From contig CAMTMP010000002.1 in assembly GCA_947073545.1 (NCBI GenBank), positions 1 to 64,000 on the forward strand: a DNA stretch of 64,000 nucleotides, read 5' to 3'. This stretch comes from an uncultured bacterium (GTDB lineage: Bacteria > Bacillota > Clostridia > Lachnospirales > Lachnospiraceae). This document shows positions 1 through 64,000 of the stretch, piece after piece; position 1 is the first letter of the stretch; every line of letters begins with the position of its first letter. Below the pieces are notes generated by a model. That model was not told the origin of the DNA, searched no databases, and worked only from the letters and a program-made list of their open reading frames with translations. Position numbers and translations under genes: made by a program.

Positions 1-123
1 TGTATTTTGGTGTGCAAACTTATTATACACTTAAAGTGTCTCATACGGCATTTCTTTTAAAAAGTTGTAAAGTGGTGTTACTTTAACAGTCTGACAATCG
101 AAAAGTGGAGAAAGTACACGAAG

Positions 124-1731
124 GTGAGCAAGGTGCTGCTCACACTTTTCCTGCAGGGAAAATTTAATGTAAGTCTGTGTTGGAAACAGAAAATAGGTGA
201 AATGTATGTCGAGAGAGAACTGAAAAATGTGACCGTCAATGCAGACAGCAGGACGGAAATCACAGTGGAATTTCCGGAGGAAACGAAAGGAATGTTTTTC
301 TTCCGTCTGGAGGCGCTGGAAAAGGGAGGAAAGTTTTTCGGAGGCTCTTATGACGCGGAGGTGGAAGCGGAATGCCGTCCGGTAAAAATCGGCATCGTGA
401 TCTGTACATACAGGCGGGAAAAATATGTGTGTGACAATGTCAGGCTGATCAAACGGGATATTATCGAGAATCCGGAAAGTCCGCTTTACGGCAGACTGGA
501 AATGTTTATCTCGGATAACGGGAAAACGTTGGAGCCATACGGGCTTGCAGGAGAAAACGTACATATCGTCCAAAATAAGAATGCGGGAGGTGCAGGCGGT
601 TTTACAAGAGGATTAATAGAAATCCTGAAACAGCCGGATCAAAGAATTACACATGCGCTCCTGATGGATGACGATGTGGTTGTCGACACAGCGTCCATAT
701 TGCGCACGGCAGTTATGTTATCCCTGCTAAAGGAAGAATATGCTGCCGCTTTTATCGGCGGGGCCATGCTGCGGTCTGACCAGAGAAACATTCAGATTGA
801 GTCGGGAGCGTCGTGGAATGCGGGTAATCTCGTTCCGTTAAAGGCAAACCTGGACCTGCGTCTGTGGCAGAACTGTCTGTTAAACGAGCAGGAGGAGTAC
901 CGGGAATACAATGCGTGGTGGTACTGCTGTTTCCCGATGGAAGTTGTCAGTGCGGACAATCTGCCGCTTCCCATTTTTATACGGGGAGACGATTTGGAAT
1001 ATGGCCTGCGGAACATGAAAACATTGATCTTGATGAACGGCATCTGTGTCTGGCATGAGCCTTTTGAAAACAAGTATTCCTCCTTTTTGGAGTACTATAT
1101 TATCCGCAACCGGCTGATAGACAATAGTTTCCACTTTCCGGGGTGGGGAAGAAAGGAACTGATCCGTGAGCTTGTCCGGGAATACAGGAGAGAAGGGTAT
1201 CTGTACAGGTACAAAAACGTGTCGCTGTATATGCGTGGCATCAGGGATTTTCTCAAGGGAATTGATTTTCTGGAACAGACGGACGCGGAAGAGCTTCACC
1301 GACAGATTATGGAATCCGGTTATCGCGCGGCGGCGGCAGAGCAATTGGATGTGCCGTTTTACTATCAGGAATATAAACGTGGATGCAAAGAGAAACATTC
1401 TGTCCTGCATGAGGTGGTGAGGCGGCTTACCCTTAACGGTTATCTGCTCCCTGCAAAACATGTGCGCACGGTGCCAATGGCTACGGCCAGACCGGAGTTC
1501 GTCTGGCGGGCGAGGACGATTCTGTTTTATGACATTGCGGAGAACAAAGGCTTTGTCACTCACAGGAGTATACGGACTTTTATCAGCCAGGGATTTGAGG
1601 TGGCAGGCGTGATATTTGCCATACTGACCAAGTATGAGAAGGCGAAACAGAGCTATATCAGACGCGGCAATGAAATCAGGCAGCTTGCGTTCTGGGAAAG
1701 ATATCTGGGAATGGAGGAAAAAGCCGAATGA
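124..1731 (+). CDS. GlfT2-like galactofuranosyltransferase (5' part broken or beyond window)
   Basis: A GT-A glycosyltransferase resembling GlfT2, which transfers galactofuranose from UDP-Galf to a growing glycan at the membrane. Visible marks are IGIVICTYRRE, NKNAGGAGGFTRG, the metal-binding LLMDDDVVVD, IFIRGDDLEYGLR and VWHEPFENKYSSFLEYY, in the order known for GlfT2. The listed GTG start is probably not the real one. The frame stays open back to a TAA at 58-60 and encodes CYFNSLTIEKWRKYT, typical of the N-terminal beta domain of this family. Similar-looking coding sequence continues leftward in another frame (positions 3-80), so the gene appears frameshifted near 60-84 and begins outside the window. 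The stop overlaps glf by 4 bases (ATGA), indicating an operon. The family call is firm; the exact acceptor is unknown. Confidence 0.85.
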   Translation: MSKVLLTLFLQGKFNVSLCWKQKIGEMYVERELKNVTVNADSRTEITVEFPEETKGMFFFRLEALEKGGKFFGGSYDAEVEAECRPVKIGIVICTYRREKYVCDNVRLIKRDIIENPESPLYGRLEMFISDNGKTLEPYGLAGENVHIVQNKNAGGAGGFTRGLIEILKQPDQRITHALLMDDDVVVDTASILRTAVMLSLLKEEYAAAFIGGAMLRSDQRNIQIESGASWNAGNLVPLKANLDLRLWQNCLLNEQEEYREYNAWWYCCFPMEVVSADNLPLPIFIRGDDLEYGLRNMKTLILMNGICVWHEPFENKYSSFLEYYIIRNRLIDNSFHFPGWGRKELIRELVREYRREGYLYRYKNVSLYMRGIRDFLKGIDFLEQTDAEELHRQIMESGYRAAAAEQLDVPFYYQEYKRGCKEKHSVLHEVVRRLTLNGYLLPAKHVRTVPMATARPEFVWRARTILFYDIAENKGFVTHRSIRTFISQGFEVAGVIFAILTKYEKAKQSYIRRGNEIRQLAFWERYLGMEEKAE

Positions 1732-2825
1732 AATATGATTTTCTTGTGGTAGGGACCGGTCTGTATGGCGCGGTGTTTGCGCATGAGGCCGTTGCGAAGG
1801 GCAGAAAATGTCTGGTGATAGACAGAAGGGATCACATTGCAGGAAATATTTATACGCGAGAGGTGGAAGGGATACAGGTACATGAGTACGGCGCCCATAT
1901 TTTTCACACCTCAGACAAAAGAATATGGGAGTATGTAAATCAATTTGCCGAGTTTAACCATTACGTGAACTCACCGGTGGCAGTCTATCGGGACGAACTG
2001 TATAATCTGCCCTTCAATATGAACACGTTTAGCAAAATGTGGGGAATCAGGACACCGCAGGAAGCTAAGGAAATGATTGCCGAGCAGATTGCGGGGCTGG
2101 GAATCACGGCGCCCAAGAATTTGGAAGAGCAGGCGCTTTCCCTTGTGGGGGAGGACGTGTACCGGAAACTGGTAAAAGGATATACGGAAAAGCAGTGGGG
2201 AAGAGACTGTACCGAGCTTCCGGCCTTTATCATCAGACGGCTGCCGCTCCGGTTTACCTATGACAACAATTACTTTAACGACAGGTATCAGGGTATACCG
2301 ATTGGCGGATATACGGCGATGGTGGAAAAGATGCTGAAAGGCGCAGAGGTGAAGCTGGGTGTCGACTATCTGGAAGACAAGGCGTCCTTTGACGCTGTGG
2401 CGGACCGGGTGGTTTACACTGGGCAGATCGACCGCTATTTTGACTATTGCGAAGGGGTACTCGATTACAGAATGGTGCGCTTCGAGCAGGAAATTTTGGA
2501 CTGTGACAATTATCAGGGAAATGCGGTAGTAAATTATACGGAGCGGGAAGTTCCCTATACGAGAATTATTGAACATAAGCATTTTGAGTTTGGGACACAG
2601 CCAAAGACGGTGATTTCGCGAGAATATCCGGATGAGTGGCACAAGGGTGAGGAGCCATACTATCCCGTAAACGATGAGAAGAATAGTGCGGTGTATGAGG
2701 CGTATCAAAAACTGGCAGAGGAAGAGAAGCATGTGATCTTCGGGGGCAGGCTTGGCGAGTATCGGTATTATGACATGGATAAAGTAGTGGGAAGGGCGCT
2801 GGAGATGGCGGAGAGGGAGCTGTGA
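1728..2825 (+). CDS. glf: UDP-galactopyranose mutase
   Basis: FAD-dependent mutase that converts UDP-galactopyranose to UDP-galactofuranose, the donor for the upstream GlfT2-like enzyme. The 365-residue protein has the usual length. The N-terminal dinucleotide-binding motif is VVGTGLYGAVFA, followed by VIDRRDHIAGNIYT, the hallmark YGAHIFHTS, YNLPFNMNTF, the active-site GYTEKQWGRDCTELP and the C-terminal HVIFGGRLGEYRYYDMD. It is translationally coupled to the gene before it by a 4-base overlap and is followed after one base by a membrane protein gene. Together with the Wzm/Wzt transporter at 12.6-14.5 kb it indicates an exported Galf-containing polymer. Assignment is essentially certain. Confidence 0.97.
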   Translation: MKYDFLVVGTGLYGAVFAHEAVAKGRKCLVIDRRDHIAGNIYTREVEGIQVHEYGAHIFHTSDKRIWEYVNQFAEFNHYVNSPVAVYRDELYNLPFNMNTFSKMWGIRTPQEAKEMIAEQIAGLGITAPKNLEEQALSLVGEDVYRKLVKGYTEKQWGRDCTELPAFIIRRLPLRFTYDNNYFNDRYQGIPIGGYTAMVEKMLKGAEVKLGVDYLEDKASFDAVADRVVYTGQIDRYFDYCEGVLDYRMVRFEQEILDCDNYQGNAVVNYTEREVPYTRIIEHKHFEFGTQPKTVISREYPDEWHKGEEPYYPVNDEKNSAVYEAYQKLAEEEKHVIFGGRLGEYRYYDMDKVVGRALEMAEREL

Positions 2826-2826
2826 G

Positions 2827-4308
2827 ATGGCTGGATTAAGGGACTGGATGATAGAACACCGCAGAGAGCTAATTGTCAGATTGCTGCTCATTTCGGCAGG
2901 CGGGTTATATGTCTATCTTTTCTCGTATACGACCTCGCCTCTGTATCCCAAATATTATTTTGGGGATGCAGCAGAGTTCTTGACTATAGGGAAAGCGTGG
3001 ACAACAGGGAAAATACCTTATAAGGATTTCTTTGATCATAAAGGCCCTGCAATTTATTTCATAAATATGCTTGGATTCATGCTAACCGGGACAAAAACAG
3101 GTGTATTTGTCATTCAGTGTATTTTTATGGCAGTTACCGCCAATGTGCTGTTCAGCATGGGAAAATTGCGTTCAAATAGCAGTGCATACGGGGGAATACT
3201 CGTTGCTATGTGTCTGCTCATACTTAGGGGTAATTATGGGGAAGGAAATTATGTGGATGAGTATTGCCTAACTTTTGTTGCGGCCAGTGCATATTACCAG
3301 TTGAAGTGGTTCTATAACAGAACAGAAAAGCACTCGCCGTATACTGCTGCGTTTTATGGGGCTGCGTTTGGATTTTGCGCCATGATGCGGGTGACAAATG
3401 CCATTCTTGTCTGTGCGGGTGTTCTGATTATTGCGATTACATTGCTGATAGGTAGAGAATATAAAAATCTGCTGCAAAATGCAGTAGGATTTGTAATCGG
3501 TTTTGCACTTGTGACGGTTCCATTTGGGGTTTATTTCGGAGTGCACGGTTGTTTTCAGGATTATATATTTGCGGCATTTACTTACAATTTTGACTACAAA
3601 GCAAATATTGGACGTTGGATTGACGGTGCAAATGCTGACACTTTGAGAAACTTTGGAAATTTATATGTCAGCTATTTTTGTGGATTGGCAGCGGCATTGC
3701 TGGCGTTTGGCCGTAAATCGTATTTACTGTCGTTTTGGCTGATTATATCCTTTGTGCTGGAAACATATCTCTTTTTTGGAGGAGCGCTGTTCGTTCAGTA
3801 TCCGCAAGTCTGCCTTCCGCAGGCAGCAATTCTTTTAAACGAAGTGTATATGCTGCGTTTCGAAGAGGAGGAGGGCATGATAAAAGCCGTGGCATTGGGA
3901 GGCATGCTGATCCCCTGTTATTTGTCGTTAACACAGCGGGTTCCTGAATTTATGAATGTGTATCGGAATTGTCATGTAGAAGAATTTCACTATGGAGCGT
4001 ATGAGTCTTTACTTGCGCAGGTTCCGGAGGAAGAACGGGATTCTCTTATGGCTTATGGGGATAACCGCTTTAAGGGAATCTATCTTGCATTTGATTTCAT
4101 GCCTGCTTATAAATATTACGCGATACAGGAGTGGAAGGCTTCTTTTAGTGATTATGTCAAGGAAGATACCCATGCGGTGTTTATGAATGGTGATGCAAAG
4201 TGGATTCTTACGGCTGGCAATACGTCAGTGATACAGGATGTGCTGGATCAACGGTATGAAGTATGTGAAACGGTGGAGGATTATGTGTTATTCAGGCTTG
4301 TTCATTAG
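2827..4308 (+). CDS. polytopic membrane protein, GT-C glycosyltransferase-like (GT39/PMT type)
   Basis: A 493-residue protein with about ten hydrophobic segments. Near the N-terminus an acidic, presumably extracytoplasmic loop reads YYFGDAAEFLTIGKAW, then TGKIPYKDFFDHKGPAIYF. This D...G..PY.D..DHKGP pattern is typical of lipid-linked-sugar GT-C enzymes of the PMT/ArnT kind, which move a sugar from a polyprenyl-phosphate carrier outside the membrane. The C-terminal 150 residues form a soluble domain. It starts one base after the glf stop, with GGGAGC upstream, so it is cotranscribed. The DPM1-like enzyme downstream could supply its polyprenyl-phosphate sugar donor (inference). The specific sugar and acceptor cannot be read from the sequence. 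Confidence 0.65.
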   Translation: MAGLRDWMIEHRRELIVRLLLISAGGLYVYLFSYTTSPLYPKYYFGDAAEFLTIGKAWTTGKIPYKDFFDHKGPAIYFINMLGFMLTGTKTGVFVIQCIFMAVTANVLFSMGKLRSNSSAYGGILVAMCLLILRGNYGEGNYVDEYCLTFVAASAYYQLKWFYNRTEKHSPYTAAFYGAAFGFCAMMRVTNAILVCAGVLIIAITLLIGREYKNLLQNAVGFVIGFALVTVPFGVYFGVHGCFQDYIFAAFTYNFDYKANIGRWIDGANADTLRNFGNLYVSYFCGLAAALLAFGRKSYLLSFWLIISFVLETYLFFGGALFVQYPQVCLPQAAILLNEVYMLRFEEEEGMIKAVALGGMLIPCYLSLTQRVPEFMNVYRNCHVEEFHYGAYESLLAQVPEEERDSLMAYGDNRFKGIYLAFDFMPAYKYYAIQEWKASFSDYVKEDTHAVFMNGDAKWILTAGNTSVIQDVLDQRYEVCETVEDYVLFRLVH

Positions 4309-4393
4309 AGGAGACGGATGAGTAAATTTTTCGAAATGACAGTTTTATCGTTTATGAACTGAGCGGAAATTAGAGGATGAAAGAGGGAGAAGG

Positions 4394-5119
4394 ATGGAGA
4401 AATTATACATAGTAATACCGGCGTACAACGAGTCGGAAAATATAAAGCAAGTGATAGAGGAATGGTACCCGGTTGTGGAGAAATACAACGGAGAAGGAGA
4501 GTCAAGGCTCGTCATCATAAATGACGGGAGCAAAGACAATACATACGAAATCATGTGTGAACTGGCAGAAAACCTGCCGCTGTTCCAGCCCCTTACGAAA
4601 CCGAATGCCGGACATGGCGCGACGGTTCTGTACGGTTATAAGTATGCACTCGGTCAAGGGGCCGATTACATATTCCAGACGGACTCGGACGGGCAGACGA
4701 GACCTGATGAGTTCCACCAGTTCTGGGAAAACAGAAAGAAATACAGTGCCGTGATCGGCTATCGGAATCACAGGGAGGACGGCTTTTCCAGAATATTTGT
4801 AACAAAAACTTTGAAACTTGTTTTGAGGGTGATTTTCGGCCTGAATGTCACGGATGCGAATACACCGTTTCGGCTGATGAGCAGGGAGGTAATGGAGGAG
4901 TATCTTCCGGACATTCCGAAAGACTTTAACCTGTCCAATGTGATGCTTACCGTATTGCTTCTGTATAACAGAGAAAAGGTAAAATTTATCCCCATCACGT
5001 TTCGCCCACGTCAGGGCGGAGTTAATTCCATTAATCTTCCGAAGATTACGAAAATAGGGATACAGGCTGTTAAGGATTTCAGAATTATCAAAAAGGGTAT
5101 GAAGCGGCATAGCCGGTAA
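4394..5119 (+). CDS. family 2 glycosyltransferase, DPM1/polyprenyl-phosphate sugar synthase-like
   Basis: A 241-residue GT-A enzyme starting IVIPAYNESENI, with VIINDGSKDNT, GHGATVLYGYKYALG and the metal-binding DYIFQTDSDGQTRPDEF, then TPFRLMSREVM. This pattern belongs to the dolichyl/undecaprenyl-phosphate sugar synthases, which charge a lipid carrier from a nucleotide sugar on the cytoplasmic face. It has no C-terminal membrane helices; GtrA, a small membrane partner often paired with such enzymes, lies at 7963-8361. The start ATG has GGGAGAAGG just upstream. An 85-base gap separates it from the previous gene and holds a short decayed-looking reading frame (4318-4362). Family call is firm; the sugar is unknown. 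Confidence 0.88.
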   Translation: MEKLYIVIPAYNESENIKQVIEEWYPVVEKYNGEGESRLVIINDGSKDNTYEIMCELAENLPLFQPLTKPNAGHGATVLYGYKYALGQGADYIFQTDSDGQTRPDEFHQFWENRKKYSAVIGYRNHREDGFSRIFVTKTLKLVLRVIFGLNVTDANTPFRLMSREVMEEYLPDIPKDFNLSNVMLTVLLLYNREKVKFIPITFRPRQGGVNSINLPKITKIGIQAVKDFRIIKKGMKRHSR

Positions 5120-5250
5120 AAGACGCATAAGTAAGTGATCAGGATGTGGATATAACAGAGTGAGGAATGGCGGAATGAAAAAAGTGACAGGCTTTCTTAT
5201 CAATATATAAAAAATACGGATATTTATTTCAGGGAAAGCTGTTTAGTTTA

Positions 5251-7182
5251 GTGATCCTGTTTTATAAAGAGAACAGAGTTGCAAAAACACCTGTAGATGC
5301 ATTAAAAAGAGTGCTGTCACACTTTAGGGAAATAAAGGTGTATGGCGGGAGCTGTTCCAGAGAAAAGGTATTGGAAAAGGCAAGATTCGATGCTGACGGC
5401 TGTCACACCTTTATTTACACATGGGATGTCTATAAAACAGTGAAGATCAGGGGAAGAATCCTTGGGAACTGTACGATTGATTATAGAAAAATATTAAACT
5501 GCGGTTTGTCTCATTATTATATGGATGGAGAGGACGAGTTTGCAAAAACCAACAATTCCCTGTTGGACGCTATTCTTACATACGTGGGAAGACTGGCTGA
5601 CTTTGTGAGGGAAAGTGAAATTGCCAATAGAGATAATATTGTTTCATATCTGGTGCGGTTCAAGGATGAACCGGCACAAAACTTGGAGGAAGCGTTACAG
5701 CGCATTCTGGTCATAAATCAGATCCAGTGGCAGATGGGCCACATTTTGGTCGGGCTTGGAAGACTGGATTATTGTCTTGACGGGTATGTGGAAGAGGAGA
5801 CAAAAGCGAAAAGACTTTTGACAGAGTTTTTCAGCCTGCTTCACAAGTATTATACAATCAAAAGCAACGCTTTGATGGGTGATACAGGACAGATTGTGAT
5901 TTTGGGTGGAAGGACAGAAGAGGGAGAGTGCTTTACAAATAATTATACGCAGTTAATGATTGAAACGATTCAGGAGTTGCAGATTCCGGACCCCAAGGTG
6001 TTATTGCGCGTTAACAGAGATATGGAAGATGCTGCGTGGACAGATATCATCCATGTCATGTCATCTAATACAGGCAGCCCGCTTATTTCGAATGATGATG
6101 AGATCATTGAGCATATGGTTTCGTTTGGATATGAGAGAGAAGACGCGAATAATTATATTACGTCTGCCTGCTGGGAGCCTATTGCCGGGAATTGCTACGA
6201 ACAGAACAATATTATTTCGTTAAACTATCTGGAACCATTTGAGCGTATTTCCAAAAGGCATGATTTACAGAAAATAGATACATTTGACCGATTGATGAAA
6301 TTATACTACGAAGAACTGAAGGGATATATAGAAAGTATAACGGGATATCTGGATACCTTGAAGTGGGAAAAGGACCCTCTATACTCCATGTTTGACGAAA
6401 ATGCGAGGAGATGCCGCAGAGATGTCAGTACAGGCGGCAGCAAATACAATAACTATGGAATACTTACGGTGGCAATGGCAAATGCTGTTAATTCCTTGAA
6501 CAATATCCGCGAATTGGTGTTTGAAAAGAAACTTTACACTTATGAAGAGCTGGATTCCTGCAGAAGGGCCAATTTCAAGAATCATGAGGCAGAATATCTG
6601 CTGCTGAAAAATGCGGATAAGAAGTGGGGACATGATGAGGACGAAGTTTGTTCCTTTGTGAATCAGATTACGGAGAAGACACAGATATTTTTGGACGCAT
6701 ATGAAAATCCGCTAGGGGGGGGGGTAAAATTTGGGCTTAGCTCACCTCACTATATTATGAACAGTGTGGACTATCCTGCATCATTTGACGGGCGGAGGAA
6801 AGGAGAACCTTTTTCGGTACACATATCATCCGGTGAGGGAATTGCATATACAGAATTGATGAATTTTGCCTCAAAGCTCGACTATTCAGGAAAGAGATTT
6901 AATGGCAATGTTGTTGACTTTATGGTAATGCCAGCTCTGGTGAAGCAGAATATAGCGCAGTTTGTACAACTGATTAAGGTATCTTTGTTGCAAGGGTGCT
7001 GCCAACTGCAGGCAAACGTAATAGATGCTGCAACATTAATACTTGCAAAAAATAATCCAAATGATTTTCCCAATTTAATAGTCAGGGTATGGGGATTTAA
7101 TGCATATTTTAACGAATTGCCGGAAGAATATAAAGATTATCTGATCGAGAGGGCAAGACAAAATGAAGCTGCGTTTAACTAG
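5251..7182 (+). CDS. glycyl radical enzyme (pyruvate formate-lyase family), atypical
   Basis: A 643-residue member of the glycyl radical superfamily. The C-terminal radical loop is RVWGFNAYF with Gly615. The active-site loop is SACWEP with Cys307 and Glu309, the C-x-E form seen in dehydratase and lyase members rather than the CC of pyruvate formate-lyase. SFDGRRKGEPFSVHISSG before the radical domain is also family-typical. The N-terminus is shorter than in standard members, about 760-850 residues. The gene overlaps its activase by 20 bases. The GTG start is weakly supported: the frame is open back to 5188, and a better start at 5175 (ATG with GAGG) would join by a 2-base slip in TATATA. Codons 489-491 lie in a run of ten G. 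Its place among glycosyltransferases suggests a sugar or polymer-related substrate (inference); the substrate is unknown. Confidence 0.85.
   Translation: MILFYKENRVAKTPVDALKRVLSHFREIKVYGGSCSREKVLEKARFDADGCHTFIYTWDVYKTVKIRGRILGNCTIDYRKILNCGLSHYYMDGEDEFAKTNNSLLDAILTYVGRLADFVRESEIANRDNIVSYLVRFKDEPAQNLEEALQRILVINQIQWQMGHILVGLGRLDYCLDGYVEEETKAKRLLTEFFSLLHKYYTIKSNALMGDTGQIVILGGRTEEGECFTNNYTQLMIETIQELQIPDPKVLLRVNRDMEDAAWTDIIHVMSSNTGSPLISNDDEIIEHMVSFGYEREDANNYITSACWEPIAGNCYEQNNIISLNYLEPFERISKRHDLQKIDTFDRLMKLYYEELKGYIESITGYLDTLKWEKDPLYSMFDENARRCRRDVSTGGSKYNNYGILTVAMANAVNSLNNIRELVFEKKLYTYEELDSCRRANFKNHEAEYLLLKNADKKWGHDEDEVCSFVNQITEKTQIFLDAYENPLGGGVKFGLSSPHYIMNSVDYPASFDGRRKGEPFSVHISSGEGIAYTELMNFASKLDYSGKRFNGNVVDFMVMPALVKQNIAQFVQLIKVSLLQGCCQLQANVIDAATLILAKNNPNDFPNLIVRVWGFNAYFNELPEEYKDYLIERARQNEAAFN
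6715..6724 (+). repeat. run of ten G inside the glycyl radical enzyme gene
   Basis: Ten consecutive G bases encode Gly-Gly-Gly and the first base of Val in the frame CTA GGG GGG GGG GTA. The run lies 369 bases before the glycyl radical codon, so any 1- or 2-base slip would remove Gly615 and inactivate the enzyme. Long G runs are classic slippage sites in phase-variable surface genes; here that role is inference. Confidence 0.95.
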
Positions 7183-7933
7183 TATTCAGAGGTTTAGTGT
7201 ACACGATGGGCCGGGGATCAGGACCACATTGTTCGCCAAGGGATGCAGCATCAGATGCCCATGGTGTGCGAACCCGGAGAATTTGAGCCATGAGATACAA
7301 AAATACTGTACAGAGTCAGGCGTTTGGAAACAGTACGGTGAGGATTACTCGATTGAACAAGTGTTTGATATATGTATGAAAGATAAAAATTTCTACGGTG
7401 CGGACGGTGGGATCACGGCGTCAGGCGGAGAAGCATTATTGCAGGCAAAACCTCTGGCGGAATTGTTTAAGAGACTAAAAGAGGAGCAAATCGGCTGCTG
7501 TCTGGAAACATCGCTATATGCGCCTGAAAAGAATTTGGAATTACTCAGAAATTATCTGGATTACATATATGTAGATATGAAGGTGCTGGATGAAGAGCGG
7601 GCGGATGATATTTTAAATGCGCCTTTACAGCTTTATGAGAAAAATCTGAAATATCTGTTTTCTGCGTTTCCACGTGAGAAAATATGTATTCGTATACCGT
7701 TGGTAGATGAAATGACGTTTACAGAGAAGAATATAAATGTTATCAGTGAACATTTGAAGAACTTTCAACCTTCGAAATGTGAAATATTCAGTGTACATAA
7801 TCTGGGCTCTGCCAAATATGCCACATTGAATTTAGCGTATCATAAGTTCAGAAAAATAACGGAGGAAGAATTGCTTAAGGTAAAGGGATATCTTCAGAAA
7901 CAGTCGGGCAATACATGTTTTGTTATTCATTAG
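7163..7933 (+). CDS. glycyl radical enzyme activase (radical SAM, PflA family)
   Basis: Installs the glycyl radical on the partner enzyme encoded just upstream. The radical-SAM cluster motif is GCSIRCPWC (Cys28, Cys32, Cys35), preceded by RFSVHDGPGIRTTLF, the PflA-family signature, and followed by GGITASGGEALLQ, which belongs to the SAM-binding region. At 256 residues it matches the simple PflA type: there is no inserted ferredoxin-like domain with extra clusters, unlike the activases of many glycerol-dehydratase-like enzymes. It overlaps the enzyme gene by 20 bases, which implies coupled translation and a dedicated pair. The following gene starts 29 bases downstream. Confidence 0.92.
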   Translation: MKLRLTSIQRFSVHDGPGIRTTLFAKGCSIRCPWCANPENLSHEIQKYCTESGVWKQYGEDYSIEQVFDICMKDKNFYGADGGITASGGEALLQAKPLAELFKRLKEEQIGCCLETSLYAPEKNLELLRNYLDYIYVDMKVLDEERADDILNAPLQLYEKNLKYLFSAFPREKICIRIPLVDEMTFTEKNINVISEHLKNFQPSKCEIFSVHNLGSAKYATLNLAYHKFRKITEEELLKVKGYLQKQSGNTCFVIH

Positions 7934-7962
7934 CGTGAGTCGTTTTATTTTGGGGGATGCAA

Positions 7963-8361
7963 ATGATAGAACTGATAAAAAAATATAAACCGTTGATAAG
8001 AGAAATGTTTTTATATGGAGTGTTTGGGCTTACTTCTGCAGGCATTGACACGCTGAGCTTCTGGGGATTTTCCTATTTAGCAATGTCGGTGCTTACTGCG
8101 AATTTTATAAGTGTCAACATTGGAATTACCGTTTCCTTTTTCTTGAATACTTTTATTAATTTTAGAAAAAGTACAGAGCTTGGCAAGCGTGCGGTTAAAT
8201 TCTTCGGTGTCGGATATATTGGGCTGGCGCTGTCAACCGTAATTATGTTCATCGGTGTTAATGTCATGGAACAGAATAAAATGCTGGTAAAGATCATATC
8301 TGTTTTTGTTGCGGCGGCGGTGCAGTACGTATTAAATAAATTTGTTACATATCGTAACTGA
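7963..8361 (+). CDS. GtrA family membrane protein
   Basis: A 132-residue protein with four predicted helices in the GtrA pattern: FLYGVFGLTSAGIDTLSF, NIGITVSFFLNTFINFRKS and a C-terminal QYVLNKFVTYRN. GtrA-like proteins act with polyprenyl-phosphate sugar synthases, probably helping flip the lipid-linked sugar across the membrane. The partner here is probably the DPM1-like enzyme at 4394-5119. ATG at 7963 is preferred over 7957 because GGGGG then sits 6 bases upstream rather than touching the start codon. Cotranscription with the activase gene is likely, since only 29 bases separate them. Confidence 0.85.
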   Translation: MIELIKKYKPLIREMFLYGVFGLTSAGIDTLSFWGFSYLAMSVLTANFISVNIGITVSFFLNTFINFRKSTELGKRAVKFFGVGYIGLALSTVIMFIGVNVMEQNKMLVKIISVFVAAAVQYVLNKFVTYRN

Positions 8362-8377
8362 TAAAAGGGGTGGGGCT

Positions 8378-9922
8378 GTGAAAAAGTCTGATAAATGTAT
8401 GGTGTCATTTGCCGTAATATATATTACCTTACCGATCATAATGTTTCTATTTGGCTGGATCAAATTTCCGATCGCATTGGCAGTCAGTCTGTTACTAGTT
8501 TTTATGGCAGTCAGCGTGATTAAAAATATAGAAACGGATGATGAGATAACGATCAGAGAGAATGCAGGATTTTGGCTGTTTTCCCTTGTGGTTATTGCGG
8601 TATGGACATTGTTTTCCGGCATCGGTAACTTTTCATATCAGACGGGAGATTATGTGGTAAGAAATCCAATGTTCAGAGATTTGGGGACTTACAACTGGCC
8701 CGTCATCTACGATTTGTCTATACAGCCGGATATTGTAAAAAATTACACCGGGAATGCACAAAGTGCGATGTATGCATATTATTTTACATGGTGGCTCCCT
8801 GCCGCTTTGATTGCCAAAGTGTTGTATTTTCTGGGAGTTGAGACATTTAGAGTAGAAATGGCTGCCAATTCAGCGCTGTATTTGTGGGCTGTTTTGGGAC
8901 TGTATCTGACATTCTATTGTCTTGTGAGGTATTTGAAAAGATATTCATATTGGATATTGTCTGGATTTATTTTATTTGGCGGACTTGATTTTCCGGCCTT
9001 TCTGATAAAAGAGATGCGGATTCCTGTGAACGGACATATTGAGTGGTGGACAGGTGTAGGTTACTTTCAATACTCTGCAAATACCACACAGCTTTATTGG
9101 GTTTTTAACCAATCAATTTCGGTGTGGTTGATTGTCGCAGTATTGCTTTTACTGCGCAATAATAAAACCCAGGCCGGATGGGCATCTCTTTGCGTTGCCT
9201 ATTCGCCTTTTGCAACGATTGGAATGGTTCCCATTGCGCTTGTTGCTATTTTACATAAGGGTGGTAATAAATTAAAGGATAGGATACGAAATGCAATTTC
9301 TGTTGAAAATACGCTAATTCCTATGGCAATGGCAGTTGTTTTTGGTCTGTTCTATTTTCTTCAACTGTCAGCAGGGGATATAAATGGAGGGTGGGTTTTT
9401 AAGGCTAATCCAGAATTTAAAACATTTACCATATATGTCGTTTTTATCATTGTCGAGTTTCTGGTTTATTTTTACGTCATGGGCAAGACTGCCGGAAAAT
9501 ATAAATTTTATGCAGTGACATTAATCGAGCTGTTATTATTTCCGCTGTATAAGTCCGGAATGAATAATGATTTCACCATGAGGGCATCTGTTCCTGCACT
9601 TTTTATATTGATGGTGATGTGTCTGCAATATGTATTTGAAATGGAAACCGCAGGGCAAAAGAAGAGACGGAAAGCAATGCTGATATGTCTGCTAATCGGT
9701 TATCTGACATCGTGCGTAGAAATACAGAGAAATGTTTCCAATACCATAAAAATCTCCCAGCAGGATTATATAAATGAAGAAGTTTATTCTTTTGGATGTA
9801 TGCAGACGGAGAGTGAGAGACAAATTTTGATAAATATAAACCAGTATATGGTTTTGGAAGATGAGTTGAAGGCATCCCTGTTTTATAAATATTTGCTGAA
9901 ACAATCGGATAGATACAACTGA
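8378..9922 (+). CDS. polytopic membrane protein of unknown function, possible GT-C enzyme
   Basis: A 514-residue protein with about 11-12 hydrophobic segments and a short charged C-terminal tail. A large loop after the second pair of helices reads GDYVVRNPMFRDLGTYNWP, and a later segment reads PLYKSGMNNDFTMRASVPA. An acidic or aromatic loop between early helices is compatible with a GT-C glycosyltransferase, but no signature proves it. GTG at 8378 is chosen because AAGGGGTGGGG lies directly upstream; an upstream TTG at 8342 would overlap gtrA and lacks a site. Its location next to gtrA in a polysaccharide locus makes a role in glycan assembly likely. Confidence 0.6.
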   Translation: MKKSDKCMVSFAVIYITLPIIMFLFGWIKFPIALAVSLLLVFMAVSVIKNIETDDEITIRENAGFWLFSLVVIAVWTLFSGIGNFSYQTGDYVVRNPMFRDLGTYNWPVIYDLSIQPDIVKNYTGNAQSAMYAYYFTWWLPAALIAKVLYFLGVETFRVEMAANSALYLWAVLGLYLTFYCLVRYLKRYSYWILSGFILFGGLDFPAFLIKEMRIPVNGHIEWWTGVGYFQYSANTTQLYWVFNQSISVWLIVAVLLLLRNNKTQAGWASLCVAYSPFATIGMVPIALVAILHKGGNKLKDRIRNAISVENTLIPMAMAVVFGLFYFLQLSAGDINGGWVFKANPEFKTFTIYVVFIIVEFLVYFYVMGKTAGKYKFYAVTLIELLLFPLYKSGMNNDFTMRASVPALFILMVMCLQYVFEMETAGQKKRRKAMLICLLIGYLTSCVEIQRNVSNTIKISQQDYINEEVYSFGCMQTESERQILININQYMVLEDELKASLFYKYLLKQSDRYN

Positions 9923-9975
9923 AAAAGATTCCTGATATGAGAACAGAAAAAACAGTGAAAAAGGAGGGACATGTC

Positions 9976-10200
9976 ATGGATTACAACGAAAGGATTCGAG
10001 AGCTTCGGAAAAACAGATCCATGGTACAACAGGAGATCGCGGATATGCTGGAAGTAGGGCAGCGTACCTATGCAGATTATGAGAATGGCAAGACGAGAAT
10101 CCCGGTAAAGAGTTTACTGGTTCTTGCCAGATTTTACGATGTGTCCATGGACTATATTTCGGGAGCAAGCAATGTGAAGGATCGATATCCATGCCGATAG
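9976..10200 (+). CDS. XRE-family helix-turn-helix protein
   Basis: A 74-residue protein that is almost entirely one Cro/CI-type helix-turn-helix: YNERIRELRKNRSMVQQEIA, then VGQRTYADYENGKTRIPVKS and LARFYDVSMDYISG. The ATG at 9976 is preceded by AAGGAGGG, so the longer reading frame from 9937 is not used. Such one-domain regulators act as dimers and often control neighbouring genes. It lies between the membrane-protein gene and the FrhB/pyruvyltransferase gene, 52 bases before the latter, and may regulate the export half of the locus (inference). Confidence 0.85.
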   Translation: MDYNERIRELRKNRSMVQQEIADMLEVGQRTYADYENGKTRIPVKSLLVLARFYDVSMDYISGASNVKDRYPCR

Positions 10201-10252
10201 GAACGGCTATGGGTTTGTTGGTAAAATGATCTGACAGAGAAGGGAAGACGTA

Positions 10253-12571
10253 ATGAACCATTTGATAAGGTTTCTGGAATCGGAAAAGAAACAGTGTACA
10301 GGTTGCGGCGCATGCCTGAATATCTGTCCCGTAGATGCTATCCATATGGAAAAGAATGCGCAGGGATTTTTTTACCCGGCGGTCGACACGAATGTATGTA
10401 TTGATTGTAACAAGTGTGAAAATATTTGTCCGAAGTTACATGCTTATCGAGAAAATACAGATTCCCCGGAGTGCTATGCCGCAAGGGCAAAAGACGCTGT
10501 CAGACAGGTTAGCTCGTCGGGCGGGATATTTACGGTTCTGGCAGAATATGTGCTGAAAAAGGGCGGTTTGGTATGCGGGGCATCCATGGAGTCGGATTTC
10601 CGGGTGCGGCATATATGTATTGATCGGAGAGAAGACTTAAGCAAACTCAGACAGTCCAAGTATGTCCAAAGCGACACGGGGTTGGTTTATCGGGAAATCG
10701 GCCGATATCTGGAAGATAAGAGAAGGGTTCTTTTTTCCGGGTGTCCCTGTCAAGTGGCCGCTGCGCGCAACTATTTTGGGGAGAATGACAGGATCTTATA
10801 TGCTGACCTTTTGTGTCATGGTGTTCCTTCCGTGCAGATGCTGCAGGATTATATGCGGGAAAATTTTGACCTGGACCAGGTGAGCAGCCTGCAGTTTCGG
10901 AGTAAACAGAACGGATGGAGGTCAGACCAGCTCCGGGTATTTTATAAGGATCATACTTCACAGCCGATTCCATGGGCGGAGAGTGCCTACGAGGAAGGAT
11001 TTCACAGAAATATTTCCCTGCGGGACAGCTGTGAGGACTGCGAATTTTGCGGGATGCGCAGGCAGGGCGACCTGACAATTGGCGATTTCTGGAGGGTGGA
11101 AGAGTATGATCCGGGACTGAATGATGGAAAAGGGACAAGCGTTGTGCTTGTGAATAATGAGCGCGGCAGGAAAATACTGAATCGGATCAAGGGAAGTTTA
11201 TATGACATTCAAAAAACGCCCATAGAGGCTGCCAGATTCAACCGATTTTCAGAAAGGTACGAAGCGCATCCACAGAAGGAGCGTTTCAAGCTTCTGTATC
11301 CGGGACATTCTTTCAGTGATGCGGCTATGCAGTGCAGGCATTCCCTGTATGATATTGGATTGGTCGGCATCTACGCCGTTGATAATTACGGCGGACAACT
11401 GACGCAGTATGCACTCTACCAGACGTTAACGGATCTGGGCTATTCGGTGTTAATGATAGCGCAGCCGTTAGATTCAAAAATAAAACCTGATCCGAAAGGA
11501 GCTCATCTTTTTGGGAAGGATCCTTATGCGCAGTGGGATAAAAGCCGGTATTTTGCCAATATAGCGGAAATGAAATTCCTGAATCTGCAGTGCCGGGTTT
11601 TCGTGACCGGCTCGGACCAGATGTTCAACAACAATTTATATAAAGAGTTTAATAAATACATGACGCAGAATTTCGTGACGGATAATCATTGTAAAATTGC
11701 CTATGCAGCCTCCTTCGGACATGACAAGATCTGGGGCACAGAGCGCGAGCGGGCGTCAGAGTCTTTTTTTATGAAGAAATTTGATTACTTTTCCGTAAGA
11801 GAGGCTTCCGGTGTGGACATCTGCAGGAAAGAATTTGGCGTGAACGCCGTCCAGGTTCTTGATCCGGTGTTCCTTTGTCCGCCGGAAAGATTTGGGGAGC
11901 TTATTGACCGGGGCAGCGGTTCCATACCGGACAAGTCTTATCTGTTTGCCTATATTCTGGATCCAGACAGGGAAAAGGAAGGAATTTTGAGGGATTACTC
12001 GGATAAGCACAATTTGGCAATCAAAGCGATTACTGACAAATATTTTTATTCTGAAGATGCGATAGACAAAATGTGGGATATAGAAACGGAAACAGGTGTC
12101 AGCATGGAGAGCTGGATTGCACATATTGCAAAAAGCAGGTTTGTGATTACGGATTCCTTCCACGGGATGTGCTTGGCAATCTTGAATCACAGGCAGTTTA
12201 TTGCGATTGTAAATAAGCTGCGGGGTGAAACCCGGTTTGTATCGCTCCTTTGCCTTTTGGGGCTGGAGGAGAGAATGATTTATTCGAGTGCGGCACTGAA
12301 GGACAAGTTAGAAAGTCTTACGCCCATAGATTATGAAAAAATAGATCGTATCTTAGAGAGTGAAAAGGGAAAATCCCTCCAGTGGCTTTGCAACGCGATA
12401 GAAGAGGGGAAAAAGCTGAAAAAGCCGCTGTCAACATTTGACATGACGGATGGGAGAATCGATGAGCTGTGGAAACGTACAGACAGAAGGTATGATGAAG
12501 CGAGGAAGAGAATAGAGAAACTTGAAACTGAGATTGAGACCCTGAAAGAGGAACTGAGAAACCGGAGGTAA
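10253..12571 (+). CDS. FrhB-type iron-sulfur protein fused to polysaccharide pyruvyl transferase
   Basis: A 772-residue two-domain protein. Residues 10-60 carry two [4Fe-4S] cluster motifs (Cys15, 18, 21, 25 and Cys49, 52, 55, 59). An F420-hydrogenase/dehydrogenase beta-subunit (FrhB) domain follows, with VSSSGGIFTVLAEY, LFSGCPCQVAAARNYFG and CGMRRQGDLTIGDFW. From about residue 366 a polysaccharide pyruvyl-transferase domain begins (IGLVGIYAVDNYGGQLTQYA), with FVTGSDQMFNNN and VITDSFHGMCLAI. The last 40 residues form a charged coiled coil. The second domain should add a ketal-pyruvate to a sugar from phosphoenolpyruvate. The FrhB half is probably a flavin redox module whose role in glycan synthesis is unclear. 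The gene lies 9 bases upstream of the ABC permease gene. Confidence 0.88.
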   Translation: MNHLIRFLESEKKQCTGCGACLNICPVDAIHMEKNAQGFFYPAVDTNVCIDCNKCENICPKLHAYRENTDSPECYAARAKDAVRQVSSSGGIFTVLAEYVLKKGGLVCGASMESDFRVRHICIDRREDLSKLRQSKYVQSDTGLVYREIGRYLEDKRRVLFSGCPCQVAAARNYFGENDRILYADLLCHGVPSVQMLQDYMRENFDLDQVSSLQFRSKQNGWRSDQLRVFYKDHTSQPIPWAESAYEEGFHRNISLRDSCEDCEFCGMRRQGDLTIGDFWRVEEYDPGLNDGKGTSVVLVNNERGRKILNRIKGSLYDIQKTPIEAARFNRFSERYEAHPQKERFKLLYPGHSFSDAAMQCRHSLYDIGLVGIYAVDNYGGQLTQYALYQTLTDLGYSVLMIAQPLDSKIKPDPKGAHLFGKDPYAQWDKSRYFANIAEMKFLNLQCRVFVTGSDQMFNNNLYKEFNKYMTQNFVTDNHCKIAYAASFGHDKIWGTERERASESFFMKKFDYFSVREASGVDICRKEFGVNAVQVLDPVFLCPPERFGELIDRGSGSIPDKSYLFAYILDPDREKEGILRDYSDKHNLAIKAITDKYFYSEDAIDKMWDIETETGVSMESWIAHIAKSRFVITDSFHGMCLAILNHRQFIAIVNKLRGETRFVSLLCLLGLEERMIYSSAALKDKLESLTPIDYEKIDRILESEKGKSLQWLCNAIEEGKKLKKPLSTFDMTDGRIDELWKRTDRRYDEARKRIEKLETEIETLKEELRNRR

Positions 12572-12579
12572 GATGCGAC

Positions 12580-13680
12580 ATGTTTTTTGTCAGCATAGCA
12601 ATGTTCTTTATCGCACCGCTCACAGCGTGGAAAATTCACAGTGCAATGCGGGAAACGAATATGTGGGATAAAAAGGGTATAAAGGTTATAGCGGCATATT
12701 TCCTTGTTTTGAATGCTGCTGCATTTGCTGTGTCGGCATACCGTGGCGTTGATATGCAAGGGTGGAATCCTTTTACCACGACCGTATCATTTCGATTAAA
12801 GTACATTGCGCTTAGCACCCTGATGGGTGTCTGCATGGCGTGTGTACTGTGCGGCTTTTTGAACAGAGGCATTACTGTGGCGGAAATCAGGAAATATGCG
12901 GTCAGATTTTTTGTAGATATGAAAAAATATTTCCCCTATGCCGTCCGCGCCGCGAGGGCGGACTTGAAAGCGGAAGTGACCAATTCCTTTCTGGACTGGA
13001 TGTGGTGGCTGATCGAACCGTTTTGTATGATGCTGATTTATACGGTTATGTTCGGCGTCGTGTTTGACGCAGCGGAAGAGTATTTCCCGATTTTCATTTT
13101 TATCGGCATTACCATGTGGAGTTTTTTTACCAGAGGAATTACGGGAAGTGTGGAGATGGTACGTGCGAACAGAGGAATAGTCACAAGGATCTATCTGCCA
13201 AAATATATTCTGCTGTTCTCGAAACTTATGGTAAACGGTTTTAAGATGCTTGTGTCCTTTGCGGTTATCGCGGTGATGCTTGTTGTGTTCCGGGTGAGGG
13301 TAACGGGCAGCGTGCTGGCGATGGCGCCGATTCTGGCAGTGCTCTTTCTGATTACCTTTGGCATTGGAAGCATATTGATGCATTACGGCGTGTATGTGAA
13401 TGATCTGTCTTATATTACGGGTATTCTGCTTACTATGATGATGTATCTGACCGGAACCTTTTATGCCGTTGCAAAGCGGATACCGGAACCTTTCGGAACG
13501 GTACTTGAAAAATGCAACCCGATTGCATTTCTGATCGCGGAGATGAGGAATGTGGTGCTTTATGGACAGGCATTGGACTGGAAACTTCTGCTTTTATGGT
13601 GCGTACTGTCCGTTTTTTTGGTCTGGATCGGCGTGATTACGATTTACCGCAATGAAAATTCTTATGTGAAGGTGATATAA
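12580..13680 (+). CDS. polysaccharide ABC exporter permease (Wzm/TagG type)
   Basis: A 366-residue ABC-2-type permease that would export lipid-linked polysaccharide with the ATPase encoded next. The core starts near residue 115 with YAVRAARADLKAEVTNSFLD and WLIEPFCMMLIYTVMFG, then IGITMWSFFTRGITGSVEMV and RGIVTRIYLPKYILL, all typical of the Wzm/TagG family. It differs from the usual 260-residue permease by an extra N-terminal stretch of about 110 residues with three hydrophobic segments. GGAGG stands 11 bases before the start, right after the preceding gene. The extra N-terminal region may contact the coiled-coil tail of the preceding fusion protein; that is speculation. Confidence 0.85.
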   Translation: MFFVSIAMFFIAPLTAWKIHSAMRETNMWDKKGIKVIAAYFLVLNAAAFAVSAYRGVDMQGWNPFTTTVSFRLKYIALSTLMGVCMACVLCGFLNRGITVAEIRKYAVRFFVDMKKYFPYAVRAARADLKAEVTNSFLDWMWWLIEPFCMMLIYTVMFGVVFDAAEEYFPIFIFIGITMWSFFTRGITGSVEMVRANRGIVTRIYLPKYILLFSKLMVNGFKMLVSFAVIAVMLVVFRVRVTGSVLAMAPILAVLFLITFGIGSILMHYGVYVNDLSYITGILLTMMMYLTGTFYAVAKRIPEPFGTVLEKCNPIAFLIAEMRNVVLYGQALDWKLLLLWCVLSVFLVWIGVITIYRNENSYVKVI

Positions 13681-13725
13681 GCGTACCGCTTTTACGCGAA
13701 TAAAACACTTTGGCTGGAGGGGCAG

Positions 13726-14478
13726 ATGAGAGAAAAGAAAAGTGCGATAGAGCTGGAGGACGTGTGTATCCACTACAGCATTATGAACCATGTCTCTATA
13801 CGGAAAACCTTTCTTCGCAAAAAGAAGAGGAACGAGGTGTTCGAGGCGGTAAAGCATGTGACATTTTCCGTGCAGGAAGGCGATATTTTGGGGATCATCG
13901 GAAAGAACGGCAGCGGCAAGTCCACGCTTTTAAAATCCATTGCGGGTGTGTTTTCTCCCAATGCGGGGAAAATTGATTTAAAGGGACATTCCGTTTCCCT
14001 GATGTCACTGGGCGTGGGGTTTAAGGATACCCTTTCGGGAAGGGAAAATATAGTCCTGTCCGGAATGCTGCTTGGCTTTTCTGAGAGAGAGATTGAGGAG
14101 AGAGCGCAGGATATTATAGACTTTGCCGAGATCGGAGAATTTATAGACAGACCGGTGAGAACCTATTCAAGCGGCATGTATTCCAAACTTGCATTTTCCA
14201 TTACGGCGATGCTGGAGACGGATATCATGTTGGTTGATGAGGTCTTAAGTGTGGGGGATGAGCAGTTCAGAAAAAAGAGCCTGAGTAAAATGAAGGAACT
14301 GATCAATGACAGAAAACGAACGGTGATCATTGTCTCACACAGCATTTCTACCCTCAAAGAGCTTTGCGATCAGGTATTGTGGCTGCACGACGGGGAAGTC
14401 AGGCGGATCGGAAAGACGGAGGAAGTGCTCGGGGAGTATGCGGCGTATATGGCTCCTGAGGCGAAGAGCCCTAAATGA
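13726..14478 (+). CDS. polysaccharide ABC exporter ATPase (Wzt/TagH type)
   Basis: A 250-residue ATPase with Walker A GKNGSGKS (residues 59-66), signature YSSGMYSKLAFS, Walker B IMLVDEVLSVGD and the switch histidine in IIVSHSIS. The N-terminal insertion IRKTFLRKKKRNEVFEA before the Walker A strand is characteristic of Wzt/TagH proteins. It ends right after the nucleotide-binding domain and lacks the C-terminal carbohydrate-binding domain of longer Wzt proteins, so export need not depend on a terminal sugar cap. It is 45 bases downstream of its permease gene and is the last gene before a terminator hairpin. Confidence 0.92.
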   Translation: MREKKSAIELEDVCIHYSIMNHVSIRKTFLRKKKRNEVFEAVKHVTFSVQEGDILGIIGKNGSGKSTLLKSIAGVFSPNAGKIDLKGHSVSLMSLGVGFKDTLSGRENIVLSGMLLGFSEREIEERAQDIIDFAEIGEFIDRPVRTYSSGMYSKLAFSITAMLETDIMLVDEVLSVGDEQFRKKSLSKMKELINDRKRTVIIVSHSISTLKELCDQVLWLHDGEVRRIGKTEEVLGEYAAYMAPEAKSPK

Positions 14479-14521
14479 TAACGGAATTATGTAAGGCGTC
14501 GTCTGATATGTCATAAGTATC

Positions 14522-14563
14522 AATCCCTGACAGAATGTATGGGCATACACTGTCAGGGATTTT
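14522..14563 (+). terminator. Rho-independent terminator of the polysaccharide locus
   Basis: An 11-bp perfect stem, ATCCCTGACAG with CTGTCAGGGAT, can be extended inward by GTATG/CATAC, and is followed by TTTTC. It lies 43 bases after the ATPase stop, between that gene and the converging metA gene. Confidence 0.8.
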
Positions 14564-14588
14564 CGGTATTATCTGTATGGATCTTTGT

Positions 14589-15503
14589 TTAGATTTCCCG
14601 CACATCATAAGGTGTCGTCTGATACACGTAGTAATTCAGCCAGTTAGAAAACAGAAGCTGCCCGGCAGAGCGCCAGTTGACGATCGGCTCCTTTGAAGGG
14701 TCGTCTCCCGGGAAGTAATTTACCGGAATGTTTGGATTCAAGCCTTTTTCCATATCGCGGGCGTATTCCAGCGCCAATGTGTCTGCGTCGTATTCCAGAT
14801 GGCAGGTGACAAAAAAATGTCTGTTGTCCTCTGTCTTGGCGATCGCCATGCCGGCCTCATTCGAGACGGCCATAAGTTCCAGATTCGGCACAGAGGCAAT
14901 CTGGGCCGGATCGATTGTCATAGCGCGTGACTGGGGTGCATGAAAGGTATCGTCAAACCCTCGGAAAAGGGGGGATTTTTTCTTAATGATCTGATGAGGG
15001 TACACGCCGGAGAGTTTAACGTCCAAATCCTCCCTGTCTAATCCGTAGAAATAGTAGAGGGCGGCATATGCGCCCCAGCATAGATGGAGCGTACAGTGTA
15101 CATGGGTGTGTCCCCACTCCATGATGGTGCAGACCTCGTCCCAGTAGGCCGCCTTTTCAAAGCGGACGTGATCCAGCGGAGCGCCGGTGATGATCATGCC
15201 GTCGAATTTGCGGTTCTTGATTTGGTCAAACGTCGTGTAAAAAGCCGCCATATGGTTGGAATCGGTATGTAGAGGTGTATAGCTGGCGGTCTGCAAAAAT
15301 TCTACGTTTACTTGTAACGGTGTGTTTGAGAGCTTGCGCAGAAGCTGGGTTTCGGTTACTTCTTTGGTAGGCATCAGATTTAAAATCAGTACGTCCAGCG
15401 GGCGGATATCCTGATGCATCGCCCGGTATTCTGTCATGACAAATATATTTTCTTTCTCTAAAATGCCGGTTGCCGGCAGCAAATCAGCTACTTTGATGGG
15501 CAT
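14589..15503 (-). CDS. metA: homoserine O-acyltransferase (MetA family)
   Basis: Transfers an acyl group to homoserine, the first committed step of methionine synthesis. The 304-residue protein aligns without gaps to Escherichia coli MetA over the first 240 residues: MPIKVADLLPA, RPLDVLILNLMP, catalytic Cys142 in LHLCWG, and His235 and Glu237 in CHLEYD. Residue 111, which decides acyl-CoA preference in this family (Gly for succinyl-CoA, Glu for acetyl-CoA), is Asp in TGAPLDHVRFE. An acidic side chain points to acetyl-CoA use, but Asp itself is unusual. AAAGGTAGGG precedes the ATG. A sigma-A-type promoter lies 60-90 bases upstream, and I see no SAM riboswitch in the leader. Confidence 0.95.
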   Translation of the reverse strand: MPIKVADLLPATGILEKENIFVMTEYRAMHQDIRPLDVLILNLMPTKEVTETQLLRKLSNTPLQVNVEFLQTASYTPLHTDSNHMAAFYTTFDQIKNRKFDGMIITGAPLDHVRFEKAAYWDEVCTIMEWGHTHVHCTLHLCWGAYAALYYFYGLDREDLDVKLSGVYPHQIIKKKSPLFRGFDDTFHAPQSRAMTIDPAQIASVPNLELMAVSNEAGMAIAKTEDNRHFFVTCHLEYDADTLALEYARDMEKGLNPNIPVNYFPGDDPSKEPIVNWRSAGQLLFSNWLNYYVYQTTPYDVREI

Positions 15504-15563
15504 GGGAATCCCTACCTTTCTCTTGGGTTTTACATAATATATGAAAGTACAAATGATACAATG

Positions 15564-15592
15564 ATGATATCACAAATAGATAACGCGTGCAA
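15564..15592 (-). promoter_or_regulatory. metA promoter
   Basis: On the reverse strand TTGCAC (15592-15587), a 17-base spacer and TATCAT (15569-15564) form a sigma-A-type promoter pointing at metA. The rest of the 15504-15719 interval shows no gene and no riboswitch fold that I recognise. Confidence 0.65.
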
Positions 15593-15719
15593 GGGACAGC
15601 GCGGCAACAGGGCGCATATCCGGCAGGGAAATAGTGTTCAAGTTACGCCTATGGAAATATTTACCAAATAATTGTCAAAATTCCCTTAAAGGTTTGTATG
15701 CTGTCAGAGCGGTAAACGG

Positions 15720-15748
15720 TTGCCACCTGTTTGGGAAAATGCTATAGT
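15720..15748 (+). promoter_or_regulatory. promoter of first secreted paralogue
   Basis: TTGCCA, 17 bases, TATAGT. The neighbouring paralogue has a matching promoter (16849-16877) with the same TATAGT and similar spacer bases (TTGGGAA, TTGGGAAGATG), so promoter and gene were duplicated together. Confidence 0.7.
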
Positions 15749-15840
15749 AATAGACAAACGAAGTGAGTGGGCGGATTGAGCGTCCGGGCAGAAAATGTCT
15801 GCGCTTCGTAACAAACCAATTTATAAGGAGGAAGTTTGAC

Positions 15841-16767
15841 ATGAAAAAAGCACTCGTATTGACACTGGCAGGCGCTATGATTTTCTCTACACCTGTTATG
15901 GCGAAGGAAGTAGGCGCACCTGAGGCAGTTTATCTTGAGGCCGACTCTTACACCGGCGTTATTGCCGAGACTGTTAGGGCGATCAACGAGAACAAGACGA
16001 TTCAGGAGTACTCGAACAATGCAGTGACAGATCACTGGAATCTGGAGCGTGATGAGATTCAGGATTTGGCAATCGGCAAGGGCGCTGTTCTTGACGGCGA
16101 GGAAGCGCCGGGACTGACGTTTAATCTGCTGAAGCCTGAGCTTAAGAGAGTTTATGCGGCGAAGACACTGGCGCAGGGTAAGGGTAAGCTGCTTGCAGTG
16201 GTCAATGTACATACACATGCTGCTTTTGAGACAGCGGCGTTTACTTTTTACGCTCCCGGCGTAAAGGCAGGCGATGCGATTACGGTTTATCAGCGCGTGA
16301 CCGATGAGGAATGGACGGCAGTTCCCACTGTGGTTACAGACGATCATGTAGCGGTTGAGATTACTGACAATGCGCACCTTGCTTTCATCTTGGCACCTGA
16401 AGTGGTGGCGGCTCCCGTGGCACCGAAGGCTGTAGTGACTGAGTCGAAAGCGGCTCAGGCAGACACAGAAGCGGATACGGAGACGGTTGCTGAGAAAGCG
16501 GATGCGGCTACTGAGACAGTAACCACTGGTGAGAAAGCAGAGGACGTGGTATTAACCACCGACAAGAAGGCAGATGCAGAGACCGACGCTGAAGCGGCTG
16601 ACGAGAAGGCAGACGCAAAGGCCGACGATGCAGCGGCTGACGAGAAGGCAGACGCAAAGGCCGACGATGCAGCGGCTGACGAGAAGGCAGATGCAGAGAC
16701 CGACGACGCAGCGGCTGACGAGAAGGCAGATGCAGCGGCGGATAAGAAGACAGACGCTGCAAACTAA
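15841..16767 (+). CDS. secreted protein of unknown function with acidic Lys/Asp/Ala repeat tail
   Basis: A 308-residue protein with a signal peptide, MKKALVLTLAGAMIFSTPVM, probably cleaved after the Ala-Lys that follows (VMA-KE). Residues 21-190 form a domain shared with the next gene, including EVGAPEAVYLE, AVLDGEEAPGLTF, GKLLAVVNVHTHA and FYAPGVKAGDAITVYQRVTDEEW. Residues 195-308 are a low-complexity tail rich in Ala, Asp, Glu and Lys, with 13-residue repeats. No cell-wall sorting signal is visible. ATG at 15841 follows AAGGAGG. I do not recognise the family. It has its own promoter and is followed by a terminator, so it is monocistronic. Confidence 0.8.
   Translation: MKKALVLTLAGAMIFSTPVMAKEVGAPEAVYLEADSYTGVIAETVRAINENKTIQEYSNNAVTDHWNLERDEIQDLAIGKGAVLDGEEAPGLTFNLLKPELKRVYAAKTLAQGKGKLLAVVNVHTHAAFETAAFTFYAPGVKAGDAITVYQRVTDEEWTAVPTVVTDDHVAVEITDNAHLAFILAPEVVAAPVAPKAVVTESKAAQADTEADTETVAEKADAATETVTTGEKAEDVVLTTDKKADAETDAEAADEKADAKADDAAADEKADAKADDAAADEKADAETDDAAADEKADAAADKKTDAAN
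16594..16734 (+). repeat. 39-base in-frame tandem repeat (about 3.6 copies)
   Basis: Units start at 16594, 16633, 16672 and a partial one at 16711. Each encodes a 13-residue unit close to AADEKADAKADDA. The first two units differ little, which suggests recent expansion or exchange. Because the period is a multiple of three, copy changes would alter tail length without breaking the frame. Confidence 0.93.
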
Positions 16768-16800
16768 AAGAACAAGATAAAAGTTTAATTTAAGCGTGTC

Positions 16801-16843
16801 AGGAGCGCATCATGTTGTAAAAATGTGGTGCGCTTCTTTTTTT
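16801..16843 (+). terminator. Rho-independent terminator
   Basis: AGGAGCGCATCA pairs with TGGTGCGCTTCT (12 pairs with two G-T), followed directly by TTTTTTG. It ends the repeat-tailed gene and lies just before the promoter of its paralogue. Confidence 0.85.
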
Positions 16844-16848
16844 GTCGA

Positions 16849-16877
16849 TTGACCCGTATTTGGGAAGATGGTATAGT
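16849..16877 (+). promoter_or_regulatory. promoter of second secreted paralogue
   Basis: TTGACC, a 17-base spacer, TATAGT; AAAGGAGG and the start codon follow within 26 bases, so the leader is very short. Confidence 0.75.
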
Positions 16878-16902
16878 TAAGAAAAAAAGGAGGATGATTG
16901 AT

Positions 16903-17463
16903 ATGAAAAAAGTAATTGCAATGGCACTGGCAGGTGCCATGATTTGCTCCATGCCCGTTATGGCAAAAGAAGTAGGCGCACCTGTAGCGGTATATCTTGA
17001 GGACAGCTCCGATATCGGCGCACCGGAGGAGACCGTACTGGCTATCAATGAGGATAAGACCATCGGTGAGCATATGAACAACGCGGTTATTGATATCTGG
17101 GACATGCTTGGCGCGGAGGTTCAGGACTTGGCAATCGGCCAGGGCGCAGTTCTTGACGGCGTAGAAGCTCCCGGTCTTACCTTTGATCTGGTTAAGCCGG
17201 ATCTCAAGAGAGTGTATGCGGCAAAAGAGCTGGCACAGGGCAAGGGTTCCCTTCTCACCGTTGTAAATGTACACACCCATGCAGGTTACGGCACGGCACA
17301 GATCACTTTCTACGCGCCCGGCGTGAAGGCTGATCAGGCGATTACCGTTTACCAGCGTATCACCGATGAAGAGTGGGCAGCAGTTCCCACGGTAGTGACG
17401 GATGACCATGTAACGGTTGAAATTACGGATAACACGCACCTTGCATTTATCGAGGCAAAGTAA
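16903..17463 (+). CDS. secreted protein, paralogue of the preceding gene without repeat tail
   Basis: A 186-residue protein with signal peptide MKKVIAMALAGAMICSMPVM. It is about two-thirds identical to the first 190 residues of its neighbour and shares EVGAP, AVLDG.EAPGLTF, VVNVHTHA, FYAPGVKA and AVPTVVTDDHV.VEITDN. It stops at LAFIEAK, exactly where the repeat tail of the other protein begins. The second half, ending in AITVYQRITDEEWAAVPTVV, could be a small beta-sandwich. The pair is a tandem duplication, and the tail was gained or lost afterwards. Function is unknown. Confidence 0.8.
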   Translation: MKKVIAMALAGAMICSMPVMAKEVGAPVAVYLEDSSDIGAPEETVLAINEDKTIGEHMNNAVIDIWDMLGAEVQDLAIGQGAVLDGVEAPGLTFDLVKPDLKRVYAAKELAQGKGSLLTVVNVHTHAGYGTAQITFYAPGVKADQAITVYQRITDEEWAAVPTVVTDDHVTVEITDNTHLAFIEAK

Positions 17464-17491
17464 TAAGGGCAGAGAAAGTTTAATTCTGGGA

Positions 17492-17528
17492 AAAACGCAT
17501 CGTCTTTCGGCGGTGCGTTTTCTAAACC
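17492..17528 (+). terminator. Rho-independent terminator
   Basis: AAAACGCATCGTC pairs over 13 positions with GGCGGTGCGTTTT around a TTTC loop, followed by CTAAACC. The U-rich part is inside the 3' arm. Confidence 0.75.
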
Positions 17529-17546
17529 TGTCTGGCAGAAAAAGAT

Positions 17547-17575
17547 TTGCATAATTTTGTTTTTTACATTATAAT
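17547..17575 (+). promoter_or_regulatory. sigma-A promoter of the 96-residue protein gene
   Basis: TTGCAT, 17 bases, perfect TATAAT. Confidence 0.8.
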
Positions 17576-17617
17576 TTATATGTATTAACGCTTCGACACA
17601 GGGGGATTGAGTGAATT

Positions 17618-17908
17618 ATGGAGACGGCGTATCAGAAGGTTAAGGTGCACAATGAACTGGAGTGGTGTCAGGTAAAGGATATGGAGACGAAGGAGAAGAT
17701 TGAGAAGGTTCTGCTGAAACACCGGGTATCCTATTTTGTAAAATGGGAAAAACCGAAGTTCTTTTCCAACGATACTTTTGGCTCCTGCGTATTTTGTGTG
17801 AATCAGTTGCAGAAGGAGATTGCGGAAGATGCGATTCAAGAGCTTTCCGAGGAAGTGCGGGATAAGATTCGTTTCATAAATCGCAAGGTGGACAAGACCT
17901 TTTATTAA
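17618..17908 (+). CDS. conserved-looking small cytoplasmic protein, unknown function
   Basis: A 96-residue soluble protein without signal or membrane segments. It contains FGSCVFCVNQLQKEIAEDAI, where Cys-x-x-Cys could bind metal or act in redox, and ends in IRFINRKVDKTFY. Charged residues alternate in the first half. It has its own good promoter and a terminator (17954-17990), so it is a real single-gene unit. I do not recognise the family. Confidence 0.7.
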   Translation: METAYQKVKVHNELEWCQVKDMETKEKIEKVLLKHRVSYFVKWEKPKFFSNDTFGSCVFCVNQLQKEIAEDAIQELSEEVRDKIRFINRKVDKTFY

Positions 17909-17953
17909 ACTGTGACGCAGCTTTTTGAGAATCATACATGCTATCATAGAAAT

Positions 17954-17990
17954 GCCGGGTGTACATAAGCGTGCACCCGGCTTATTCTTT
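17954..17990 (+). terminator. Rho-independent terminator
   Basis: GCCGGGTGTA pairs with TGCACCCGGC, followed by TTATTCTTT. It ends the small gene and separates it from the converging activase gene. Confidence 0.8.
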
Positions 17991-18050
17991 GCCGCCGCTT
18001 GTCAGGCGGTTGTTTTTTATATCACAGGTAATGTTGACAGTGTAAACCAT

Positions 18051-21000
18051 TTAAGGAGAATGCGAAGCATTCTCTGAATCGTCGCTGTTTTGCGGCGATT
18101 TCTTTAGGTTCTTTTGGGCCGTGGAGAGCATCAGCTTGATGCGGTTTAACTGGTTGACTTCACTGGCGCCGGGATCGTAGTCGATGGCTACGATGTTGGA
18201 GCTGGGGAACCGCTTGCGGAGCTCCTTGATGACACCTTTGCCGACCACATGGTTTGGCAGGCAGCCGAAGGGCTGGGTGCAGACGATGTTATTTACGCCG
18301 CTGTGGATCAGTTCTACCATTTCTCCGGTGAGGAACCACCCTTCGCCGGTCTGGTTGCCGATATCGACGATGGGTTTCGCGTAGTCCACCAAGGTGTAGA
18401 TGCTGACGGGCGGTGTAAAGTGCCTGCTCTTCGCAAATTCCTTCGCGGCCTGCGCGCGCAGCTTTTCAAGCGCACGTATGCCGAAGCGGGAGAGGAGGGC
18501 GGCCTTTTTCGAGGTGCCCAGAAAATCCGCCTTGTAGATCTGGTTGTAGAAGCAGTAGAGCATGAAGTCCAGCAGATCAGGGACTACCGCTTCCGCGCCT
18601 TCCGCCTCCAAAAGCTCCACCAGGTGGTTGTTGGCGGCCGGGGCAAATTTTACCAGAATTTCCCCCACAATGCCCACGCGGGGCTTGCGCAGATCTTCAT
18701 AGACGGGAATCCGGTCAAAATCTCTTACGATCTGACGGCACATCTTTTGAAAAGTCAGATAGTTTACGGATTTTCCGGAAACAAAGTCCCGGCATTTCTT
18801 AACCCATTCGGCATGCAGCGCATTGACGGAACCCGGCTCCTTCTCATAAGGCCGCATGCGGTACACGCAGCGCATAAAGATATCGCCGAACAGGGCGCCA
18901 TAAGCGGCCCGTATAAAGAGACCGGCATTCAGATGGAACCCGGGGTTACTCTCGATGCCTGCCAGATTTAAGGAAATTACAGGAATCTGGGGCATACCCG
19001 CCTTTTCCAGCGCTCGTCTGATAAAGCCCACATAATTTGTGGCGCGGCAGCCGCCGCCGGTCTGGCTCATGATGACAGCCACCTTATTCAGATCATATCT
19101 GCCGGAAAGCAGAGCGTCCATAATCTGTCCTACCACGATCAGAGAAGGATAACAGGCGTCATTGTTTACATATTTTAAGCCCACGTCCACGGCCTGTCTC
19201 GTGTCGTTGCCTAGCACTTCAAAGTGATAGCCGCAGGCATTGAAAGCGGCCTCTATGATTTCAAAATGGATTGGCGACATCTGGGGACAGAGGATGGTGT
19301 AATCTTTTCTCATCTCCTCGGTAAAGGGCACTTTTTTGATGGCGCTGGAGTGTATCTGCCGCTTCTCGCCCTTCTGCTCTCTGACTTTTATGGCTGAGAG
19401 CAGGGAGCGAATGCGGATTCTGGCCGCTCCCAGATTGTTGACCTCGTCGATCTTCAAGCAGGTATAGATCTTGTCGGAGCCGGTAAGGATGTCGTTAACC
19501 TGATCTGTGGTGACAGCGTCAAGGCCGCAGCCAAAAGAGTTAAGTTGGATCAAATCTAGATCATCCCTTGTTTTCACGAAACTGGCCGCCGCATAGAGAC
19601 GGGAATGGTACATCCACTGGTCGGAGACGATCAGGGGTCTCTCGGGAGCCGCCAGATGGGAGACGGAGTCCTCGGTCAGCACCGCGATATCGTAAGAAGT
19701 AATCAGCTCGGGAATACCGTGGTTGATTTCCGGGTCGACGTGGTAGGGACGTCCTGCCAGCACGATGCCGCGTTTATGGTTTGTTTCCAGGTAGCGGATC
19801 ACTTCTTCGCCTTTGTCACGCATGTCCTGTCTGGCTGCGGCAAGTTCCTTCCACGCAGCTTCAGCCGCATCCATAACGGCTGTTACCGGAAGCTCTCGAA
19901 ACTCTCTGGTCAATGCCTCTGTGACGGTCTGCAGGCTTTTAAAGGACATAAAGGGATTGCGGAAACCCACCTCGCCGCGTCCGATCTCTTCCACGTTATT
20001 TTTGATGTTTTCAGAGTAGGAAGTGACGATGGGGCAGTTGTAATGGTTGTTGGCGTCATGAAATTCGTCCCGCTCGTAAAAGAGAGCGGGGTAGAAGATA
20101 AAGTCCACTTTCTGCTTGATGAGCCATGATACATGGCCGTGCGCCAATTTGGCCGGATAGCATTCCGACTCGCTGGGGATGGACTCGATGCCCAACTCAT
20201 AGATTTTGCGGTTGGAAACGGGAGAGAGCACCACCCGATAGCCCAGCTTCGTAAAGAAGGTGAACCAGAAAGGGTAATTCTCGTACATGTTCAATACCCG
20301 CGGAATGCCCACAGTGCCCCGTTTCGCCTCGTTGGCCGGAAGAGGCTCATAGGAAAAGTAGCGTTTCAGCTTATAGTCAAAGAGATTCGGTGCGCCATTC
20401 TCCTTTTTGGCCCGTCCAAGCCCTCTCTCGCAGCGGTTGCCGGAGATATACTGGCGTCCGCCTGTGAATTTATTGACGGTAAGGCGGCAGTTGTTCGTAC
20501 AGCCTTTACACTTGGCCATGCTGGTTTCGAACTGCAGATTGGTAATCTGCTCCAGATTCAGCATGGAAGTCTGATACCCTTCCTTATAATGCGCCCTTGC
20601 GATCAGCGCTGCGCCAAAAGCGCCCATAATACCGGCAATATCGGGACGGATGGCCTCGCAGTCAGCTATTTTTTCAAAGCTCCTAAGAACTGCGTCGTTG
20701 TAGAAGGTGCCGCCCTGTACGACAATATTTCTGCCAAGTTCCGAGGCGTCGGAGACTTTGATTACCTTAAAGAGCGCGTTTTTGATGACGGAGTAGGCCA
20801 GTCCGGCGGAAATATCGGAGACGGACGCCCCTTCTTTCTGCGCCTGTTTTACTTTGGAATTCATAAAAACCGTGCAGCGGGTGCCAAGATCAATGGGATG
20901 TTCCGCAAAGAGAGCGGTTCTGGCAAAGTCCTCCACACCATAGTTTAAAGATTTGGCAAAGGTCTCTATGAAAGAACCGCAGCCCGAGGAACAGGCTTCG

Positions 21001-22328
21001 TTGAGCTGTACGCTGTCCACGGTATGATTTTTTATTTTGATGCATTTCATGTCCTGCCCGCCGATATCCAGAATACAGTCTACCTCCGGATCGAAAAACG
21101 CGGCGGCATTGTAGTGGGCTACCGTTTCCACCTCCCCGTCGTCAAGCAAAAAGGCGGCTTTCATCAGCGCCTCGCCGTAGCCTGTGGAACAGGACCGGGC
21201 AATTTTTACCCCGGCCGGAAGCAGGCGGTAGATCTCTTTCAAGGAGCGTATGGCGGTCTTTAAAGGACTGCCGTCGTTGCTGCTGTAAAAAGAGTAGAGT
21301 AGGGAGCCGTCGTCGCCTACGAGCGCTGCTTTTGTGGTGGTGGAGCCGGCGTCGATCCCCAAAAAGCAGTTTCCCTGATAGGAAGGCAGATCACCCGTGG
21401 CCACATGATGGGAGCTGTGACGCAGGCTGAAAGCGTCATAGTCCGCCTGTGTGGCAAAGAGCGGCTCCATGCGCTCCACTTCAAACTCCATCTTGATATC
21501 GGCGGAGAGCTTGGATGTCAGCTCCTCCATGGTATAAAAAGATTCCTCCTTCGCGTTTAAGGCCGAGCCGATGGCCGCGAAGAGGTGGGAATTGTCCGTG
21601 TCGATGATATGGGCGTCATCCAATTTTAACGTGCGGATGAAAGACTGTTTTAACTCCGATAAGAAGTGCAGCGGGCCGCCGAGAAAGGCCACATGTCCAC
21701 GAATCGGTTTGCCGCATGCAAGACCGCTGATGGTCTGGTTTACCACGGCCTGAAAGATGGAAGCGGAAAGATCCTCTTTCGTGGCGCCCTCGTTGATGAG
21801 GGGCTGGATATCGGATTTGGCGAACACGCCGCAGCGGGCTGCTATCGTATATAAAGAGTGGTAATTTTTTGCGTATTCATTGAGTCCGGACGCATCCGTC
21901 TGCAAAAGAGAAGCCATCTGGTCGATAAAGGAACCGGTGCCTCCGGCGCAGATGCCGTTCATGCGCTGCTCCACATTGCCGCCCTCGAAATAGATAATCT
22001 TGGCGTCTTCGCCTCCCAGCTCGATGGCCACGTCCGTGACAGGCGCGAAGGTCTGCAGGGATGTGGATACGGCGATCACCTCCTGCACAAAGGGGATCTG
22101 CAGGTGGTTGGCCAGCGTCAGGCCGCCGGAGCCTGTGATGATGGGATGCACGGTGAGGCCGCCAAGCTGTGCAAAAGCCTGAGAGAGAAGAGACGCGAGC
22201 GTCTCCCTGATATTGGCAAAATGCCTTTTGTAATCGGAAAAGAGTATTTGATGCTTGTCATCCAGAATGGCAATCTTGACGGTGGTGGAACCGATGTCAA
22301 TGCCAAGCGTATATTGCATATCACTCAT
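18051..22328 (-). CDS. giant 2-hydroxyacyl-CoA dehydratase activase-related protein
   Basis: A 1425-residue protein of the double-activase family. Two ASKHA ATPase (BadF/HgdC-type) domains open with [16 protein letters not shown] (residue 9 on) and [18 protein letters not shown] (about 322). Each has the cluster-ligand pair, [14 protein letters not shown] and [14 protein letters not shown] Cys-rich DUF2229 segment follows at about 603 ([19 protein letters not shown]), and the last 400 residues resemble the HgdB-like dehydratase component ([31 protein letters not shown]). Known activases use ATP to push an electron into 2-hydroxyacyl-CoA dehydratases. The substrate of these giant fused versions is not established. 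GGAGCG precedes the ATG. The last codons are encoded by an inverted repeat at 18056-18074. Confidence 0.9.
18056..18074. repeat. GAGAATGC/GCATTCTC hairpin overlapping the activase C-terminus
   Basis: Perfect 8-bp inverted repeat around GAA. It is the same core as the second hairpin of the elements at 32013-32107 and 61166-61257. On the reverse strand it encodes the final residues ENASHSP of the giant activase, so a mobile or spreading hairpin seems to have supplied the gene end. Confidence 0.7.
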
Positions 22329-22573
22329 TTCTTGTTCGCTCCTTCATGTATAAAATGGTATCCTGGGATAAATTGTCTTTTTACCTATTAAAATGTATTT
22401 TTTGGCACACGCTGTCATTATACGACACAGTTTTCCAAAATGCAATTGTCCAATTCTTAGAAAAGAATGAAGTTTTCGGAAGACATTTATTAAATTTTTA
22501 TAAGAAGGCGATTTTTAGAGCTGTGACATTTACTTTTAAAAAGAGGGATGCTATATTATATAATAGAATTTTG

Positions 22574-22604
22574 ATAATAGAATCCTGCTCTTGGATTCTA
22601 TTAT
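22574..22604 (+). promoter_or_regulatory. 12-bp perfect inverted repeat upstream of rhomboid-like gene
   Basis: ATAATAGAATCC and GGATTCTATTAT flank a 7-base loop, 22 bases before the next start codon. A partial direct copy (ATAATAGAATTTT) lies just upstream at 22560. It may be an operator or an RNA hairpin close to the ribosome binding site (GGGAGAG). The remaining 22329-22573 stretch is AT-rich and holds no convincing gene. Confidence 0.55.
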
Positions 22605-22626
22605 ATATTTTGAGGGAGAGTGAAGC

Positions 22627-23514
22627 ATGAGTCCTTTTGAACGTAAATTTGGAAAATACGCGATACAAAATCTTTCTTTTGTACTGGTCATGTGTTATGC
22701 CGTGGGGTATCTGCTGGAGCTGTTTGACAGAAGCGGCCTGCTGATCTCCTATCTGACTTTAAATCCTTACGCGATTCTGCATGGGCAGATCTGGCGGCTT
22801 GTGACGTGGGTGCTGATTCCGCCGAGCAGTGGAGGGCTTTTCTTTACATTACTCATGCTATACTTTTATTGTTCCATTGGCACATCGCTGGAGCGGACAT
22901 GGGGCACTTACCGCTATAACGTCTATCTGTTTCAGGGGATGCTGTTCACCATTGCGGGGAGCTTTTTGCTGATGGGGTACTGCTATCTGTTTAAACCGGA
23001 GATATCCCTGATGGGCATGGTTCTGTCGATCAACTCGCCACGCGAGTATTTTACCGTGATTGCGATGATGTTCAGCACCTACTACATCAATATGTCGATT
23101 TTCCTCGCGTTTGCGGCGACTTTCCCGGATGCGCAGGTGCTGCTCATGTTTATCATTCCGATCAAAGTGAAATGGCTGGGGATTATCTATGCGGTGATGC
23201 TGTTGTTCCAGTTTTTCGGCACGAATGTGTACGGAAAATTCGCCATCGGCGCGTCCCTCCTCAACTTTGTGGTATTCTTCCTGACTTCGCGCAGCATGAT
23301 GCACCTGAATCCGAAGCAGATTCACAGGCGGCAGGAATTTAAGCGGGATGTGAGGAGAAGCACGGGGATTACCAAGCATAAGTGCGCGATCTGCGGCAGG
23401 ACAGAGGTGGACAGCCCGCAGATGCAGTTCCGGTTCTGCTCTAAGTGTGACGGGAACTATGAATACTGTGAGGAGCATCTGTATACGCATACACATATCA
23501 AGAGGCCGGATTAG
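22627..23514 (+). CDS. rhomboid-like membrane protein with C-terminal zinc-binding region
   Basis: A 295-residue protein with six predicted helices. LNPYAILHGQIWRLVTWVLI matches the conserved start of the rhomboid/derlin fold, and LMLYFYCSIGTSLERTWGT fits its second-helix region. The serine protease motif GxSG is absent (FAIGASLLNF at the expected place), so it is probably a non-catalytic rhomboid relative. After the membrane part, residues 253-290 carry two Cys-x-x-Cys pairs plus Cys/His (CAICG, CSKCDGNYEYCEEHLYTHTH), a likely zinc ribbon on the cytoplasmic side. The ATG follows GGGAGAG. The function is unknown; a quality-control or adaptor role is inference. Confidence 0.7.
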   Translation: MSPFERKFGKYAIQNLSFVLVMCYAVGYLLELFDRSGLLISYLTLNPYAILHGQIWRLVTWVLIPPSSGGLFFTLLMLYFYCSIGTSLERTWGTYRYNVYLFQGMLFTIAGSFLLMGYCYLFKPEISLMGMVLSINSPREYFTVIAMMFSTYYINMSIFLAFAATFPDAQVLLMFIIPIKVKWLGIIYAVMLLFQFFGTNVYGKFAIGASLLNFVVFFLTSRSMMHLNPKQIHRRQEFKRDVRRSTGITKHKCAICGRTEVDSPQMQFRFCSKCDGNYEYCEEHLYTHTHIKRPD

Positions 23515-23658
23515 ACAGGATTTTTGTGCAGGGATGTCTGATTATAAAGAAAAAACGGATGTTGCGCCAATATAAGTAACGGGCGTTATGAATTGCTGTC
23601 AATAACAAGCGCATTAGGTAGAGAAAAGGAAGAAGTGCGGGAGGTAATGAGGGTTTTT

Positions 23659-24396
23659 ATGGAGCGGGAAACAGCATTTGCTGGAATTTTGGAGGAAGTC
23701 AGGAAAACAGCCAGAGCACAGCAGAATTTCATAACAAAAGAAGAGGTGGAGGAAGCGTTTTCGGCGCTTTCTCTTTCTGTGGAGCAGATGGAAATGGTTT
23801 ACGACTATCTGCGGCAGAATAAAATTGGTGTGGACGAGACTGTAGATGCGGATTCCTATCTGGATGAAGAGGAAAGGAATTATCTGGATTCTTATCTGGA
23901 AGCGCTTCAGGCGATCCCGGCCGTTACGGAAGGGGAGAGGGAGGCTGTTACCCTTTCTGCGATGGCAGGGGATGCGGACGCCATAAAACGGCTGACGGAG
24001 ATTATGCTTCCCGAGGTGCCGCAGATTGCCAAACTCTATACGGGACAGGGCGTGAGTTTGGAGGATTTGATCGGCGAGGGCAATGTGGCGCTTTCTTTGG
24101 GTGTTACTATGCTTGGTGCCTTGGAACATGCGAAAGAAGCGCAGGGGATGCTTGCCAAAATGATGATGGATGCTATGGAGGACTGCATTGCGGCAAACGC
24201 GGCAGATGAAAAAAGCGACCAGAAAATTGCGGATAAGGTAAACAAAGTGGCGGATGAGGCAAACGCCCTCAAGGAAGAGCTGCGCAGGGCGGTGACGGTG
24301 GAGGAACTGATGGATGAATCCGGGTTTTCGCGAAAGACGATCGAGGATGCTATGCGCATAAGCGGCGGAAAGATAGAGTCCATTTCGGCAGAGTAA
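23659..24396 (+). CDS. degenerate sigma-70-like protein lacking promoter-recognition regions
   Basis: About 245 residues. The first part (ITKEEVEEAFSALSLSVEQM, YDYLRQNKIGV) resembles sigma region 1.1. YLDSYLEALQAIPAVTEGER and MAGDADAIKRLTEIMLPEVP resemble region 1.2 to 2.1, and IAKLYTGQGVSLEDLIGEGN resembles region 2.2. The aromatic region 2.3-2.4 that melts and reads the -10 box is missing. A region-3-like segment follows (VTVEELMDESGFSRKTIEDA), and there is no region 4. It could bind RNA polymerase core without recognising DNA (inference). The start is uncertain: ATG 23659 (GAGGG 5 bases upstream) is chosen, but a TTG at 23593 or ATG at 23647 is possible. Confidence 0.65.
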   Translation: MERETAFAGILEEVRKTARAQQNFITKEEVEEAFSALSLSVEQMEMVYDYLRQNKIGVDETVDADSYLDEEERNYLDSYLEALQAIPAVTEGEREAVTLSAMAGDADAIKRLTEIMLPEVPQIAKLYTGQGVSLEDLIGEGNVALSLGVTMLGALEHAKEAQGMLAKMMMDAMEDCIAANAADEKSDQKIADKVNKVADEANALKEELRRAVTVEELMDESGFSRKTIEDAMRISGGKIESISAE

Positions 24397-24474
24397 AAAC
24401 CGTGGCAGCAAAAGAGAGGTTTGTGTGACGGGCCGGGAAATATTTGGAACCGTCGGATGGCGGAAGGGAAAAGG

Positions 24475-24897
24475 ATGGAGACAGAAAACAGGGATTATAA
24501 ATATTTTATGCAGGATACAAGTTCTGTTTACCTTGGCGCGAAGCTCAGTTATGCGGAGATTATGCAGGACGAAATGGTGAACTTTAAATACAAGAGTATT
24601 GTGGAGTATTATATCTTCAAAGACACCGACCCGGAGACTACATTGGAGAGCCACCTTTACTACATGTCTAAAGAGCAGTTTTCTTATCGGACTTATGAAC
24701 AGCTCAAGGCAAAAGTTAAGGTCTGCATTCTGGAGGAGCGGAAATTTCTCTTTGGCAAAAAAAAGACAGGTTATGTCACGAGACAGATGCCTCTCGCAGC
24801 GTTTGTCGACATGAATCTGGCGCAGAAAAAGGCGAAGGGAGTAGTGGTTCAGGAGCTTGCGCTTTCAAAGCTGGGACTGATGTCTTTCAGCATTTGA
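24475..24897 (+). CDS. small protein of unknown function
   Basis: A 140-residue soluble protein with no recognised domain, rich in Lys and Tyr: YKYFMQDTSSVYLGAKLSYA, IVEYYIFKDTDPETTLESHL and ILEERKFLFGKKKTGYVTRQ. ATG at 24475 has GGAAGGGAAAAGG directly upstream; an in-frame ATG at 24457 is less well placed. It lies 78 bases after the sigma-like gene and is probably cotranscribed with it. Confidence 0.6.
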   Translation: METENRDYKYFMQDTSSVYLGAKLSYAEIMQDEMVNFKYKSIVEYYIFKDTDPETTLESHLYYMSKEQFSYRTYEQLKAKVKVCILEERKFLFGKKKTGYVTRQMPLAAFVDMNLAQKKAKGVVVQELALSKLGLMSFSI

Positions 24898-24974
24898 ACA
24901 TGCGGTGCAGCCACCGTAAGAGGGACTGCGCGATGACTTACATGTAATTTTTCGCGAAAATTTATTATTAGGGC

Positions 24975-25070
24975 TTGATTTTGACAAAATTTTTTGCTAA
25001 AATGATTCTTGTAAAATTCCCCTTTTACACTGGACAGGTGATCGGCTCTAGGGCTTCACCTGTTCTTTTA
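24975..25070 (+). ncRNA. candidate short non-coding transcript (promoter plus two hairpins)
   Basis: TTGATT, 17 bases, TAAAAT (24975-25003) resembles a promoter. The predicted transcript starts near 25010. It contains a GTAAAA/TTTTAC hairpin, then an ACAGGTGA/TCACCTGT hairpin followed by TCTTTTATTTT. No reading frame with a ribosome binding site lies in between. An orphan small RNA of about 60 bases, or an attenuator with nothing left downstream, fits; no family is recognised. Confidence 0.3.
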
Positions 25071-25074
25071 TTTT
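25034..25074 (+). terminator. Rho-independent terminator
   Basis: ACAGGTGA and TCACCTGT form an 8-bp stem with a 14-base loop, followed by TCTTTTATTTT. It would end + strand transcription from the sigma-like/140-residue gene pair, or a short transcript starting near 25010. Confidence 0.6.
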
Positions 25075-25151
25075 CGCGCATAAGCAGAGCCGGAGTGGAA
25101 CGGAGACCGCGAACGAGAAATGTGCAGCATTCGAGTCTCTGCTTATGCGCG
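25075..25151. repeat. intergenic element with 15-bp perfect inverted ends
   Basis: CGCGCATAAGCAGAG and CTCTGCTTATGCGCG are exact inverted repeats around 47 bases that contain CGCGAACGAGAAATG and GCATTCGAGT. Related sequence occurs at 28170-28283 and, in part, at 43730-43750. The element abuts the 3' end of trpZ. Confidence 0.85.
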
Positions 25152-25155
25152 GCGG

Positions 25156-25959
25156 TCACTTCGACAGCAGTATCCGGTCATTATCCAGCCGTTTTCCAGC
25201 GCGCGCCTTAAATTGCTCCAGCAGATCTTCTATGGTGAGTTTCTTACGTTCTTCCCCCGACACATGAAAGACAATACGTCCGCCGTCCATCATAAGCGTG
25301 CGGTTTCCGAGAGAGAGGGCCTGATGCATGTTGTGAGTGACCATCAGGCAGGTAATCTTGCGCTCAGCGATGATTTTCTCTGTGAGGGCGAGCACTTTAT
25401 CCGCTGTGGCGGGGTCAAGCGCTGCGGTGTGTTCGTCGAGCAGGAGGAGGCGGGGGGTTACCATGGTAGCCATCAGCAGCGTGAGCGCCTGTCTCTGGCC
25501 ACCGGAGAGAAGGCCCACGGGCTGTTTCATCCGATTTTCCAGTCCCATGTCCAGAAGGGCGAGCTGTTCTCTGAATTTCTTTTTTTCATTTCCGCTGATC
25601 CGGCTGAAATAGGCGTGCTTTTTGGTGGACGCCCGAAGATAGGCGAGGGCCATATTCTCCTCGATGGTCATGTGGGGCGCGGTTCCCTTTAAGGGATCCT
25701 GAAAAAGGTGGCCGATTGCTTTGCTCCGCATATGCTCTTTGCAGTAGGTGATGTCCTCCCCGTCCAGAACGATCCGGCCATCATCTACGAAAAAGTTTCC
25801 CGTAACGGCATGAAAGAGCGTAGATTTTCCCGCGCCGTTGCTGCCAACAATGGTGGCGAAATCGCCGTCTTCCAGAGTAAGGCTCACGTTGTCAAGCGCC
25901 TTTTTCTCATTGACGGTGCCGGGGTTAAAGGTTTTGGAAACGGAATCAATGACTAACAT
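25156..25959 (-). CDS. trpZ: ABC transporter ATPase of the TrpXYZ type
   Basis: A 267-residue ABC ATPase with Walker A GSNGAGKST, signature LLSGGQRQAL, Walker B RLLLLDEHTAALDP and the switch LMVTHNMHQAL. It belongs with the permease and substrate-binding protein encoded just upstream on the same strand. The three form the PF04392-type uptake system known in T-box-regulated tryptophan operons. Its start overlaps the permease gene by 14 bases, with AAGGAGG upstream. The Trp specificity rests on the T-box specifier, not on this protein. Confidence 0.88.
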   Translation of the reverse strand: MLVIDSVSKTFNPGTVNEKKALDNVSLTLEDGDFATIVGSNGAGKSTLFHAVTGNFFVDDGRIVLDGEDITYCKEHMRSKAIGHLFQDPLKGTAPHMTIEENMALAYLRASTKKHAYFSRISGNEKKKFREQLALLDMGLENRMKQPVGLLSGGQRQALTLLMATMVTPRLLLLDEHTAALDPATADKVLALTEKIIAERKITCLMVTHNMHQALSLGNRTLMMDGGRIVFHVSGEERKKLTIEDLLEQFKARAGKRLDNDRILLSK

Positions 25960-26899
25960 TGGCGGATTCCTCCTTTCTGCAGATGCGCCGGTGGATGCCT
26001 CTCTGTCTGTAGAACGTGGACTTTTCCTTAAGATAAGGGAAAGCGATGGCGATGGCTACGATGATGGCGGAGACCAGTTTGAGGGCTTCCGCAGGCACAT
26101 TCATGCGCAGCGCAAGAGCCACGATAAAACGGTAGAGACAGCTTCCTAAAATAACGCCCACTATTTTTCGAGGAATGCCGCCCTTTCTGACAAGCGTTTC
26201 TCCGATAATCAGGCTGGCCAGAGCGATGGTGACCATGCCGGTGCCCAGATTGATGTCACAAGATTTCTGATACTGTCCAAGGAGCGTGCCGGAGAGTGCG
26301 GTCAGCGCGTTTGCGGCGCACAGTCCTACGGTAATCATAAATAGCGGATTGATGCTGGAAGCGCGCACCATATATTCGTTATCCCCGGTGGCGCGGATGG
26401 ATAGACCAAGCCTCGTGTTTAAAAACAGGGAGAGCAGGACGCCGGTTATTATCACTATGGCAAGGATGATCAGCAGTTTATACCAGTCCGCGTACCAGCC
26501 GTAGGAGAGCTTTTCTTTTGCCAGACTGAAAATGGTGTCGCAGGCGAACAGGTTCACGTTGGAGGAGAAATCCATCACGGCGATATTGACCGTGTAAAGC
26601 CCGGTATTGACGATAATGCCTGCCAGAATGGAGGGAACCCCCATTCTGGTCTGTAAAAAGGCAGTGACGAAACCGGAGCAGATGCCCGCGCCCATGGCGG
26701 CGAAGAAGGCCAAAACAGGATGGCCGGACAGCGTAACCATGGCGCCCACCGCACAGCCTAAGGTAAAACAGCCGTCGGTGGATAAGTCCGCGATGTTTAA
26801 AATACGAAAAGAGAGAAACAGCGCCAGCGCCACCAGAGCGTAAATACAGCCTAATTCCAAGGCGCTGCGCAAGATGGAAAGTGTAAATATTGTACTCAT
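25946..26899 (-). CDS. trpY: ABC transporter permease of the TrpXYZ type
   Basis: A 317-residue permease with about nine hydrophobic segments, related to the branched-chain amino acid permease (LivH-like) fold: LNIADLSTDGCFTLGCAVGA near the N-terminus, RMGVPSILAGIIVNTGLYTV and TRLGLSIRATGDNEYMVRAS. It forms the membrane channel for the substrate delivered by the lipoprotein encoded before it. AAGAGGT precedes the ATG. The start lies 107 bases after the substrate-binding protein gene; the interval shows no strong hairpin. Confidence 0.88.
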   Translation of the reverse strand: MSTIFTLSILRSALELGCIYALVALALFLSFRILNIADLSTDGCFTLGCAVGAMVTLSGHPVLAFFAAMGAGICSGFVTAFLQTRMGVPSILAGIIVNTGLYTVNIAVMDFSSNVNLFACDTIFSLAKEKLSYGWYADWYKLLIILAIVIITGVLLSLFLNTRLGLSIRATGDNEYMVRASSINPLFMITVGLCAANALTALSGTLLGQYQKSCDINLGTGMVTIALASLIIGETLVRKGGIPRKIVGVILGSCLYRFIVALALRMNVPAEALKLVSAIIVAIAIAFPYLKEKSTFYRQRGIHRRICRKEESANVSH

Positions 26900-27006
26900 A
26901 GGATACCTCTTTTATATAAAAATACGATTGTTATTTATATTTGTAATTTAAGTACAGGGGCAAAACTTTGCTTTTTATAGCGGTGTGATACTGTTTGTGC
27001 CGGTGT

Positions 27007-28131
27007 TCAGTGAAATTCTTCCGCTGTCTGGATTTCAACCAGACGGGAGCATTTGTCCCCGAACATACTGTAGTCAAGGCCGATTGCCTCCGCGGTCTCG
27101 GTGTTTACCGTGGCAATGCCGTTGTCCATGGTCTGCACGGCCATGGAAGCGGGATCTTTGCCGTTTGCCAGAATCTCTACAGCCATGTCTGCGGTGGCGG
27201 TGCCAAGCTCCACATAGTTCACACCGTAGCCAAGAAACGCGCCGTTTAGTGCGAAGGAGTCCGCGCCGCCGTAGTGGGGCACTTTTGCATCGACGAATTT
27301 TTCATAGATGGCAAGCTCTGCCGTCATCACATTATTGTCAGTGGGCGTGAACACGGCCTCCGCACCGGCGGCAAGCAGGGCGTCCGCCGCAAGTGAGATT
27401 TCCCCGTTGTTGGTGCCGGTTTTTTCCACCGCCGTGATGCCCTTATTTTCGCAGTAGGACTTGGCGGCGGCGATGGCTGCGGTGGAGGCGTCCTGGCTCT
27501 TATCGTAGAGCAGTCCCACAGTTTGGATATCGGGGTCTGCGGCAAGCATCAGATCAAAGACCGCTTCCGTATTCAAAGCGTCCGATGTGCCGGTAATGTT
27601 GGAACCCGGCGCATCCATGGATGCGATAAGCCCCGCGCCCACGGGATCGGAGACTGCGGAGAACACCACGGGAATCAGGCTGCCGTCGTCCCGCGCATTT
27701 TCCGCAGTGGCGTTCTGCATGACCATAGCGACTGGGGTGGCTACGGGGATGATGAGGTCCACATCTGAGGCGATTAGGTCTGAGGCGATCTGGTTCATGG
27801 TGGTGGCATCCGCCTGCCCGTTGTAGGTATAGTTTTTGTAGTCGAAGGAAACGCCAAGTTCCTCACTCTTTTTGTCAAGCTCCGCCTGAATGGCGGTTAC
27901 GATCTGGTTTAGGGACGCGTCGTCCACATACTGTACGATGCCGATTTTGTAGGTTAGGCCGGTGGAAGAGGCGGAACTATCCGCAGGAGAGTTGGCGGAT
28001 GCATCGGCGGTGTCTGTACTGCCAATGGATGTGGCAGTGTCTGCGGCTTCCGTGCCGGATGCGCTGCAGCCTGTGAGAGCGGCGGTGAGAACCGCGCCGG
28101 TCAGTAAGAGTGTTATAGTTTTGTTTTTCAT
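27007..28131 (-). CDS. trpX: ABC transporter substrate-binding lipoprotein of the TrpX type
   Basis: A 374-residue lipoprotein. The signal MKNKTITLLLTGAVLTAALT ends at the lipid-modified Cys of LTGCS. An Ala/Ser/Thr/Asp-rich linker follows, then the PF04392 periplasmic-binding fold: YKIGIVQYVDDASLNQIVTA, IPVVFSAVSDPVGAGLIAS, VGLLYDKSQDAS and VFTPTDNNVMTAELAI. It captures the substrate outside the membrane for the permease/ATPase pair. TAGGAGG precedes the ATG. The gene is first in the operon and sits behind a T-box leader whose specifier codon is UGG, so the likely ligand is tryptophan or a precursor. Confidence 0.9.
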   Translation of the reverse strand: MKNKTITLLLTGAVLTAALTGCSASGTEAADTATSIGSTDTADASANSPADSSASSTGLTYKIGIVQYVDDASLNQIVTAIQAELDKKSEELGVSFDYKNYTYNGQADATTMNQIASDLIASDVDLIIPVATPVAMVMQNATAENARDDGSLIPVVFSAVSDPVGAGLIASMDAPGSNITGTSDALNTEAVFDLMLAADPDIQTVGLLYDKSQDASTAAIAAAKSYCENKGITAVEKTGTNNGEISLAADALLAAGAEAVFTPTDNNVMTAELAIYEKFVDAKVPHYGGADSFALNGAFLGYGVNYVELGTATADMAVEILANGKDPASMAVQTMDNGIATVNTETAEAIGLDYSMFGDKCSRLVEIQTAEEFH

Positions 28132-28169
28132 AATAGTGTCCTCCTATTTCAGTTTGGGTTTTGGGTTAC

Positions 28170-28283
28170 ACTCGAAATGCTTTGCATTTCTCGTTCGCGT
28201 TGCTCGTCATAAGCCATCCGAAGTCTGCGCTCATGCTGGCATGGCGCTTCCTTCGTCAGTCTTCTGACTCTGCTTATTCGCGC
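28170..28283. repeat. intergenic element related to 25075-25151, between T-box and trpX
   Basis: Read on the reverse strand it begins GCGCGAATAAGCAGAG and ends CGCGAACGAGAAATG, then GCATTTCGAGT, the same landmarks as the element at 25075-25151. It includes a GAAATGC/GCATTTC hairpin. Here it lies inside the trpX leader, downstream of the T-box terminator, so it is transcribed with the operon. Confidence 0.7.
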
Positions 28284-28602
28284 AAAAAAAACCGCCTCAG
28301 GCAATAGATGCTTGAGACGGTAATAAACATAAGTTATTATCGCGGTACCACTCAAATTGATGCGGGAATACAGTTCCCGATCCGCTTTTTCCATATACAA
28401 TCATATATGCCGCCTTAGTAACGGGTGCGGTTCCCGCCGGGGATTACTTTGTCGGTATGCACTGACATTTCCACCCGGCCTCGAAAGTCCATTCGGTATA
28501 AGTGCCATGCCGTCTTTCACCAGCCGACGGCTCTCTGTAATGGGTAACCCATACTTACTACTCTTTCTCAAAGGTTTCGGATATGTGATTTTGCAATTAA
28601 TT
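28284..28602 (-). promoter_or_regulatory. T-box leader, specifier UGG (tryptophan)
   Basis: The reverse strand carries the T-box sequence GAGTGGTACCGCG (28353-28341), followed by terminator CCGTCTCAAGCA/TGCCTGAGGCGG and eight T (28320-28284). Stem I is recognisable by AGAGAGCCGTCGG...GACGGC and, on its 3' side, by CCGAA-TGG-ACT. In known T-boxes the specifier codon sits directly after GAA, so it reads UGG (28491-28489). Uncharged tRNA-Trp should stabilise the antiterminator and switch on the downstream transporter genes. Confidence 0.9.
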
Positions 28603-28608
28603 TATTAC

Positions 28609-28637
28609 ACAATAATACTTTTGTGACAGATTGTCAA
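28609..28637 (-). promoter_or_regulatory. promoter of the T-box/trpXYZ operon
   Basis: Perfect TTGACA (28637-28632), 17 bases, TATTGT (28614-28609) on the reverse strand. It places the transcript start a few bases before the T-box leader. Confidence 0.8.
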
Positions 28638-28809
28638 ATATTTTTTTATTATTTTTTTCAGATTTATTTTCAGCTCCCGAAGAAAAGAGGTGCAGAAAGC
28701 GCGAAGAAGTTTGGGGAAAACGATTTAAGATAACGGTAAGGATGCGTTAAGAAAAGGCATAGGCAGACACTGTAAGATACATACAGGAAAAATAGTCGGA
28801 GGTATGGCA

Positions 28810-29487
28810 ATGAAAAACGATAAATCAAAAAATGACAAAATGAAAAGGGCTGCGGCAGAGTTGATTGTATGTATCATGGGGATGGCGGCGCTGACGGTTC
28901 TGATGACTGCATTTGGCGAAGGCGCAGGGCTTTTTGCGGGTGTACTGGCTTATTGGATTCCCTGTGCGGTACTGATATTTTATGTCCTTAAAGTAGAAAA
29001 ACGACCGTTATCTTACTTGGGGCTGAAACCGGTCCGTATGAGGCATATCTTGGACGGGCTTGGGCTGGGAATCTGTATGTTTATTGTACAGCAGATACCG
29101 CTTTTGCTTATGAAAATGGACTATTCGGTTTATGCCATGATGCCGGATGCCGTTTATATAGTTGTTATGCTGTTTTACTGCATTTTCTGTGTCGGGTTTG
29201 CAGAAGAACTGATTTTTCGCGGATTCCTGTTAAAAAAGACACTGGATATTTTTCCGCAGAAATGGGTGTGCGTGGGGATCAATATTTTGTTTTTTTATCT
29301 GATTCACTGGTTTACCATGCAGCACACATTCGGGGAATTTTACAACCTTGCGACGAATGTGGTGATTTTATGCATCTGTCTTTTCCGCAAAAAGGAAGGG
29401 ACGATTGTGCCTCTGGTGATTGCTCACGGTTTCTATGATGTGCTGACGTCGGTGGGGCTGCCGGTTTTTGCTTATTTGTTGAAATAG
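28810..29487 (+). CDS. CPBP-family intramembrane metalloprotease
   Basis: A 225-residue membrane protein with about seven helices and the CPBP (CAAX protease/bacteriocin-processing) motifs: FAEELIFRGFLLKK with the catalytic Glu-Glu and Arg, a His in YLIHWFTMQH, and VIAHGFYDVL. Family members act in processing or immunity; its substrate is not evident. ATG at 28810 is preferred because GGAGG then lies 7 bases upstream; the ATG at 28804 is too close to it. It is a single gene with about 170 bases of AT-rich leader. Confidence 0.85.
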   Translation: MKNDKSKNDKMKRAAAELIVCIMGMAALTVLMTAFGEGAGLFAGVLAYWIPCAVLIFYVLKVEKRPLSYLGLKPVRMRHILDGLGLGICMFIVQQIPLLLMKMDYSVYAMMPDAVYIVVMLFYCIFCVGFAEELIFRGFLLKKTLDIFPQKWVCVGINILFFYLIHWFTMQHTFGEFYNLATNVVILCICLFRKKEGTIVPLVIAHGFYDVLTSVGLPVFAYLLK

Positions 29488-29540
29488 TTATTGATTAGGG
29501 TATAATAAAGTTATAAAGCAGCAGAGGAGGGAAGAAAGAT

Positions 29541-29794
29541 ATGTGCGTGGTCTCAATTAATCTCCCGGAAGAAATACTGTTGAATATTCACGAAGATATG
29601 AATGATTTTGCGGAATATATGAAAAAATGCTTGCGGTAGATTTGTATAAAAACAAAAAGGTATCTCTTGGTTATTGTGCCAGTGTTGCGGAACTGTCGAA
29701 GGAAGAGTTCATAAAGTATCTTGGGATGAATGGGATTTCTATATTTGCATTTGCGTCTGAGGAGGAACTTCTGGAGGAGATGGAGAATGCGTAA
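29541..29794 (+). pseudogene. UPF0175-type antitoxin gene split by a one-base frameshift
   Basis: From ATG 29541 (after GAGGAGGG) the frame gives MCVVSINLPEEILLNIHEDM and stops at 29637-29639. In another frame from 29627 it continues LAVDLYKNKKVSLGYCASVA, ELSKEEFIKYLGMNGISIFA to a stop at 29792-29794. Joined, these make an 84-residue UPF0175 protein, a known antitoxin partner of PIN-like DUF3368 toxins. The break is at a run of six A (29622-29627); one more A would restore the frame. It may be decay, slippage control or an assembly error. Confidence 0.75.
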
Positions 29795-30023
29795 GGTAGT
29801 GGTAAACACAACGCCGCTTATAGCATTGAGTCATGTGGGGCAGCTTGGGTTGCTAAAAAGGATAATTGTGTCTGAAACAGGCAGGAGAGATTTAGAAAGA
29901 TCCTATACGAAAAATCCCGGCAGGAGTCATTTCCTTACCGGGATTTTTCGTATGTGCAGAGAAAGCCTGAATTGCAAAGCGAGATTCCCGCCCAAGGGGG
30001 AAAGTACGATACAAACAGAATAA
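29787..30023 (+). pseudogene. truncated DUF3368/PIN-type toxin gene
   Basis: The frame starts RKVVVNTTPLIALSHVGQLG and LLKRIIV, the N-terminal strand and acidic site region of DUF3368 PIN-domain toxins, overlapping the antitoxin end by 8 bases. After about position 29875 the homology ends and the frame runs through an unrelated inverted repeat to a stop at 30021-30023. Only some 28 of about 160 residues remain, so the toxin is dead. Confidence 0.75.
29905..29953. repeat. 16-bp perfect inverted repeat at the toxin break point
   Basis: ATACGAAAAATCCCGG and CCGGGATTTTTCGTAT flank 17 bases. It sits where the PIN gene loses homology and 170 bases before the IS30 transposase start. It could be an insertion hot spot, an old terminator or part of the incoming DNA. 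Confidence 0.85.
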
Positions 30024-30124
30024 AATATAAGGGAGAAAGTGACGATACAAGAGCAGGAGGAACAGAGAAGTTCTTCCTGTTTTTATGTGGGAGCAGAACA
30101 GCCGGCGGGGAAAGGAGAGAGAAG

Positions 30125-30397
30125 ATGGCAAAGTTTTTGAGTTATGAGGACCGGCTGGAGATACAGAACGGGTTAAAGGAACACCTGACCTTTACAGAGA
30201 TCGGGAAGAGACTGGGAAGGGACAGGACGACCATCACCAAGGAAGTGAGGAACTACTCAGTGGAACAGGATAGCGGCTACAGTGTATTCCCCCACAACAC
30301 CTGCAAATACCGGAAAGGATGCAGGCGGAAGAAAGTATGCGGGACACAGGAATGTAAACACCCGCTGGTACCTACAGTCCGGCGGCGGAAACAATAA
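30125..30397 (+). mobile_element. IS30-family transposase, 5' fragment
   Basis: From ATG 30125 the protein starts MAKFLSYEDRLEIQNGLKEH and continues FTEIGKRLGRDRTTITKEVR, the N-terminal helix-turn-helix of IS30 transposases, then CKYRKGCRRKKVCGTQECKH, their Cys-rich segment. Homology ends near 30362 and the frame runs out in a neighbouring gene. About 80 of some 350 residues remain and the DDE domain is absent, so it cannot transpose. The right end of the element is missing, which implies a deletion after insertion. Confidence 0.85.
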
Positions 30398-30977
30398 CGG
30401 CAGCGATAATGATGGCGGAGACAATGACGGCGGCGGTGAAAACAGTGGGGAAGACAGCAGCGGCAGCAGTGGCGGAAGCGACGGCAGCAGTGGCAGCGCT
30501 GCACCGGAGAACGGAAAAAATCCCGGCAGACCGGCAGTCACACCGCCATCGGTGACAGCCGCACCACCCACAGATGCAGCGCGGATAAACCTTTTCAAAG
30601 AGTCACAGCCGACAGCCGGAGAGGACACGCCGGACAGCCGACAGGAGGATGAGAACGGACAGGAAAACGCCACAGCGCCGCAGCCGACAGAAAACTTGTC
30701 AGAAGGGGAGAAAGAACAGACGGGGCAGGACGAAGAGCGGGCAGCATTTTCGTCCGCAGATGACGGGCAGATTGACATATCCGGCGGGACTATAGAGGGG
30801 CAGGCCGGATCAGATCAAGCGTCAAAATGTGCGCTCTGCCATATCTGCCCGACTTTCTTCGGAGTCTGTTATTTCATCTGGCTGATTCTGCTTGCGGCGG
30901 CGACTGCGGCAATTGTGGTGATTGTGGTTCTGAAACGGAAAAAAGAGACGGTCAGATCAGATAAGAGCAAGGAATAA
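30366..30977 (+). pseudogene. C-terminal remnant of a membrane-anchored surface protein
   Basis: The frame gives WYLQSGGGNNNGSDNDGGDN, a long Gly/Asn/Ser/Asp-rich linker, Pro/Thr-rich sequence, CALCHICPTFFGVC, and one strong hydrophobic segment (YFIWLILLAAATAAIVVIVV) followed by positive charges. This is the anchor end of a large extracellular protein. Its N-terminal part has been replaced by the IS30 fragment. The open frame back to 30282 is only read-through into the transposase. A terminator follows at 30991-31034. Confidence 0.7.
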
Positions 30978-30990
30978 TCAAATAGTAACC

Positions 30991-31034
30991 GGGGGCGTAA
31001 GTCTATGACAGATGGCTTATGCCTTCTTTTTTAT
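30991..31034 (+). terminator. Rho-independent terminator
   Basis: GGGCGTAAG pairs with CTTATGCCT across a 14-base loop, followed by TCTTTTTTATT. Confidence 0.75.
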
Positions 31035-31109
31035 TCGATAGGAAAGAGTGATAGTAGGAAATTCGATGCTTATTTACATGTAAGAAGAAAACAGGAGAAC
31101 GGGAAAGGA

Positions 31110-31138
31110 TTTACTTGCGCAGCGTAAGCTGTTATGAT
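31110..31138 (+). promoter_or_regulatory. putative promoter of the S4-domain gene
   Basis: TTTACT, 17 bases, TATGAT. It is the best candidate in the 230-base gap before 31208; no other feature is seen there apart from the terminator. Confidence 0.4.
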
Positions 31139-31207
31139 AGGGTTACCTTTTGGAGGAAAAGACGATAAAAAAATCCGCGGCGCAAAACGCTTCGGCATGG
31201 GGGAAAT

Positions 31208-31981
31208 ATGGCGGTTACGGACGAAAAAGACTTACAGCAGTTAAAAAAGCGGTTGATTGAGCTGGCGGACAAGGCGTACTGCCGCAATATATACACGTAC
31301 ACGCCCTTTCTGGGGCTTGCCGGGCAGCAGGCATACTATGCGGTGGAGCGGGAGGTTTCCTACGCGGGGGTCAGGATGGAGGGCGGAACGCCGCTTAGCG
31401 AGCGGAAAATGATCCGCTTTGGTGATCCGGGGTACGATGAGGAATTTCCCATTGTGCGGGTGGAGATCTTGCCGAAGACGCCTAAGTTTGCGGAAAATCT
31501 GACCCACCGGGATTTCTTAGGCGCGGTGATGAATCTGGGGATTGAACGGGACGTAACGGGTGATATTTTTGTGTCGGACCGGGAGAAGGGTGCGCTTCTT
31601 TTCTGCCATGAAAGCATTGCAGACTATATTGTGGAAAATCTGGACAGGGTAAGGCATACGAATGTCGTCTGTAAGCGGGCGGAAGGGGAAACCGTGCCTG
31701 AACAGGCAGAGCCGGGACGGGTTTCCGTGACGGTGGCATCCCCCAGAGCTGACGGTGTGATCTCCAAGGTGTACAATCTATCCAGAGAAGAGAGCCGGGA
31801 ACTATTTAATAACGACTGTGTTTTTATAAACGGCATACAGACCCAGAACCTTTCCTGTCAGTTGAAGGAGGGGGATGCCGTCACCGTGCGCGGGTTCGGA
31901 AAATTTATATTCTATGGACAGACAGGCGTGAGCAGGAAGGGGAAGGACCGAGTGGCGGTCGGTGTTTTCGGGAAAACGTAG
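31208..31981 (+). CDS. S4-domain RNA-binding protein, YlmH/RqcP2 family
   Basis: A 257-residue protein. The N-terminal two-thirds match the YlmH family (YTPFLGLAGQQAYYAVEREV, LTHRDFLGAVMNLGIERDVT, GDIFVSDREKGALLF). The last 80 residues are an S4 RNA-binding domain (ADGVISKVYNLSREESRELF, DCVFINGIQTQNLSCQLKEG and a terminal VRGFGKFIFYG). YlmH/RqcP2 binds stalled 50S subunits in ribosome quality control and often sits in division-gene clusters; here it stands alone. The ATG follows GGGGGAAAT. Confidence 0.88.
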   Translation: MAVTDEKDLQQLKKRLIELADKAYCRNIYTYTPFLGLAGQQAYYAVEREVSYAGVRMEGGTPLSERKMIRFGDPGYDEEFPIVRVEILPKTPKFAENLTHRDFLGAVMNLGIERDVTGDIFVSDREKGALLFCHESIADYIVENLDRVRHTNVVCKRAEGETVPEQAEPGRVSVTVASPRADGVISKVYNLSREESRELFNNDCVFINGIQTQNLSCQLKEGDAVTVRGFGKFIFYGQTGVSRKGKDRVAVGVFGKT

Positions 31982-32012
31982 ATAGATAATTTTTCCAGAC
32001 GGTGGTATACTA

Positions 32013-32107
32013 GTGTGAGAAGTACTTCTAATCACTCGCAGCAGAGGCTGCTTCGCGAAGAAGTACTAAGTCTCACACCAGAGAATGCCCAAAATACGGG
32101 CATTCTC
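32013..32107. repeat. two-hairpin intergenic element, copy A
   Basis: First hairpin: GTGTGAGA and AGTACTTC pair with GAAGTACT and TCTCACAC with an AAG bulge on the 3' side, around an inner GCAGC/GCTGC hairpin. Second hairpin: GAGAATGCCC/GGGCATTCTC, 10 bp. Copy B at 61166-61257 keeps the shape with compensating base changes. It lies between the S4-domain gene and the M16 peptidase gene. Confidence 0.9.
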
Positions 32108-32150
32108 CGTGGAAAGTGTAATTATAGAAAAGGGCAGGAGAGGAGCTTCC

Positions 32151-35072
32151 ATGAATTTAGAAAACTTACAGGCGTATACCGTCATTTCAAAACAGCGGAT
32201 TGAGGAGCTTAAGTCGGATGGCTGGCTTTTGAAACATAACAAGACAGGGGCGCGGGTGGCGCTTCTTTCTAACAATGACGAGAACAAGGTGTTTTATATC
32301 GGGTTCCGCACGCCGCCAAAGGACAGCACGGGGGTGGCTCATATTATCGAGCACACGGTGCTGTGCGGGTCTGAGAAATATCCGGTTAAAGATCCTTTTA
32401 TTGAGCTGGCGAAAGGCTCTTTAAACACATTCTTAAACGCCATGACTTACCCGGATAAAACGGTTTATCCGGTGGCGAGCTGCAATGACAAGGACTTTAA
32501 GAACCTGATGGACGTGTATTTAGACGCGGTGTTCCACCCGAATATTTACCGTGAGGAGAAGATCTTCCGACAGGAGGGGTGGCACTATGAGCTGGAGAGC
32601 GCGGAGGATGAGCTGACCATCAACGGTGTGGTTTACAATGAAATGAAGGGGGCGTTTTCTTCCCCGGACGATGTGCTGTACAGAGAGATTATGAACTCTC
32701 TTTATCCGCATACTTCATATGCGGTGGAGTCGGGCGGCGACCCGGACGTGATTCCGGAGCTGACCTATGAGAATTTTCTGGCTTTCCATCAGAAATATTA
32801 TCATCCGTCAAACAGCTATATCTATCTTTACGGGGATATGGATCTGGAGGAGCGGCTTGCGTATCTCGATGAGGCGTACCTGTCCAAGTATGAGTCCCTT
32901 TTTGTGGATTCCGCGCCTGCGGCGGAGCCGCCTTTTGGACGGAGCGTGCTTGTGGAGAAGGAGTACCCGATCATGGAGAGCGAGCCGGAGGAGGGAAATA
33001 CTTATCTTTCCTACAACGTCTCTCTGGGAGAGAGTCTGGACCGGGAGGTGAGCGTGGGATTTCAGGCGCTTGCGGACGCGGTGGTGGGCGCGCCGGGCGC
33101 GCCTGTGAGAAAGGCGCTTCTGGATGCGGGCATCGGCACGGACATCAGCAGCTTTTACGAAGCGGACGTGAAACAGCCCTATTTCTCCATCGTGGCAAAG
33201 AACGCGGAGGGCAGCCGGCGGGAAGATTTTGTAAAGATTATCGAGGAGACGCTTAAGAGTCTTTCTGAAGACGGTGTGGAGAAGAAGGCGCTGAGGGCGG
33301 CTTTGAACCACGATGAATTTAAGTATCGGGAGGCGGATTACGGCTCCTATCCGAAGGGGCTGATGTATGGCCTGCAGATGTTTGAGACATGGCTTTATGA
33401 TGATGAGAAGCCGTTTGACTATCTGGAGCTGGATGAGACTTACAGGACGCTTAAGAAAGAGGTGGATACGTCCTTCTATGAGGAATTGTTAAAGCGTCTC
33501 CTTCTGGACAACACGCATAAGAGCGTTGTGGTGGTGCGTCCCGTAAAAGGGCTGACGGGAAGACGGGATAAGGCTTTGGCGGAGAAACTTGCCGCAAAGA
33601 AGGACGCGATGACGCAGGAGGAGATCGCGCGGATCGTGGAGGAGACGGAGGCGCTCGCTGAGTATCAGGAGACGCCCGACAGGGAAGAGGATATGAAAAA
33701 GATTCCCCTTCTTTCCAGAGAAGATATTGGGAAAAAGGCGCGTCCCTATTGCAGCGAGGAACTTCACGCCGGTGATACGACGCTTCTGTACCATGACATC
33801 TATACAAACGGGATCGGTTATCTGCGATTTTTGTTTGACCTGAAGCAGGTGCCGGAGGAGCTGTTTCCCTATGTGGGACTTCTGCAGGTGATGCTTGGTC
33901 TGGTGGACACGGAAAGGCACTCTTACAAAGAACTGTACAATGAGATCCATTTGCAGACAGGGGGGATTGCTCCGGCGGTAAACGTTTACACGAACGCGGA
34001 TAACCTGTCTGATTATAAACTGACTTTCGATCTGAAGGTAAAGACGCTGTATGAGAACCTTTCCGAAGCCTTTGCGCTGGCGGCGGAGATTTTGACTGAA
34101 TCGGTCTACACGGATGCAAAGCGGCTTTTCGAGCTGGTGGCGGAGAACCGCTCCGACAAGCAGGCGCAGATGATGTCAGCGGGGCATTCTCTGGCTGCAG
34201 GACAGGCGTTATCTTATTTGTCAAAGCAGGCCCATCTGATGGATCAGGTAAACGGTCTTGCGTTCTATCGGCTGCTGGAAGGGCTTGAGAAAGATTTTGA
34301 GGGGAAGAAGGAAGAACTTTCCGACAATATGGAGCGGCTGGTGCGCTGTATATTCCGGCCGGAGAATCTGATGGTGGATTATACGGCCGAGAGAAGCGGG
34401 CTTGAGGGACTTGAGAAACGGATCGAGGGCTTGAAGGCGAAACTTTACAAAGAGCCGATAGAGGGTATGCCTTATGTGCCAAAGCCTGTGAAAAAGAACG
34501 AAGGGCTTATGAGTTCTGCCCAGATCCAGTATGTCTGCCGGGCGGGCAACTATGCGGCGAAGGGACTTTCCTATACGGGAGCGCTCCGTGTACTCAAGGT
34601 TGTGATGAGCTATGAGTATCTGTGGACACAAGTGCGTGTCAGGGGCGGCGCTTATGGCTGTATGTGTCAGTTCGGGAAGACCGGGGAGAGCTACTTTGTC
34701 TCCTACAGGGATCCGAATCTGGAAAAAACCATAGAGGTGTATGAGAAAGCGGCGGATTTTGTGGCGTCTTTTGACGCTGACGAGCGCACCATGACCCAGT
34801 ATATCATCGGGGCGGTCAGCGCGTTGGATATGCCGCTTACTCCGGCGGCGAAGGGAAATTATTCACTGGCAGGTTACATGACGGGATTTTCTTTTGACAG
34901 AGTGCAGAAGGAGCGCGACGAACTGCTTTCTGCGGATGCGGAGACCATCCGTAAGCTGGCGGCTCACATTCGCGCATTTATGGAGGACGGTTGTCTGTGC
35001 GTGGTAGGAAATGAGGAGAAGATTAAGGAGCAGAAGGCCATTTTTGGTTCTGTGGAATATCTGACTCATTAA
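32151..35072 (+). CDS. M16C zinc metallopeptidase (presequence-protease/insulinase type)
   Basis: A 973-residue peptidase with the inverted zinc motif in GVAHIIEHTVLCGSEKYPVK (His-Ile-Ile-Glu-His near residue 57) and the downstream zinc ligand in VYNEMKGAFSSPDDV. The length and the second, inactive half (MMSAGHSLAAGQALSYLSKQ; VRGGAYGCMCQFGKTGESYF) fit the M16C/PreP branch, which degrades peptides inside a closed chamber. No signal peptide is seen, so it is probably cytoplasmic. ATG at 32151 (GAGGAGC upstream) is preferred; the frame from 32085 would start inside the hairpin element. Confidence 0.92.
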   Translation: MNLENLQAYTVISKQRIEELKSDGWLLKHNKTGARVALLSNNDENKVFYIGFRTPPKDSTGVAHIIEHTVLCGSEKYPVKDPFIELAKGSLNTFLNAMTYPDKTVYPVASCNDKDFKNLMDVYLDAVFHPNIYREEKIFRQEGWHYELESAEDELTINGVVYNEMKGAFSSPDDVLYREIMNSLYPHTSYAVESGGDPDVIPELTYENFLAFHQKYYHPSNSYIYLYGDMDLEERLAYLDEAYLSKYESLFVDSAPAAEPPFGRSVLVEKEYPIMESEPEEGNTYLSYNVSLGESLDREVSVGFQALADAVVGAPGAPVRKALLDAGIGTDISSFYEADVKQPYFSIVAKNAEGSRREDFVKIIEETLKSLSEDGVEKKALRAALNHDEFKYREADYGSYPKGLMYGLQMFETWLYDDEKPFDYLELDETYRTLKKEVDTSFYEELLKRLLLDNTHKSVVVVRPVKGLTGRRDKALAEKLAAKKDAMTQEEIARIVEETEALAEYQETPDREEDMKKIPLLSREDIGKKARPYCSEELHAGDTTLLYHDIYTNGIGYLRFLFDLKQVPEELFPYVGLLQVMLGLVDTERHSYKELYNEIHLQTGGIAPAVNVYTNADNLSDYKLTFDLKVKTLYENLSEAFALAAEILTESVYTDAKRLFELVAENRSDKQAQMMSAGHSLAAGQALSYLSKQAHLMDQVNGLAFYRLLEGLEKDFEGKKEELSDNMERLVRCIFRPENLMVDYTAERSGLEGLEKRIEGLKAKLYKEPIEGMPYVPKPVKKNEGLMSSAQIQYVCRAGNYAAKGLSYTGALRVLKVVMSYEYLWTQVRVRGGAYGCMCQFGKTGESYFVSYRDPNLEKTIEVYEKAADFVASFDADERTMTQYIIGAVSALDMPLTPAAKGNYSLAGYMTGFSFDRVQKERDELLSADAETIRKLAAHIRAFMEDGCLCVVGNEEKIKEQKAIFGSVEYLTH

Positions 35073-35236
35073 AAAATGGACGTTATTTTATTAAAATGCA
35101 ACTTTTCCCTTTCCCGGGAGGTATTACTGATAGAACAGGCTGACGGAGAGCAGATGTGCTCGAAAGGCGTTGCAGACTTCATGCGTGCGCATGTCGCGGC
35201 TGCCTGAAAAAGCATGCGGGAAAGGGAGGAAACAGG

Positions 35237-36460
35237 ATGGGTAAGGAATGTGAGAGCAAGAGGAGCGGTATGAACAGGGAAAAGAGAGTCAGGCTGCGGA
35301 TGATTTTGTTGATTTTAGGAATAACAATAGTTATTTCCGCGTGCGGCAGTGCCAAATCCGGGTATGCCGAGACGGGAGAGGCGGCGTCGGCCGCAGTGGA
35401 AGAAATTGCGTACGAGAACAGTATGGCTTTTGATACGGCGGCCTATGACGCCGGCGCGGTCTTAGACAGCGGCGCAGTGCGCAGCGCAGAAACCTATAAA
35501 TATGACACGATGGATGAAGCGGCAGCAGAAGAAGAGGCAGGCGGCGGAACCGGATCTTTGCAGGAGGAAGGCGGACAGGACGCGGTGGCCGCGCCGGAGA
35601 CTTCGCGCAAGCTGATTAAGACCGTGAATATCTCTGCGGAGACGGAGGACTTTGACACGCTTGTGCCCGCCCTGCAAAAGCAGGTGGAGGCTCTTGGCGG
35701 TTACATAGAGAGTATTTCGATCTATGATGTGAACAGCTATTATGTAGAAAACCAGAGAGTAAAACAGCGCTGTGCCAGCCTGACGGCACGCGTGCCGAAG
35801 GAGAAACTGGACGATTTTCTTGCGCAGTTCGGGGAGCAGGTCAATGTGACCAGCCGGTCCGAGAACGTGGAGGATGTCACATTACGGTATGTGGATCTGG
35901 AGAGTCATAAAAAGGCGCTCCTCACGGAGCAGGAGAGACTGCTTGCGCTGATGGAGAAGGCGGAGACGGTGGAGGATATCATTGCCATAGAGAGCCGGCT
36001 TTCCGAGGTTCGCTATCAGCTTGAGAGCATGGAATCCCAGCTTCGAACCTATGACAATCAGATTGACTACAGCACGTTATATCTTAACCTTGAGGAGGTC
36101 AGGAGCTATTCGGCGCCGGAGACGGCTACGGTATGGCAGCGGATTGAGAGAGGCTTTATGAAGAGCCTGGAAGATATCGGGCTGGGCATCCGGGATTTTG
36201 CCATCGGTTTGGTGATCGACATTCCCTATTTCGTATTGTGGCTTGTCATGATTGCGGTGGCGGTCATTGTCGTGCGCATTCTGTGGAAAGTGTGGAAAAA
36301 GCGCGGGCCAAAGCGCGCGGCGGCTCGCGGTGCGAAAGGGACGGAGCGGGAACTGCATGTGGGAAAAATAAGGCTTCGGTGTCCGGTTGTAATCAGGAAG
36401 ACACAGGAGGAAAAGGATGCATTTGTAGAGGAAACGGAAGCAGAGAAAGAACAGGAGTAA
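35237..36460 (+). CDS. DUF4349-type membrane lipoprotein
   Basis: A 407-residue protein. An N-terminal hydrophobic segment (MILLILGITIVIS) leads to a lipobox ending in ACGS. An acidic linker follows, then a DUF4349 domain with KLIKTVNISAETEDFDTLVP, VTSRSENVEDVTLRYVDLES, a coiled coil (TEQERLLALMEKAETVEDII) and YDNQIDYSTLYLNLEEV. Near residue 320 a second hydrophobic segment (YFVLWLVMIAVAVIVVRIL) is followed by a basic and acidic tail, so the protein is anchored at both ends. ATG at 35237 has GGGAGGAAACAGG upstream. The role of the family is not known. The era start lies 8 bases after its stop. Confidence 0.85.
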   Translation: MGKECESKRSGMNREKRVRLRMILLILGITIVISACGSAKSGYAETGEAASAAVEEIAYENSMAFDTAAYDAGAVLDSGAVRSAETYKYDTMDEAAAEEEAGGGTGSLQEEGGQDAVAAPETSRKLIKTVNISAETEDFDTLVPALQKQVEALGGYIESISIYDVNSYYVENQRVKQRCASLTARVPKEKLDDFLAQFGEQVNVTSRSENVEDVTLRYVDLESHKKALLTEQERLLALMEKAETVEDIIAIESRLSEVRYQLESMESQLRTYDNQIDYSTLYLNLEEVRSYSAPETATVWQRIERGFMKSLEDIGLGIRDFAIGLVIDIPYFVLWLVMIAVAVIVVRILWKVWKKRGPKRAAARGAKGTERELHVGKIRLRCPVVIRKTQEEKDAFVEETEAEKEQE

Positions 36461-36468
36461 CGGGTGTT

Positions 36469-37374
36469 ATGGAAGAAAAACAGTTAAAATCCGGCTTTGC
36501 CACGCTGATCGGCAGACCGAACGTAGGAAAATCGACGCTGATGAATGCGCTGATCGGGCAGAAGATCGCCATCACATCGAAGAAGCCCCAGACGACCAGA
36601 AACCGAATCCGAACGGTGTATACATGCGAGGAGGGGCAGATTGTGTTTCTGGACACGCCGGGCATCCATAAGGCAAAAAACAAGCTGGGCGACTATATGG
36701 TGGATGTGGCGGAGCGTACGCTGTCCGAGGTGGACGTAATTCTCTGGCTGGTGGAGCCTTCAGACTATATTGGCGCGGGAGAGAAGCACATCATCGAGCA
36801 GTTGAACAAAACAAAAATACCTGTTATTCTTGTGATAAATAAGATTGATACGGTGAAGAAGGAGCTGCTTCTTACCTATATCGATGCTTACAGGAAGGAA
36901 CTTGATTTTGCGGAGATCGTGCCGGTGTCCGCACTGAAAAAGGACGGGATGCAGGTACTCATTGACTGCATTATGAAGTATCTTCCTTACGGCGCGCCTT
37001 TTTATGACGAAGAGACGGTGACGGATCAGCCGGTGCGGCAGATTGTGGCGGAGCTGATCAGGGAGAAGGCGTTGCGCTGTCTGGAGGAGGAGATTCCCCA
37101 CGGTATAGCCGTCACCATCGAGCAGATGAAGTTTAAAAAGAAGATTGTGGACATTGAGGCGACCATCGTCTGCGAGAAGGACTCCCATAAGGGAATAATC
37201 ATCGGAAAACAGGGGGCGATGCTTAAAAAGATCGGCTCCATGGCGCGCAGGGATATTGAGGAACTGGTGGAAAATCAGGTGAATCTAAAGCTCTGGGTGC
37301 GGGTGAAAAAGGATTGGCGGGACAGCGATTATCTTCTTAAAAATTTCGGTTATAATCCCGGCGATACAGAATAG
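36469..37374 (+). CDS. era: GTPase Era
   Basis: Ribosome-assembly GTPase that binds the 3' end of 16S rRNA. The 301-residue protein has G1 GRPNVGKST, effector KKPQTTRNR, G3 DTPG, G4 NKID and the C-terminal KH domain (VTIEQMKFKKKIVDIEATIV and GIIIGKQGAMLKKIG). ATG at 36469 gives the normal Era N-terminus (SGFATLIGRPNVGKST). The longer frame back to 36238 is a shadow of the DUF4349 gene. No strong ribosome binding site is seen, suggesting coupling to the preceding gene. Next come a yqzL-like gene and recO, as in Bacillus subtilis. Confidence 0.97.
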   Translation: MEEKQLKSGFATLIGRPNVGKSTLMNALIGQKIAITSKKPQTTRNRIRTVYTCEEGQIVFLDTPGIHKAKNKLGDYMVDVAERTLSEVDVILWLVEPSDYIGAGEKHIIEQLNKTKIPVILVINKIDTVKKELLLTYIDAYRKELDFAEIVPVSALKKDGMQVLIDCIMKYLPYGAPFYDEETVTDQPVRQIVAELIREKALRCLEEEIPHGIAVTIEQMKFKKKIVDIEATIVCEKDSHKGIIIGKQGAMLKKIGSMARRDIEELVENQVNLKLWVRVKKDWRDSDYLLKNFGYNPGDTE

Positions 37375-37433
37375 AATTTTGTAAATCTGCGAACCCTATG
37401 TGTTGTGAGAGATAAAGTATCAGGGGGCGTAAG

Positions 37434-37601
37434 ATGAAGGGATCAAATTACTGGGAGCAGTTTATGGCGACGGGGAAAGTCGAGGATTTTCTAGCCTATA
37501 AAGATGCGTCGAGACAAGAGGAGCGGGAAGTGGCCGAGCAGTCAGAGGAGCATTCTTATGCAGGGGATTACAGAGATTACGGGGATGGTTTTAAAGGCTG
37601 A
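37434..37601 (+). CDS. YqzL-like small protein
   Basis: A 55-residue protein with YWEQFMATGKVEDFLAYKDA near the start, comparable to WKVFSQTGSIDTYLLFKELE of Bacillus YqzL, and ending YAGDYRDYGDGFKG. The position between era and recO is the same as for yqzL. GGGGGCG lies upstream of the ATG. Its last 44 bases overlap the start of recO in another frame. Function is unknown; the match rests on pattern and synteny. Confidence 0.65.
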   Translation: MKGSNYWEQFMATGKVEDFLAYKDASRQEEREVAEQSEEHSYAGDYRDYGDGFKG

Positions 37602-38205
37602 ACCGATAAATGATTATGACAGAAGAGTGGTAATTTTGACAAAAGAACGGGGAAAGATATCAGCCTTTGCAAGGGGAGCGAGGAAACAGAACAGCAAGCT
37701 GTTAGCGGCCGCCAATCCGTTTTGCTTCGGAACTTTTAAGCTGTATGCAGGAAGAACCTCATATAATTTGATGGAGGCTGAGATTACGAATTATTTTGAG
37801 AGCCTTAGGGATGATTATGAGGGTGCGTTTTACGGCATGTATTTTCTGGAGGTCATGGATTACTACACGAGAGAGAATAACGACGAGAAGGACATGTTAA
37901 AACTTCTCTACCAGTCCCTGCGTGCGCTCATGCACGAGGGACTTTCCAATGTGCTGGTGCGGTACATATTTGAAATGAAGGCTATGGTGTTAAGCGGAGA
38001 GTTTCCGGGAATGCCAAAGGAGGGGGCGTGGGAGGAATCCACCCGCTACGCGGTGAATTACATCACGGAAAGCAAAGTCGAGAAACTTTACACATTCACT
38101 GTCACGCCGCAGGTTCTTGCACAGCTTAAGGCAATCGCCGACGACTACCGCCGCCGATATATCGACCGTCCGTTTAAAAGTCTTGAAATTGTGGAAGAAC
38201 TTTAG
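37558..38205 (+). CDS. recO: DNA repair protein RecO (short form)
   Basis: Recombination mediator that loads RecA with RecR. The 215-residue protein has the N-terminal OB fold (TEITGMVLKAEPINDYDRRV, LTKERGKISAFARGARKQNS, GTFKLYAGRTSYNLMEAEIT) and the helical second part. Family members are usually near 240-260 residues with a Cys4 zinc site; here the zinc cysteines are absent (a single Cys in ANPFCFGTF). The ATG at 37558 follows GAGGAG and lies inside the yqzL-like gene, so translation is coupled. A 176-base intergenic repeat follows. Confidence 0.93.
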   Translation: MQGITEITGMVLKAEPINDYDRRVVILTKERGKISAFARGARKQNSKLLAAANPFCFGTFKLYAGRTSYNLMEAEITNYFESLRDDYEGAFYGMYFLEVMDYYTRENNDEKDMLKLLYQSLRALMHEGLSNVLVRYIFEMKAMVLSGEFPGMPKEGAWEESTRYAVNYITESKVEKLYTFTVTPQVLAQLKAIADDYRRRYIDRPFKSLEIVEEL

Positions 38206-38255
38206 TATGATGAAGATTGAGCCGTGCGAAGGGCTGGCAGCGCATACGGAGGAAA

Positions 38256-38360
38256 GCTTGCTTGCCGACGGATGTGATGACAGAACTTCATAGGGCGAAA
38301 GCCCGACACGAGCAAGTAATTGCGAAGCAATGGATTGCGAGTGCGCACGGCGGAGTGAAA
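38256..38360. repeat. structured intergenic repeat, GAGCAAGTA family, copy 1
   Basis: Contains GAGCAAGTA (38310-38318), a small ATTGC/GCAAT hairpin, then GGATTGCGA, GTGCGCACGGCGG. Copy 2 at 40536-40655 has the same flanks but a different hairpin, GAGC/GCTC, at the same place. A CTTGCT upstream can pair with AGCAAG. Confidence 0.6.
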
Positions 38361-38381
38361 TAATTATTTAGAGGAGAAAAT

Positions 38382-39017
38382 ATGCGAAGAGCAGCGGGAA
38401 TATTGGGTCTGGCAATATTGCTTCTTGGGCTTGCCGGGTGCGGCGGGGGACAGGCGCCGGAAACGAATACCTTGTCTTTCGGCAAGGACGGAGAGATCAT
38501 ACACCGGATCGTCGGGAACGCGGATCAGAATTACTACCGGATCGAGCCGTCGGCGCTGGAAGAGTTTGCCGCCTCGCGCGTGGAGGAATACTGCGCGGAG
38601 AACGGCGAGAAGAAAGTGGCTTTAGAGGCGGTGGAGGAAAAGAACGGCAGTATTGTGATGGATTTTAAATATGCCTCACCTGAGGATTACAGCGGATTTA
38701 ACCACCGGGTGCTGTATGTGGGGACGATAGAAGGCGCGTCGGACGAGGGATATGAGCTGGAGGCTGTGCCTTTTGTCTCGATGGACGGGAAAGCGTCTGA
38801 GGTTGGCTATATCGAAGAATGGGACAAAAAACGGATGTTTATTCTGGAGACGAAGAGCGGGGAGGAGATGCTTGTCAATCTGCCCGGGAAAACGCTTTAT
38901 GTAAACCAGAGTGCACACAGCGGGCAGGAATTGACGCTCGTAGGGAAAAAGAGCGTGAAGATCAGCAATCAGGAGGCGGACGGAACCATGTCGCTTTCCT
39001 ATATCATTTACGAATAG
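38382..39017 (+). CDS. lipoprotein of unknown function
   Basis: A 211-residue lipoprotein: MRRAAGILGLAILLLGLAGC ends at the lipidated Cys. The mature part is mixed alpha/beta, with FGKDGEIIHRIVGNADQNYY, SRVEEYCAENGEKKVALEAV and VNLPGKTLYVNQSAHSGQEL. Such 200-residue lipoproteins with this pattern occur in Lachnospiraceae; I cannot name the family. The ATG follows GAGGAGAAAAT. It is flanked by two different repeat elements. Confidence 0.75.
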   Translation: MRRAAGILGLAILLLGLAGCGGGQAPETNTLSFGKDGEIIHRIVGNADQNYYRIEPSALEEFAASRVEEYCAENGEKKVALEAVEEKNGSIVMDFKYASPEDYSGFNHRVLYVGTIEGASDEGYELEAVPFVSMDGKASEVGYIEEWDKKRMFILETKSGEEMLVNLPGKTLYVNQSAHSGQELTLVGKKSVKISNQEADGTMSLSYIIYE

Positions 39018-39018
39018 C

Positions 39019-39080
39019 GTGAAAAGTGCTTCTAAAGACGTTCCCCCAATGGACGGAACGCAAGGAAGCACTTCTCACAC
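39019..39080. repeat. hairpin element, copy C (variant of the two-hairpin family)
   Basis: GTGA and AAGTGCTTC pair with GAAGCACTT and TCAC around an inner CGTTCC/GGAACG hairpin. The outer stem has the same layout as copies A and B but the middle base differs on both strands (GTG/CAC in place of GTA/TAC or GAA/TTC). The second hairpin is missing. It lies between the lipoprotein gene and glyQS. Confidence 0.75.
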
Positions 39081-39114
39081 TACATAAAGAGGAAAGAAAA
39101 CGGAGGCAGTGAGA

Positions 39115-40503
39115 ATGGAAAAGACAATGGAGAAAATTGTGGCGTTATCGAAGGCGAGAGGATTTGTGTATCCGGGTTCCGAGATTTACGGCGGATTGGC
39201 GAATACATGGGATTTCGGAAATCTGGGTGTGGAGCTGAAAAACAATATCAAGAAGGCGTGGTGGCAGAAGTTCGTCATGGAAAGCCCTTACAATGTAGGC
39301 GTTGACTGCGCGATTCTGATGAATCCTCAGACTTGGGTAGCCAGCGGCCATCTCGGCAGCTTTTCCGATCCGCTTATGGATTGTAAGGAGTGTCATGAGA
39401 GATTCCGGGCGGATAAGATCATCGAGGATTATGTGGCGGAGAACGGCATGACACTGGATTCTTCCGTGGACGGCTGGAGCCAGCAGCAGATGAAGGATTT
39501 TATCGAGGAACATAACATTCCCTGCCCCACATGCGGCAAACATAATTTTACCGATATCAGACAGTTTAACCTGATGTTCAAGACGTTTCAGGGTGTTACC
39601 GAGGACGCCAAAAATACGGTGTATCTGCGGCCTGAGACGGCGCAGGGTATCTTTGTAAACTTTAAGAACGTACAGCGGACTTCCCGCAAGAAGATTCCTT
39701 TTGGCATCTGCCAGGTGGGGAAGTCTTTCCGCAATGAGATCACGCCCGGCAACTTTATTTTCCGTGTGCGCGAGTTTGAGCAGATGGAGATGGAATTTTT
39801 CTGCGAGCCGGACACCGATCTGGAATGGTTTGCTTATTGGAAAAAGTATTGTATCGACTTCCTAAAGAGTCTCGGTATGAAGGAGGAGGAAATGCGGGTT
39901 CGGGATCACGACCCGGAGGAACTTTCTTTCTATTCAAAGGCCACCACGGATATCGAGTTCTTATTCCCCTTCGGCTGGGGCGAGCTGTGGGGCATTGCCG
40001 ACAGGACGGACTATGACCTGACCCAGCACCAGAACACTTCCGGGCAGGATTTGACATATTTTGACGACACGAAGAACGAGAAGTATATCCCCTATGTGAT
40101 CGAGCCGTCTCTCGGCGTGGAGAGACTGTTCCTTGCGGTTCTGTGCGGTGCATACGACGAGGAGGAGATCGGAGAGGGAGACGTGCGCACGGTGCTGCAC
40201 TTCCATCCGGCGCTGGCGCCCGTGAAGATCGGCGTGCTGCCGCTTTCTAAGAAGTTAAACGAGGGTGCGGAAAAGATTTTCGCACAGTTATCGAAGAAGT
40301 ACAACTGTGAGTTTGACGACCGCGGCAATATCGGCAAGAGATACCGCCGCCAGGATGAGATCGGCACGCCGTTTTGTGTGACGTACGATTTCGATTCCGA
40401 GACGGACGGCTGCGTGACCGTCCGCTTCCGCGATTCCATGGAGCAGGAACGCATCGCGATTGCGGAACTGGACGTTTATTTTGCGGATAAATTTACCTTT
40501 TGA
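39115..40503 (+). CDS. glyQS: glycyl-tRNA synthetase, single-chain class II type
   Basis: Charges tRNA-Gly. The 462-residue protein is the alpha2 (eukaryal/archaeal-like) form: [40 protein letters not shown], motif 2 [20 protein letters not shown], and motif 3 in [12 protein letters not shown], with a C-terminal anticodon-binding domain. Cysteines in CKECHERF and CPTCGKH fit the zinc-binding insertion. ATG at 39115 is preferred over GTG 39109 because GGAGG is then 8 bases upstream. I see no T-box before it. Confidence 0.96.
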
Positions 40504-40535
40504 AAGTCCCGGACAGCGGCTGAGCGGATGGGAAA

Positions 40536-40655
40536 GTTTACTTGTGCAGACGCTTAGCCATTGGACGGGCAAGCCGGTATGAGCAAGTAGAGCGGCAGCT
40601 CGGATTGCGAATACGGCGGTGATTGCGGGAGTGCGCAGCACGGAGCAATCAGCTT
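40536..40655. repeat. structured intergenic repeat, GAGCAAGTA family, copy 2
   Basis: TACTTG (40548) can pair with CAAGTA in GAGCAAGTA (40581-40589). A GAGC/GCTC hairpin, GGATTGCGA, ACGGCGG and GAGTGCGCA follow. Compare copy 1 at 38256-38360. It fills most of the glyQS-alaS gap and contains no T-box motif. Confidence 0.6.
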
Positions 40656-40685
40656 TCAAAATGAAACGAGGAGGATGAGAGAACG

Positions 40686-43355
40686 ATGAAACCTATAGGT
40701 GTAAATGAACTGAGACGGATGTTTCTCGACTTTTTTGAGAGCAAAGGGCATTTGAAAATGAAGAGCTTTTCGCTGGTGCCCCACAATGACAACAGCCTGC
40801 TTCTGATCAATTCCGGCATGGCGCCTCTGAAGCCGTATTTTACGGGGCAGGAAATTCCGCCGAAACGCCGCGTTACGACCTGCCAGAAGTGTATCCGTAC
40901 CGGGGATCTGGAGAATGTGGGCAAGACGGCGAGACATGGCACCTTTTTCGAGATGCTTGGCAATTTCTCTTTCGGAGATTATTTTAAGCGTGAGGCGATT
41001 GCATGGAGCTGGGAGTTTCTGACCAGAGTGGTAGGGCTGCCTGCTGACCGGCTGTATCCTTCCGTCTATGAAAACGACGATGAAGCTTTTGATATTTGGA
41101 ATCATGAAATCGGCATTGCGCCGGAGCGGATTTTCCGTTTCGGCAAGGCGGACAATTTCTGGGAGCACGGTTCCGGACCCTGCGGCCCTTGTTCGGAGAT
41201 TTACTACGACCGCGGTGAGAAATACGGCTGCGGCAAGCCCGGGTGTACCGTAGGCTGCGACTGTGATCGTTATATGGAAATCTGGAACAACGTTTTCACC
41301 CAGTTTGACAACGACGGCAAGGGCAACTACACGGAGCTTGAACAGAAGAACATCGACACCGGAATGGGCCTTGAGAGACTGGCTTCCGTGGTGCAGGACG
41401 TGGATTCCATTTTCGATGTGGACACGGTGTTTGCGCTGCGCACAACGGTGTGCGAGATTGCGGGCGTGGAATACAAGAAGGACTACGAAACGGACGTATC
41501 CATCCGCATTATCACGGATCACATCCGCTCTGCAACCTTTATGATTTCGGACGGCATAATGCCCTCCAACGAGGGACGCGGTTACGTGCTTCGCCGGATC
41601 ATCCGCCGTGCGGCGAGACAGGGCAGAAAACTCGGCATCAAAGATATGTTTTTGGCGGATCTGGCGGGAACGGTGATCGAGGGCTCCAAGGACGGTTATC
41701 CGGAACTGGAGGAGAAGAAGGACTTTATCTTCAATGTGCTCAAGCAGGAGGAGAGCAAGTTTAGCAAGACCATCGATCAGGGATTGAGCATCCTGAATGA
41801 AATGACAGAAGCAGTGGAGAAGGATGGCGGAAATAAGCTCGGAGGCGCAGATGCCTTTAAGCTCTATGATACCTTCGGTTTCCCTCTTGACCTGACAAAG
41901 GAGATTTTGGAGGAGAAGGGCTTTACGGTGGACGAGGAAGGCTTTGCGGCATGTATGCAGGAGCAGAAGGATAAAGCCCGCAAGGCCCGCAAGGTGACCA
42001 ACTATATGGGCGCGGATGTGACGGTATACGAGTCTATTGATCCGGCCATCACCACGGAATTTGTGGGTTATGACAGTCTGACCTGTGATTCGAGGATCAT
42101 GGCGCTGACCACCGAGACAGAGCTGGTGGATGAACTGGCGGAAGACGAGGTCGGCACGGTGATCGTGGAGCAGACGCCTTTTTATGCTACCATGGGCGGC
42201 CAGGAGGGCGATATCGGTGTGCTCACTACGGGCGACGGGGAATTTCAGGTGGAGAACACCATTAAACTTTTGGGCGGCAAAGTCGGACATATCGGCAGGG
42301 TGACAAAGGGCAGGATTCAAGTGGGAGATACCGTAATTTTGTCGGTGGATACGACAAGAAGAGGAAATACCTGCAAGAATCACAGCGCGACCCATCTTCT
42401 GCAGAAGGCGCTGCGGGAGGTGCTTGGCAGCCATGTGGAGCAGGCCGGTTCCTATCAGGACGGGGAGAGAACCCGTTTCGACTTCTCTCATTCCGCAGCG
42501 ATGACGGCGGAGGAACTGAAGAAGGTCGAGCGTATCGTCAATGAAAAGATTGCGGAAAATCTCGTGGTAGAGACGAAGGTTATGACCATAGAGGAGGCCA
42601 AACAGTCCGGTGCGATGGCGCTTTTCGGGGAAAAGTACGGGGAGACGGTGCGTGTCGTGGAGATGGGGGACTTTTCGAAGGAGTTGTGCGGCGGTACCCA
42701 TGTGAAATCCACGGGAACGATCGGTTCTTTCAAGATTTTGTCCGAGTCCGGCGTTGCGGCGGGCGTGCGCCGTATCGAAGCGGTGACCGGAAGCAATGTG
42801 ACGGCTTACTATCAGAAATTGGAAGAGGAGTTGAATGCGGCGGCTAAGGCGCTTAAGACCAATCCGGCAAATCTTGTGGAGCGGTGCGGGCATGTGATGG
42901 CGGAGCTGAAAGCCCTGCAGAGTGAAATCGAGTCCTTGAAGAGCAAGGCCGCCAAGGACGCACTCGGCGACGTGATGGATCAGGTGCAGGAGGTGAACGG
43001 TGTGCAGCTTCTTGCGTCCAAGGTGTCGGGTGTTGACATGAACGGTCTCAGAGAGCTTGGCGACCAGCTCAAAGAGAAGCTGGGAGAGGGCGTAGTCGTG
43101 CTGGTTTCCGAAAAAGAGGGTAAGGTTAACCTGATTGCCATGGCGACCGACGGCGCGGTAGCGAAGGGCGCCCATGCGGGCAACCTGATTAAAGAAATCG
43201 CGGTTTATGTGGGCGGCGGCGGCGGCGGACGTCCCAACATGGCGCAGGCAGGTGGCAAGAACCCGGCCGGAATGGGTAAGGCGGTCAATGCGTGCTTGAA
43301 AGTGCTGGAGAACCAGATTGAACAGCGGCAGGTTTCGAAAAAAATCAGACCATAA
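40686..43355 (+). CDS. alaS: alanyl-tRNA synthetase
   Basis: Charges tRNA-Ala and edits mischarged Ser/Gly. The 889-residue protein has the catalytic core (NELRRMFLDFFESKGHLKMK, HGTFFEMLGNFSFGDYFKRE, GSGPCGPCSEIYYDRG), the editing site (KNHSATHLLQKALREVLGSH and LCGGTHVKSTGTIGSFKI) and the C-Ala domain ending in GGGGGGRPNMAQAGG. A Cys-rich YGCGKPGCTVGCDC insertion lies after the catalytic motif. Full length and intact. It has GAGGAGGATGAGAGAACG upstream. A very long antisense frame over the gene is only a codon-bias shadow. Confidence 0.98.
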   Translation: MKPIGVNELRRMFLDFFESKGHLKMKSFSLVPHNDNSLLLINSGMAPLKPYFTGQEIPPKRRVTTCQKCIRTGDLENVGKTARHGTFFEMLGNFSFGDYFKREAIAWSWEFLTRVVGLPADRLYPSVYENDDEAFDIWNHEIGIAPERIFRFGKADNFWEHGSGPCGPCSEIYYDRGEKYGCGKPGCTVGCDCDRYMEIWNNVFTQFDNDGKGNYTELEQKNIDTGMGLERLASVVQDVDSIFDVDTVFALRTTVCEIAGVEYKKDYETDVSIRIITDHIRSATFMISDGIMPSNEGRGYVLRRIIRRAARQGRKLGIKDMFLADLAGTVIEGSKDGYPELEEKKDFIFNVLKQEESKFSKTIDQGLSILNEMTEAVEKDGGNKLGGADAFKLYDTFGFPLDLTKEILEEKGFTVDEEGFAACMQEQKDKARKARKVTNYMGADVTVYESIDPAITTEFVGYDSLTCDSRIMALTTETELVDELAEDEVGTVIVEQTPFYATMGGQEGDIGVLTTGDGEFQVENTIKLLGGKVGHIGRVTKGRIQVGDTVILSVDTTRRGNTCKNHSATHLLQKALREVLGSHVEQAGSYQDGERTRFDFSHSAAMTAEELKKVERIVNEKIAENLVVETKVMTIEEAKQSGAMALFGEKYGETVRVVEMGDFSKELCGGTHVKSTGTIGSFKILSESGVAAGVRRIEAVTGSNVTAYYQKLEEELNAAAKALKTNPANLVERCGHVMAELKALQSEIESLKSKAAKDALGDVMDQVQEVNGVQLLASKVSGVDMNGLRELGDQLKEKLGEGVVVLVSEKEGKVNLIAMATDGAVAKGAHAGNLIKEIAVYVGGGGGGRPNMAQAGGKNPAGMGKAVNACLKVLENQIEQRQVSKKIRP

Positions 43356-43405
43356 AATAACATAGGTTATTTTACGGCATAAAAGAATAATTTTACATTT
43401 TTTGG

Positions 43406-43433
43406 TTGACTCGTAATAAAAATGTGATATAAT
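43406..43433 (+). promoter_or_regulatory. rpsU promoter
   Basis: TTGACT, 16 bases, perfect TATAAT, 76 bases before the rpsU start codon. Confidence 0.8.
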
Positions 43434-43509
43434 TTGTGTTGTGTGAGAACACGCAAAATAACCCAATCAGTCGAAATACTCTGGGACTGAAGGGAGGTCA
43501 GGTGCGAAA

Positions 43510-43686
43510 ATGTCAAACGTAATCGTAAAAGAGAACGAGACTTTGGACAGTGCGCTTCGCCGCTTCAAGAGAAGCTGTGCGAAAGCAGGTATCCAGCAGG
43601 AAATTCGTAAGCGCGAGCATTACGAGAAGCCTAGCGTAAGACGGAAGAAGAAGTCCGAAGCGGCAAGAAAACGCAAATATAACTAA
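43510..43686 (+). CDS. rpsU: 30S ribosomal protein S21
   Basis: A 58-residue basic protein, [20 protein letters not shown], then [20 protein letters not shown] and a Lys/Arg-rich tail ending ARKRKYN, a complete bS21. It sits on the 30S platform near the anti-Shine-Dalgarno end of 16S rRNA. GGGAGGTC is upstream. It has its own promoter and terminator, so it is a single-gene unit. Confidence 0.97.
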
Positions 43687-43696
43687 AAAGTAAAAG

Positions 43697-43729
43697 CAGG
43701 CCTGAAGAATCCTTCGGGTCTGTTTTTTT
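43697..43729 (+). terminator. rpsU terminator
   Basis: CAGGCCTGAAG pairs with CTTCGGGTCTG around AATC, followed by seven T. The next bases, GCGCGCATAATCAGAG (from 43730), resemble the end of the element at 25075. Confidence 0.9.
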
Positions 43730-43793
43730 GCGCGCATAATCAGAGTCCCACTCTAATATGTATAGTATAGAAAAATGGTAGGGGTGACTTAGT

Positions 43794-44978
43794 TTGCAGG
43801 AAAAAAGAAAGCGGATTATTGTATGGCTTTTGATGGGAATACTATTGGCACAGACCGTATTTTCCGCCATGACCATTTCGGTCAACGCCGCGCCGGATAT
43901 AAGCACGCCATCCTACATTGTGATGGAGGCTTCCACGGGGCAGGTGATCTGTGAGCAGGATGCGGATACGAGACGAAGTCCGGCCAGCATCACCAAGATT
44001 ATGACGCTGCTTATTATCTTTGAGCATTTGAAGAGCGGCAGGATACGTTTGGATGATCAGGTGACCACAAGCGCATACGCGAAATCCATGGGCGGATCGC
44101 AGGTATATTTGGAGGAGGGGGAAACACAAACACTCAAGACTATGATCAAATGCATAGCGGTGGCCAGCGGCAATGACGCCAGCGTAGCGGTGGCGGAGTA
44201 CATAGCGGGGAGCGAGGGGGAATTTGTTAAGCTGATGAACGAGAAAGCGGAGAGTCTTGGAATGCAGAACACCCACTTTGAAGACTGCTGCGGCCTGACG
44301 GATTCCGACGACCACTATTCCTCGGCAAAGGATGTGGCGATTATGTCCAGAGAGCTGATTACGAAGTATCCGGAGGTGTTTGATTACACCACCATCTGGA
44401 TGGAGGATATCGAGCACAAAACGGCGCAGGGAACGAGCACGTTTACACTTTCCAGCACCAATAAACTCTTGAAAATGTATGAGTGGACGACGGGATTAAA
44501 GACAGGTTCCACATCCAAGGCGCTCTACTGCCTGTCCGCCACGGCGAACAAGGATGGCATGGAGCTGATCGCCGTTGTGATGGCGGCGCCGGACCCCAAG
44601 ACCAGATTTCAGGACGCGATGTCGCTCTTAAGCTATGGCTACAGTGTGAGTCAGATGTATACGGACGAGAATAAAGATCCTCTTCCGGCGCAGAAGGTGG
44701 AAGGCGGCATCGAAGATATGGTTAATCTGGTCTATGAAGGATCATACTCTTATCTGGATACGGCGGGCAGCAATCTGAATGAGATTGAGAAGGAGATCAG
44801 CCTGCCGGGAACTGTGACTGCGCCCATAGCGGAGGGAGACGCCATCGGTGAGGCGGTTTATAAGCTGAACGGAACCCGGATCGGCAGCGTATCCATTCTG
44901 GCGGCGAAGAGCGTGGAGAAAGCGCAGTACAAGGATTACTATAAGAAGGTATGGGGACTGTACCTGATGAAGCGATAG
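43794..44978 (+). CDS. D-alanyl-D-alanine carboxypeptidase (S11, DacF-like)
   Basis: Trims the terminal D-Ala from peptidoglycan stem peptides. The 394-residue protein has a signal segment (IIVWLLMGILLAQTVFSA), active-site SPASITK (Ser65, Lys68), the SGN triad in VASGNDASVAVAEY, and GLKTGSTSK. A C-terminal beta domain follows (SLPGTVTAPIAEGDAIGEAV), as in DacF/PBP5. The start is a TTG, supported by TAGGGG upstream and by the full signal peptide it gives. A second S11 enzyme lies at 47634-48950. Confidence 0.92.
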   Translation: MQEKRKRIIVWLLMGILLAQTVFSAMTISVNAAPDISTPSYIVMEASTGQVICEQDADTRRSPASITKIMTLLIIFEHLKSGRIRLDDQVTTSAYAKSMGGSQVYLEEGETQTLKTMIKCIAVASGNDASVAVAEYIAGSEGEFVKLMNEKAESLGMQNTHFEDCCGLTDSDDHYSSAKDVAIMSRELITKYPEVFDYTTIWMEDIEHKTAQGTSTFTLSSTNKLLKMYEWTTGLKTGSTSKALYCLSATANKDGMELIAVVMAAPDPKTRFQDAMSLLSYGYSVSQMYTDENKDPLPAQKVEGGIEDMVNLVYEGSYSYLDTAGSNLNEIEKEISLPGTVTAPIAEGDAIGEAVYKLNGTRIGSVSILAAKSVEKAQYKDYYKKVWGLYLMKR

Positions 44979-45089
44979 AGAAAATGTTGGCAGAACAAAA
45001 GTTCACAGATTGCAGGGAAACAGGGGGTATGTTACACTGTATGGGTGGCTGTTTTCGGCCACCCACATTTTATGCGGGCAGGGAGGAAT

Positions 45090-45947
45090 ATGGCGGAAGT
45101 TATTTTTGCGGCTGTGGCCGCGGTTATTATGATATGCTTGGCGGCTGCGGTTTGGGACAGCAACCGGTTTGTGACGGTTCCCTACGAAATCAGATCGGAT
45201 AAGATTACGAAACCTTGCAGACTTGTGCTTCTTTCGGACTTACACAATAAATCCTTTGGAAAGGGAAACGAAAGGCTGCTTTCGGCGATTGACGAGCTTT
45301 CTCCGGACGGCATTCTGGTGGCGGGAGATATGCTGACCGCGGAAAGCGGTGCGGATTTCGGACATGCACTCTCTCTGATGGAGAAGCTGGCCGCCAAATA
45401 CCGGGTTTACTACGGCATGGGAAATCACGAGTACCATCTTGGACTTTATCCGGACGATTATCCGGGGATGTATGAGAAATATATGTCCGGTTTGGAACGG
45501 GCGGGTATAAAGCCGTTAATCAATGAAACGGCCTATCTGTCAGAACACAATATTGCCGTCTGCGGCGCGCAGATTGACAATGCATATTACAAGCATTTTA
45601 GAAGGAGGCCGATGGAGACAGCCTACTTGGCAAAACTTCTGGGAACACCGGATCGGGAAATGTTTCAACTGCTGATCGCCCACAATCCGGTTTATTTTGA
45701 TGTTTATGCAGGATGGGGGGCAGATCTGACGGTTTCCGGACATGTGCACGGAGGGATTATGAGACTGCCGATTCTTGGCGGCGTGCTTTCGCCGACATTG
45801 GTCCTATTTCCCAAATATGATGGCGGTATGTTTACGGAAAACAACAGTACCATGATTCTGAGCAGAGGTCTGAGCAGTCACACGATCCCGATCAGAATTT
45901 TTAATCCGGGCGAGCTGATTGTGATTGATTTGCTGCCCGGCAAGTGA
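45090..45947 (+). CDS. membrane-anchored metallophosphoesterase
   Basis: A 285-residue calcineurin-like phosphoesterase. An N-terminal helix (IFAAVAAVIMICLAAAV) anchors it. Metal-site motifs are LLSDLHNKSFG, VAGDMLT, GMGNHEYH, AHNP and SGHVHGG, in the YkuE/YaeI-like order. Related enzymes act on phospholipids or other membrane substrates. ATG at 45090 follows AGGGAGG. Upstream, GGGTGGC/GCCACCC (45043-45064) is a hairpin in the gap. Its stop overlaps the frame leading into scpA, and the genes are probably cotranscribed. Confidence 0.88.
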   Translation: MAEVIFAAVAAVIMICLAAAVWDSNRFVTVPYEIRSDKITKPCRLVLLSDLHNKSFGKGNERLLSAIDELSPDGILVAGDMLTAESGADFGHALSLMEKLAAKYRVYYGMGNHEYHLGLYPDDYPGMYEKYMSGLERAGIKPLINETAYLSEHNIAVCGAQIDNAYYKHFRRRPMETAYLAKLLGTPDREMFQLLIAHNPVYFDVYAGWGADLTVSGHVHGGIMRLPILGGVLSPTLVLFPKYDGGMFTENNSTMILSRGLSSHTIPIRIFNPGELIVIDLLPGK

Positions 45948-45973
45948 TTTCGTATAGTAAGAGAGGACAGGCT

Positions 45974-46756
45974 ATGGCAATTCCTGTGAAGCTGGAGGTG
46001 TTTGAAGGTCCGCTGGATCTGCTTCTTCACCTGATTGATAAAAATAAAGTAGATATTTATGATATTCCCATCGTGGAGATTACAGAACAGTATTTGGACT
46101 ATATTAAACAGATGGAGACCGAGGATATGAACGTTATGAGCGAGTTCCTCGTTATGGCGGCCACGCTGATCGATATCAAATGCCGGATGCTCCTGCCGAA
46201 AGAAGTAAACGAGGAAGGGGAGGTGGAAGATCCCCGGGCAGAGCTGGTGGAGAAACTGCTGGCATATAAAATGTGCAAGTATATGTCCTATGAGCTGCGC
46301 GACCGCATGGTGGACGCGGAGAGGAATCTCTATAAGAAACCGACGCTGCCTGAGGAGGTTGCGCAGTACCGGCAGCCGGTGGATTATGAGGAATTAATCG
46401 GGGATATGACTCTGAATAAGCTCCATGAGATATTTAAGCAGATGATAAAGCGGCAGGAGGATAAAATCGACCCTGTCAGAAGCACTTTCGGAAAGATTGA
46501 GAAGGACGAGATCGATCTGGACAGTAAGACAGCTTATGTGGAGGCATATGTGCGCAGTCACAAGACCTTCAGTTTCCGGAAATTGTTGGAGAAGCAGTCC
46601 GGCAAAATGGAGATCATCGTGACTTTTCTGGTGATTCTGGAAATGATTAAGACGGGCAGGATCGGAATCGAGCAGGAAGATACGTTTTCTGACATTATTA
46701 TTACGGCGCGTGAAAATACGGACAGTGAACCGCTGCAGCTTACAAGCGTCAGTTAG
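45974..46756 (+). CDS. scpA: segregation and condensation protein A
   Basis: Kleisin subunit that bridges the SMC heads in chromosome condensation. The 260-residue protein begins IPVKLEVFEGPLDLLLHLID and has VDIYDIPIVEITEQYLDYI and MEDMNVMSEFLVMAATLI-like sequence, with the C-terminal winged helix. ATG at 45974 (AGAGGAC upstream) gives the family N-terminus; the earlier ATG at 45944 would add ten residues and overlap the phosphoesterase. scpB follows after 27 bases. Confidence 0.96.
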   Translation: MAIPVKLEVFEGPLDLLLHLIDKNKVDIYDIPIVEITEQYLDYIKQMETEDMNVMSEFLVMAATLIDIKCRMLLPKEVNEEGEVEDPRAELVEKLLAYKMCKYMSYELRDRMVDAERNLYKKPTLPEEVAQYRQPVDYEELIGDMTLNKLHEIFKQMIKRQEDKIDPVRSTFGKIEKDEIDLDSKTAYVEAYVRSHKTFSFRKLLEKQSGKMEIIVTFLVILEMIKTGRIGIEQEDTFSDIIITARENTDSEPLQLTSVS

Positions 46757-46783
46757 GGATATAAGGACGAAGAGGGGACAGGC

Positions 46784-47353
46784 ATGGAAAAGAAGAAAGC
46801 AAAGGCAGTTCTTGAGGCGATTTTATTTACCATGGGAGATTCTGTGGAGATCGACAGACTGGCAGCGGTGATTGAAGAGGATAAAGAGACTACCAGACAG
46901 CTTCTTGAGGAGATGGCGGCCGGGTATCAGAAGGCGGACCGGGGGATCAGTCTTACCACCTTCGACAATGCGGTACAGATGTGTACGAAGAGCGAACTGT
47001 ACGAGTATCTGATCAAAATTGCGAAGACGCCGAAGAAGTTTGTGCTCACGGACACTCTTTTGGAGACGCTCTCCATCATAGCATACAAGCAGCCCATCAC
47101 CAGACTGGAGATCGAGAAGGTGAGAGGGGTAAGCTGTGACCACGCGGTGAACCGTCTGTTGGAATTTGATCTAATCGCGGAGGTGGGAAGACTGGACGCA
47201 CCCGGACGGCCGCTTTTGTTCGGCACGACAGAGCAGTTCCTTCGCAGCTTCGGGGTGAAATCCATCGAGGATCTGCCGGAAATTTCCGCGGTGCAGATGG
47301 AAGAATTTAAGCAGCAGGCCGAATCCGAGGTGGAGATGCAGTTGGATATTTAA
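46784..47353 (+). CDS. scpB: segregation and condensation protein B
   Basis: Winged-helix dimer that binds ScpA in the SMC complex. The 189-residue protein has AVLEAILFTMGDSVEIDRLA, TLSIIAYKQPITRLEIEKVR, GVSCDHAVNRLLEFDLIAEV and GRPLLFGTTEQFLRSFGV, a complete ScpB. It is 27 bases downstream of scpA with GAGGGGACAGGC before its ATG. The 280 bases after it, up to 47634, hold no gene or clear terminator that I can support. Confidence 0.97.
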   Translation: MEKKKAKAVLEAILFTMGDSVEIDRLAAVIEEDKETTRQLLEEMAAGYQKADRGISLTTFDNAVQMCTKSELYEYLIKIAKTPKKFVLTDTLLETLSIIAYKQPITRLEIEKVRGVSCDHAVNRLLEFDLIAEVGRLDAPGRPLLFGTTEQFLRSFGVKSIEDLPEISAVQMEEFKQQAESEVEMQLDI

Positions 47354-47633
47354 TCTTTTAAGAAAAACGGACTAATGAGAGTGGACATTTATACCTATAT
47401 ATAACACATAGCTTTATATATCACATAGTAGCGGTAAATCTTTGCGGCGAAGAGCAGAATGTGAAAGTGTGAAGAGAAAAAACGGCGTGTCCGGTATGCA
47501 GAAGCAGGAGACTGGATGCTGAGGAAGCCGGTCATCGGGATTGACTGCAGGAAAGAACGACATGAAACAAACTATGTCATAGGAAGGCGTGCTATGCATA
47601 TATATTAACGAACGGAATTATCAGGAAGTGCAT

Positions 47634-48950
47634 ATGCGTAACATAAAAAGAGTGACAGACAGAGCGGGAAGACGGATATATTACAAGGTAGCGGCCATAA
47701 TAACGGCAGCTGCCTTGTTTTGTGTGCATGGTGCCAAGGTTTCGCCGAGTGTATTGCAGGCGTCGATGCGGGAGAGCGTTCTTGTACCGGCGGTGGCCGA
47801 CAACGCGCGGGAAAAGGCGGAGGAAGATATGCAGCTCTACGCGCAGGCGGCTGTCCTCATGGATGCGGATTCGGGAAGGGTTCTCTACGGAAAGAACGAG
47901 GAGGCAAAACTGCCGATGGCAAGCACCACCAAGATTATGACCTGTATTCTCGCGTTAGAGTACGGCAATCCAGAGGACATCGTGGAAGTTTCTTCCTACG
48001 CGGCGAGTATGCCCAAGGTAAAGCTGTATGTAAAACCGGGAGAAAAATATTATCTGAAGGATCTGCTGTATTCCCTGATGCTGGAATCCCACAACGATTC
48101 CGCCGTGGTAATCGCGGAGGCGGTGGGCGGCAGCGTGGAGCAGTTTGCGGCGATGATGAATCAGAAAGCGCGGGATATCGGATGCTATGACTCGTATTTC
48201 ATCACGCCAAACGGACTGGACGCGAAAGTGAATGACACAGGGAAGGTGCATTCCACAACGGCTGCGGACCTGGCGAAGATTATGGCTTACTGTGTGACGG
48301 ACTCACCGGAAAAAGAGCGGTTTCTGGAAATTACAAGGACCCAGGGATATGATTTCACGGACGCGGACGGTACGAGGAGCTTTCACTGTAACAACCACAA
48401 CGCGTTTTTAGGCATGATGCAGGAGGCGCTTTCCGGAAAGACCGGATTTACCAACAATGCGGGCTACTGCTATGTGGGGGCGGTGGAGAGTGAGGGGCGC
48501 ATCTTTACGGTGGCGCTTCTTGCCTGCGGCTGGCCTAATAACAGGAGCTATAAGTGGAGCGATATGAAGAAACTGGCGGCTTACGGGATGGAGCGGTATC
48601 AGTACAGGGATATTTATGAGGAACAGAAGTTCTCTGACATTCCTGTCAGAAATGGAATAGAAGAAAAAGACGGGACGCCTTTTGAGGAAGCGGAGGTTTC
48701 CGTTACCTTGCAGGCGGGAGAGAAGAGTCTGCCTTATCTTTTGTGCGGGGACGACCGGGTGGAGGTGAAGAGCAGGGTGGAGCCTGTGCTTGACGCGCCG
48801 GTCGCGGCAGGGGAACAGGTTGGATCGGTATCTTATTATCTGAACGGGGAGCTGATCAAAAGCTACGCTGTATGTACGGACGAAACGATAGAAAAACGTA
48901 GTTTTTTATGGATTCTCGAGTATATTATAAAACTTACATTTTTTTTGTAA
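47634..48950 (+). CDS. D-alanyl-D-alanine carboxypeptidase (S11), second copy
   Basis: A 438-residue S11 enzyme with an N-terminal membrane segment (VAAIITAAALFCVHGA), active-site MASTTKIM, SHN in LESHNDSAVVIAEA, and GKTGFTNNAGYC. It has a C-terminal domain and a final hydrophobic stretch (SFLWILEYIIKLTFFL) that can anchor it to the membrane as an amphipathic or membrane helix. ATG at 47634 is preceded by AGGAAG. It is only moderately similar to the first copy at 43794, so the two are old paralogues with likely different timing or substrate preference. Confidence 0.9.
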   Translation: MRNIKRVTDRAGRRIYYKVAAIITAAALFCVHGAKVSPSVLQASMRESVLVPAVADNAREKAEEDMQLYAQAAVLMDADSGRVLYGKNEEAKLPMASTTKIMTCILALEYGNPEDIVEVSSYAASMPKVKLYVKPGEKYYLKDLLYSLMLESHNDSAVVIAEAVGGSVEQFAAMMNQKARDIGCYDSYFITPNGLDAKVNDTGKVHSTTAADLAKIMAYCVTDSPEKERFLEITRTQGYDFTDADGTRSFHCNNHNAFLGMMQEALSGKTGFTNNAGYCYVGAVESEGRIFTVALLACGWPNNRSYKWSDMKKLAAYGMERYQYRDIYEEQKFSDIPVRNGIEEKDGTPFEEAEVSVTLQAGEKSLPYLLCGDDRVEVKSRVEPVLDAPVAAGEQVGSVSYYLNGELIKSYAVCTDETIEKRSFLWILEYIIKLTFFL

Positions 48951-49057
48951 AATCTTCTGGTCGTGAATTGGATTGTGTGCTATACTACTATCGTGTGCTA
49001 TGTCATATAATGGCAAAGTTTTAGTATTTATAATTATGATAAATGGAGGGCTGAAAA

Positions 49058-50485
49058 ATGAGTACTACTTCTCAAGCGAGTCAAAGAATTAATGCTTTAC
49101 TCGATGAAAACAGTTTCGTTGAGATCGGCGGTCTCGTGACAGCGAGAGCCACGGATTTCAATCTGAAACAGACTGAGACTCCGTCTGACGGTGTCGTAAC
49201 CGGTTACGGTGTGATCGACGGAAATCTCGTGTATGTTTACAGCCAGGACGCTTCCGTGTTGAACGGTTCCGTGGGCGAGATGCATGCGAAGAAGATCGTG
49301 AACATCTATGAGTTGGCGATGAAAATGGGGGCACCCGTGATCGGGCTGATCGACTCCGCAGGTCTGCGCCTGCAGGAGGCGACTGACGCGCTGAACGGAT
49401 TTGGTGAGATCTACAGAAGCCAGGCGCTTGCTTCCGGCGTGATCCCGCAGATCACGGCTGTGTTCGGAAGCTGCGGCGGTGGACTTGCCCTGATTCCTGC
49501 CATGACTGATTTCGCGTTTATGGAGGAGAAGAAGGCGAAACTTTTTGTCAATTCCCCGAATGCGCTGGATGGAAATGAGATTTCCCGCTGTGACACATCT
49601 GCCGCTGCGTTCCAGAGCGAGGAGACAGGCCTTGTGGATATGGTGGCAGACGAGGCGGCGATTCTTGGTCAGATCAGACAGCTTGTTTCTGTTCTTCCGG
49701 CGAACAATTCCGACCTTGCGTGGACAGATTGCACGGATGATTTGAACCGTGCCTGCGCGCAGATCGCAAACTGTGTGGGTGATACGGCGATTGCGCTGTC
49801 CCAGATTGCGGATGACGGTCTCTTTGTTGAGGTGAAGCAGGATTATGCGAAGGATATAGCGGCAGGCTTTATCCGCTTAAACGGCGCTACCATCGGCGCG
49901 ATCGCCAACCGTACCGAAGTTTGTGATGAGAACGGTGAGGTAGTCGAGAAATTTGACGCAGTGATCTCTCCCAGAGGGGCGGAGAAGGCAGCGGAGTTTG
50001 TGAACTTCTGCGATGCGTTTGACATTCCGGTATTGACGCTTACCAATGTGACGGGATTTGCGGCAACCACCTGCTCCGAGAAGCGGATGGCGAAAGCGGC
50101 AGGCAGGCTTACATATGCCTTTGCCAACGCTACCGTTCCCAAGGTAAATGTGATTATCGGCAAGGCATACGGAAGCGCGTATGTGGCTATGAATTCCAAG
50201 GCAGTCGGCGCGGATATTACAATCGCGTGGCCGAATGCACAGATCGGCATGATGGATGCGAAACTGGCGGCGAAGATCATCTGTGACGGTCAGGGCGCGG
50301 ATGCCATCGAGACTTGCGCGAAAGAGTATGAGGCTCTGCAGAATAATGTGACCAGTGCGGCAAAGAGGGGCTATGTGGATCAGATCGTGGAGCCGGCAGA
50401 CACCAGAAAGTATGTGATCGGTGCTTTCGAGATGCTTTCCTCCAAGACAGAGGGACGTCCCGAGAAGAAACACGGCACTGTTTAA
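49058..50485 (+). CDS. acyl-CoA carboxyltransferase subunit, 12S/MmdA type
   Basis: A 475-residue carboxyltransferase with two crotonase-like halves. It resembles the alpha subunit of methylmalonyl-CoA decarboxylase and the 12S subunit of transcarboxylase: GYGVIDGNLVYVYSQDASVL, GLIDSAGLRLQEATDALNGF, VFGSCGGGLALIPAMTDFAF, and in the second half LTNVTGFAATTCSEKRMAKA and GKAYGSAYVAMNSKAVGADI. It would move CO2 between an acyl-CoA and the biotin carrier encoded two genes later. It is somewhat shorter than MmdA (about 510). Acyl-CoA identity is not readable. It is the first gene of a five-gene operon, with GGAGGG upstream; a TATAAT box lies at 49006. Confidence 0.85.
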   Translation: MSTTSQASQRINALLDENSFVEIGGLVTARATDFNLKQTETPSDGVVTGYGVIDGNLVYVYSQDASVLNGSVGEMHAKKIVNIYELAMKMGAPVIGLIDSAGLRLQEATDALNGFGEIYRSQALASGVIPQITAVFGSCGGGLALIPAMTDFAFMEEKKAKLFVNSPNALDGNEISRCDTSAAAFQSEETGLVDMVADEAAILGQIRQLVSVLPANNSDLAWTDCTDDLNRACAQIANCVGDTAIALSQIADDGLFVEVKQDYAKDIAAGFIRLNGATIGAIANRTEVCDENGEVVEKFDAVISPRGAEKAAEFVNFCDAFDIPVLTLTNVTGFAATTCSEKRMAKAAGRLTYAFANATVPKVNVIIGKAYGSAYVAMNSKAVGADITIAWPNAQIGMMDAKLAAKIICDGQGADAIETCAKEYEALQNNVTSAAKRGYVDQIVEPADTRKYVIGAFEMLSSKTEGRPEKKHGTV

Positions 50486-50494
50486 GGAGGCATT

Positions 50495-51220
50495 ATGAAA
50501 AAACTATTGGTAATATTAGGGATGATTACCTGTATGACCTGTCTTGCAGCGTGTGGTGAGGCGGAAGCGCCAAGCGGCCCCATCAGCGATGAGCAGGCAA
50601 TACAGATCGGTACGACCATCGTTGATCAGATGAATTCCATCGTGAGTCAGGGCGCTATCGAGCAGTATGTAGATCAGCCCGCTCTCTACAACGGTTTTCT
50701 GGGCTGGAAGAGTGCACTGGATGATATCGGCGCTTATGAGGGCGTGAGCGGCGGCTCCGTATCCTTTGATGAGGATGAGGTGGCTATCACGGTCAATGTG
50801 CTCGGTTCCTCCCACAATGCGGATGTGGAGATCGTGCTTGACAATGCGCTTGCAACTTATATCGGGATCACCACAAATGTCCATTACTCCACGGGAGAGA
50901 TTATGGCGAAAGCCGGTATGAATACTTTGATCGGTATGGGAACGGTATTCGCGGTTCTGATTCTGATCAGCCTGATTATCTCCTGCTTCACACTTATATC
51001 TAAGTTTGAAAAGAAGCAGAAGAAGGAGGAGCCTGCAGCAGCCGTTGTGAAAGCTCCGGTGGTGGAGCAGGCGGCAGCTCAGGAAGAGCTTTCCGACGAT
51101 ACGGAACTTGTGGCGGTTATCGCCGCGGCGGTCGCAGCCTATGAGGGCGCGGCTTCCACAGACGGATTCGTGGTGAGATCCATCAGAAAATCTAATAAGA
51201 GCAAATGGCAGAATGCCTAA
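50495..51220 (+). CDS. OadG-family membrane subunit with lipoprotein-like N-terminus
   Basis: A 241-residue protein. It starts like a lipoprotein (MKKLLVILGMITCMTCLAAC), continues with an extracytoplasmic domain (residues 25-135), then one membrane helix (GMGTVFAVLILISLIISCFT) and an Ala/Glu-rich cytoplasmic tail with DTELVAVIAAAVAAYEG, typical of OadG (gamma/delta) subunits of Na+-translocating decarboxylases. The extra outer domain makes it much longer than classical OadG (about 80-120 residues). It should tether the carboxyltransferase to the OadB pump. AAGGAGG precedes it, 10 bases after the previous gene. Confidence 0.85.
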   Translation: MKKLLVILGMITCMTCLAACGEAEAPSGPISDEQAIQIGTTIVDQMNSIVSQGAIEQYVDQPALYNGFLGWKSALDDIGAYEGVSGGSVSFDEDEVAITVNVLGSSHNADVEIVLDNALATYIGITTNVHYSTGEIMAKAGMNTLIGMGTVFAVLILISLIISCFTLISKFEKKQKKEEPAAAVVKAPVVEQAAAQEELSDDTELVAVIAAAVAAYEGAASTDGFVVRSIRKSNKSKWQNA

Positions 51221-51240
51221 AAGTATAGGAGGATATGAAA

Positions 51241-51618
51241 ATGAAGAATTATACAATTACCGTAAATGGCAGCGTATATGATGTAGTGGTGGAAGAGGGA
51301 GCGACAAGCGGCGCACCTGCGGCGGCAGCTCCGGCAGCGCCCAGAGCGGTTCCCAAGGCAGCTCCGGCTCCGGCAGCCGCACCTGCGGCAGGCGGAGCGG
51401 CAGGCAGCGTTAAGATTGAGGCCGGAGCGGCAGGTAAGGTATTCAAGATTGAGGCCAGTGTAGGACAGGCAGTGAAGAAGGGTGATGCTGTCGTGATCGT
51501 TGAGGCAATGAAGATGGAAATCCCTGTAGTGGCTCCCGAGGATGGTACGGTTGCCAGCATCAATGTGGCAGTTGGCGATGCAGTAGAGGCAGGCGCGCTT
51601 CTTGCGACATTGAAGTAA
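51241..51618 (+). CDS. biotin carboxyl carrier subunit
   Basis: A 125-residue carrier (1.3S/MmdC type). A short N-terminal strand segment, MKNYTITVNGSVYDVVVEEG, is followed by an Ala/Pro-rich flexible linker and a biotinyl domain with EAMKME; biotin is attached to Lys91. The swinging arm would carry CO2 between the two carboxyltransferases and the OadB pump. ATG at 51241 is preferred: AGGAGG is 8 bases upstream, while ATG 51235 nearly touches it. It is the only biotin domain in the operon. Confidence 0.93.
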   Translation: MKNYTITVNGSVYDVVVEEGATSGAPAAAAPAAPRAVPKAAPAPAAAPAAGGAAGSVKIEAGAAGKVFKIEASVGQAVKKGDAVVIVEAMKMEIPVVAPEDGTVASINVAVGDAVEAGALLATLK

Positions 51619-51683
51619 TTATCGAAAGAAGCGGTTCGTAATAGACGCTTCCTTTGAATCTAAAACTACAGGAGGTTAAGAAA

Positions 51684-52829
51684 ATGTATATAGTTGAGAC
51701 GCTTAACAATCTGATACATCAGACCGCGTTCTTCAATCTGGAAGTCGGGAACTATATTATGATTGTTGTAGCACTTGTATTTCTATATCTGGCCATCGGC
51801 AAGGGCTTTGAGCCGCTCTTGTTAGTGCCGATCGCTTTCGGTATGCTGCTCGTGAATATCTATCCGGATATTATGAAAGAGTTCGGAGAGGGCGGCGCCG
51901 GCGGCGGTCTGCTGTATTATTTCTACTTGCTGGATGAGTGGGCGATCCTGCCGTCACTGATCTTTATGGGTGTCGGTGCGATGACGGACTTTGGTCCGCT
52001 GATCGCGAACCCGAAGAGCTTTCTTCTGGGTGCGGCGGCACAGTTTGGTATTTTTGCGGCGTACTTTGGCGCGATCTTTTTAGGATTTAACGACAAAGCG
52101 GCGGCAGCGATCTCCATCATCGGCGGTGCGGACGGACCAACATCGATCTTCCTTGCCGGTAAGCTGGGGCAGACCACATTGATGGGGCCGATCGCGGTGG
52201 CAGCCTACTCCTACATGGCGCTGGTGCCGATTATCCAGCCGCCGATTATGAAGCTTTTTACCACGGAGAAGGAGAGAAAGATTAAGATGGGACAGCTCCG
52301 TCCTGTCAGCAAGCTGGAAAAAATTCTGTTCCCGATTGTGGTTACGGTTGTTGTATCTCTGATCCTTCCCACCACGGCGCCCCTTGTAGGTATGCTGATG
52401 CTGGGTAACCTGTTCAGAGAGAGCGGCGTGGTAAGACAGTTGACAGATACGGCTTCCAACGCCCTTATGTACATCGTGGTTATCATCCTTGGCACGTCCG
52501 TTGGAGCGACCACCAGCGCGGAAGCGTTCCTTAACTGGGATACCATCAAGATCGTTATCCTAGGTCTGATCGCGTTTGCATTCGGTACGGCGGCTGGTGT
52601 GCTCTTCGGCAAGCTGATGTGCGTTATCACAAAGGGCAAGGTAAATCCGCTGATCGGTTCCGCAGGCGTTTCTGCGGTGCCTATGGCAGCCAGAGTGTCG
52701 CAGAAGGTCGGTGCGGAGGCTGATCCCACAAACTTCCTGCTGATGCATGCGATGGGACCCAACGTGGCGGGCGTTATCGGTACGGCTGTAGCGGCAGGTA
52801 CCTTTATGGCAGTGTTCGGCGTGTTCTAA
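51684..52829 (+). CDS. sodium-ion-translocating decarboxylase beta subunit (OadB/MmdB)
   Basis: A 381-residue membrane protein that decarboxylates carboxybiotin and pumps Na+ outward. Conserved features are [19 protein letters not shown] with the ion-binding Asp, [55 protein letters not shown] and the final [23 protein letters not shown] at 51684 follows AGGAGG at the correct spacing. The ten extra residues of the open frame upstream include the ribosome binding site. It is the most diagnostic gene of the operon. Confidence 0.96.
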
Positions 52830-52918
52830 ATACAAATCGGGTTTCGCCCGATTGCGGGGCTGCTTTGGCGGCCTCGGCAGGCTGAGATTAAATCAATGTA
52901 GAAAGGAATGAAAATATA

Positions 52919-54355
52919 ATGGCAGAACAGATTAAAAAGCCGGTTGGAATCATGGAAACCGTTCTTCGTGACGCACATCAATCTCTGATTGCGACCAGAA
53001 TGCCTACCGAGAAAATGCTTCCGATCGTAGATAAAATGGATAAGGTCGGCTACCACGCAGTAGAGTGCTGGGGCGGCGCGACCTTCGACGCGTCCCTCCG
53101 CTTCCTGAAAGAGGATCCGTGGGAGAGACTGAGAAAGTTAAGGGACGGCTTTAAGAATACCAAGCTCCAGATGTTATTCAGAGGCCAGAACATTTTAGGT
53201 TACAGACCTTACGCGGATGATGTGGTTTACGCGTTTGTTGAGAAATCCATTGCAAACGGCATCGACGTGATCAGAATTTTCGACTGCCTGAACGATATCC
53301 GTAACCTGCAGGCAGCGGTAGACGCTACCAACAAGATCAAAAAGCAGGAAGGCAGAGGCCAGTCTCAGATCGCGCTTTCCTATACACTTGGCGATGCCTA
53401 TACATTAGAGTATTGGGCAGATATGGCGAAGAAGATTGAGGAGATGGGTGCAGATTCCATCTGTATCAAGGATATGGCGGGGTTGCTCGTTCCTTACCGC
53501 GCAGCGGAACTTGTAAAGACGTTAAAGGAGAGCACGAAGCTGCCGATTCAGCTTCATACGCACTACACATCCGGCGTAGCTTCCATGACTTATCTGAAAG
53601 CAGTGGAGGCGGGCGTGGATGTCATCGACTGCGCAATTTCTCCTTTTGCTCTGGGTACTTCCCAGCCTGCGACAGAGGTTATGGTGGAAACCTTTAAGGG
53701 AACCGAGTACGATACCGGATATGATCAGGAAATTTTGGCGGAGATCGCGGATTACTTCCGTCCTTACCGTGAGGAATGTATCGAATCCGGTCTGATGAGC
53801 ACCAAGGTACTCGGTGTTAATATCAATACACTGCGTTATCAGGTTCCCGGCGGTATGCTGTCCAACATGGTAAGCCAGTTGAAGGAACAGAAGGCAGAGG
53901 ATAAATATCAGGATGTGCTGGAGGAGATCCCGAGAGTTCGTAAGGACTGCGGTGAGCCGCCTCTGGTTACGCCTTCCTCCCAGATTGTCGGCACACAGGC
54001 AGTATTTAATGTGCTGATGGGTGAGAGATATAAGATGGCGACAGGAGAGTTTAAGGACTTGTTGCGCGGCAATTACGGTCAGACGGTGAAACCTATGAGC
54101 CAAGAAGTAATCGACAAGGTTATTCCCGGCGAGAAGCGCTCCACCGCCCGTTCCGCTGAGGCGACCGGACACGTTGAGCCGGAGCTTGCAGGTTTGGAAG
54201 CGGAGATGAAAGAGTGGAAACAGCAGGACGAGGACGTACTGTCCTACGCGCTGTTCCCGCAGGTGGCAATCGACTTCTTTAAGTACCGTCAGGCACAGCA
54301 GGAGAAGGTAGATATGACCCAGGCCGATACGAAGAACGCTGCGTATCCTGTTTAA
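52919..54355 (+). CDS. pyruvate/oxaloacetate carboxyltransferase subunit (5S/OadA type, no biotin domain)
   Basis: A 478-residue TIM-barrel carboxyltransferase: ETVLRDAHQSLIATRMPTEK (metal ligand Asp18), FRGQNILGYRPYADDVV, SICIKDMAGLL (Lys184), and QLHTHYTSGVASM (His213, His215). It ends after the helical domain and lacks the biotinyl domain of full OadA, so it must use the separate carrier at 51241. It exchanges CO2 between pyruvate/oxaloacetate and biotin. GAAAGGAATG lies just upstream. The operon ends here with a terminator at 54393. Confidence 0.94.
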   Translation: MAEQIKKPVGIMETVLRDAHQSLIATRMPTEKMLPIVDKMDKVGYHAVECWGGATFDASLRFLKEDPWERLRKLRDGFKNTKLQMLFRGQNILGYRPYADDVVYAFVEKSIANGIDVIRIFDCLNDIRNLQAAVDATNKIKKQEGRGQSQIALSYTLGDAYTLEYWADMAKKIEEMGADSICIKDMAGLLVPYRAAELVKTLKESTKLPIQLHTHYTSGVASMTYLKAVEAGVDVIDCAISPFALGTSQPATEVMVETFKGTEYDTGYDQEILAEIADYFRPYREECIESGLMSTKVLGVNINTLRYQVPGGMLSNMVSQLKEQKAEDKYQDVLEEIPRVRKDCGEPPLVTPSSQIVGTQAVFNVLMGERYKMATGEFKDLLRGNYGQTVKPMSQEVIDKVIPGEKRSTARSAEATGHVEPELAGLEAEMKEWKQQDEDVLSYALFPQVAIDFFKYRQAQQEKVDMTQADTKNAAYPV

Positions 54356-54392
54356 TCATCAGACAAATCAGACGAAATAGTATAATCACAAT

Positions 54393-54431
54393 ACAGCTTC
54401 TGTGAAATCATTTTTACGGAAGCTGTATTTT
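54393..54431 (+). terminator. terminator of the decarboxylase operon
   Basis: ACAGCTTCTGT pairs with ACGGAAGCTGT over 11 positions (one G-T), followed by ATTTTTG. Confidence 0.85.
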
Positions 54432-54556
54432 TGTATATAGATGTTTCATTTAGCTAATAAGTTTCGTGGTTTATCGGTTTTATTGGCTTGCAGGGGTCTG
54501 CACCGCGTACAATAACACCTTTCTCTTATTTGTTTTGACATTTTCTGTAAAAGGGC

Positions 54557-54598
54557 TTGACGCAGGTTACATAATCCATTATAATAACATATGTTACC
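54557..54598 (+). promoter_or_regulatory. promoter and likely operator of the TetR gene
   Basis: TTGACG (54557-54562), 17 bases, TATAAT (54580-54585). Overlapping it are GGTTACAT (54565) and ATGTTACC (54591), an imperfect inverted pair, and the perfect palindrome TAACATATGTTA (54585-54596). A repressor bound there would block the promoter, the usual arrangement for self-regulating TetR genes. Nothing else is seen in the 54432-54645 gap. Confidence 0.6.
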
Positions 54599-54645
54599 AA
54601 AAGAAGCTGTAAAAAGCTGCAAAAGTGTAAGAGAGGTACATTCTT

Positions 54646-55197
54646 ATGGCAAGAAAAGAGACGATCACAAAAAACGACATACTGAACGCGGCCTTTGAGA
54701 TGGCGCGAACGGAAGGGTTTACACAGGTCAGTGCGAGAACGCTGGCGGCGAAAGCAGGATGCTCCACACAGCCGATTTTTCGGGTTTATAAAAACATGGA
54801 GGAGCTGGGAGACGATCTCTTTGTGAAAGCGATGGAATATTTCAGCACTTATTATGAGGAGTTTCCTAAGCTGAACAACACGCCTTTCGTCAATCTGGGA
54901 CTTGCCTACATCCGCTTTTCTCAGGAGGAGCAGAATTTATTCCGTCTGTTATTTTTATCGGAGAACCGTCATGGAAAAAGTCTCTATGACATGTTGAACG
55001 GGAAAAACGGTGCGGTGGTGCGTGAAATCAACAGTGCGAAGATTTTTGGCTGTAAAGATCCCAGCGGTATGTTCATGAAGATGTGGATTTTTATTCACGG
55101 CGCGGCGTGTATGACTCTGACAGGAGATTATGATCTGCAGGAAGAGGACACCATCAAACTTTTGGAGGAATGCTATGGTTCGTTTCAGAATGTCTAA
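54646..55197 (+). CDS. TetR/AcrR-family transcriptional regulator
   Basis: A 183-residue repressor-type protein. The N-terminal helix-turn-helix reads ITKNDILNAAFEMARTEGFT, VSARTLAAKAGCSTQPIFRV and YKNMEELGDDLFVKAMEYFS. The rest is a helical ligand-binding and dimerisation domain of average length. The ligand and targets are unknown; its own promoter carries a palindrome. The last bases overlap a 3'-half copy of the hairpin repeat (55199-55214 just after the stop). Confidence 0.88.
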   Translation: MARKETITKNDILNAAFEMARTEGFTQVSARTLAAKAGCSTQPIFRVYKNMEELGDDLFVKAMEYFSTYYEEFPKLNNTPFVNLGLAYIRFSQEEQNLFRLLFLSENRHGKSLYDMLNGKNGAVVREINSAKIFGCKDPSGMFMKMWIFIHGAACMTLTGDYDLQEEDTIKLLEECYGSFQNV

Positions 55198-55198
55198 A

Positions 55199-55214
55199 AA
55201 GCGGCATTCTCTGC
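55199..55214. repeat. 3'-half remnant of the two-hairpin element (E)
   Basis: AGCGGCATTCTCTG after the TetR stop matches the 3' arm of hairpin 2 in copy B (GACGGCATTCTCC). The 5' arm is absent. Confidence 0.35.
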
Positions 55215-55247
55215 ATGAACTCGTATTTCGTAAAGAAGGGTTTGGTT

Positions 55248-56180
55248 ATGGCGATAGAAAACCGGTATGACATCATAACAAGAATAAATGAATATTACGG
55301 TAAAATGAGCAAGGGGCAGAAGGCGATCTCGGCTTTTATTTACGACCACTACGATCAGGCGGTGTTTATGACTGCGGCGAAGCTGGGGGATACGGTGGGA
55401 GTCAGCGAGTCCACTGTGGTGCGTTACGCCATGTTCATCGGCTATAACGGGTATCCTGAGTTTCAGAGGGATTTGGAATACTGGGTGCAGAATAAGATCA
55501 ATTCCGTGCAGAAAATCGGTGCGAAGTACGGCAAGAGCAGCCAGTCAGAGATTTTAAACTCGGTTTTACAGGCTGATATCGAAAAGATACAGGATACCAT
55601 TCACAATCTGGACCCGACAGCATTTGAGACGGCGGTGGATATCATTCTTGCGGCGAAAACGGTCTATATCATGGGGGTCAGGAGTTGTGAGCCGCTGGCG
55701 GATTTCCTGCAGTTTTATCTGAACATGATCCGCGGCAACGTGGTGCTCCTTCGGACAACGAGTGTTTCGGAAACCTTTGAGCAAATGATCCGTATCGATG
55801 GGCAGGACGCTTTTGTGGGCATCAGTTTTCCGAGATATTCCATGAGAACTTTGAAGGCGATGGAGTTTGCAAACGACAGAAACGCCAAGGTAATCGCGGT
55901 GACAGATTCGGTGCATTCCCCGATGAATCTATACTCTTCCTGTAATCTTTTTGCCAGAAGCGATATGGTTTCCATTGTGGATTCTCTCGTGGCGCCGCTT
56001 AGCATGATCAATGCGCTTGTGGTAGCGATGTGCTTAAAGCAGCCTGAGGAAGTGAAGGAGAACCTTAAGAACCTCGAGGAGGCTTGGAACAATTATCAGG
56101 TTTACCTAAATGATGAGATTAATTTTATAGACGAGGAGCCGATGTTAAATTATCCGCTCCGGAAAAGGTCAGAAAAATAA
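55248..56180 (+). CDS. RpiR/MurR-family regulator with SIS domain
   Basis: A 310-residue regulator. The N-terminal helix-turn-helix is YYGKMSKGQKAISAFIYDHY, DTVGVSESTVVRYAMFIGYN and GYPEFQRDLEYW. From about residue 125 a sugar-isomerase (SIS) domain follows, with TVYIMGVRSCEPLADFLQFY and DAFVGISFPRYSMRTLKAME. These proteins sense phosphosugars and control sugar or cell-wall recycling genes. ATG at 55248 has AAGAAGGG upstream. No sugar operon is adjacent, so the target is elsewhere or is the neighbouring flavoprotein gene. Confidence 0.9.
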   Translation: MAIENRYDIITRINEYYGKMSKGQKAISAFIYDHYDQAVFMTAAKLGDTVGVSESTVVRYAMFIGYNGYPEFQRDLEYWVQNKINSVQKIGAKYGKSSQSEILNSVLQADIEKIQDTIHNLDPTAFETAVDIILAAKTVYIMGVRSCEPLADFLQFYLNMIRGNVVLLRTTSVSETFEQMIRIDGQDAFVGISFPRYSMRTLKAMEFANDRNAKVIAVTDSVHSPMNLYSSCNLFARSDMVSIVDSLVAPLSMINALVVAMCLKQPEEVKENLKNLEEAWNNYQVYLNDEINFIDEEPMLNYPLRKRSEK

Positions 56181-56184
56181 CGCG

Positions 56185-56205
56185 AAAATACGGGCATTCT
56201 CTGTG
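56185..56205. repeat. 3'-half remnant of the two-hairpin element (D)
   Basis: AAAATACGGGCATTCTC is identical to 32091-32107 of copy A, then TGTGAAG against CGTGGAA. Only loop and 3' arm of hairpin 2 are present, 15 bases before the next gene. Confidence 0.6.
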
Positions 56206-56219
56206 AAGGGTGACATAGA

Positions 56220-57476
56220 ATGGGGAAAACGATGCATATAGACAAAGATCAGGCGGTCGTGATCGGCGGCGGCGCAGCGGGGATGATAGCGGCGGTCGCG
56301 GCGGCGGAGAACGGGCGCCCTGTTATTTTATTAGAGAAGAATGAAAAACTAGGCAAAAAACTCTATATTACGGGCAAGGGGCGCTGTAATGTGACCAATG
56401 CCTGCGAAAGAGAGAAGTTTTTTGAGAACATTGTGAGTAATCCGAAGTTCCTTTACAGTGCCTTTCACACATTTGACAATAAGCGTTTGGAAAAGTTTTT
56501 AGAAGATAGCGGATGTCATTTAAAGGAGGAGCGCGGAGAGAGGGTGTTTCCGGTTTCGGATCACGCATCGGATGTGACGGCAGCCCTCGAGCGATGCCTA
56601 AAAAAAAGAGGCGTACAGGTGCGGCTGCACAGCGAGGTACGTGCGGTTGAGGTAGACGGTGAAAAAATAACGGGCGTGCGATTTGCGGACGGCAGTGCGA
56701 TACCAGCAGGGGCAGTGATCGTGGCAACGGGCGGTCTGTCCTATCAGAGCACAGGTTCTACGGGGGACGGACACCGTATGGCCCGGGATCTGGGACATAA
56801 GGTGACGGAATGTGTGCCGGCGCTGGTGTCTATGGAAACGGAAGGGGAATGGTGTAAAAAATTACAGGGGTTATCTCTTAAAAATGTGTCCCTTACCATG
56901 AACTGTGGGAAAAGGAAGTTGTATCAGGGCTTCGGGGAGATGCTATTTACCCACTATGGGGTGAGCGGTCCATTGGTTTTGTCTGCCAGCAGTTATTACG
57001 GGAAAAAGAAAGGGACGGAAGCGGCGATCCTGACAATAGATCTGAAGCCTGCGCTTTCGGAGGAGCAGCTTGATAAAAGAATTTTGAGGGATTTTGAGGA
57101 AAACAGAAACCGGCAGTTTAAAAATGCGCTGGGCGGGCTCTATCCGGCGAAGCTGATTTCTGTTATGATAGAGAGGGCAGGCATCGATCCCGAGAAGAAA
57201 GTGCACGAGGTGACGAAACAGGAGAGAAGGCGGCTGGCGGAGCTGACAAAGGCTTTTACCCTTCAGGTGCGCGGGAAGCGGGGCTTTGAGGAGGCGGTAA
57301 TCACGCAGGGCGGCGTGTCGGTGAAGGAGGTCAACCCTTCCACCATGGAGTCCAGATTGGTGCGGGGGCTTTATTTTGCGGGAGAGGTACTGGATCTGGA
57401 CGGCCTCACGGGAGGGTTTAACTTACAGATTGCATGGTCTACGGGATATCTGGCCGGGATCAGCGCAGGCAGATAA
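56220..57476 (+). CDS. NAD(P)/FAD-dependent oxidoreductase, HI0933/BaiN family
   Basis: A 418-residue flavoprotein with FAD-binding VVIGGGAAGMIAAVAAAENG, LLEKNEKLGKKLYITGKGRC with NVTNAC, ATGGLSYQSTGSTGDGHRMA, and the C-terminal LVRGLYFAGEVLDLDGLTGG and FNLQIAWSTGYLAG. Members are annotated as BaiN-like or aminoacetone-oxidase-like; the physiological reaction is not settled for most. GAAGGG precedes the ATG. Its stop lies inside the left arm of an inverted repeat (57472). Confidence 0.9.
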   Translation: MGKTMHIDKDQAVVIGGGAAGMIAAVAAAENGRPVILLEKNEKLGKKLYITGKGRCNVTNACEREKFFENIVSNPKFLYSAFHTFDNKRLEKFLEDSGCHLKEERGERVFPVSDHASDVTAALERCLKKRGVQVRLHSEVRAVEVDGEKITGVRFADGSAIPAGAVIVATGGLSYQSTGSTGDGHRMARDLGHKVTECVPALVSMETEGEWCKKLQGLSLKNVSLTMNCGKRKLYQGFGEMLFTHYGVSGPLVLSASSYYGKKKGTEAAILTIDLKPALSEEQLDKRILRDFEENRNRQFKNALGGLYPAKLISVMIERAGIDPEKKVHEVTKQERRRLAELTKAFTLQVRGKRGFEEAVITQGGVSVKEVNPSTMESRLVRGLYFAGEVLDLDGLTGGFNLQIAWSTGYLAGISAGR

Positions 57477-57554
57477 TTGCGAAACTCCTTTTTCGCTGTG
57501 GAATTATACTATTTGCACAATTAATTTAGTTCTAAGAAGCGTTTCGCAATTATC
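57472..57554. repeat. 83-base element with 14-bp perfect inverted ends
   Basis: GATAATTGCGAAAC and GTTTCGCAATTATC are exact inverted repeats around 55 AT-rich bases containing TATACT. The left end supplies the stop codon of the flavoprotein gene; the right end lies 31 bases before cmk. It has the shape of a miniature inverted-repeat element, but no target duplication is obvious. Confidence 0.75.
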
Positions 57555-57585
57555 GAAGTAATGCAGAATAGGAGGAAAATAACAT

Positions 57586-58248
57586 ATGGGATTTAATATT
57601 GCGATCGACGGACCCGCAGGGGCGGGAAAGAGCACAATCGCAAAAATGATTGCGGCAAAGATGGGATATATTTATGTGGACACGGGCGCCATGTACAGGG
57701 CGATGGCACTGTATCTGTTAAGAGAGAAGGCGGCGACGGAGCAGATCGACGGGAAATGCCAGGAAGCGGATATCACGATCGCCTATGAAAACGGCGAGCA
57801 GGTAGTGTATTTAAACGGTGAGAACGTAAACGCCTATATCCGCACGGAGGAGGTCGGCAGGATGGCTTCAGTCAGCAGCCCGAATCCTCAGGTTCGGAAA
57901 AAGCTGACGCAGCTTCAGCAGAAGTTGGCGGCGGATACGGATGTGGTGATGGACGGACGCGATATCGGCACTTGTGTGCTGCCGGATGCCCAAGTGAAGG
58001 TGTATCTGACGGCTGACAGCCACGAGCGGGCGCTGCGCCGTTATAAGGAGCTTGTGGAGAAGGGAGAAAGCTGCGATCTGGAAACGATCGAGAAGGATAT
58101 CATCGAGCGTGACAGGCAGGATATGACAAGAGAAATTTCCCCTTTAAAGCAGGCGGAGGATGCTGTATTAATCGATTCTTCCCACATGACTGTGGAGGAG
58201 GTGGCGAACGCCGTCATTGCATTGTGCCAGAGCGGGAAGCAGCTATAA
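57586..58248 (+). CDS. cmk: cytidylate kinase
   Basis: Phosphorylates CMP and dCMP. The 220-residue protein has P-loop GPAGAGKST, YVDTGAMYRAMALYLLRE, VMDGRDIGTCVLPDAQVKVY and RDRQDMTREISPLKQAEDAV, a complete cytidylate kinase. AGGAGG lies upstream at good spacing. The order cmk-ispH-rpsA is a known clostridial arrangement. Confidence 0.97.
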   Translation: MGFNIAIDGPAGAGKSTIAKMIAAKMGYIYVDTGAMYRAMALYLLREKAATEQIDGKCQEADITIAYENGEQVVYLNGENVNAYIRTEEVGRMASVSSPNPQVRKKLTQLQQKLAADTDVVMDGRDIGTCVLPDAQVKVYLTADSHERALRRYKELVEKGESCDLETIEKDIIERDRQDMTREISPLKQAEDAVLIDSSHMTVEEVANAVIALCQSGKQL

Positions 58249-58334
58249 AATGCGGCTGCTATGGGCAGGATGCCGGAAGTTTTCGTACAGGAGAATGCGG
58301 GATGGCGGTATTTTCCGCATGAGGGAGGTCATTC

Positions 58335-59204
58335 ATGGAAGTCATTCTTGCGAAACACGCAGGGTTTTGTTTCGGGGTACAGCGGGCCGTAGATACCGTC
58401 TATGAACAGATTGAGAAACGGGGAAAAGAGGGCCGCCCTATCTACACTTACGGGCCGATCATACACAATGAGGAAGTGGTGGGCGATTTGCAGAAACGGG
58501 GCGTCTGCGTGCTGGATTCCCTTGCGGATGCCGGGGCGGTTCCCAGAGAGGAGCGGGGAACGGTGATCATCCGTTCCCACGGCGTGGAAAAAATTGTCTG
58601 TGAGAGACTAAGAGAGCTTGGATACGACGTGGTGGACGCCACCTGTCCCTTTGTGAAACGGATTCATAATATCGTTGAGAAGGAGAGCGCGGCGGGGAAA
58701 AACATCGTGATTGTCGGCAATGCGGGACATCCGGAGGTGGAGGGAATCAGGGGATGGTCAGAGACCGATACCTTTGTTGCAGGGGCGGTGGAAGAGGCAG
58801 AAAAATTTGTCTGTCAAGTGGGTGAGGAAGTATGTATTGTTTCTCAAACGACATTTAACTACAAGAAATTTCAAGATGTGGTTGAAATTTTCAAGGAAAG
58901 AGGTTACAATGGTAGTGTTGTGAATACTGTATGTAACGCTACGGAAGTGCGACAGGCCGAGGCCAGAGAACTTGCGGCACGGGTTGATGTGATGATAGTT
59001 ATAGGTGGGAATCATAGCTCTAATACAAGAAAGCTCTATGAGATCTGCAGGCAGGAGTGTGAAATGACCTACTATATACAGACACTCGACGACTTGCATT
59101 TACGGTTACCTGAATCTGTCCGACTGGTGGGTATTACAGCAGGGGCTTCGACCCCAAACAATATAATCGAGGAGGTTCAAAATTATGTCAGAGTTAACTT
59201 TTGA
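58335..59204 (+). CDS. ispH: 4-hydroxy-3-methylbut-2-enyl diphosphate reductase
   Basis: Last enzyme of the MEP isoprenoid pathway, an iron-sulfur reductase giving IPP and DMAPP. The 289-residue protein has the three cluster cysteines in AKHAGFCFGVQRAV (Cys12), VVDATCPFVKRIH and VVNTVCNATEVRQ, and the substrate motifs RSHGVE, GNAGHPEVEG and GGNHSSNTRK. In many clostridia it is fused to ribosomal protein S1; here the two frames overlap by 20 bases but stay separate. GAGGGAGG lies upstream. Confidence 0.97.
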   Translation: MEVILAKHAGFCFGVQRAVDTVYEQIEKRGKEGRPIYTYGPIIHNEEVVGDLQKRGVCVLDSLADAGAVPREERGTVIIRSHGVEKIVCERLRELGYDVVDATCPFVKRIHNIVEKESAAGKNIVIVGNAGHPEVEGIRGWSETDTFVAGAVEEAEKFVCQVGEEVCIVSQTTFNYKKFQDVVEIFKERGYNGSVVNTVCNATEVRQAEARELAARVDVMIVIGGNHSSNTRKLYEICRQECEMTYYIQTLDDLHLRLPESVRLVGITAGASTPNNIIEEVQNYVRVNF

Positions 59205-60327
59205 ACAAATGTTAGAGGAGTCATTAAAGACAATACACACAGGAGAGGTTGTTGAAGGTACCGTTATCGATGTAAAGCCGGAAGAGATCATTCTCAACAT
59301 CGGATATAAGTCAGATGGCGTTTTGACGAAAAATGAATATACAAACGAACCCAATGTAGATTTGACAACCATCGCAAAGCCCGGAGATACCATGGAGGTG
59401 AAGGTGCTTAAGGTGAATGACGGAGAGGGACAGGTTCTCCTTACCTACAAGCGTCTTGCGGCTGACAGAGGAAACAAGCGCATTGAGGAGGCATATGAGA
59501 ACAGAGAAGTGCTTACGGCTAAGGTAGCACAGGTATTGGACGGCGGTTTGAGCGTTGTTGTGGAGGAAGTGAGAATCTTTATCCCGGCAAGTCTCGTATC
59601 AGACACTTACGAGAAAGATCTGAACAAGTACGCGGGTCAGGAGATCAAGTTCGTGATCAGCGAGTACAATCCTAAGAGAAGAAGATACATCGGCGACAGA
59701 AAGCAGTTGATTCTTGAGGAGAAGGCAGAGATGCAGAAGAAGCTCTTTGAGACGATCAAGATTGGCGATACGGTGGAAGGCACGGTTAAGAATGTGACGG
59801 ATTTCGGTGCATTTATTGATCTGGGCGGCTGTGACGGTCTGCTTCACATCTCAGAGATGTCTTGGGGCAGAGTGGAGAATCCAAAGAAAGTATTTAAGGT
59901 TGGCGACGTGGTGAAGGTGTTGATTAAGGATATTTCCGGCACGAAGATTGCTTTAAGCCTTAAGTTTGAGGATCAGAACCCTTGGAGGGATGCGGCAAGC
60001 AAGTATGCGGTAGGCTCAGAGGTGACCGGTAAGGTGGCACGCATGACGGATTTTGGCGCATTTATCGAGCTGGAGCCGGGCATCGACGCGCTGCTTCATG
60101 TGTCCCAGATTTCCAAGGAACATATTGACAAACCTTCCGATGTACTTAAGAGCGGTGAGGAAGTGACTGCGAAGGTCGTTGACTTTAACGAGGCTGACAA
60201 GAAGATCAGCCTGAGCATCAAGGCGATGTTCGCACCGGAACAGAAGGCTGAGAAGGCTGCGGATGAGGATGTTGTATCTGTAGATATCGATGCGGTGATC
60301 GCGGAGGAGAGCGAAAACGCAGAGTAG
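59185..60327 (+). CDS. rpsA: 30S ribosomal protein S1-like, S1-domain protein
   Basis: A 380-residue protein with four S1 RNA-binding domains: GEVVEGTVIDVKPEEIILNI, VLTAKVAQVLDGGLSVVVEE, GDTVEGTVKNVTDFGAFIDL and GSEVTGKVARMTDFGAFIEL, and an acidic tail. It has four S1 repeats rather than the six of Escherichia coli, typical for Bacillota. Its start lies inside the ispH end (GAGGAGG upstream), so translation is coupled. It probably aids mRNA binding by the ribosome. Confidence 0.93.
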   Translation: MSELTFEQMLEESLKTIHTGEVVEGTVIDVKPEEIILNIGYKSDGVLTKNEYTNEPNVDLTTIAKPGDTMEVKVLKVNDGEGQVLLTYKRLAADRGNKRIEEAYENREVLTAKVAQVLDGGLSVVVEEVRIFIPASLVSDTYEKDLNKYAGQEIKFVISEYNPKRRRYIGDRKQLILEEKAEMQKKLFETIKIGDTVEGTVKNVTDFGAFIDLGGCDGLLHISEMSWGRVENPKKVFKVGDVVKVLIKDISGTKIALSLKFEDQNPWRDAASKYAVGSEVTGKVARMTDFGAFIELEPGIDALLHVSQISKEHIDKPSDVLKSGEEVTAKVVDFNEADKKISLSIKAMFAPEQKAEKAADEDVVSVDIDAVIAEESENAE

Positions 60328-60391
60328 ACGCTACGGAGGATTGCATTTTTAAAGGCTTCTATATCATAATAAATGAAGGCGGTGGGAATCC

Positions 60392-61171
60392 ATGGCATAT
60401 GACTATGAATACTTTAAGAAAGCGGTTTTTGACCTTACCAAGATCGATTTAAATGCTTATAAAGAAAAGCAAATGAAGCGCAGAATTGATACGCTGATTT
60501 CCAAGAATAAAGTTGTCGGCTATGACAATTATGTTTCGGTACTCAAGAAAGATAAGGCGAGATTTGATGAGTTTGTCAATTATCTGACCATCAATGTGTC
60601 TGAGTTCTACAGAAATGTAGACCAGTGGCAGCTTTTGGATAAAGATATTTTCCCTGAGCTGATTCAGCGTTACGGTAAAAATCTGAAGATATGGAGCGCG
60701 GCCTGCTCGACGGGGGACGAGCCGTATTCTCTAGTGATGGCGCTGTCCAGACATGTGCCTGTAAATCAGATTAAGATTTATGCGACGGATCTCGATAAAC
60801 AGGTGATAGAGAAAGCAAAAATGGGTCTGTACGCGGAGAAGAGCGTGGCGGGTGTGCCCGCGGACCTGAAAAAGAAGTTCTTTACGAAGGTAGGTCCTTC
60901 CTATCAGATTTCGGACGAAGTGAAAAGCAGGGTGGAATTTAAGGAGCACAATCTGCTGAAGGATACATATCCTACGGATTTCCATTTGATTGTGTGCCGC
61001 AATGTGCTTATTTACTTTACGGAAGAGGCGAAGGATGAGGTGTTCCGCAAGTTCCAGAAGAGTTTGAAACCCGGCGGATATCTCTTTATAGGAAGCACCG
61101 AGCAGATTATCAACCACAAGGACGTAGGTTTTGAGCGGAAAAATTCTTTCTTCTATCAGAGACCAATGTGA
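60392..61171 (+). CDS. cheR: CheR-family chemoreceptor glutamate methyltransferase
   Basis: Uses SAM to methylate chemoreceptor glutamates. The 259-residue protein has the N-terminal helical domain (IDLNAYKEKQMKRRIDTLIS), NVSEFYRNVDQW, the SAM site IWSAACSTGDEPYSL, IYATDLDKQVIEKA and FHLIVCRNVLIYF. No other chemotaxis or flagellar gene is in the window, so it stands alone, which is common in Lachnospiraceae. Its last codons and stop lie in the first arm of repeat copy B. Confidence 0.93.
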   Translation: MAYDYEYFKKAVFDLTKIDLNAYKEKQMKRRIDTLISKNKVVGYDNYVSVLKKDKARFDEFVNYLTINVSEFYRNVDQWQLLDKDIFPELIQRYGKNLKIWSAACSTGDEPYSLVMALSRHVPVNQIKIYATDLDKQVIEKAKMGLYAEKSVAGVPADLKKKFFTKVGPSYQISDEVKSRVEFKEHNLLKDTYPTDFHLIVCRNVLIYFTEEAKDEVFRKFQKSLKPGGYLFIGSTEQIINHKDVGFERKNSFFYQRPM

Positions 61172-61257
61172 GAAGAACTTCCAGCCACTCGCAGCAAAGG
61201 CTGCTCGCGGAGAAGTTCTAAGTCTCACATCAGAGAATGCCAAAAGACGGCATTCTC
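61166..61257. repeat. two-hairpin intergenic element, copy B
   Basis: ATGTGAGA and AGAACTTC pair with GAAGTTCT and TCTCACAT with the same AAG bulge as copy A, around GCAGC/GCTGC. The second hairpin is GAGAATGCC/GGCATTCTC. Relative to copy A (32013-32107) both partners of several pairs have changed together. It fills the gap between cheR and the converging nuclease gene and could act as a terminator-like barrier. Confidence 0.9.
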
Positions 61258-61340
61258 CATACTGTGTTTATAAAGTAAAGGGGCAGCGATTTGTCGCCGC
61301 CCTTTTGTTATGCGTGAATTTAAATGAGACAGTCTGCAGA

Positions 61341-62444
61341 TCAGTATGTTTTGGCCATTTTGCCGAGTAGATACTGCGCGTAGCGGGAGAAGAGTTCCCT
61401 GTCTGTTTTGCGCTCGTCGGTGAGTTCAAAGAAAAGTTCATGGCTCTTGTAGTCCCGTTTGAAGAACGGTTCTACCAGAATATCCCATTGGGGAAGGAAA
61501 AGTCCGTATTTACGTGTGTAGCAGGTGGCTGCTGTCGCTTGGGTGCGATGCGACGGGTCCACGAAGGAGGATACTGATTTATGCAGGGCGATATCTTCCT
61601 CCGGGAGATAATAGTAGTCTTTATAGCCGGCGTAGAAATATTTCATTTCTTCTTCATAGAGCGGTACTTTTAGAATACCCTCAGTCTTTTCTCCGCTGAA
61701 ATAGCAGCCGTTTGCCAGATTGGAGAGAGAGAGGGGGAGCGGGGCCGGCAGCGCCAGCTTCATCAGCAGCTCTTGTTTTTCCTGACCGTGATAGTCAATA
61801 TAGCTGTTTGCCTGTACTTTCTTCGCACGGATATTCCCGTTAAAAAGATCATAGAATGCCAGAAGGGGAAGAAGCTGCAGCATTCCCCTGACATCGTCGC
61901 TGTTGTGCAAAAGCAGAAGGCTGCGGGCGTCGGGAGACGGATTTTCCACATAGTTTCTGTATACTTCGATCAGTTCACCGCCGTGGAATCGGTCTTCCCG
62001 TTGTATGCCAAGCAGGGTTTCCAGCGTTTTCTGCTTGCAGTTTGGCACATGCAGAAAGGCCTTGTAGGGGGAAATGCGTTTGTACAGGTCGATTCCTTCA
62101 AAATTGTCAAAGTAATGCGGCAGCTTGTGCTGTTCGCATTTTTGCAGCAGGTAGGGCAGATCGAAATTGTTGCCGTTAAAGTGAATCAGATGGGTGAAGG
62201 CGGCGGCAAAGTCGAAGAAAGCATCAAGCAATGATGCCTCTTCTGTGGGGTTATCGCAAAACCACTGTCGGATCTGCCAGTTTCCGTCCGCGTAAAAAGC
62301 TGTTCCGATGAGATAGAGAGAGGAACTTTTCGCGGTAAATCCTGTGGTTTCAATATCTATAAACAAAAACTGATCCGGAGGGGCGATGCGCTCTAAGGGA
62401 TAGTTGATTGTAAAAGATTCCAGGGTATGATTTTCTATTTGCAT
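61341..62444 (-). CDS. ribonuclease H-like 3'-5' exonuclease, YprB family
   Basis: A 367-residue protein. The DEDD nuclease fold shows FLFIDIETTGFTAKSSSLYL, HFNGNNFDLPYLLQKCEQHK and LLLHNSDDVRGMLQLLPLL, the pattern of YprB-type RNase-H-like domains; these have been placed in RNA or DNA processing. The last 150 residues are less conserved and may bind nucleic acid. ATG at 62444 has GCGGAGG at correct spacing; the upstream ATG at 62459 lies over that site. Confidence 0.85.
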   Translation of the reverse strand: MQIENHTLESFTINYPLERIAPPDQFLFIDIETTGFTAKSSSLYLIGTAFYADGNWQIRQWFCDNPTEEASLLDAFFDFAAAFTHLIHFNGNNFDLPYLLQKCEQHKLPHYFDNFEGIDLYKRISPYKAFLHVPNCKQKTLETLLGIQREDRFHGGELIEVYRNYVENPSPDARSLLLLHNSDDVRGMLQLLPLLAFYDLFNGNIRAKKVQANSYIDYHGQEKQELLMKLALPAPLPLSLSNLANGCYFSGEKTEGILKVPLYEEEMKYFYAGYKDYYYLPEEDIALHKSVSSFVDPSHRTQATAATCYTRKYGLFLPQWDILVEPFFKRDYKSHELFFELTDERKTDRELFSRYAQYLLGKMAKTY

Positions 62445-62540
62445 GAATTTCCTCCGCATAAAAGTCTGACATGTATCTGAGGATAGTTTAGCATATTTTT
62501 TGAATTAGCAGTAGTTTTTTTCGTCGAAAAATAGTATATT

Positions 62541-62546
62541 TATAAT
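62541..62546 (+). promoter_or_regulatory. putative -10 box of the rnf operon
   Basis: TATAAT preceded by TT; no good -35 box is visible 17 bases upstream, so it is weakly supported. It lies 58 bases before the rnfC start. Confidence 0.4.
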
Positions 62547-62603
62547 AGCGGTTCCACCGAATCTAAGGTGCGGACTGAATGTGAAAGGAGCAGGGTTACA
62601 GGT

Positions 62604-63920
62604 ATGGCTAAATTATCATTTAACGGCGGCATACATCCCTACGACGGAAAGGATCTGTCAAAGGATAAGCCCATTAAGGCAGTACTGCCCAAGGGAGATC
62701 TGGTTTACCCGTTGTCCCAGCATATCGGTGCGCCTGCAAAACCTATTGTGGAGAAGGGTGACAGGGTTTTGACGGGGCAGAAGATTGCGGAGGCGGGAGG
62801 TTTTGTTTCCGCGCCTGTTTATGCCACGGTATCGGGCACGGTGAAAGCGATTGAGCCGAGACGTGTGGTCACGGGTGACAGCGTGATGAGCATCATCATC
62901 GAAAATGACGGACTCTATGAGGAAGTGGAGTATCCGAAACGGAAACCGCTCGAGGAGATGACGAGAGAGGAGATTATCGAGTGTGTGAAGGAGGCGGGTA
63001 TCGTCGGCATGGGCGGTGCGGGTTTCCCCACGTTCATAAAACTTTCGCCCAAGGAGCCGGAGAAGATTGATTACGTGATCGCAAACTGCGCGGAGTGCGA
63101 ACCCTATCTGACATCCGATTACCGCAGGATGCTGGAAGAGCCGGAGAAACTGGTGGGAGGCTTAAAGGTTTCTTTGAAGCTGTTTGAGAATGCAAGAGGT
63201 ATTCTGGCGGTGGAGGACAACAAGCCGGATTGTATAGAACTTTTGAAAAACCTGACAAAAGACGAGCCGCGTATCAGTGTGAAGGCGCTGAAAACCAAGT
63301 ATCCGCAGGGCGCGGAGCGGCAGATTATTTATGCGGCCACGGGAAGAGCCATCAATTCTTCGATGCTTCCCGCAGATGCGGGCTGTGTGGTAAACAATGT
63401 AGATACGGTGGTGGCGATCTATCATGCGGTGGTGGAAGGGAAACCACTGATGAACCGTATCGTTACGGTGACCGGTGACGCTATTGCAGACCCGCGTAAC
63501 TTTATCGTGCGGATTGGCACGAATTATCATGAACTTGTGGAGGAGGCGGGCGGATTTAAGCAGGAGCCTGTAAAAATTGTATCCGGCGGCCCGATGATGG
63601 GATTTGCCCTCTTTGGACTGGATGTGCCAACGACCAAGACGGCCTCCGCGCTTCTTTGTCTCACGGAGGATGAAGTGTCACGCATGGAGCCTTCCGCCTG
63701 TATCAACTGCGGCCGCTGCGTGGAGGTCTGTCCGGGACGCGTAGTTCCAAGGCTCTTGGCGGACTATGCGGAACACTATGATGAGGAGGCGTTTTTGTCC
63801 CACGAAGGCATGGAGTGCTGTGAGTGCGGCTGCTGCAGCTTCGTGTGTCCGGCGAAGAGACCGCTTACGCAGACTATCAAATCCATGCGTAAGATGCAGC
63901 TTGCAAAGAAGAAGAAATAG
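62604..63920 (+). CDS. rnfC: Rnf complex subunit C (ferredoxin:NAD+ oxidoreductase)
   Basis: NADH-binding iron-sulfur subunit of the Na+ or H+-pumping Rnf complex. The 438-residue protein has an N-terminal barrel (GGIHPYDGKDLSKDKPIKAV), the flavin/NADH-binding EAGIVGMGGAGFPTFIKL and VIANCAECEPYLTSDYR, and two [4Fe-4S] motifs, CINCGRCVEVCPGRVVP and CCECGCCSFVCPAKRPL. The ATG at 62604 gives the family start; the open frame back to 62568 is not supported. It is the first gene of the usual rnfCDGEAB order; rnfD should follow just outside the window. Confidence 0.96.
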   Translation: MAKLSFNGGIHPYDGKDLSKDKPIKAVLPKGDLVYPLSQHIGAPAKPIVEKGDRVLTGQKIAEAGGFVSAPVYATVSGTVKAIEPRRVVTGDSVMSIIIENDGLYEEVEYPKRKPLEEMTREEIIECVKEAGIVGMGGAGFPTFIKLSPKEPEKIDYVIANCAECEPYLTSDYRRMLEEPEKLVGGLKVSLKLFENARGILAVEDNKPDCIELLKNLTKDEPRISVKALKTKYPQGAERQIIYAATGRAINSSMLPADAGCVVNNVDTVVAIYHAVVEGKPLMNRIVTVTGDAIADPRNFIVRIGTNYHELVEEAGGFKQEPVKIVSGGPMMGFALFGLDVPTTKTASALLCLTEDEVSRMEPSACINCGRCVEVCPGRVVPRLLADYAEHYDEEAFLSHEGMECCECGCCSFVCPAKRPLTQTIKSMRKMQLAKKKK

Positions 63921-63956
63921 CGGAAATAAGAATATATACAAAATGGAAATAGAATC

Positions 63957-63990
63957 TTTTTCGGAACTGAAAAGTTCCGAAGAAAGGAGC
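63957..63990 (+). promoter_or_regulatory. hairpin with GAAA loop and ribosome binding site before the next gene
   Basis: TTCGGAACT and AGTTCCGAA (63960-63981) pair around a GAAA tetraloop, extended by three more pairs on the outside. AAAGGAGC follows directly for a gene that must start beyond position 64000, presumably rnfD. The stem may protect the mRNA or tune translation between rnfC and rnfD. Confidence 0.6.
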
Positions 63991-64000
63991 ATAGACTGAA

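Follow-up and report, generated by a model that had tools for sequence, protein, structure and literature searches.

Glycyl radical enzymes (GREs) are oxygen-sensitive and familiar chiefly from nutrient breakdown in anaerobes. To our knowledge, all those of known role serve primary or catabolic metabolism, and we know of no galactofuranosyltransferase of the GlfT type that has a GRE as partner or fusion domain. Pyruvate formate-lyase carries two adjacent cysteines in its active site. A review describes that PflD/YbiW act on 1,5-anhydromannitol- and 1,5-anhydroglucitol-6-phosphate, i.e. on a sugar ring (PMC12441222), and a network of 14,228 GRE sequences leaves uncharacterised clusters (PMC6453916). 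None of the literature matches listed, which comprised the starts of abstracts with subscription journals mostly outside, describes a GRE in polysaccharide synthesis.

We analysed a stretch of 64,000 nucleotides (the window) from an uncultured Lachnospiraceae bacterium (contig CAMTMP010000002.1), in which a GRE and its activase are encoded among the following features:

124..1731, + strand: galactofuranosyltransferase-like GT2, a GlfT2 homologue (PDB galactofuranosyltransferases at E 1e-25; NxGGAGGF motif; in Pfam a weak GT2 match only, below cut-off)
1728..2825, + strand: UDP-galactopyranose mutase, UGM (TIGR00031, 424.5 bits, cut-off 303.75)
2827..4308, + strand: PMT_2-type membrane glycosyltransferase (Pfam)
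4394..5119, + strand: DPM1/GtrB-like GT2 (PF00535), upstream neighbour of the GRE
5251..7182, + strand: GRE of a short clade, 643 aa, GTG start (Pfam, curated-profile and PDB matches, tree)
6169..6177, + strand: active-site codons Cys307-Trp308-Glu309, in SACWEP (Cys307 at 6169-6171, Glu309 at 6175-6177)
6715..6724, + strand: G10 tract inside the GRE gene, in frame here, a candidate slipped-strand switch
7090..7095, + strand: codons of Trp614 and the radical-bearing Gly615, in RVWGFNAYF (Gly615 at 7093-7095)
7163..7933, + strand: radical SAM activase, 256 aa, CX3CX2C, lacking a ferredoxin-type insert (TIGR02494)
7957..8361, + strand: GtrA (PF04138), downstream neighbour of the activase
8342..9922, + strand: hydrophobic protein that matches no Pfam family, a probable membrane glycosyltransferase
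10253..12571, + strand: fusion of an FrhB-like protein and a polysaccharide pyruvyl transferase (Pfam)
12580..13680, + strand: ABC-2 type membrane protein, Wzm-like (26.5 bits, just below the Pfam cut-off of 26.9)
13726..14478, + strand: ABC ATPase, Wzt-like

Glycosyltransferases together with a flippase or ABC export surround the pair in the window and in its relatives, which characterizes these regions as surface polysaccharide loci. The first-pass annotation had described a 643-residue GRE with the SACWEP and RVWGFNAYF motifs, a 20-base overlap with a dedicated activase and a position between a DPM1-like transferase and GtrA. All of this was confirmed by the open reading frame and motif positions, by GRE domain matches over the Pfam cut-offs (PF02901, E 2.6e-50; PF01228, E 6.1e-11), by the overlap at 7163-7182 (20 nt), by an activase score of 196.9 bits on TIGR02494 (cut-off 174.35) and by the flanking Pfam families. 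Judged from the sequences, the GRE gene is not a chance open reading frame, because clade members at 36-58% identity retain the motifs. The short N-terminus noted at first is real, but it is a family trait rather than an oddity, since unfused clade members uncut by contig ends measure 638-705 aa, with the exceptions of L054 and L116. The GREs of these two loci look broken, that of L054 being a fragment that lacks the glycine loop.

An activase reading frame is present in 76 of 83 clade loci, and L077, L080 and L090, each about 21 kb long, show none. The ferredoxin-type CxxCxxCxxxC insert was found in 0 of the 76 clade activase reading frames, some of which are cut by contig ends, whereas 2 of the 3 activases found in a sister clade contain ferredoxin-type motifs.

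Three curated models were compared with the window GRE and none reached its cut-off: 183.1 versus 678.2 bits for TIGR01774 (PFL2/glycerol dehydratase subfamily), 166.5 versus 1109 bits for the formate C-acetyltransferase equivalog NF007437 (PRK09983), which we take to be the PflD model, and 32.7 versus 994.2 bits for pyruvate formate-lyase (TIGR01255), whose Cys-Cys site is replaced by CWE. Profile matches to the B12-independent glycerol and propanediol dehydratases were strong (1r8w and 5i2a; E 8e-100 and 2e-95), and the window GRE shares with them the Cys-x-Glu site and the glycine loop. Unlike these diol dehydratases, the clade has RVWG instead of RVAG in the loop and a shorter N-terminal part. 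The diol-binding residues H164, H281, S282 and D447 of glycerol dehydratase align with Asn73, the variable residue 165, Leu166 and Asn320 of the clade; a one-residue alignment gap adjoins positions 164-165, and the clade's His164 (76/79) may take over. Because the substrate residues of the diol dehydratases are replaced, the window GRE would be none of the known dehydratases, and plain diol dehydration is not assured. The best single-sequence match of solved structure was E. coli PflD (8yjo, E 4.5e-42), which has the CxE site in common with the window GRE but is longer (781 aa), catabolic, and carries His and His-Asp at the positions of the clade's Asn73 and Asn319-Asn320.

The Asn319-Asn320 pair differs from the residues in 5 of 5 aligned known GREs, and Asn73 stands opposite His in all four known GREs whose alignment covers the position, so the chemistry may have shifted. 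These departures favor a reading in which the pair performs C-C or other radical chemistry on the glycan, such as decarboxylation or addition of a substituent, instead of elimination. We consider this quite unlikely, as the profile matched best to GREs that are established eliminases or bear such a name (1e-100 to 1e-95), a likeness that amounts to a tendency only, because the eliminases at the lower end (isethionate lyase, about 1e-73) match no better than decarboxylase and succinate-synthase entries (1e-73 to 8e-51).

In the tree, the glycan clade was monophyletic (SH-aLRT 100) and separate from 16 other GREs. Its 79 aligned members come mostly from Bacillota, and also from Synergistota, one spirochaete and Methanobrevibacter. 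Of 155 relatives, 79 loci were kept. Not counted among the 84 core genes are the sister clade, 10 duplicate GREs and a partial second copy in L102, and alignment A2 was made without the partial GREs L095, L116 and L054 and the close relatives L119 and L123. Cys307, Trp308, Glu309 and Gly615 are invariant in all 84 aligned sequences (79 of the clade and 5 of the sister clade). Invariance of RVWGF was not counted as separate evidence; members were collected with two motif-scan patterns, one of which contained VRVWGF, so that this invariance is partly built in among members found by the scan. The RVWG loop is also common to members obtained by whole-protein search, including the sister clade.

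This sister clade (L055-L059), which groups with the glycan clade at an SH-aLRT of 99, shares CWE, RVWG, Asn73 and Asn320 and looks catabolic. Monosaccharide importers or a sugar kinase adjoin its GRE in 3 of 5 loci, and the neighbors in L055-L057 include LacI, a sugar-binding protein, monosaccharide-type ABC components, GH3, Fe-ADH, an FGGY kinase, SMP-30 and MFS_2. Import specific for galactofuranose (Galf; YtfQ type) in the sister clade was not supported, because the best matches were of the ribose/xylose/arabinose type and all fell below curated cut-offs.

A survey of neighborhoods placed the close homologues of the pair in polysaccharide loci and not in known catabolic contexts. A Wzx flippase occurs in at least 47 of 83 GRE loci, a lower bound because the homology label used recovered just 24 of the 37 controls selected as Wzx through Pfam; UGM occurs in 30 of 83, and GT2s are numerous. 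Among the nearest neighbors other than activases, 144 of 155 are co-oriented with the GRE and 43 are Wzx, the remaining 112 including GT2 (28), DUF4422 (7), UGM (5), Wzy_C (4) and LicD (3). Three loci contain GT2-GRE fusions (L062, identical to L045, with a protein of 988 aa; L063; L072) and one a GT2-activase fusion (L118, identical to L049). All three GRE-fused GT2s have GlfT1 as their best curated match, at 74-83 bits and thus short of the 330-bit cut-off of the GlfT1 equivalog NF050113, and the best match of the activase-fused GT2 is a rhamnosyltransferase. For a profile of 20 GT2s carrying the motif, GlfT2 was the best solved match. GlfT1 and GlfT2 are homologous to the GRE-fused GT2s and to the window gene at 124-1731.

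In the window, the GRE, the activase, GtrA and the next gene form a low-GC block (37-41% versus 42-50% in the other genes of the stretch), so the window copy of the pair may be a recent arrival, though its linkage recurs across phyla. That an ordinary catabolic GRE lies in the locus by chance would fit with this block and with the frequency of GREs in anaerobes (54 of 98 genomes had any GRE match), but is contradicted by the recurrent glycan linkage of a monophyletic clade across phyla and by the fusions, and we regard it as highly improbable. The proposal of the first-pass annotation, that the pair makes or modifies a building block or substituent of the polymer, is thus supported, with a linkage to glycosyltransferases that is conserved and extends to gene fusions. 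Production of a small, free building block, such as a deoxy sugar or polyol that is activated only later, is also an unlikely role for the GRE compared with action on a sugar that is already activated or transferred. The nearest solved GREs do use small molecules and the sister clade looks catabolic, but most loci lack a nucleotidyltransferase, kinase or dehydrogenase beside the pair, GT2 and Wzx are the partners that recur, and the fusion partner is a transferase. No conserved reductase partner for a carbonyl product was seen among the neighbors in clade loci. A conserved dehydrogenase partner was rejected, with PF02826 in only 4 of 112 neighbors; the individually identified PF02826 gene of L091 (8075-9058) has no homologue in other loci at E 1e-10.

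The link to Galf was evaluated against control Wzx loci, hand-picked among the matches listed (with a Wzx 443-523 aa long and located apart from GRE loci), leaving out loci below 12 kb (12 of 83 GRE loci, 3 of 40 controls). UGM or a transferase with the GlfT motif NxGGxGGF, a definition chosen after the sequences were seen, was present in 46 of 71 GRE loci and 5 of 37 controls (p 2.5e-7); the first motif definition gave 41 of 71 against 5 of 37. These p-values are optimistic because loci share descent, and only the comparison within Lachnospiraceae is nearly taxon-matched, because 38 of 40 controls come from this family of the window. There, UGM or the motif occurred in 21 of 35 GRE loci versus 5 of 37 controls (p 6e-5), and UGM by itself was not enriched (6/35 versus 3/37, p 0.30). 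UGM at the genome level is uninformative: it is found in all 11 family genomes bearing a glycan-clade GRE, but does not discriminate because it is near universal (358 of 397 family genomes).

A serious, if somewhat unlikely, alternative keeps the glycan role and changes the sugar: a hexopyranose, a heptose or a glycerol- or ribitol-phosphate unit would be dehydrated or deoxygenated, and the Galf genes would be mere frequent co-residents. In 25 of 71 GRE loci the examined stretch holds neither UGM nor the GlfT motif, UGM is common in genomes of the family anyway, LicD, DUF4422 and IspD-like cytidylyltransferase genes occur in 11, 17 and 10 of 83 loci, and DUF4422 is mildly enriched (16/71 versus 2/37, p 0.03). 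However, LicD, IspD, GMD, BacTransf and GT4 are not enriched over the Wzx controls, whereas the Galf markers are, and the best match of the GRE-fused GT2s is GlfT1.

We therefore favor, with a probability of roughly 0.5, the reading that the GRE and its activase form a radical system dedicated to glycan modification and acting by elimination, probably on Galf. The assignment to the GRE and activase families, the separate clade and the links to polysaccharide loci and to GlfT/UGM are supported, and the glycan role of the pair is well supported; we infer the substrate, the elimination chemistry and the timing. In our best reading, the GRE works as a radical eliminase on a sugar residue of surface glycans, which it modifies, and the 'sugar-derived or polyol compound' proposed at first may be narrowed to a furanosyl sugar, with galactofuranose as the likeliest candidate. 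The activase would place a radical on Gly615, from where it would move to Cys307. The thiyl radical at Cys307 would abstract hydrogen from the sugar residue and Glu309 would aid a 1,2-elimination in which water or another C-O bond is lost, giving a deoxy carbonyl sugar within the surface polysaccharide. The likely target would be a galactofuranose unit handled by the adjacent or fused GlfT-type transferase, either as activated sugar or as just-transferred residue, in the cytosol and before export; the exocyclic C5-C6 diol of galactofuranose would offer the type of group that GRE dehydratases attack.

Since the GRE gene holds a G10 tract, one among 17 such tracts in the genome, phase variation of the GRE is suggested. 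Rfam matches in the window were just a T-box and Clostridiales-1, both away from the pair, and promoter-like (15 versus 10.8, sd 3.3) and terminator-like sites (3 versus 2.4, sd 1.4) were near shuffle level. Rather doubtful in its full form is the wider proposal of a biosynthetic GRE branch, coupled or fused to galactofuranosyltransferases, that converts the cell-surface Galf of gut bacteria and methanogenic archaea to reactive deoxy carbonyl sugars, with slippage at the G10 tract toggling this step in the window species.

The role should be directly testable because carriers with named strains exist, among them Breznakiella homolactica RmG30, [Clostridium] aerotolerans DSM 5434, Lachnoclostridium An196 and Lachnospiraceae NC2008, P6A3 and AC3007. 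Because many gut bacteria, and also some archaea, have it in their surface-sugar clusters, the pair probably alters one sugar of the coat by a chemistry undescribed there. If the clade is devoted to glycan assembly, it would give anaerobes alone a further, radical-based way to make deoxy or carbonyl sugars. Sugars not yet described would then be expected on gut bacteria and Methanobrevibacter, and the clade would provide a point of entry to phase-variable surface chemistry.

The gene for the glycyl radical enzyme (GRE; 5251-7182) and that for a radical SAM activase (7163-7933) overlap by 20 nt, forming the pair that the first-pass annotation had claimed. Their genome (4.37 Mb; the pair is on contig C2) has six PF01228 matches, the window GRE included, and so holds other GREs as well. 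The 643-residue GRE displays PFL-like (residues 71-496 on profile positions 157-637 of 647) and Gly_radical domains (Pfam) and reached no curated cut-off for a GRE subfamily in NCBIfam (best TIGR01774, 183 versus 678 bits), and the activase scored above the TIGR02494 cut-off. The pair is flanked by the following genes.

Genes of the window locus around the GRE/activase pair
Upstream: family 2 glycosyltransferase (GT2), 535 aa; homologous to galactofuranosyltransferases of solved structure (E 1e-25; GlfT2 4fix, 8e-22)
Upstream: UDP-galactopyranose mutase (UGM)
Upstream: PMT_2-type protein
Upstream: DPM1-like GT2
Downstream: GtrA
Downstream: hydrophobic protein without Pfam match
Downstream, 10253-12571: FrhB/pyruvyl-transferase fusion
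Downstream: ABC export proteins

The genes of the locus include a GlfT-like GT2 and one of the two UGM matches of the genome, so it probably both produces galactofuranose (Galf) and transfers it. The GC content of the GRE, activase, GtrA and next genes is 37-41%, versus 42-50% in the other genes of the stretch, as if this block had been exchanged as a module. Ferredoxin domains of the FrhB type joined to a polysaccharide pyruvyl transferase place a redox module within glycan loci; locus L063 (13772-16513) has such a fusion as well, and 7 of 83 GRE loci encode proteins similar to some part of the fusion. A small regulator (9937-10200; HTH_3 by scan) and another at 5750-6010 of the own-genome stretch L146 are alike by eye, both near glycan genes. 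Elsewhere, the window contains a T-box leader (28310-28580, minus strand), a Clostridiales-1 RNA (40498-40661, plus strand) and a 1425-aa BadF/BcrA-type ATPase (18051-22328, minus strand) with DUF2229 and a weak 2-hydroxyglutaryl-CoA dehydratase match.

Close relatives of the GRE (E < 1e-120) were found in 11 of 397 genomes of the same family and, at E < 1e-140, in four of 98 genomes of relatives, own genome included in both cases. Scanning 84,980 genomes, one set of species, gave 155 relatives; 79 loci were kept, many of them from MAGs. Bacterial carriers among these are Lachnospiraceae, Oscillospiraceae, other Clostridia and Bacilli, one Tenericutes MAG, three Synergistota MAGs, one Eggerthellaceae MAG and one spirochaete (Breznakiella homolactica, complete genome); archaeal carriers are one Thermoplasmata MAG and seven Methanobrevibacter assemblies. 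All seven Methanobrevibacter GREs form a single branch (SH-aLRT 92), which argues against stray contamination. The 79 aligned sequences (the tree also holds a duplicate row of the window GRE) are monophyletic (SH-aLRT 100) and constitute what we call the glycan clade. It joins a sister clade of five GREs (SH-aLRT 99), and 16 further GREs from related genomes stand separately from both. This is a quick tree, with warnings for long branches among these 16 and for letter make-up in 30 rows. Two glycan-clade copies occur within 10 kb in L076 (199-2232 and 9755-11788, on different branches of the tree) and in L102 (3-1172 and 9806-11833, one cut by the contig end).

The sister-clade GREs (L055-L059; 690-784 aa) share 27-28% identity with the window protein; members of this clade occur in five further genomes of the 397. 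In four of the loci a selection of neighbouring genes was scanned, with NCBIfam matches below curated cut-offs. L055 and L056 contain LacI regulators or a periplasmic sugar-binding protein, parts of ribose/xylose/arabinose-type ABC systems, GH3 and Fe-ADH; L057 contains a xylulokinase-like kinase, an aldo-keto reductase, SMP-30 and MFS_2; and in L058 the sole neighbour scanned is a cell-wall hydrolase. Genes for sugar uptake or sugar kinases adjoin these GREs in at least three loci, which suggests a common ancestor of the glycan clade with monosaccharide-acting GREs.

Among 84 core GRE genes, ACWE was present in all and RVWGF in 83, the exception being a fragment without C-terminus; the latter count holds partly by construction, as one of two scan patterns contained VRVWGF. 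Residues were mapped onto glycerol dehydratase 1r8w via a profile alignment, with 1r8w numbers checked by counting. At the positions of Cys433, Glu435 and Gly763, the window GRE has Cys307, Glu309 and Gly615. In contrast, H164 is replaced by Asn73 (78/79 in the glycan clade, 5/5 in the sister clade), H446-D447 by Asn319-Asn320 (76/79 and 79/79; Pro-Asn in the sister clade) and H281-S282 by a variable residue and Leu166 (74/79), adjoined in the alignment by a one-residue gap and His164 (76/79). Gln161, Lys204, Ser497, Asp556, Phe616 and Arg151, among others, are fixed in 79/79 and differ in the sister clade; His524 occurs in 78/79. Judged from this mapping and these conservation counts, the glycan clade has kept the catalytic residues and its substrate residues are new.

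A same-strand activase ORF was found within the fetched stretch for 76 of the 84 GRE genes, 53 lying within 60 nt and 49 overlapping; none was found in L077, L080 and L090 (about 21 kb each). None of the 76, some cut by contig ends, carries the ferredoxin-type CxxCxxCxxxC motif, present in two of three sister-clade activases found by script. Besides the activase (76 of 83 loci), the neighbour classes counted, assigned by homology to Pfam-identified representatives, were Wzx (at least 47, a lower bound), UGM (30), DUF4422 (17), undecaprenyl-phosphate sugar transferase (17), GDP-mannose dehydratase/epimerase type (15), LicD (11), IspD type (10), Wzt (6) and Wzm (5). The nearest non-activase neighbours were on the GRE strand in 144 of 155 cases, 13 further positions falling past contig ends, and 43 of the 155 were Wzx. 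Among the best 25 of 129 families, the other 112 comprised Glycos_transf_2 (28), DUF4422 (7), UGM (5), Wzy_C (4), LicD (3) and EpsG, pyruvyl transferase, Glycos_transf_1 and GtrA (2 each).

In L062 (=L045), L063 and L072, an N-terminal GT2 is fused to a C-terminal GRE (988-1017 aa), and in L118 (=L049) a GT2 precedes the activase. GlfT1 was the best match of all three GRE-fused GT2s (74-83 bits, below the 330-bit cut-off); for the activase-fused GT2 it ranked third, a rhamnosyltransferase being best. All four contain NxGG[AS]GGF, and GlfT2 was the best solved match (E 1e-15) of a profile from 20 of 36 motif-bearing transferases. One or two events may account for the three GRE fusions, since the tree pairs L062 with L063 as sisters and places L072 close by.

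GRE loci were compared with 40 Wzx loci without the glycan-clade GRE, from 26 genomes (9 with this GRE elsewhere), using loci of at least 12 kb (71/83 GRE, 37/40 control); since loci are not independent, the p-values overstate the strength. UGM occurred in 27/71 GRE versus 3/37 control loci (p 0.0012), an NxGGxGGF transferase in 27/71 versus 2/37 (p 1.8e-4), either one in 46/71 versus 5/37 (p 2.5e-7) and DUF4422 in 16/71 versus 2/37 (p 0.03). Within Lachnospiraceae GRE loci, UGM alone was not significant (6/35 versus 3/37, p 0.30); UGM or motif was (21/35 versus 5/37, p 6e-5). The remaining GRE loci, for which the control is not matched by taxon, gave 25/36 for UGM or motif. No enrichment over control was seen for LicD, IspD, sugar transferase, GMD, pyruvyl transferase or GT4. 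The Wzx label was assigned in 41/71 versus 24/37 loci and, because every control had been chosen by a Wzx Pfam match, misses about a third.

The GRE gene contains a G10 tract (6715-6724), and no other G or C run in the window reaches 8; in the 99 further GRE ORFs examined (10 duplicates among them), no run reaches 7. The own genome holds 17 G/C runs of 9-11, 15 of exactly 10, a distribution that we judge unlike chance decay, and such runs occur in 22 of 24 congeners. At or beside tracts are four Acyl_transf_3 proteins, an MBOAT protein (tract upstream), GNAT, GDPD, a BspA-LRR protein and a Listeria-Bacteroides repeat protein. Surface genes do not account for all of the tracts: some fall between genes, some within unclassified ORFs, and some within the genes for a response regulator, a GntR regulator and a citrate-lyase-ligase-domain protein. 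Reading frames seem interrupted at three tracts. In this one assembly, the tracts fit contingency loci of surface structures, the GRE among them. Together with 6715-6724, the own-genome tracts in L139-L149, many at O-acyltransferase, GNAT, GDPD or surface-protein genes, form a candidate phase-variation repertoire of this Lachnospiraceae genus.

At the level of sequence, the family of the GRE, its activase, its clade, the locus type and the association with GlfT-type transferases and UGM can be regarded as established. In GREs with a CxE site, a hydrogen is abstracted next to an oxygen and the neighbouring substituent is then eliminated, and we consider an elimination the probable reaction here. 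YbiW and PflD are reported to use a glycyl radical in cleaving 1,5-anhydroglucitol- and 1,5-anhydromannitol-6-phosphate to 1-deoxyfructose-6-phosphate (PMC12441222). With its glycerol-like exocyclic C5-C6 diol, a Galf unit might undergo the same radical elimination, which would yield a 5-deoxy-6-aldehyde or 6-deoxy-5-keto furanose; to Galf as the substrate we give slightly less than even odds. A glycan role of the GRE pair is highly probable (about 0.9).
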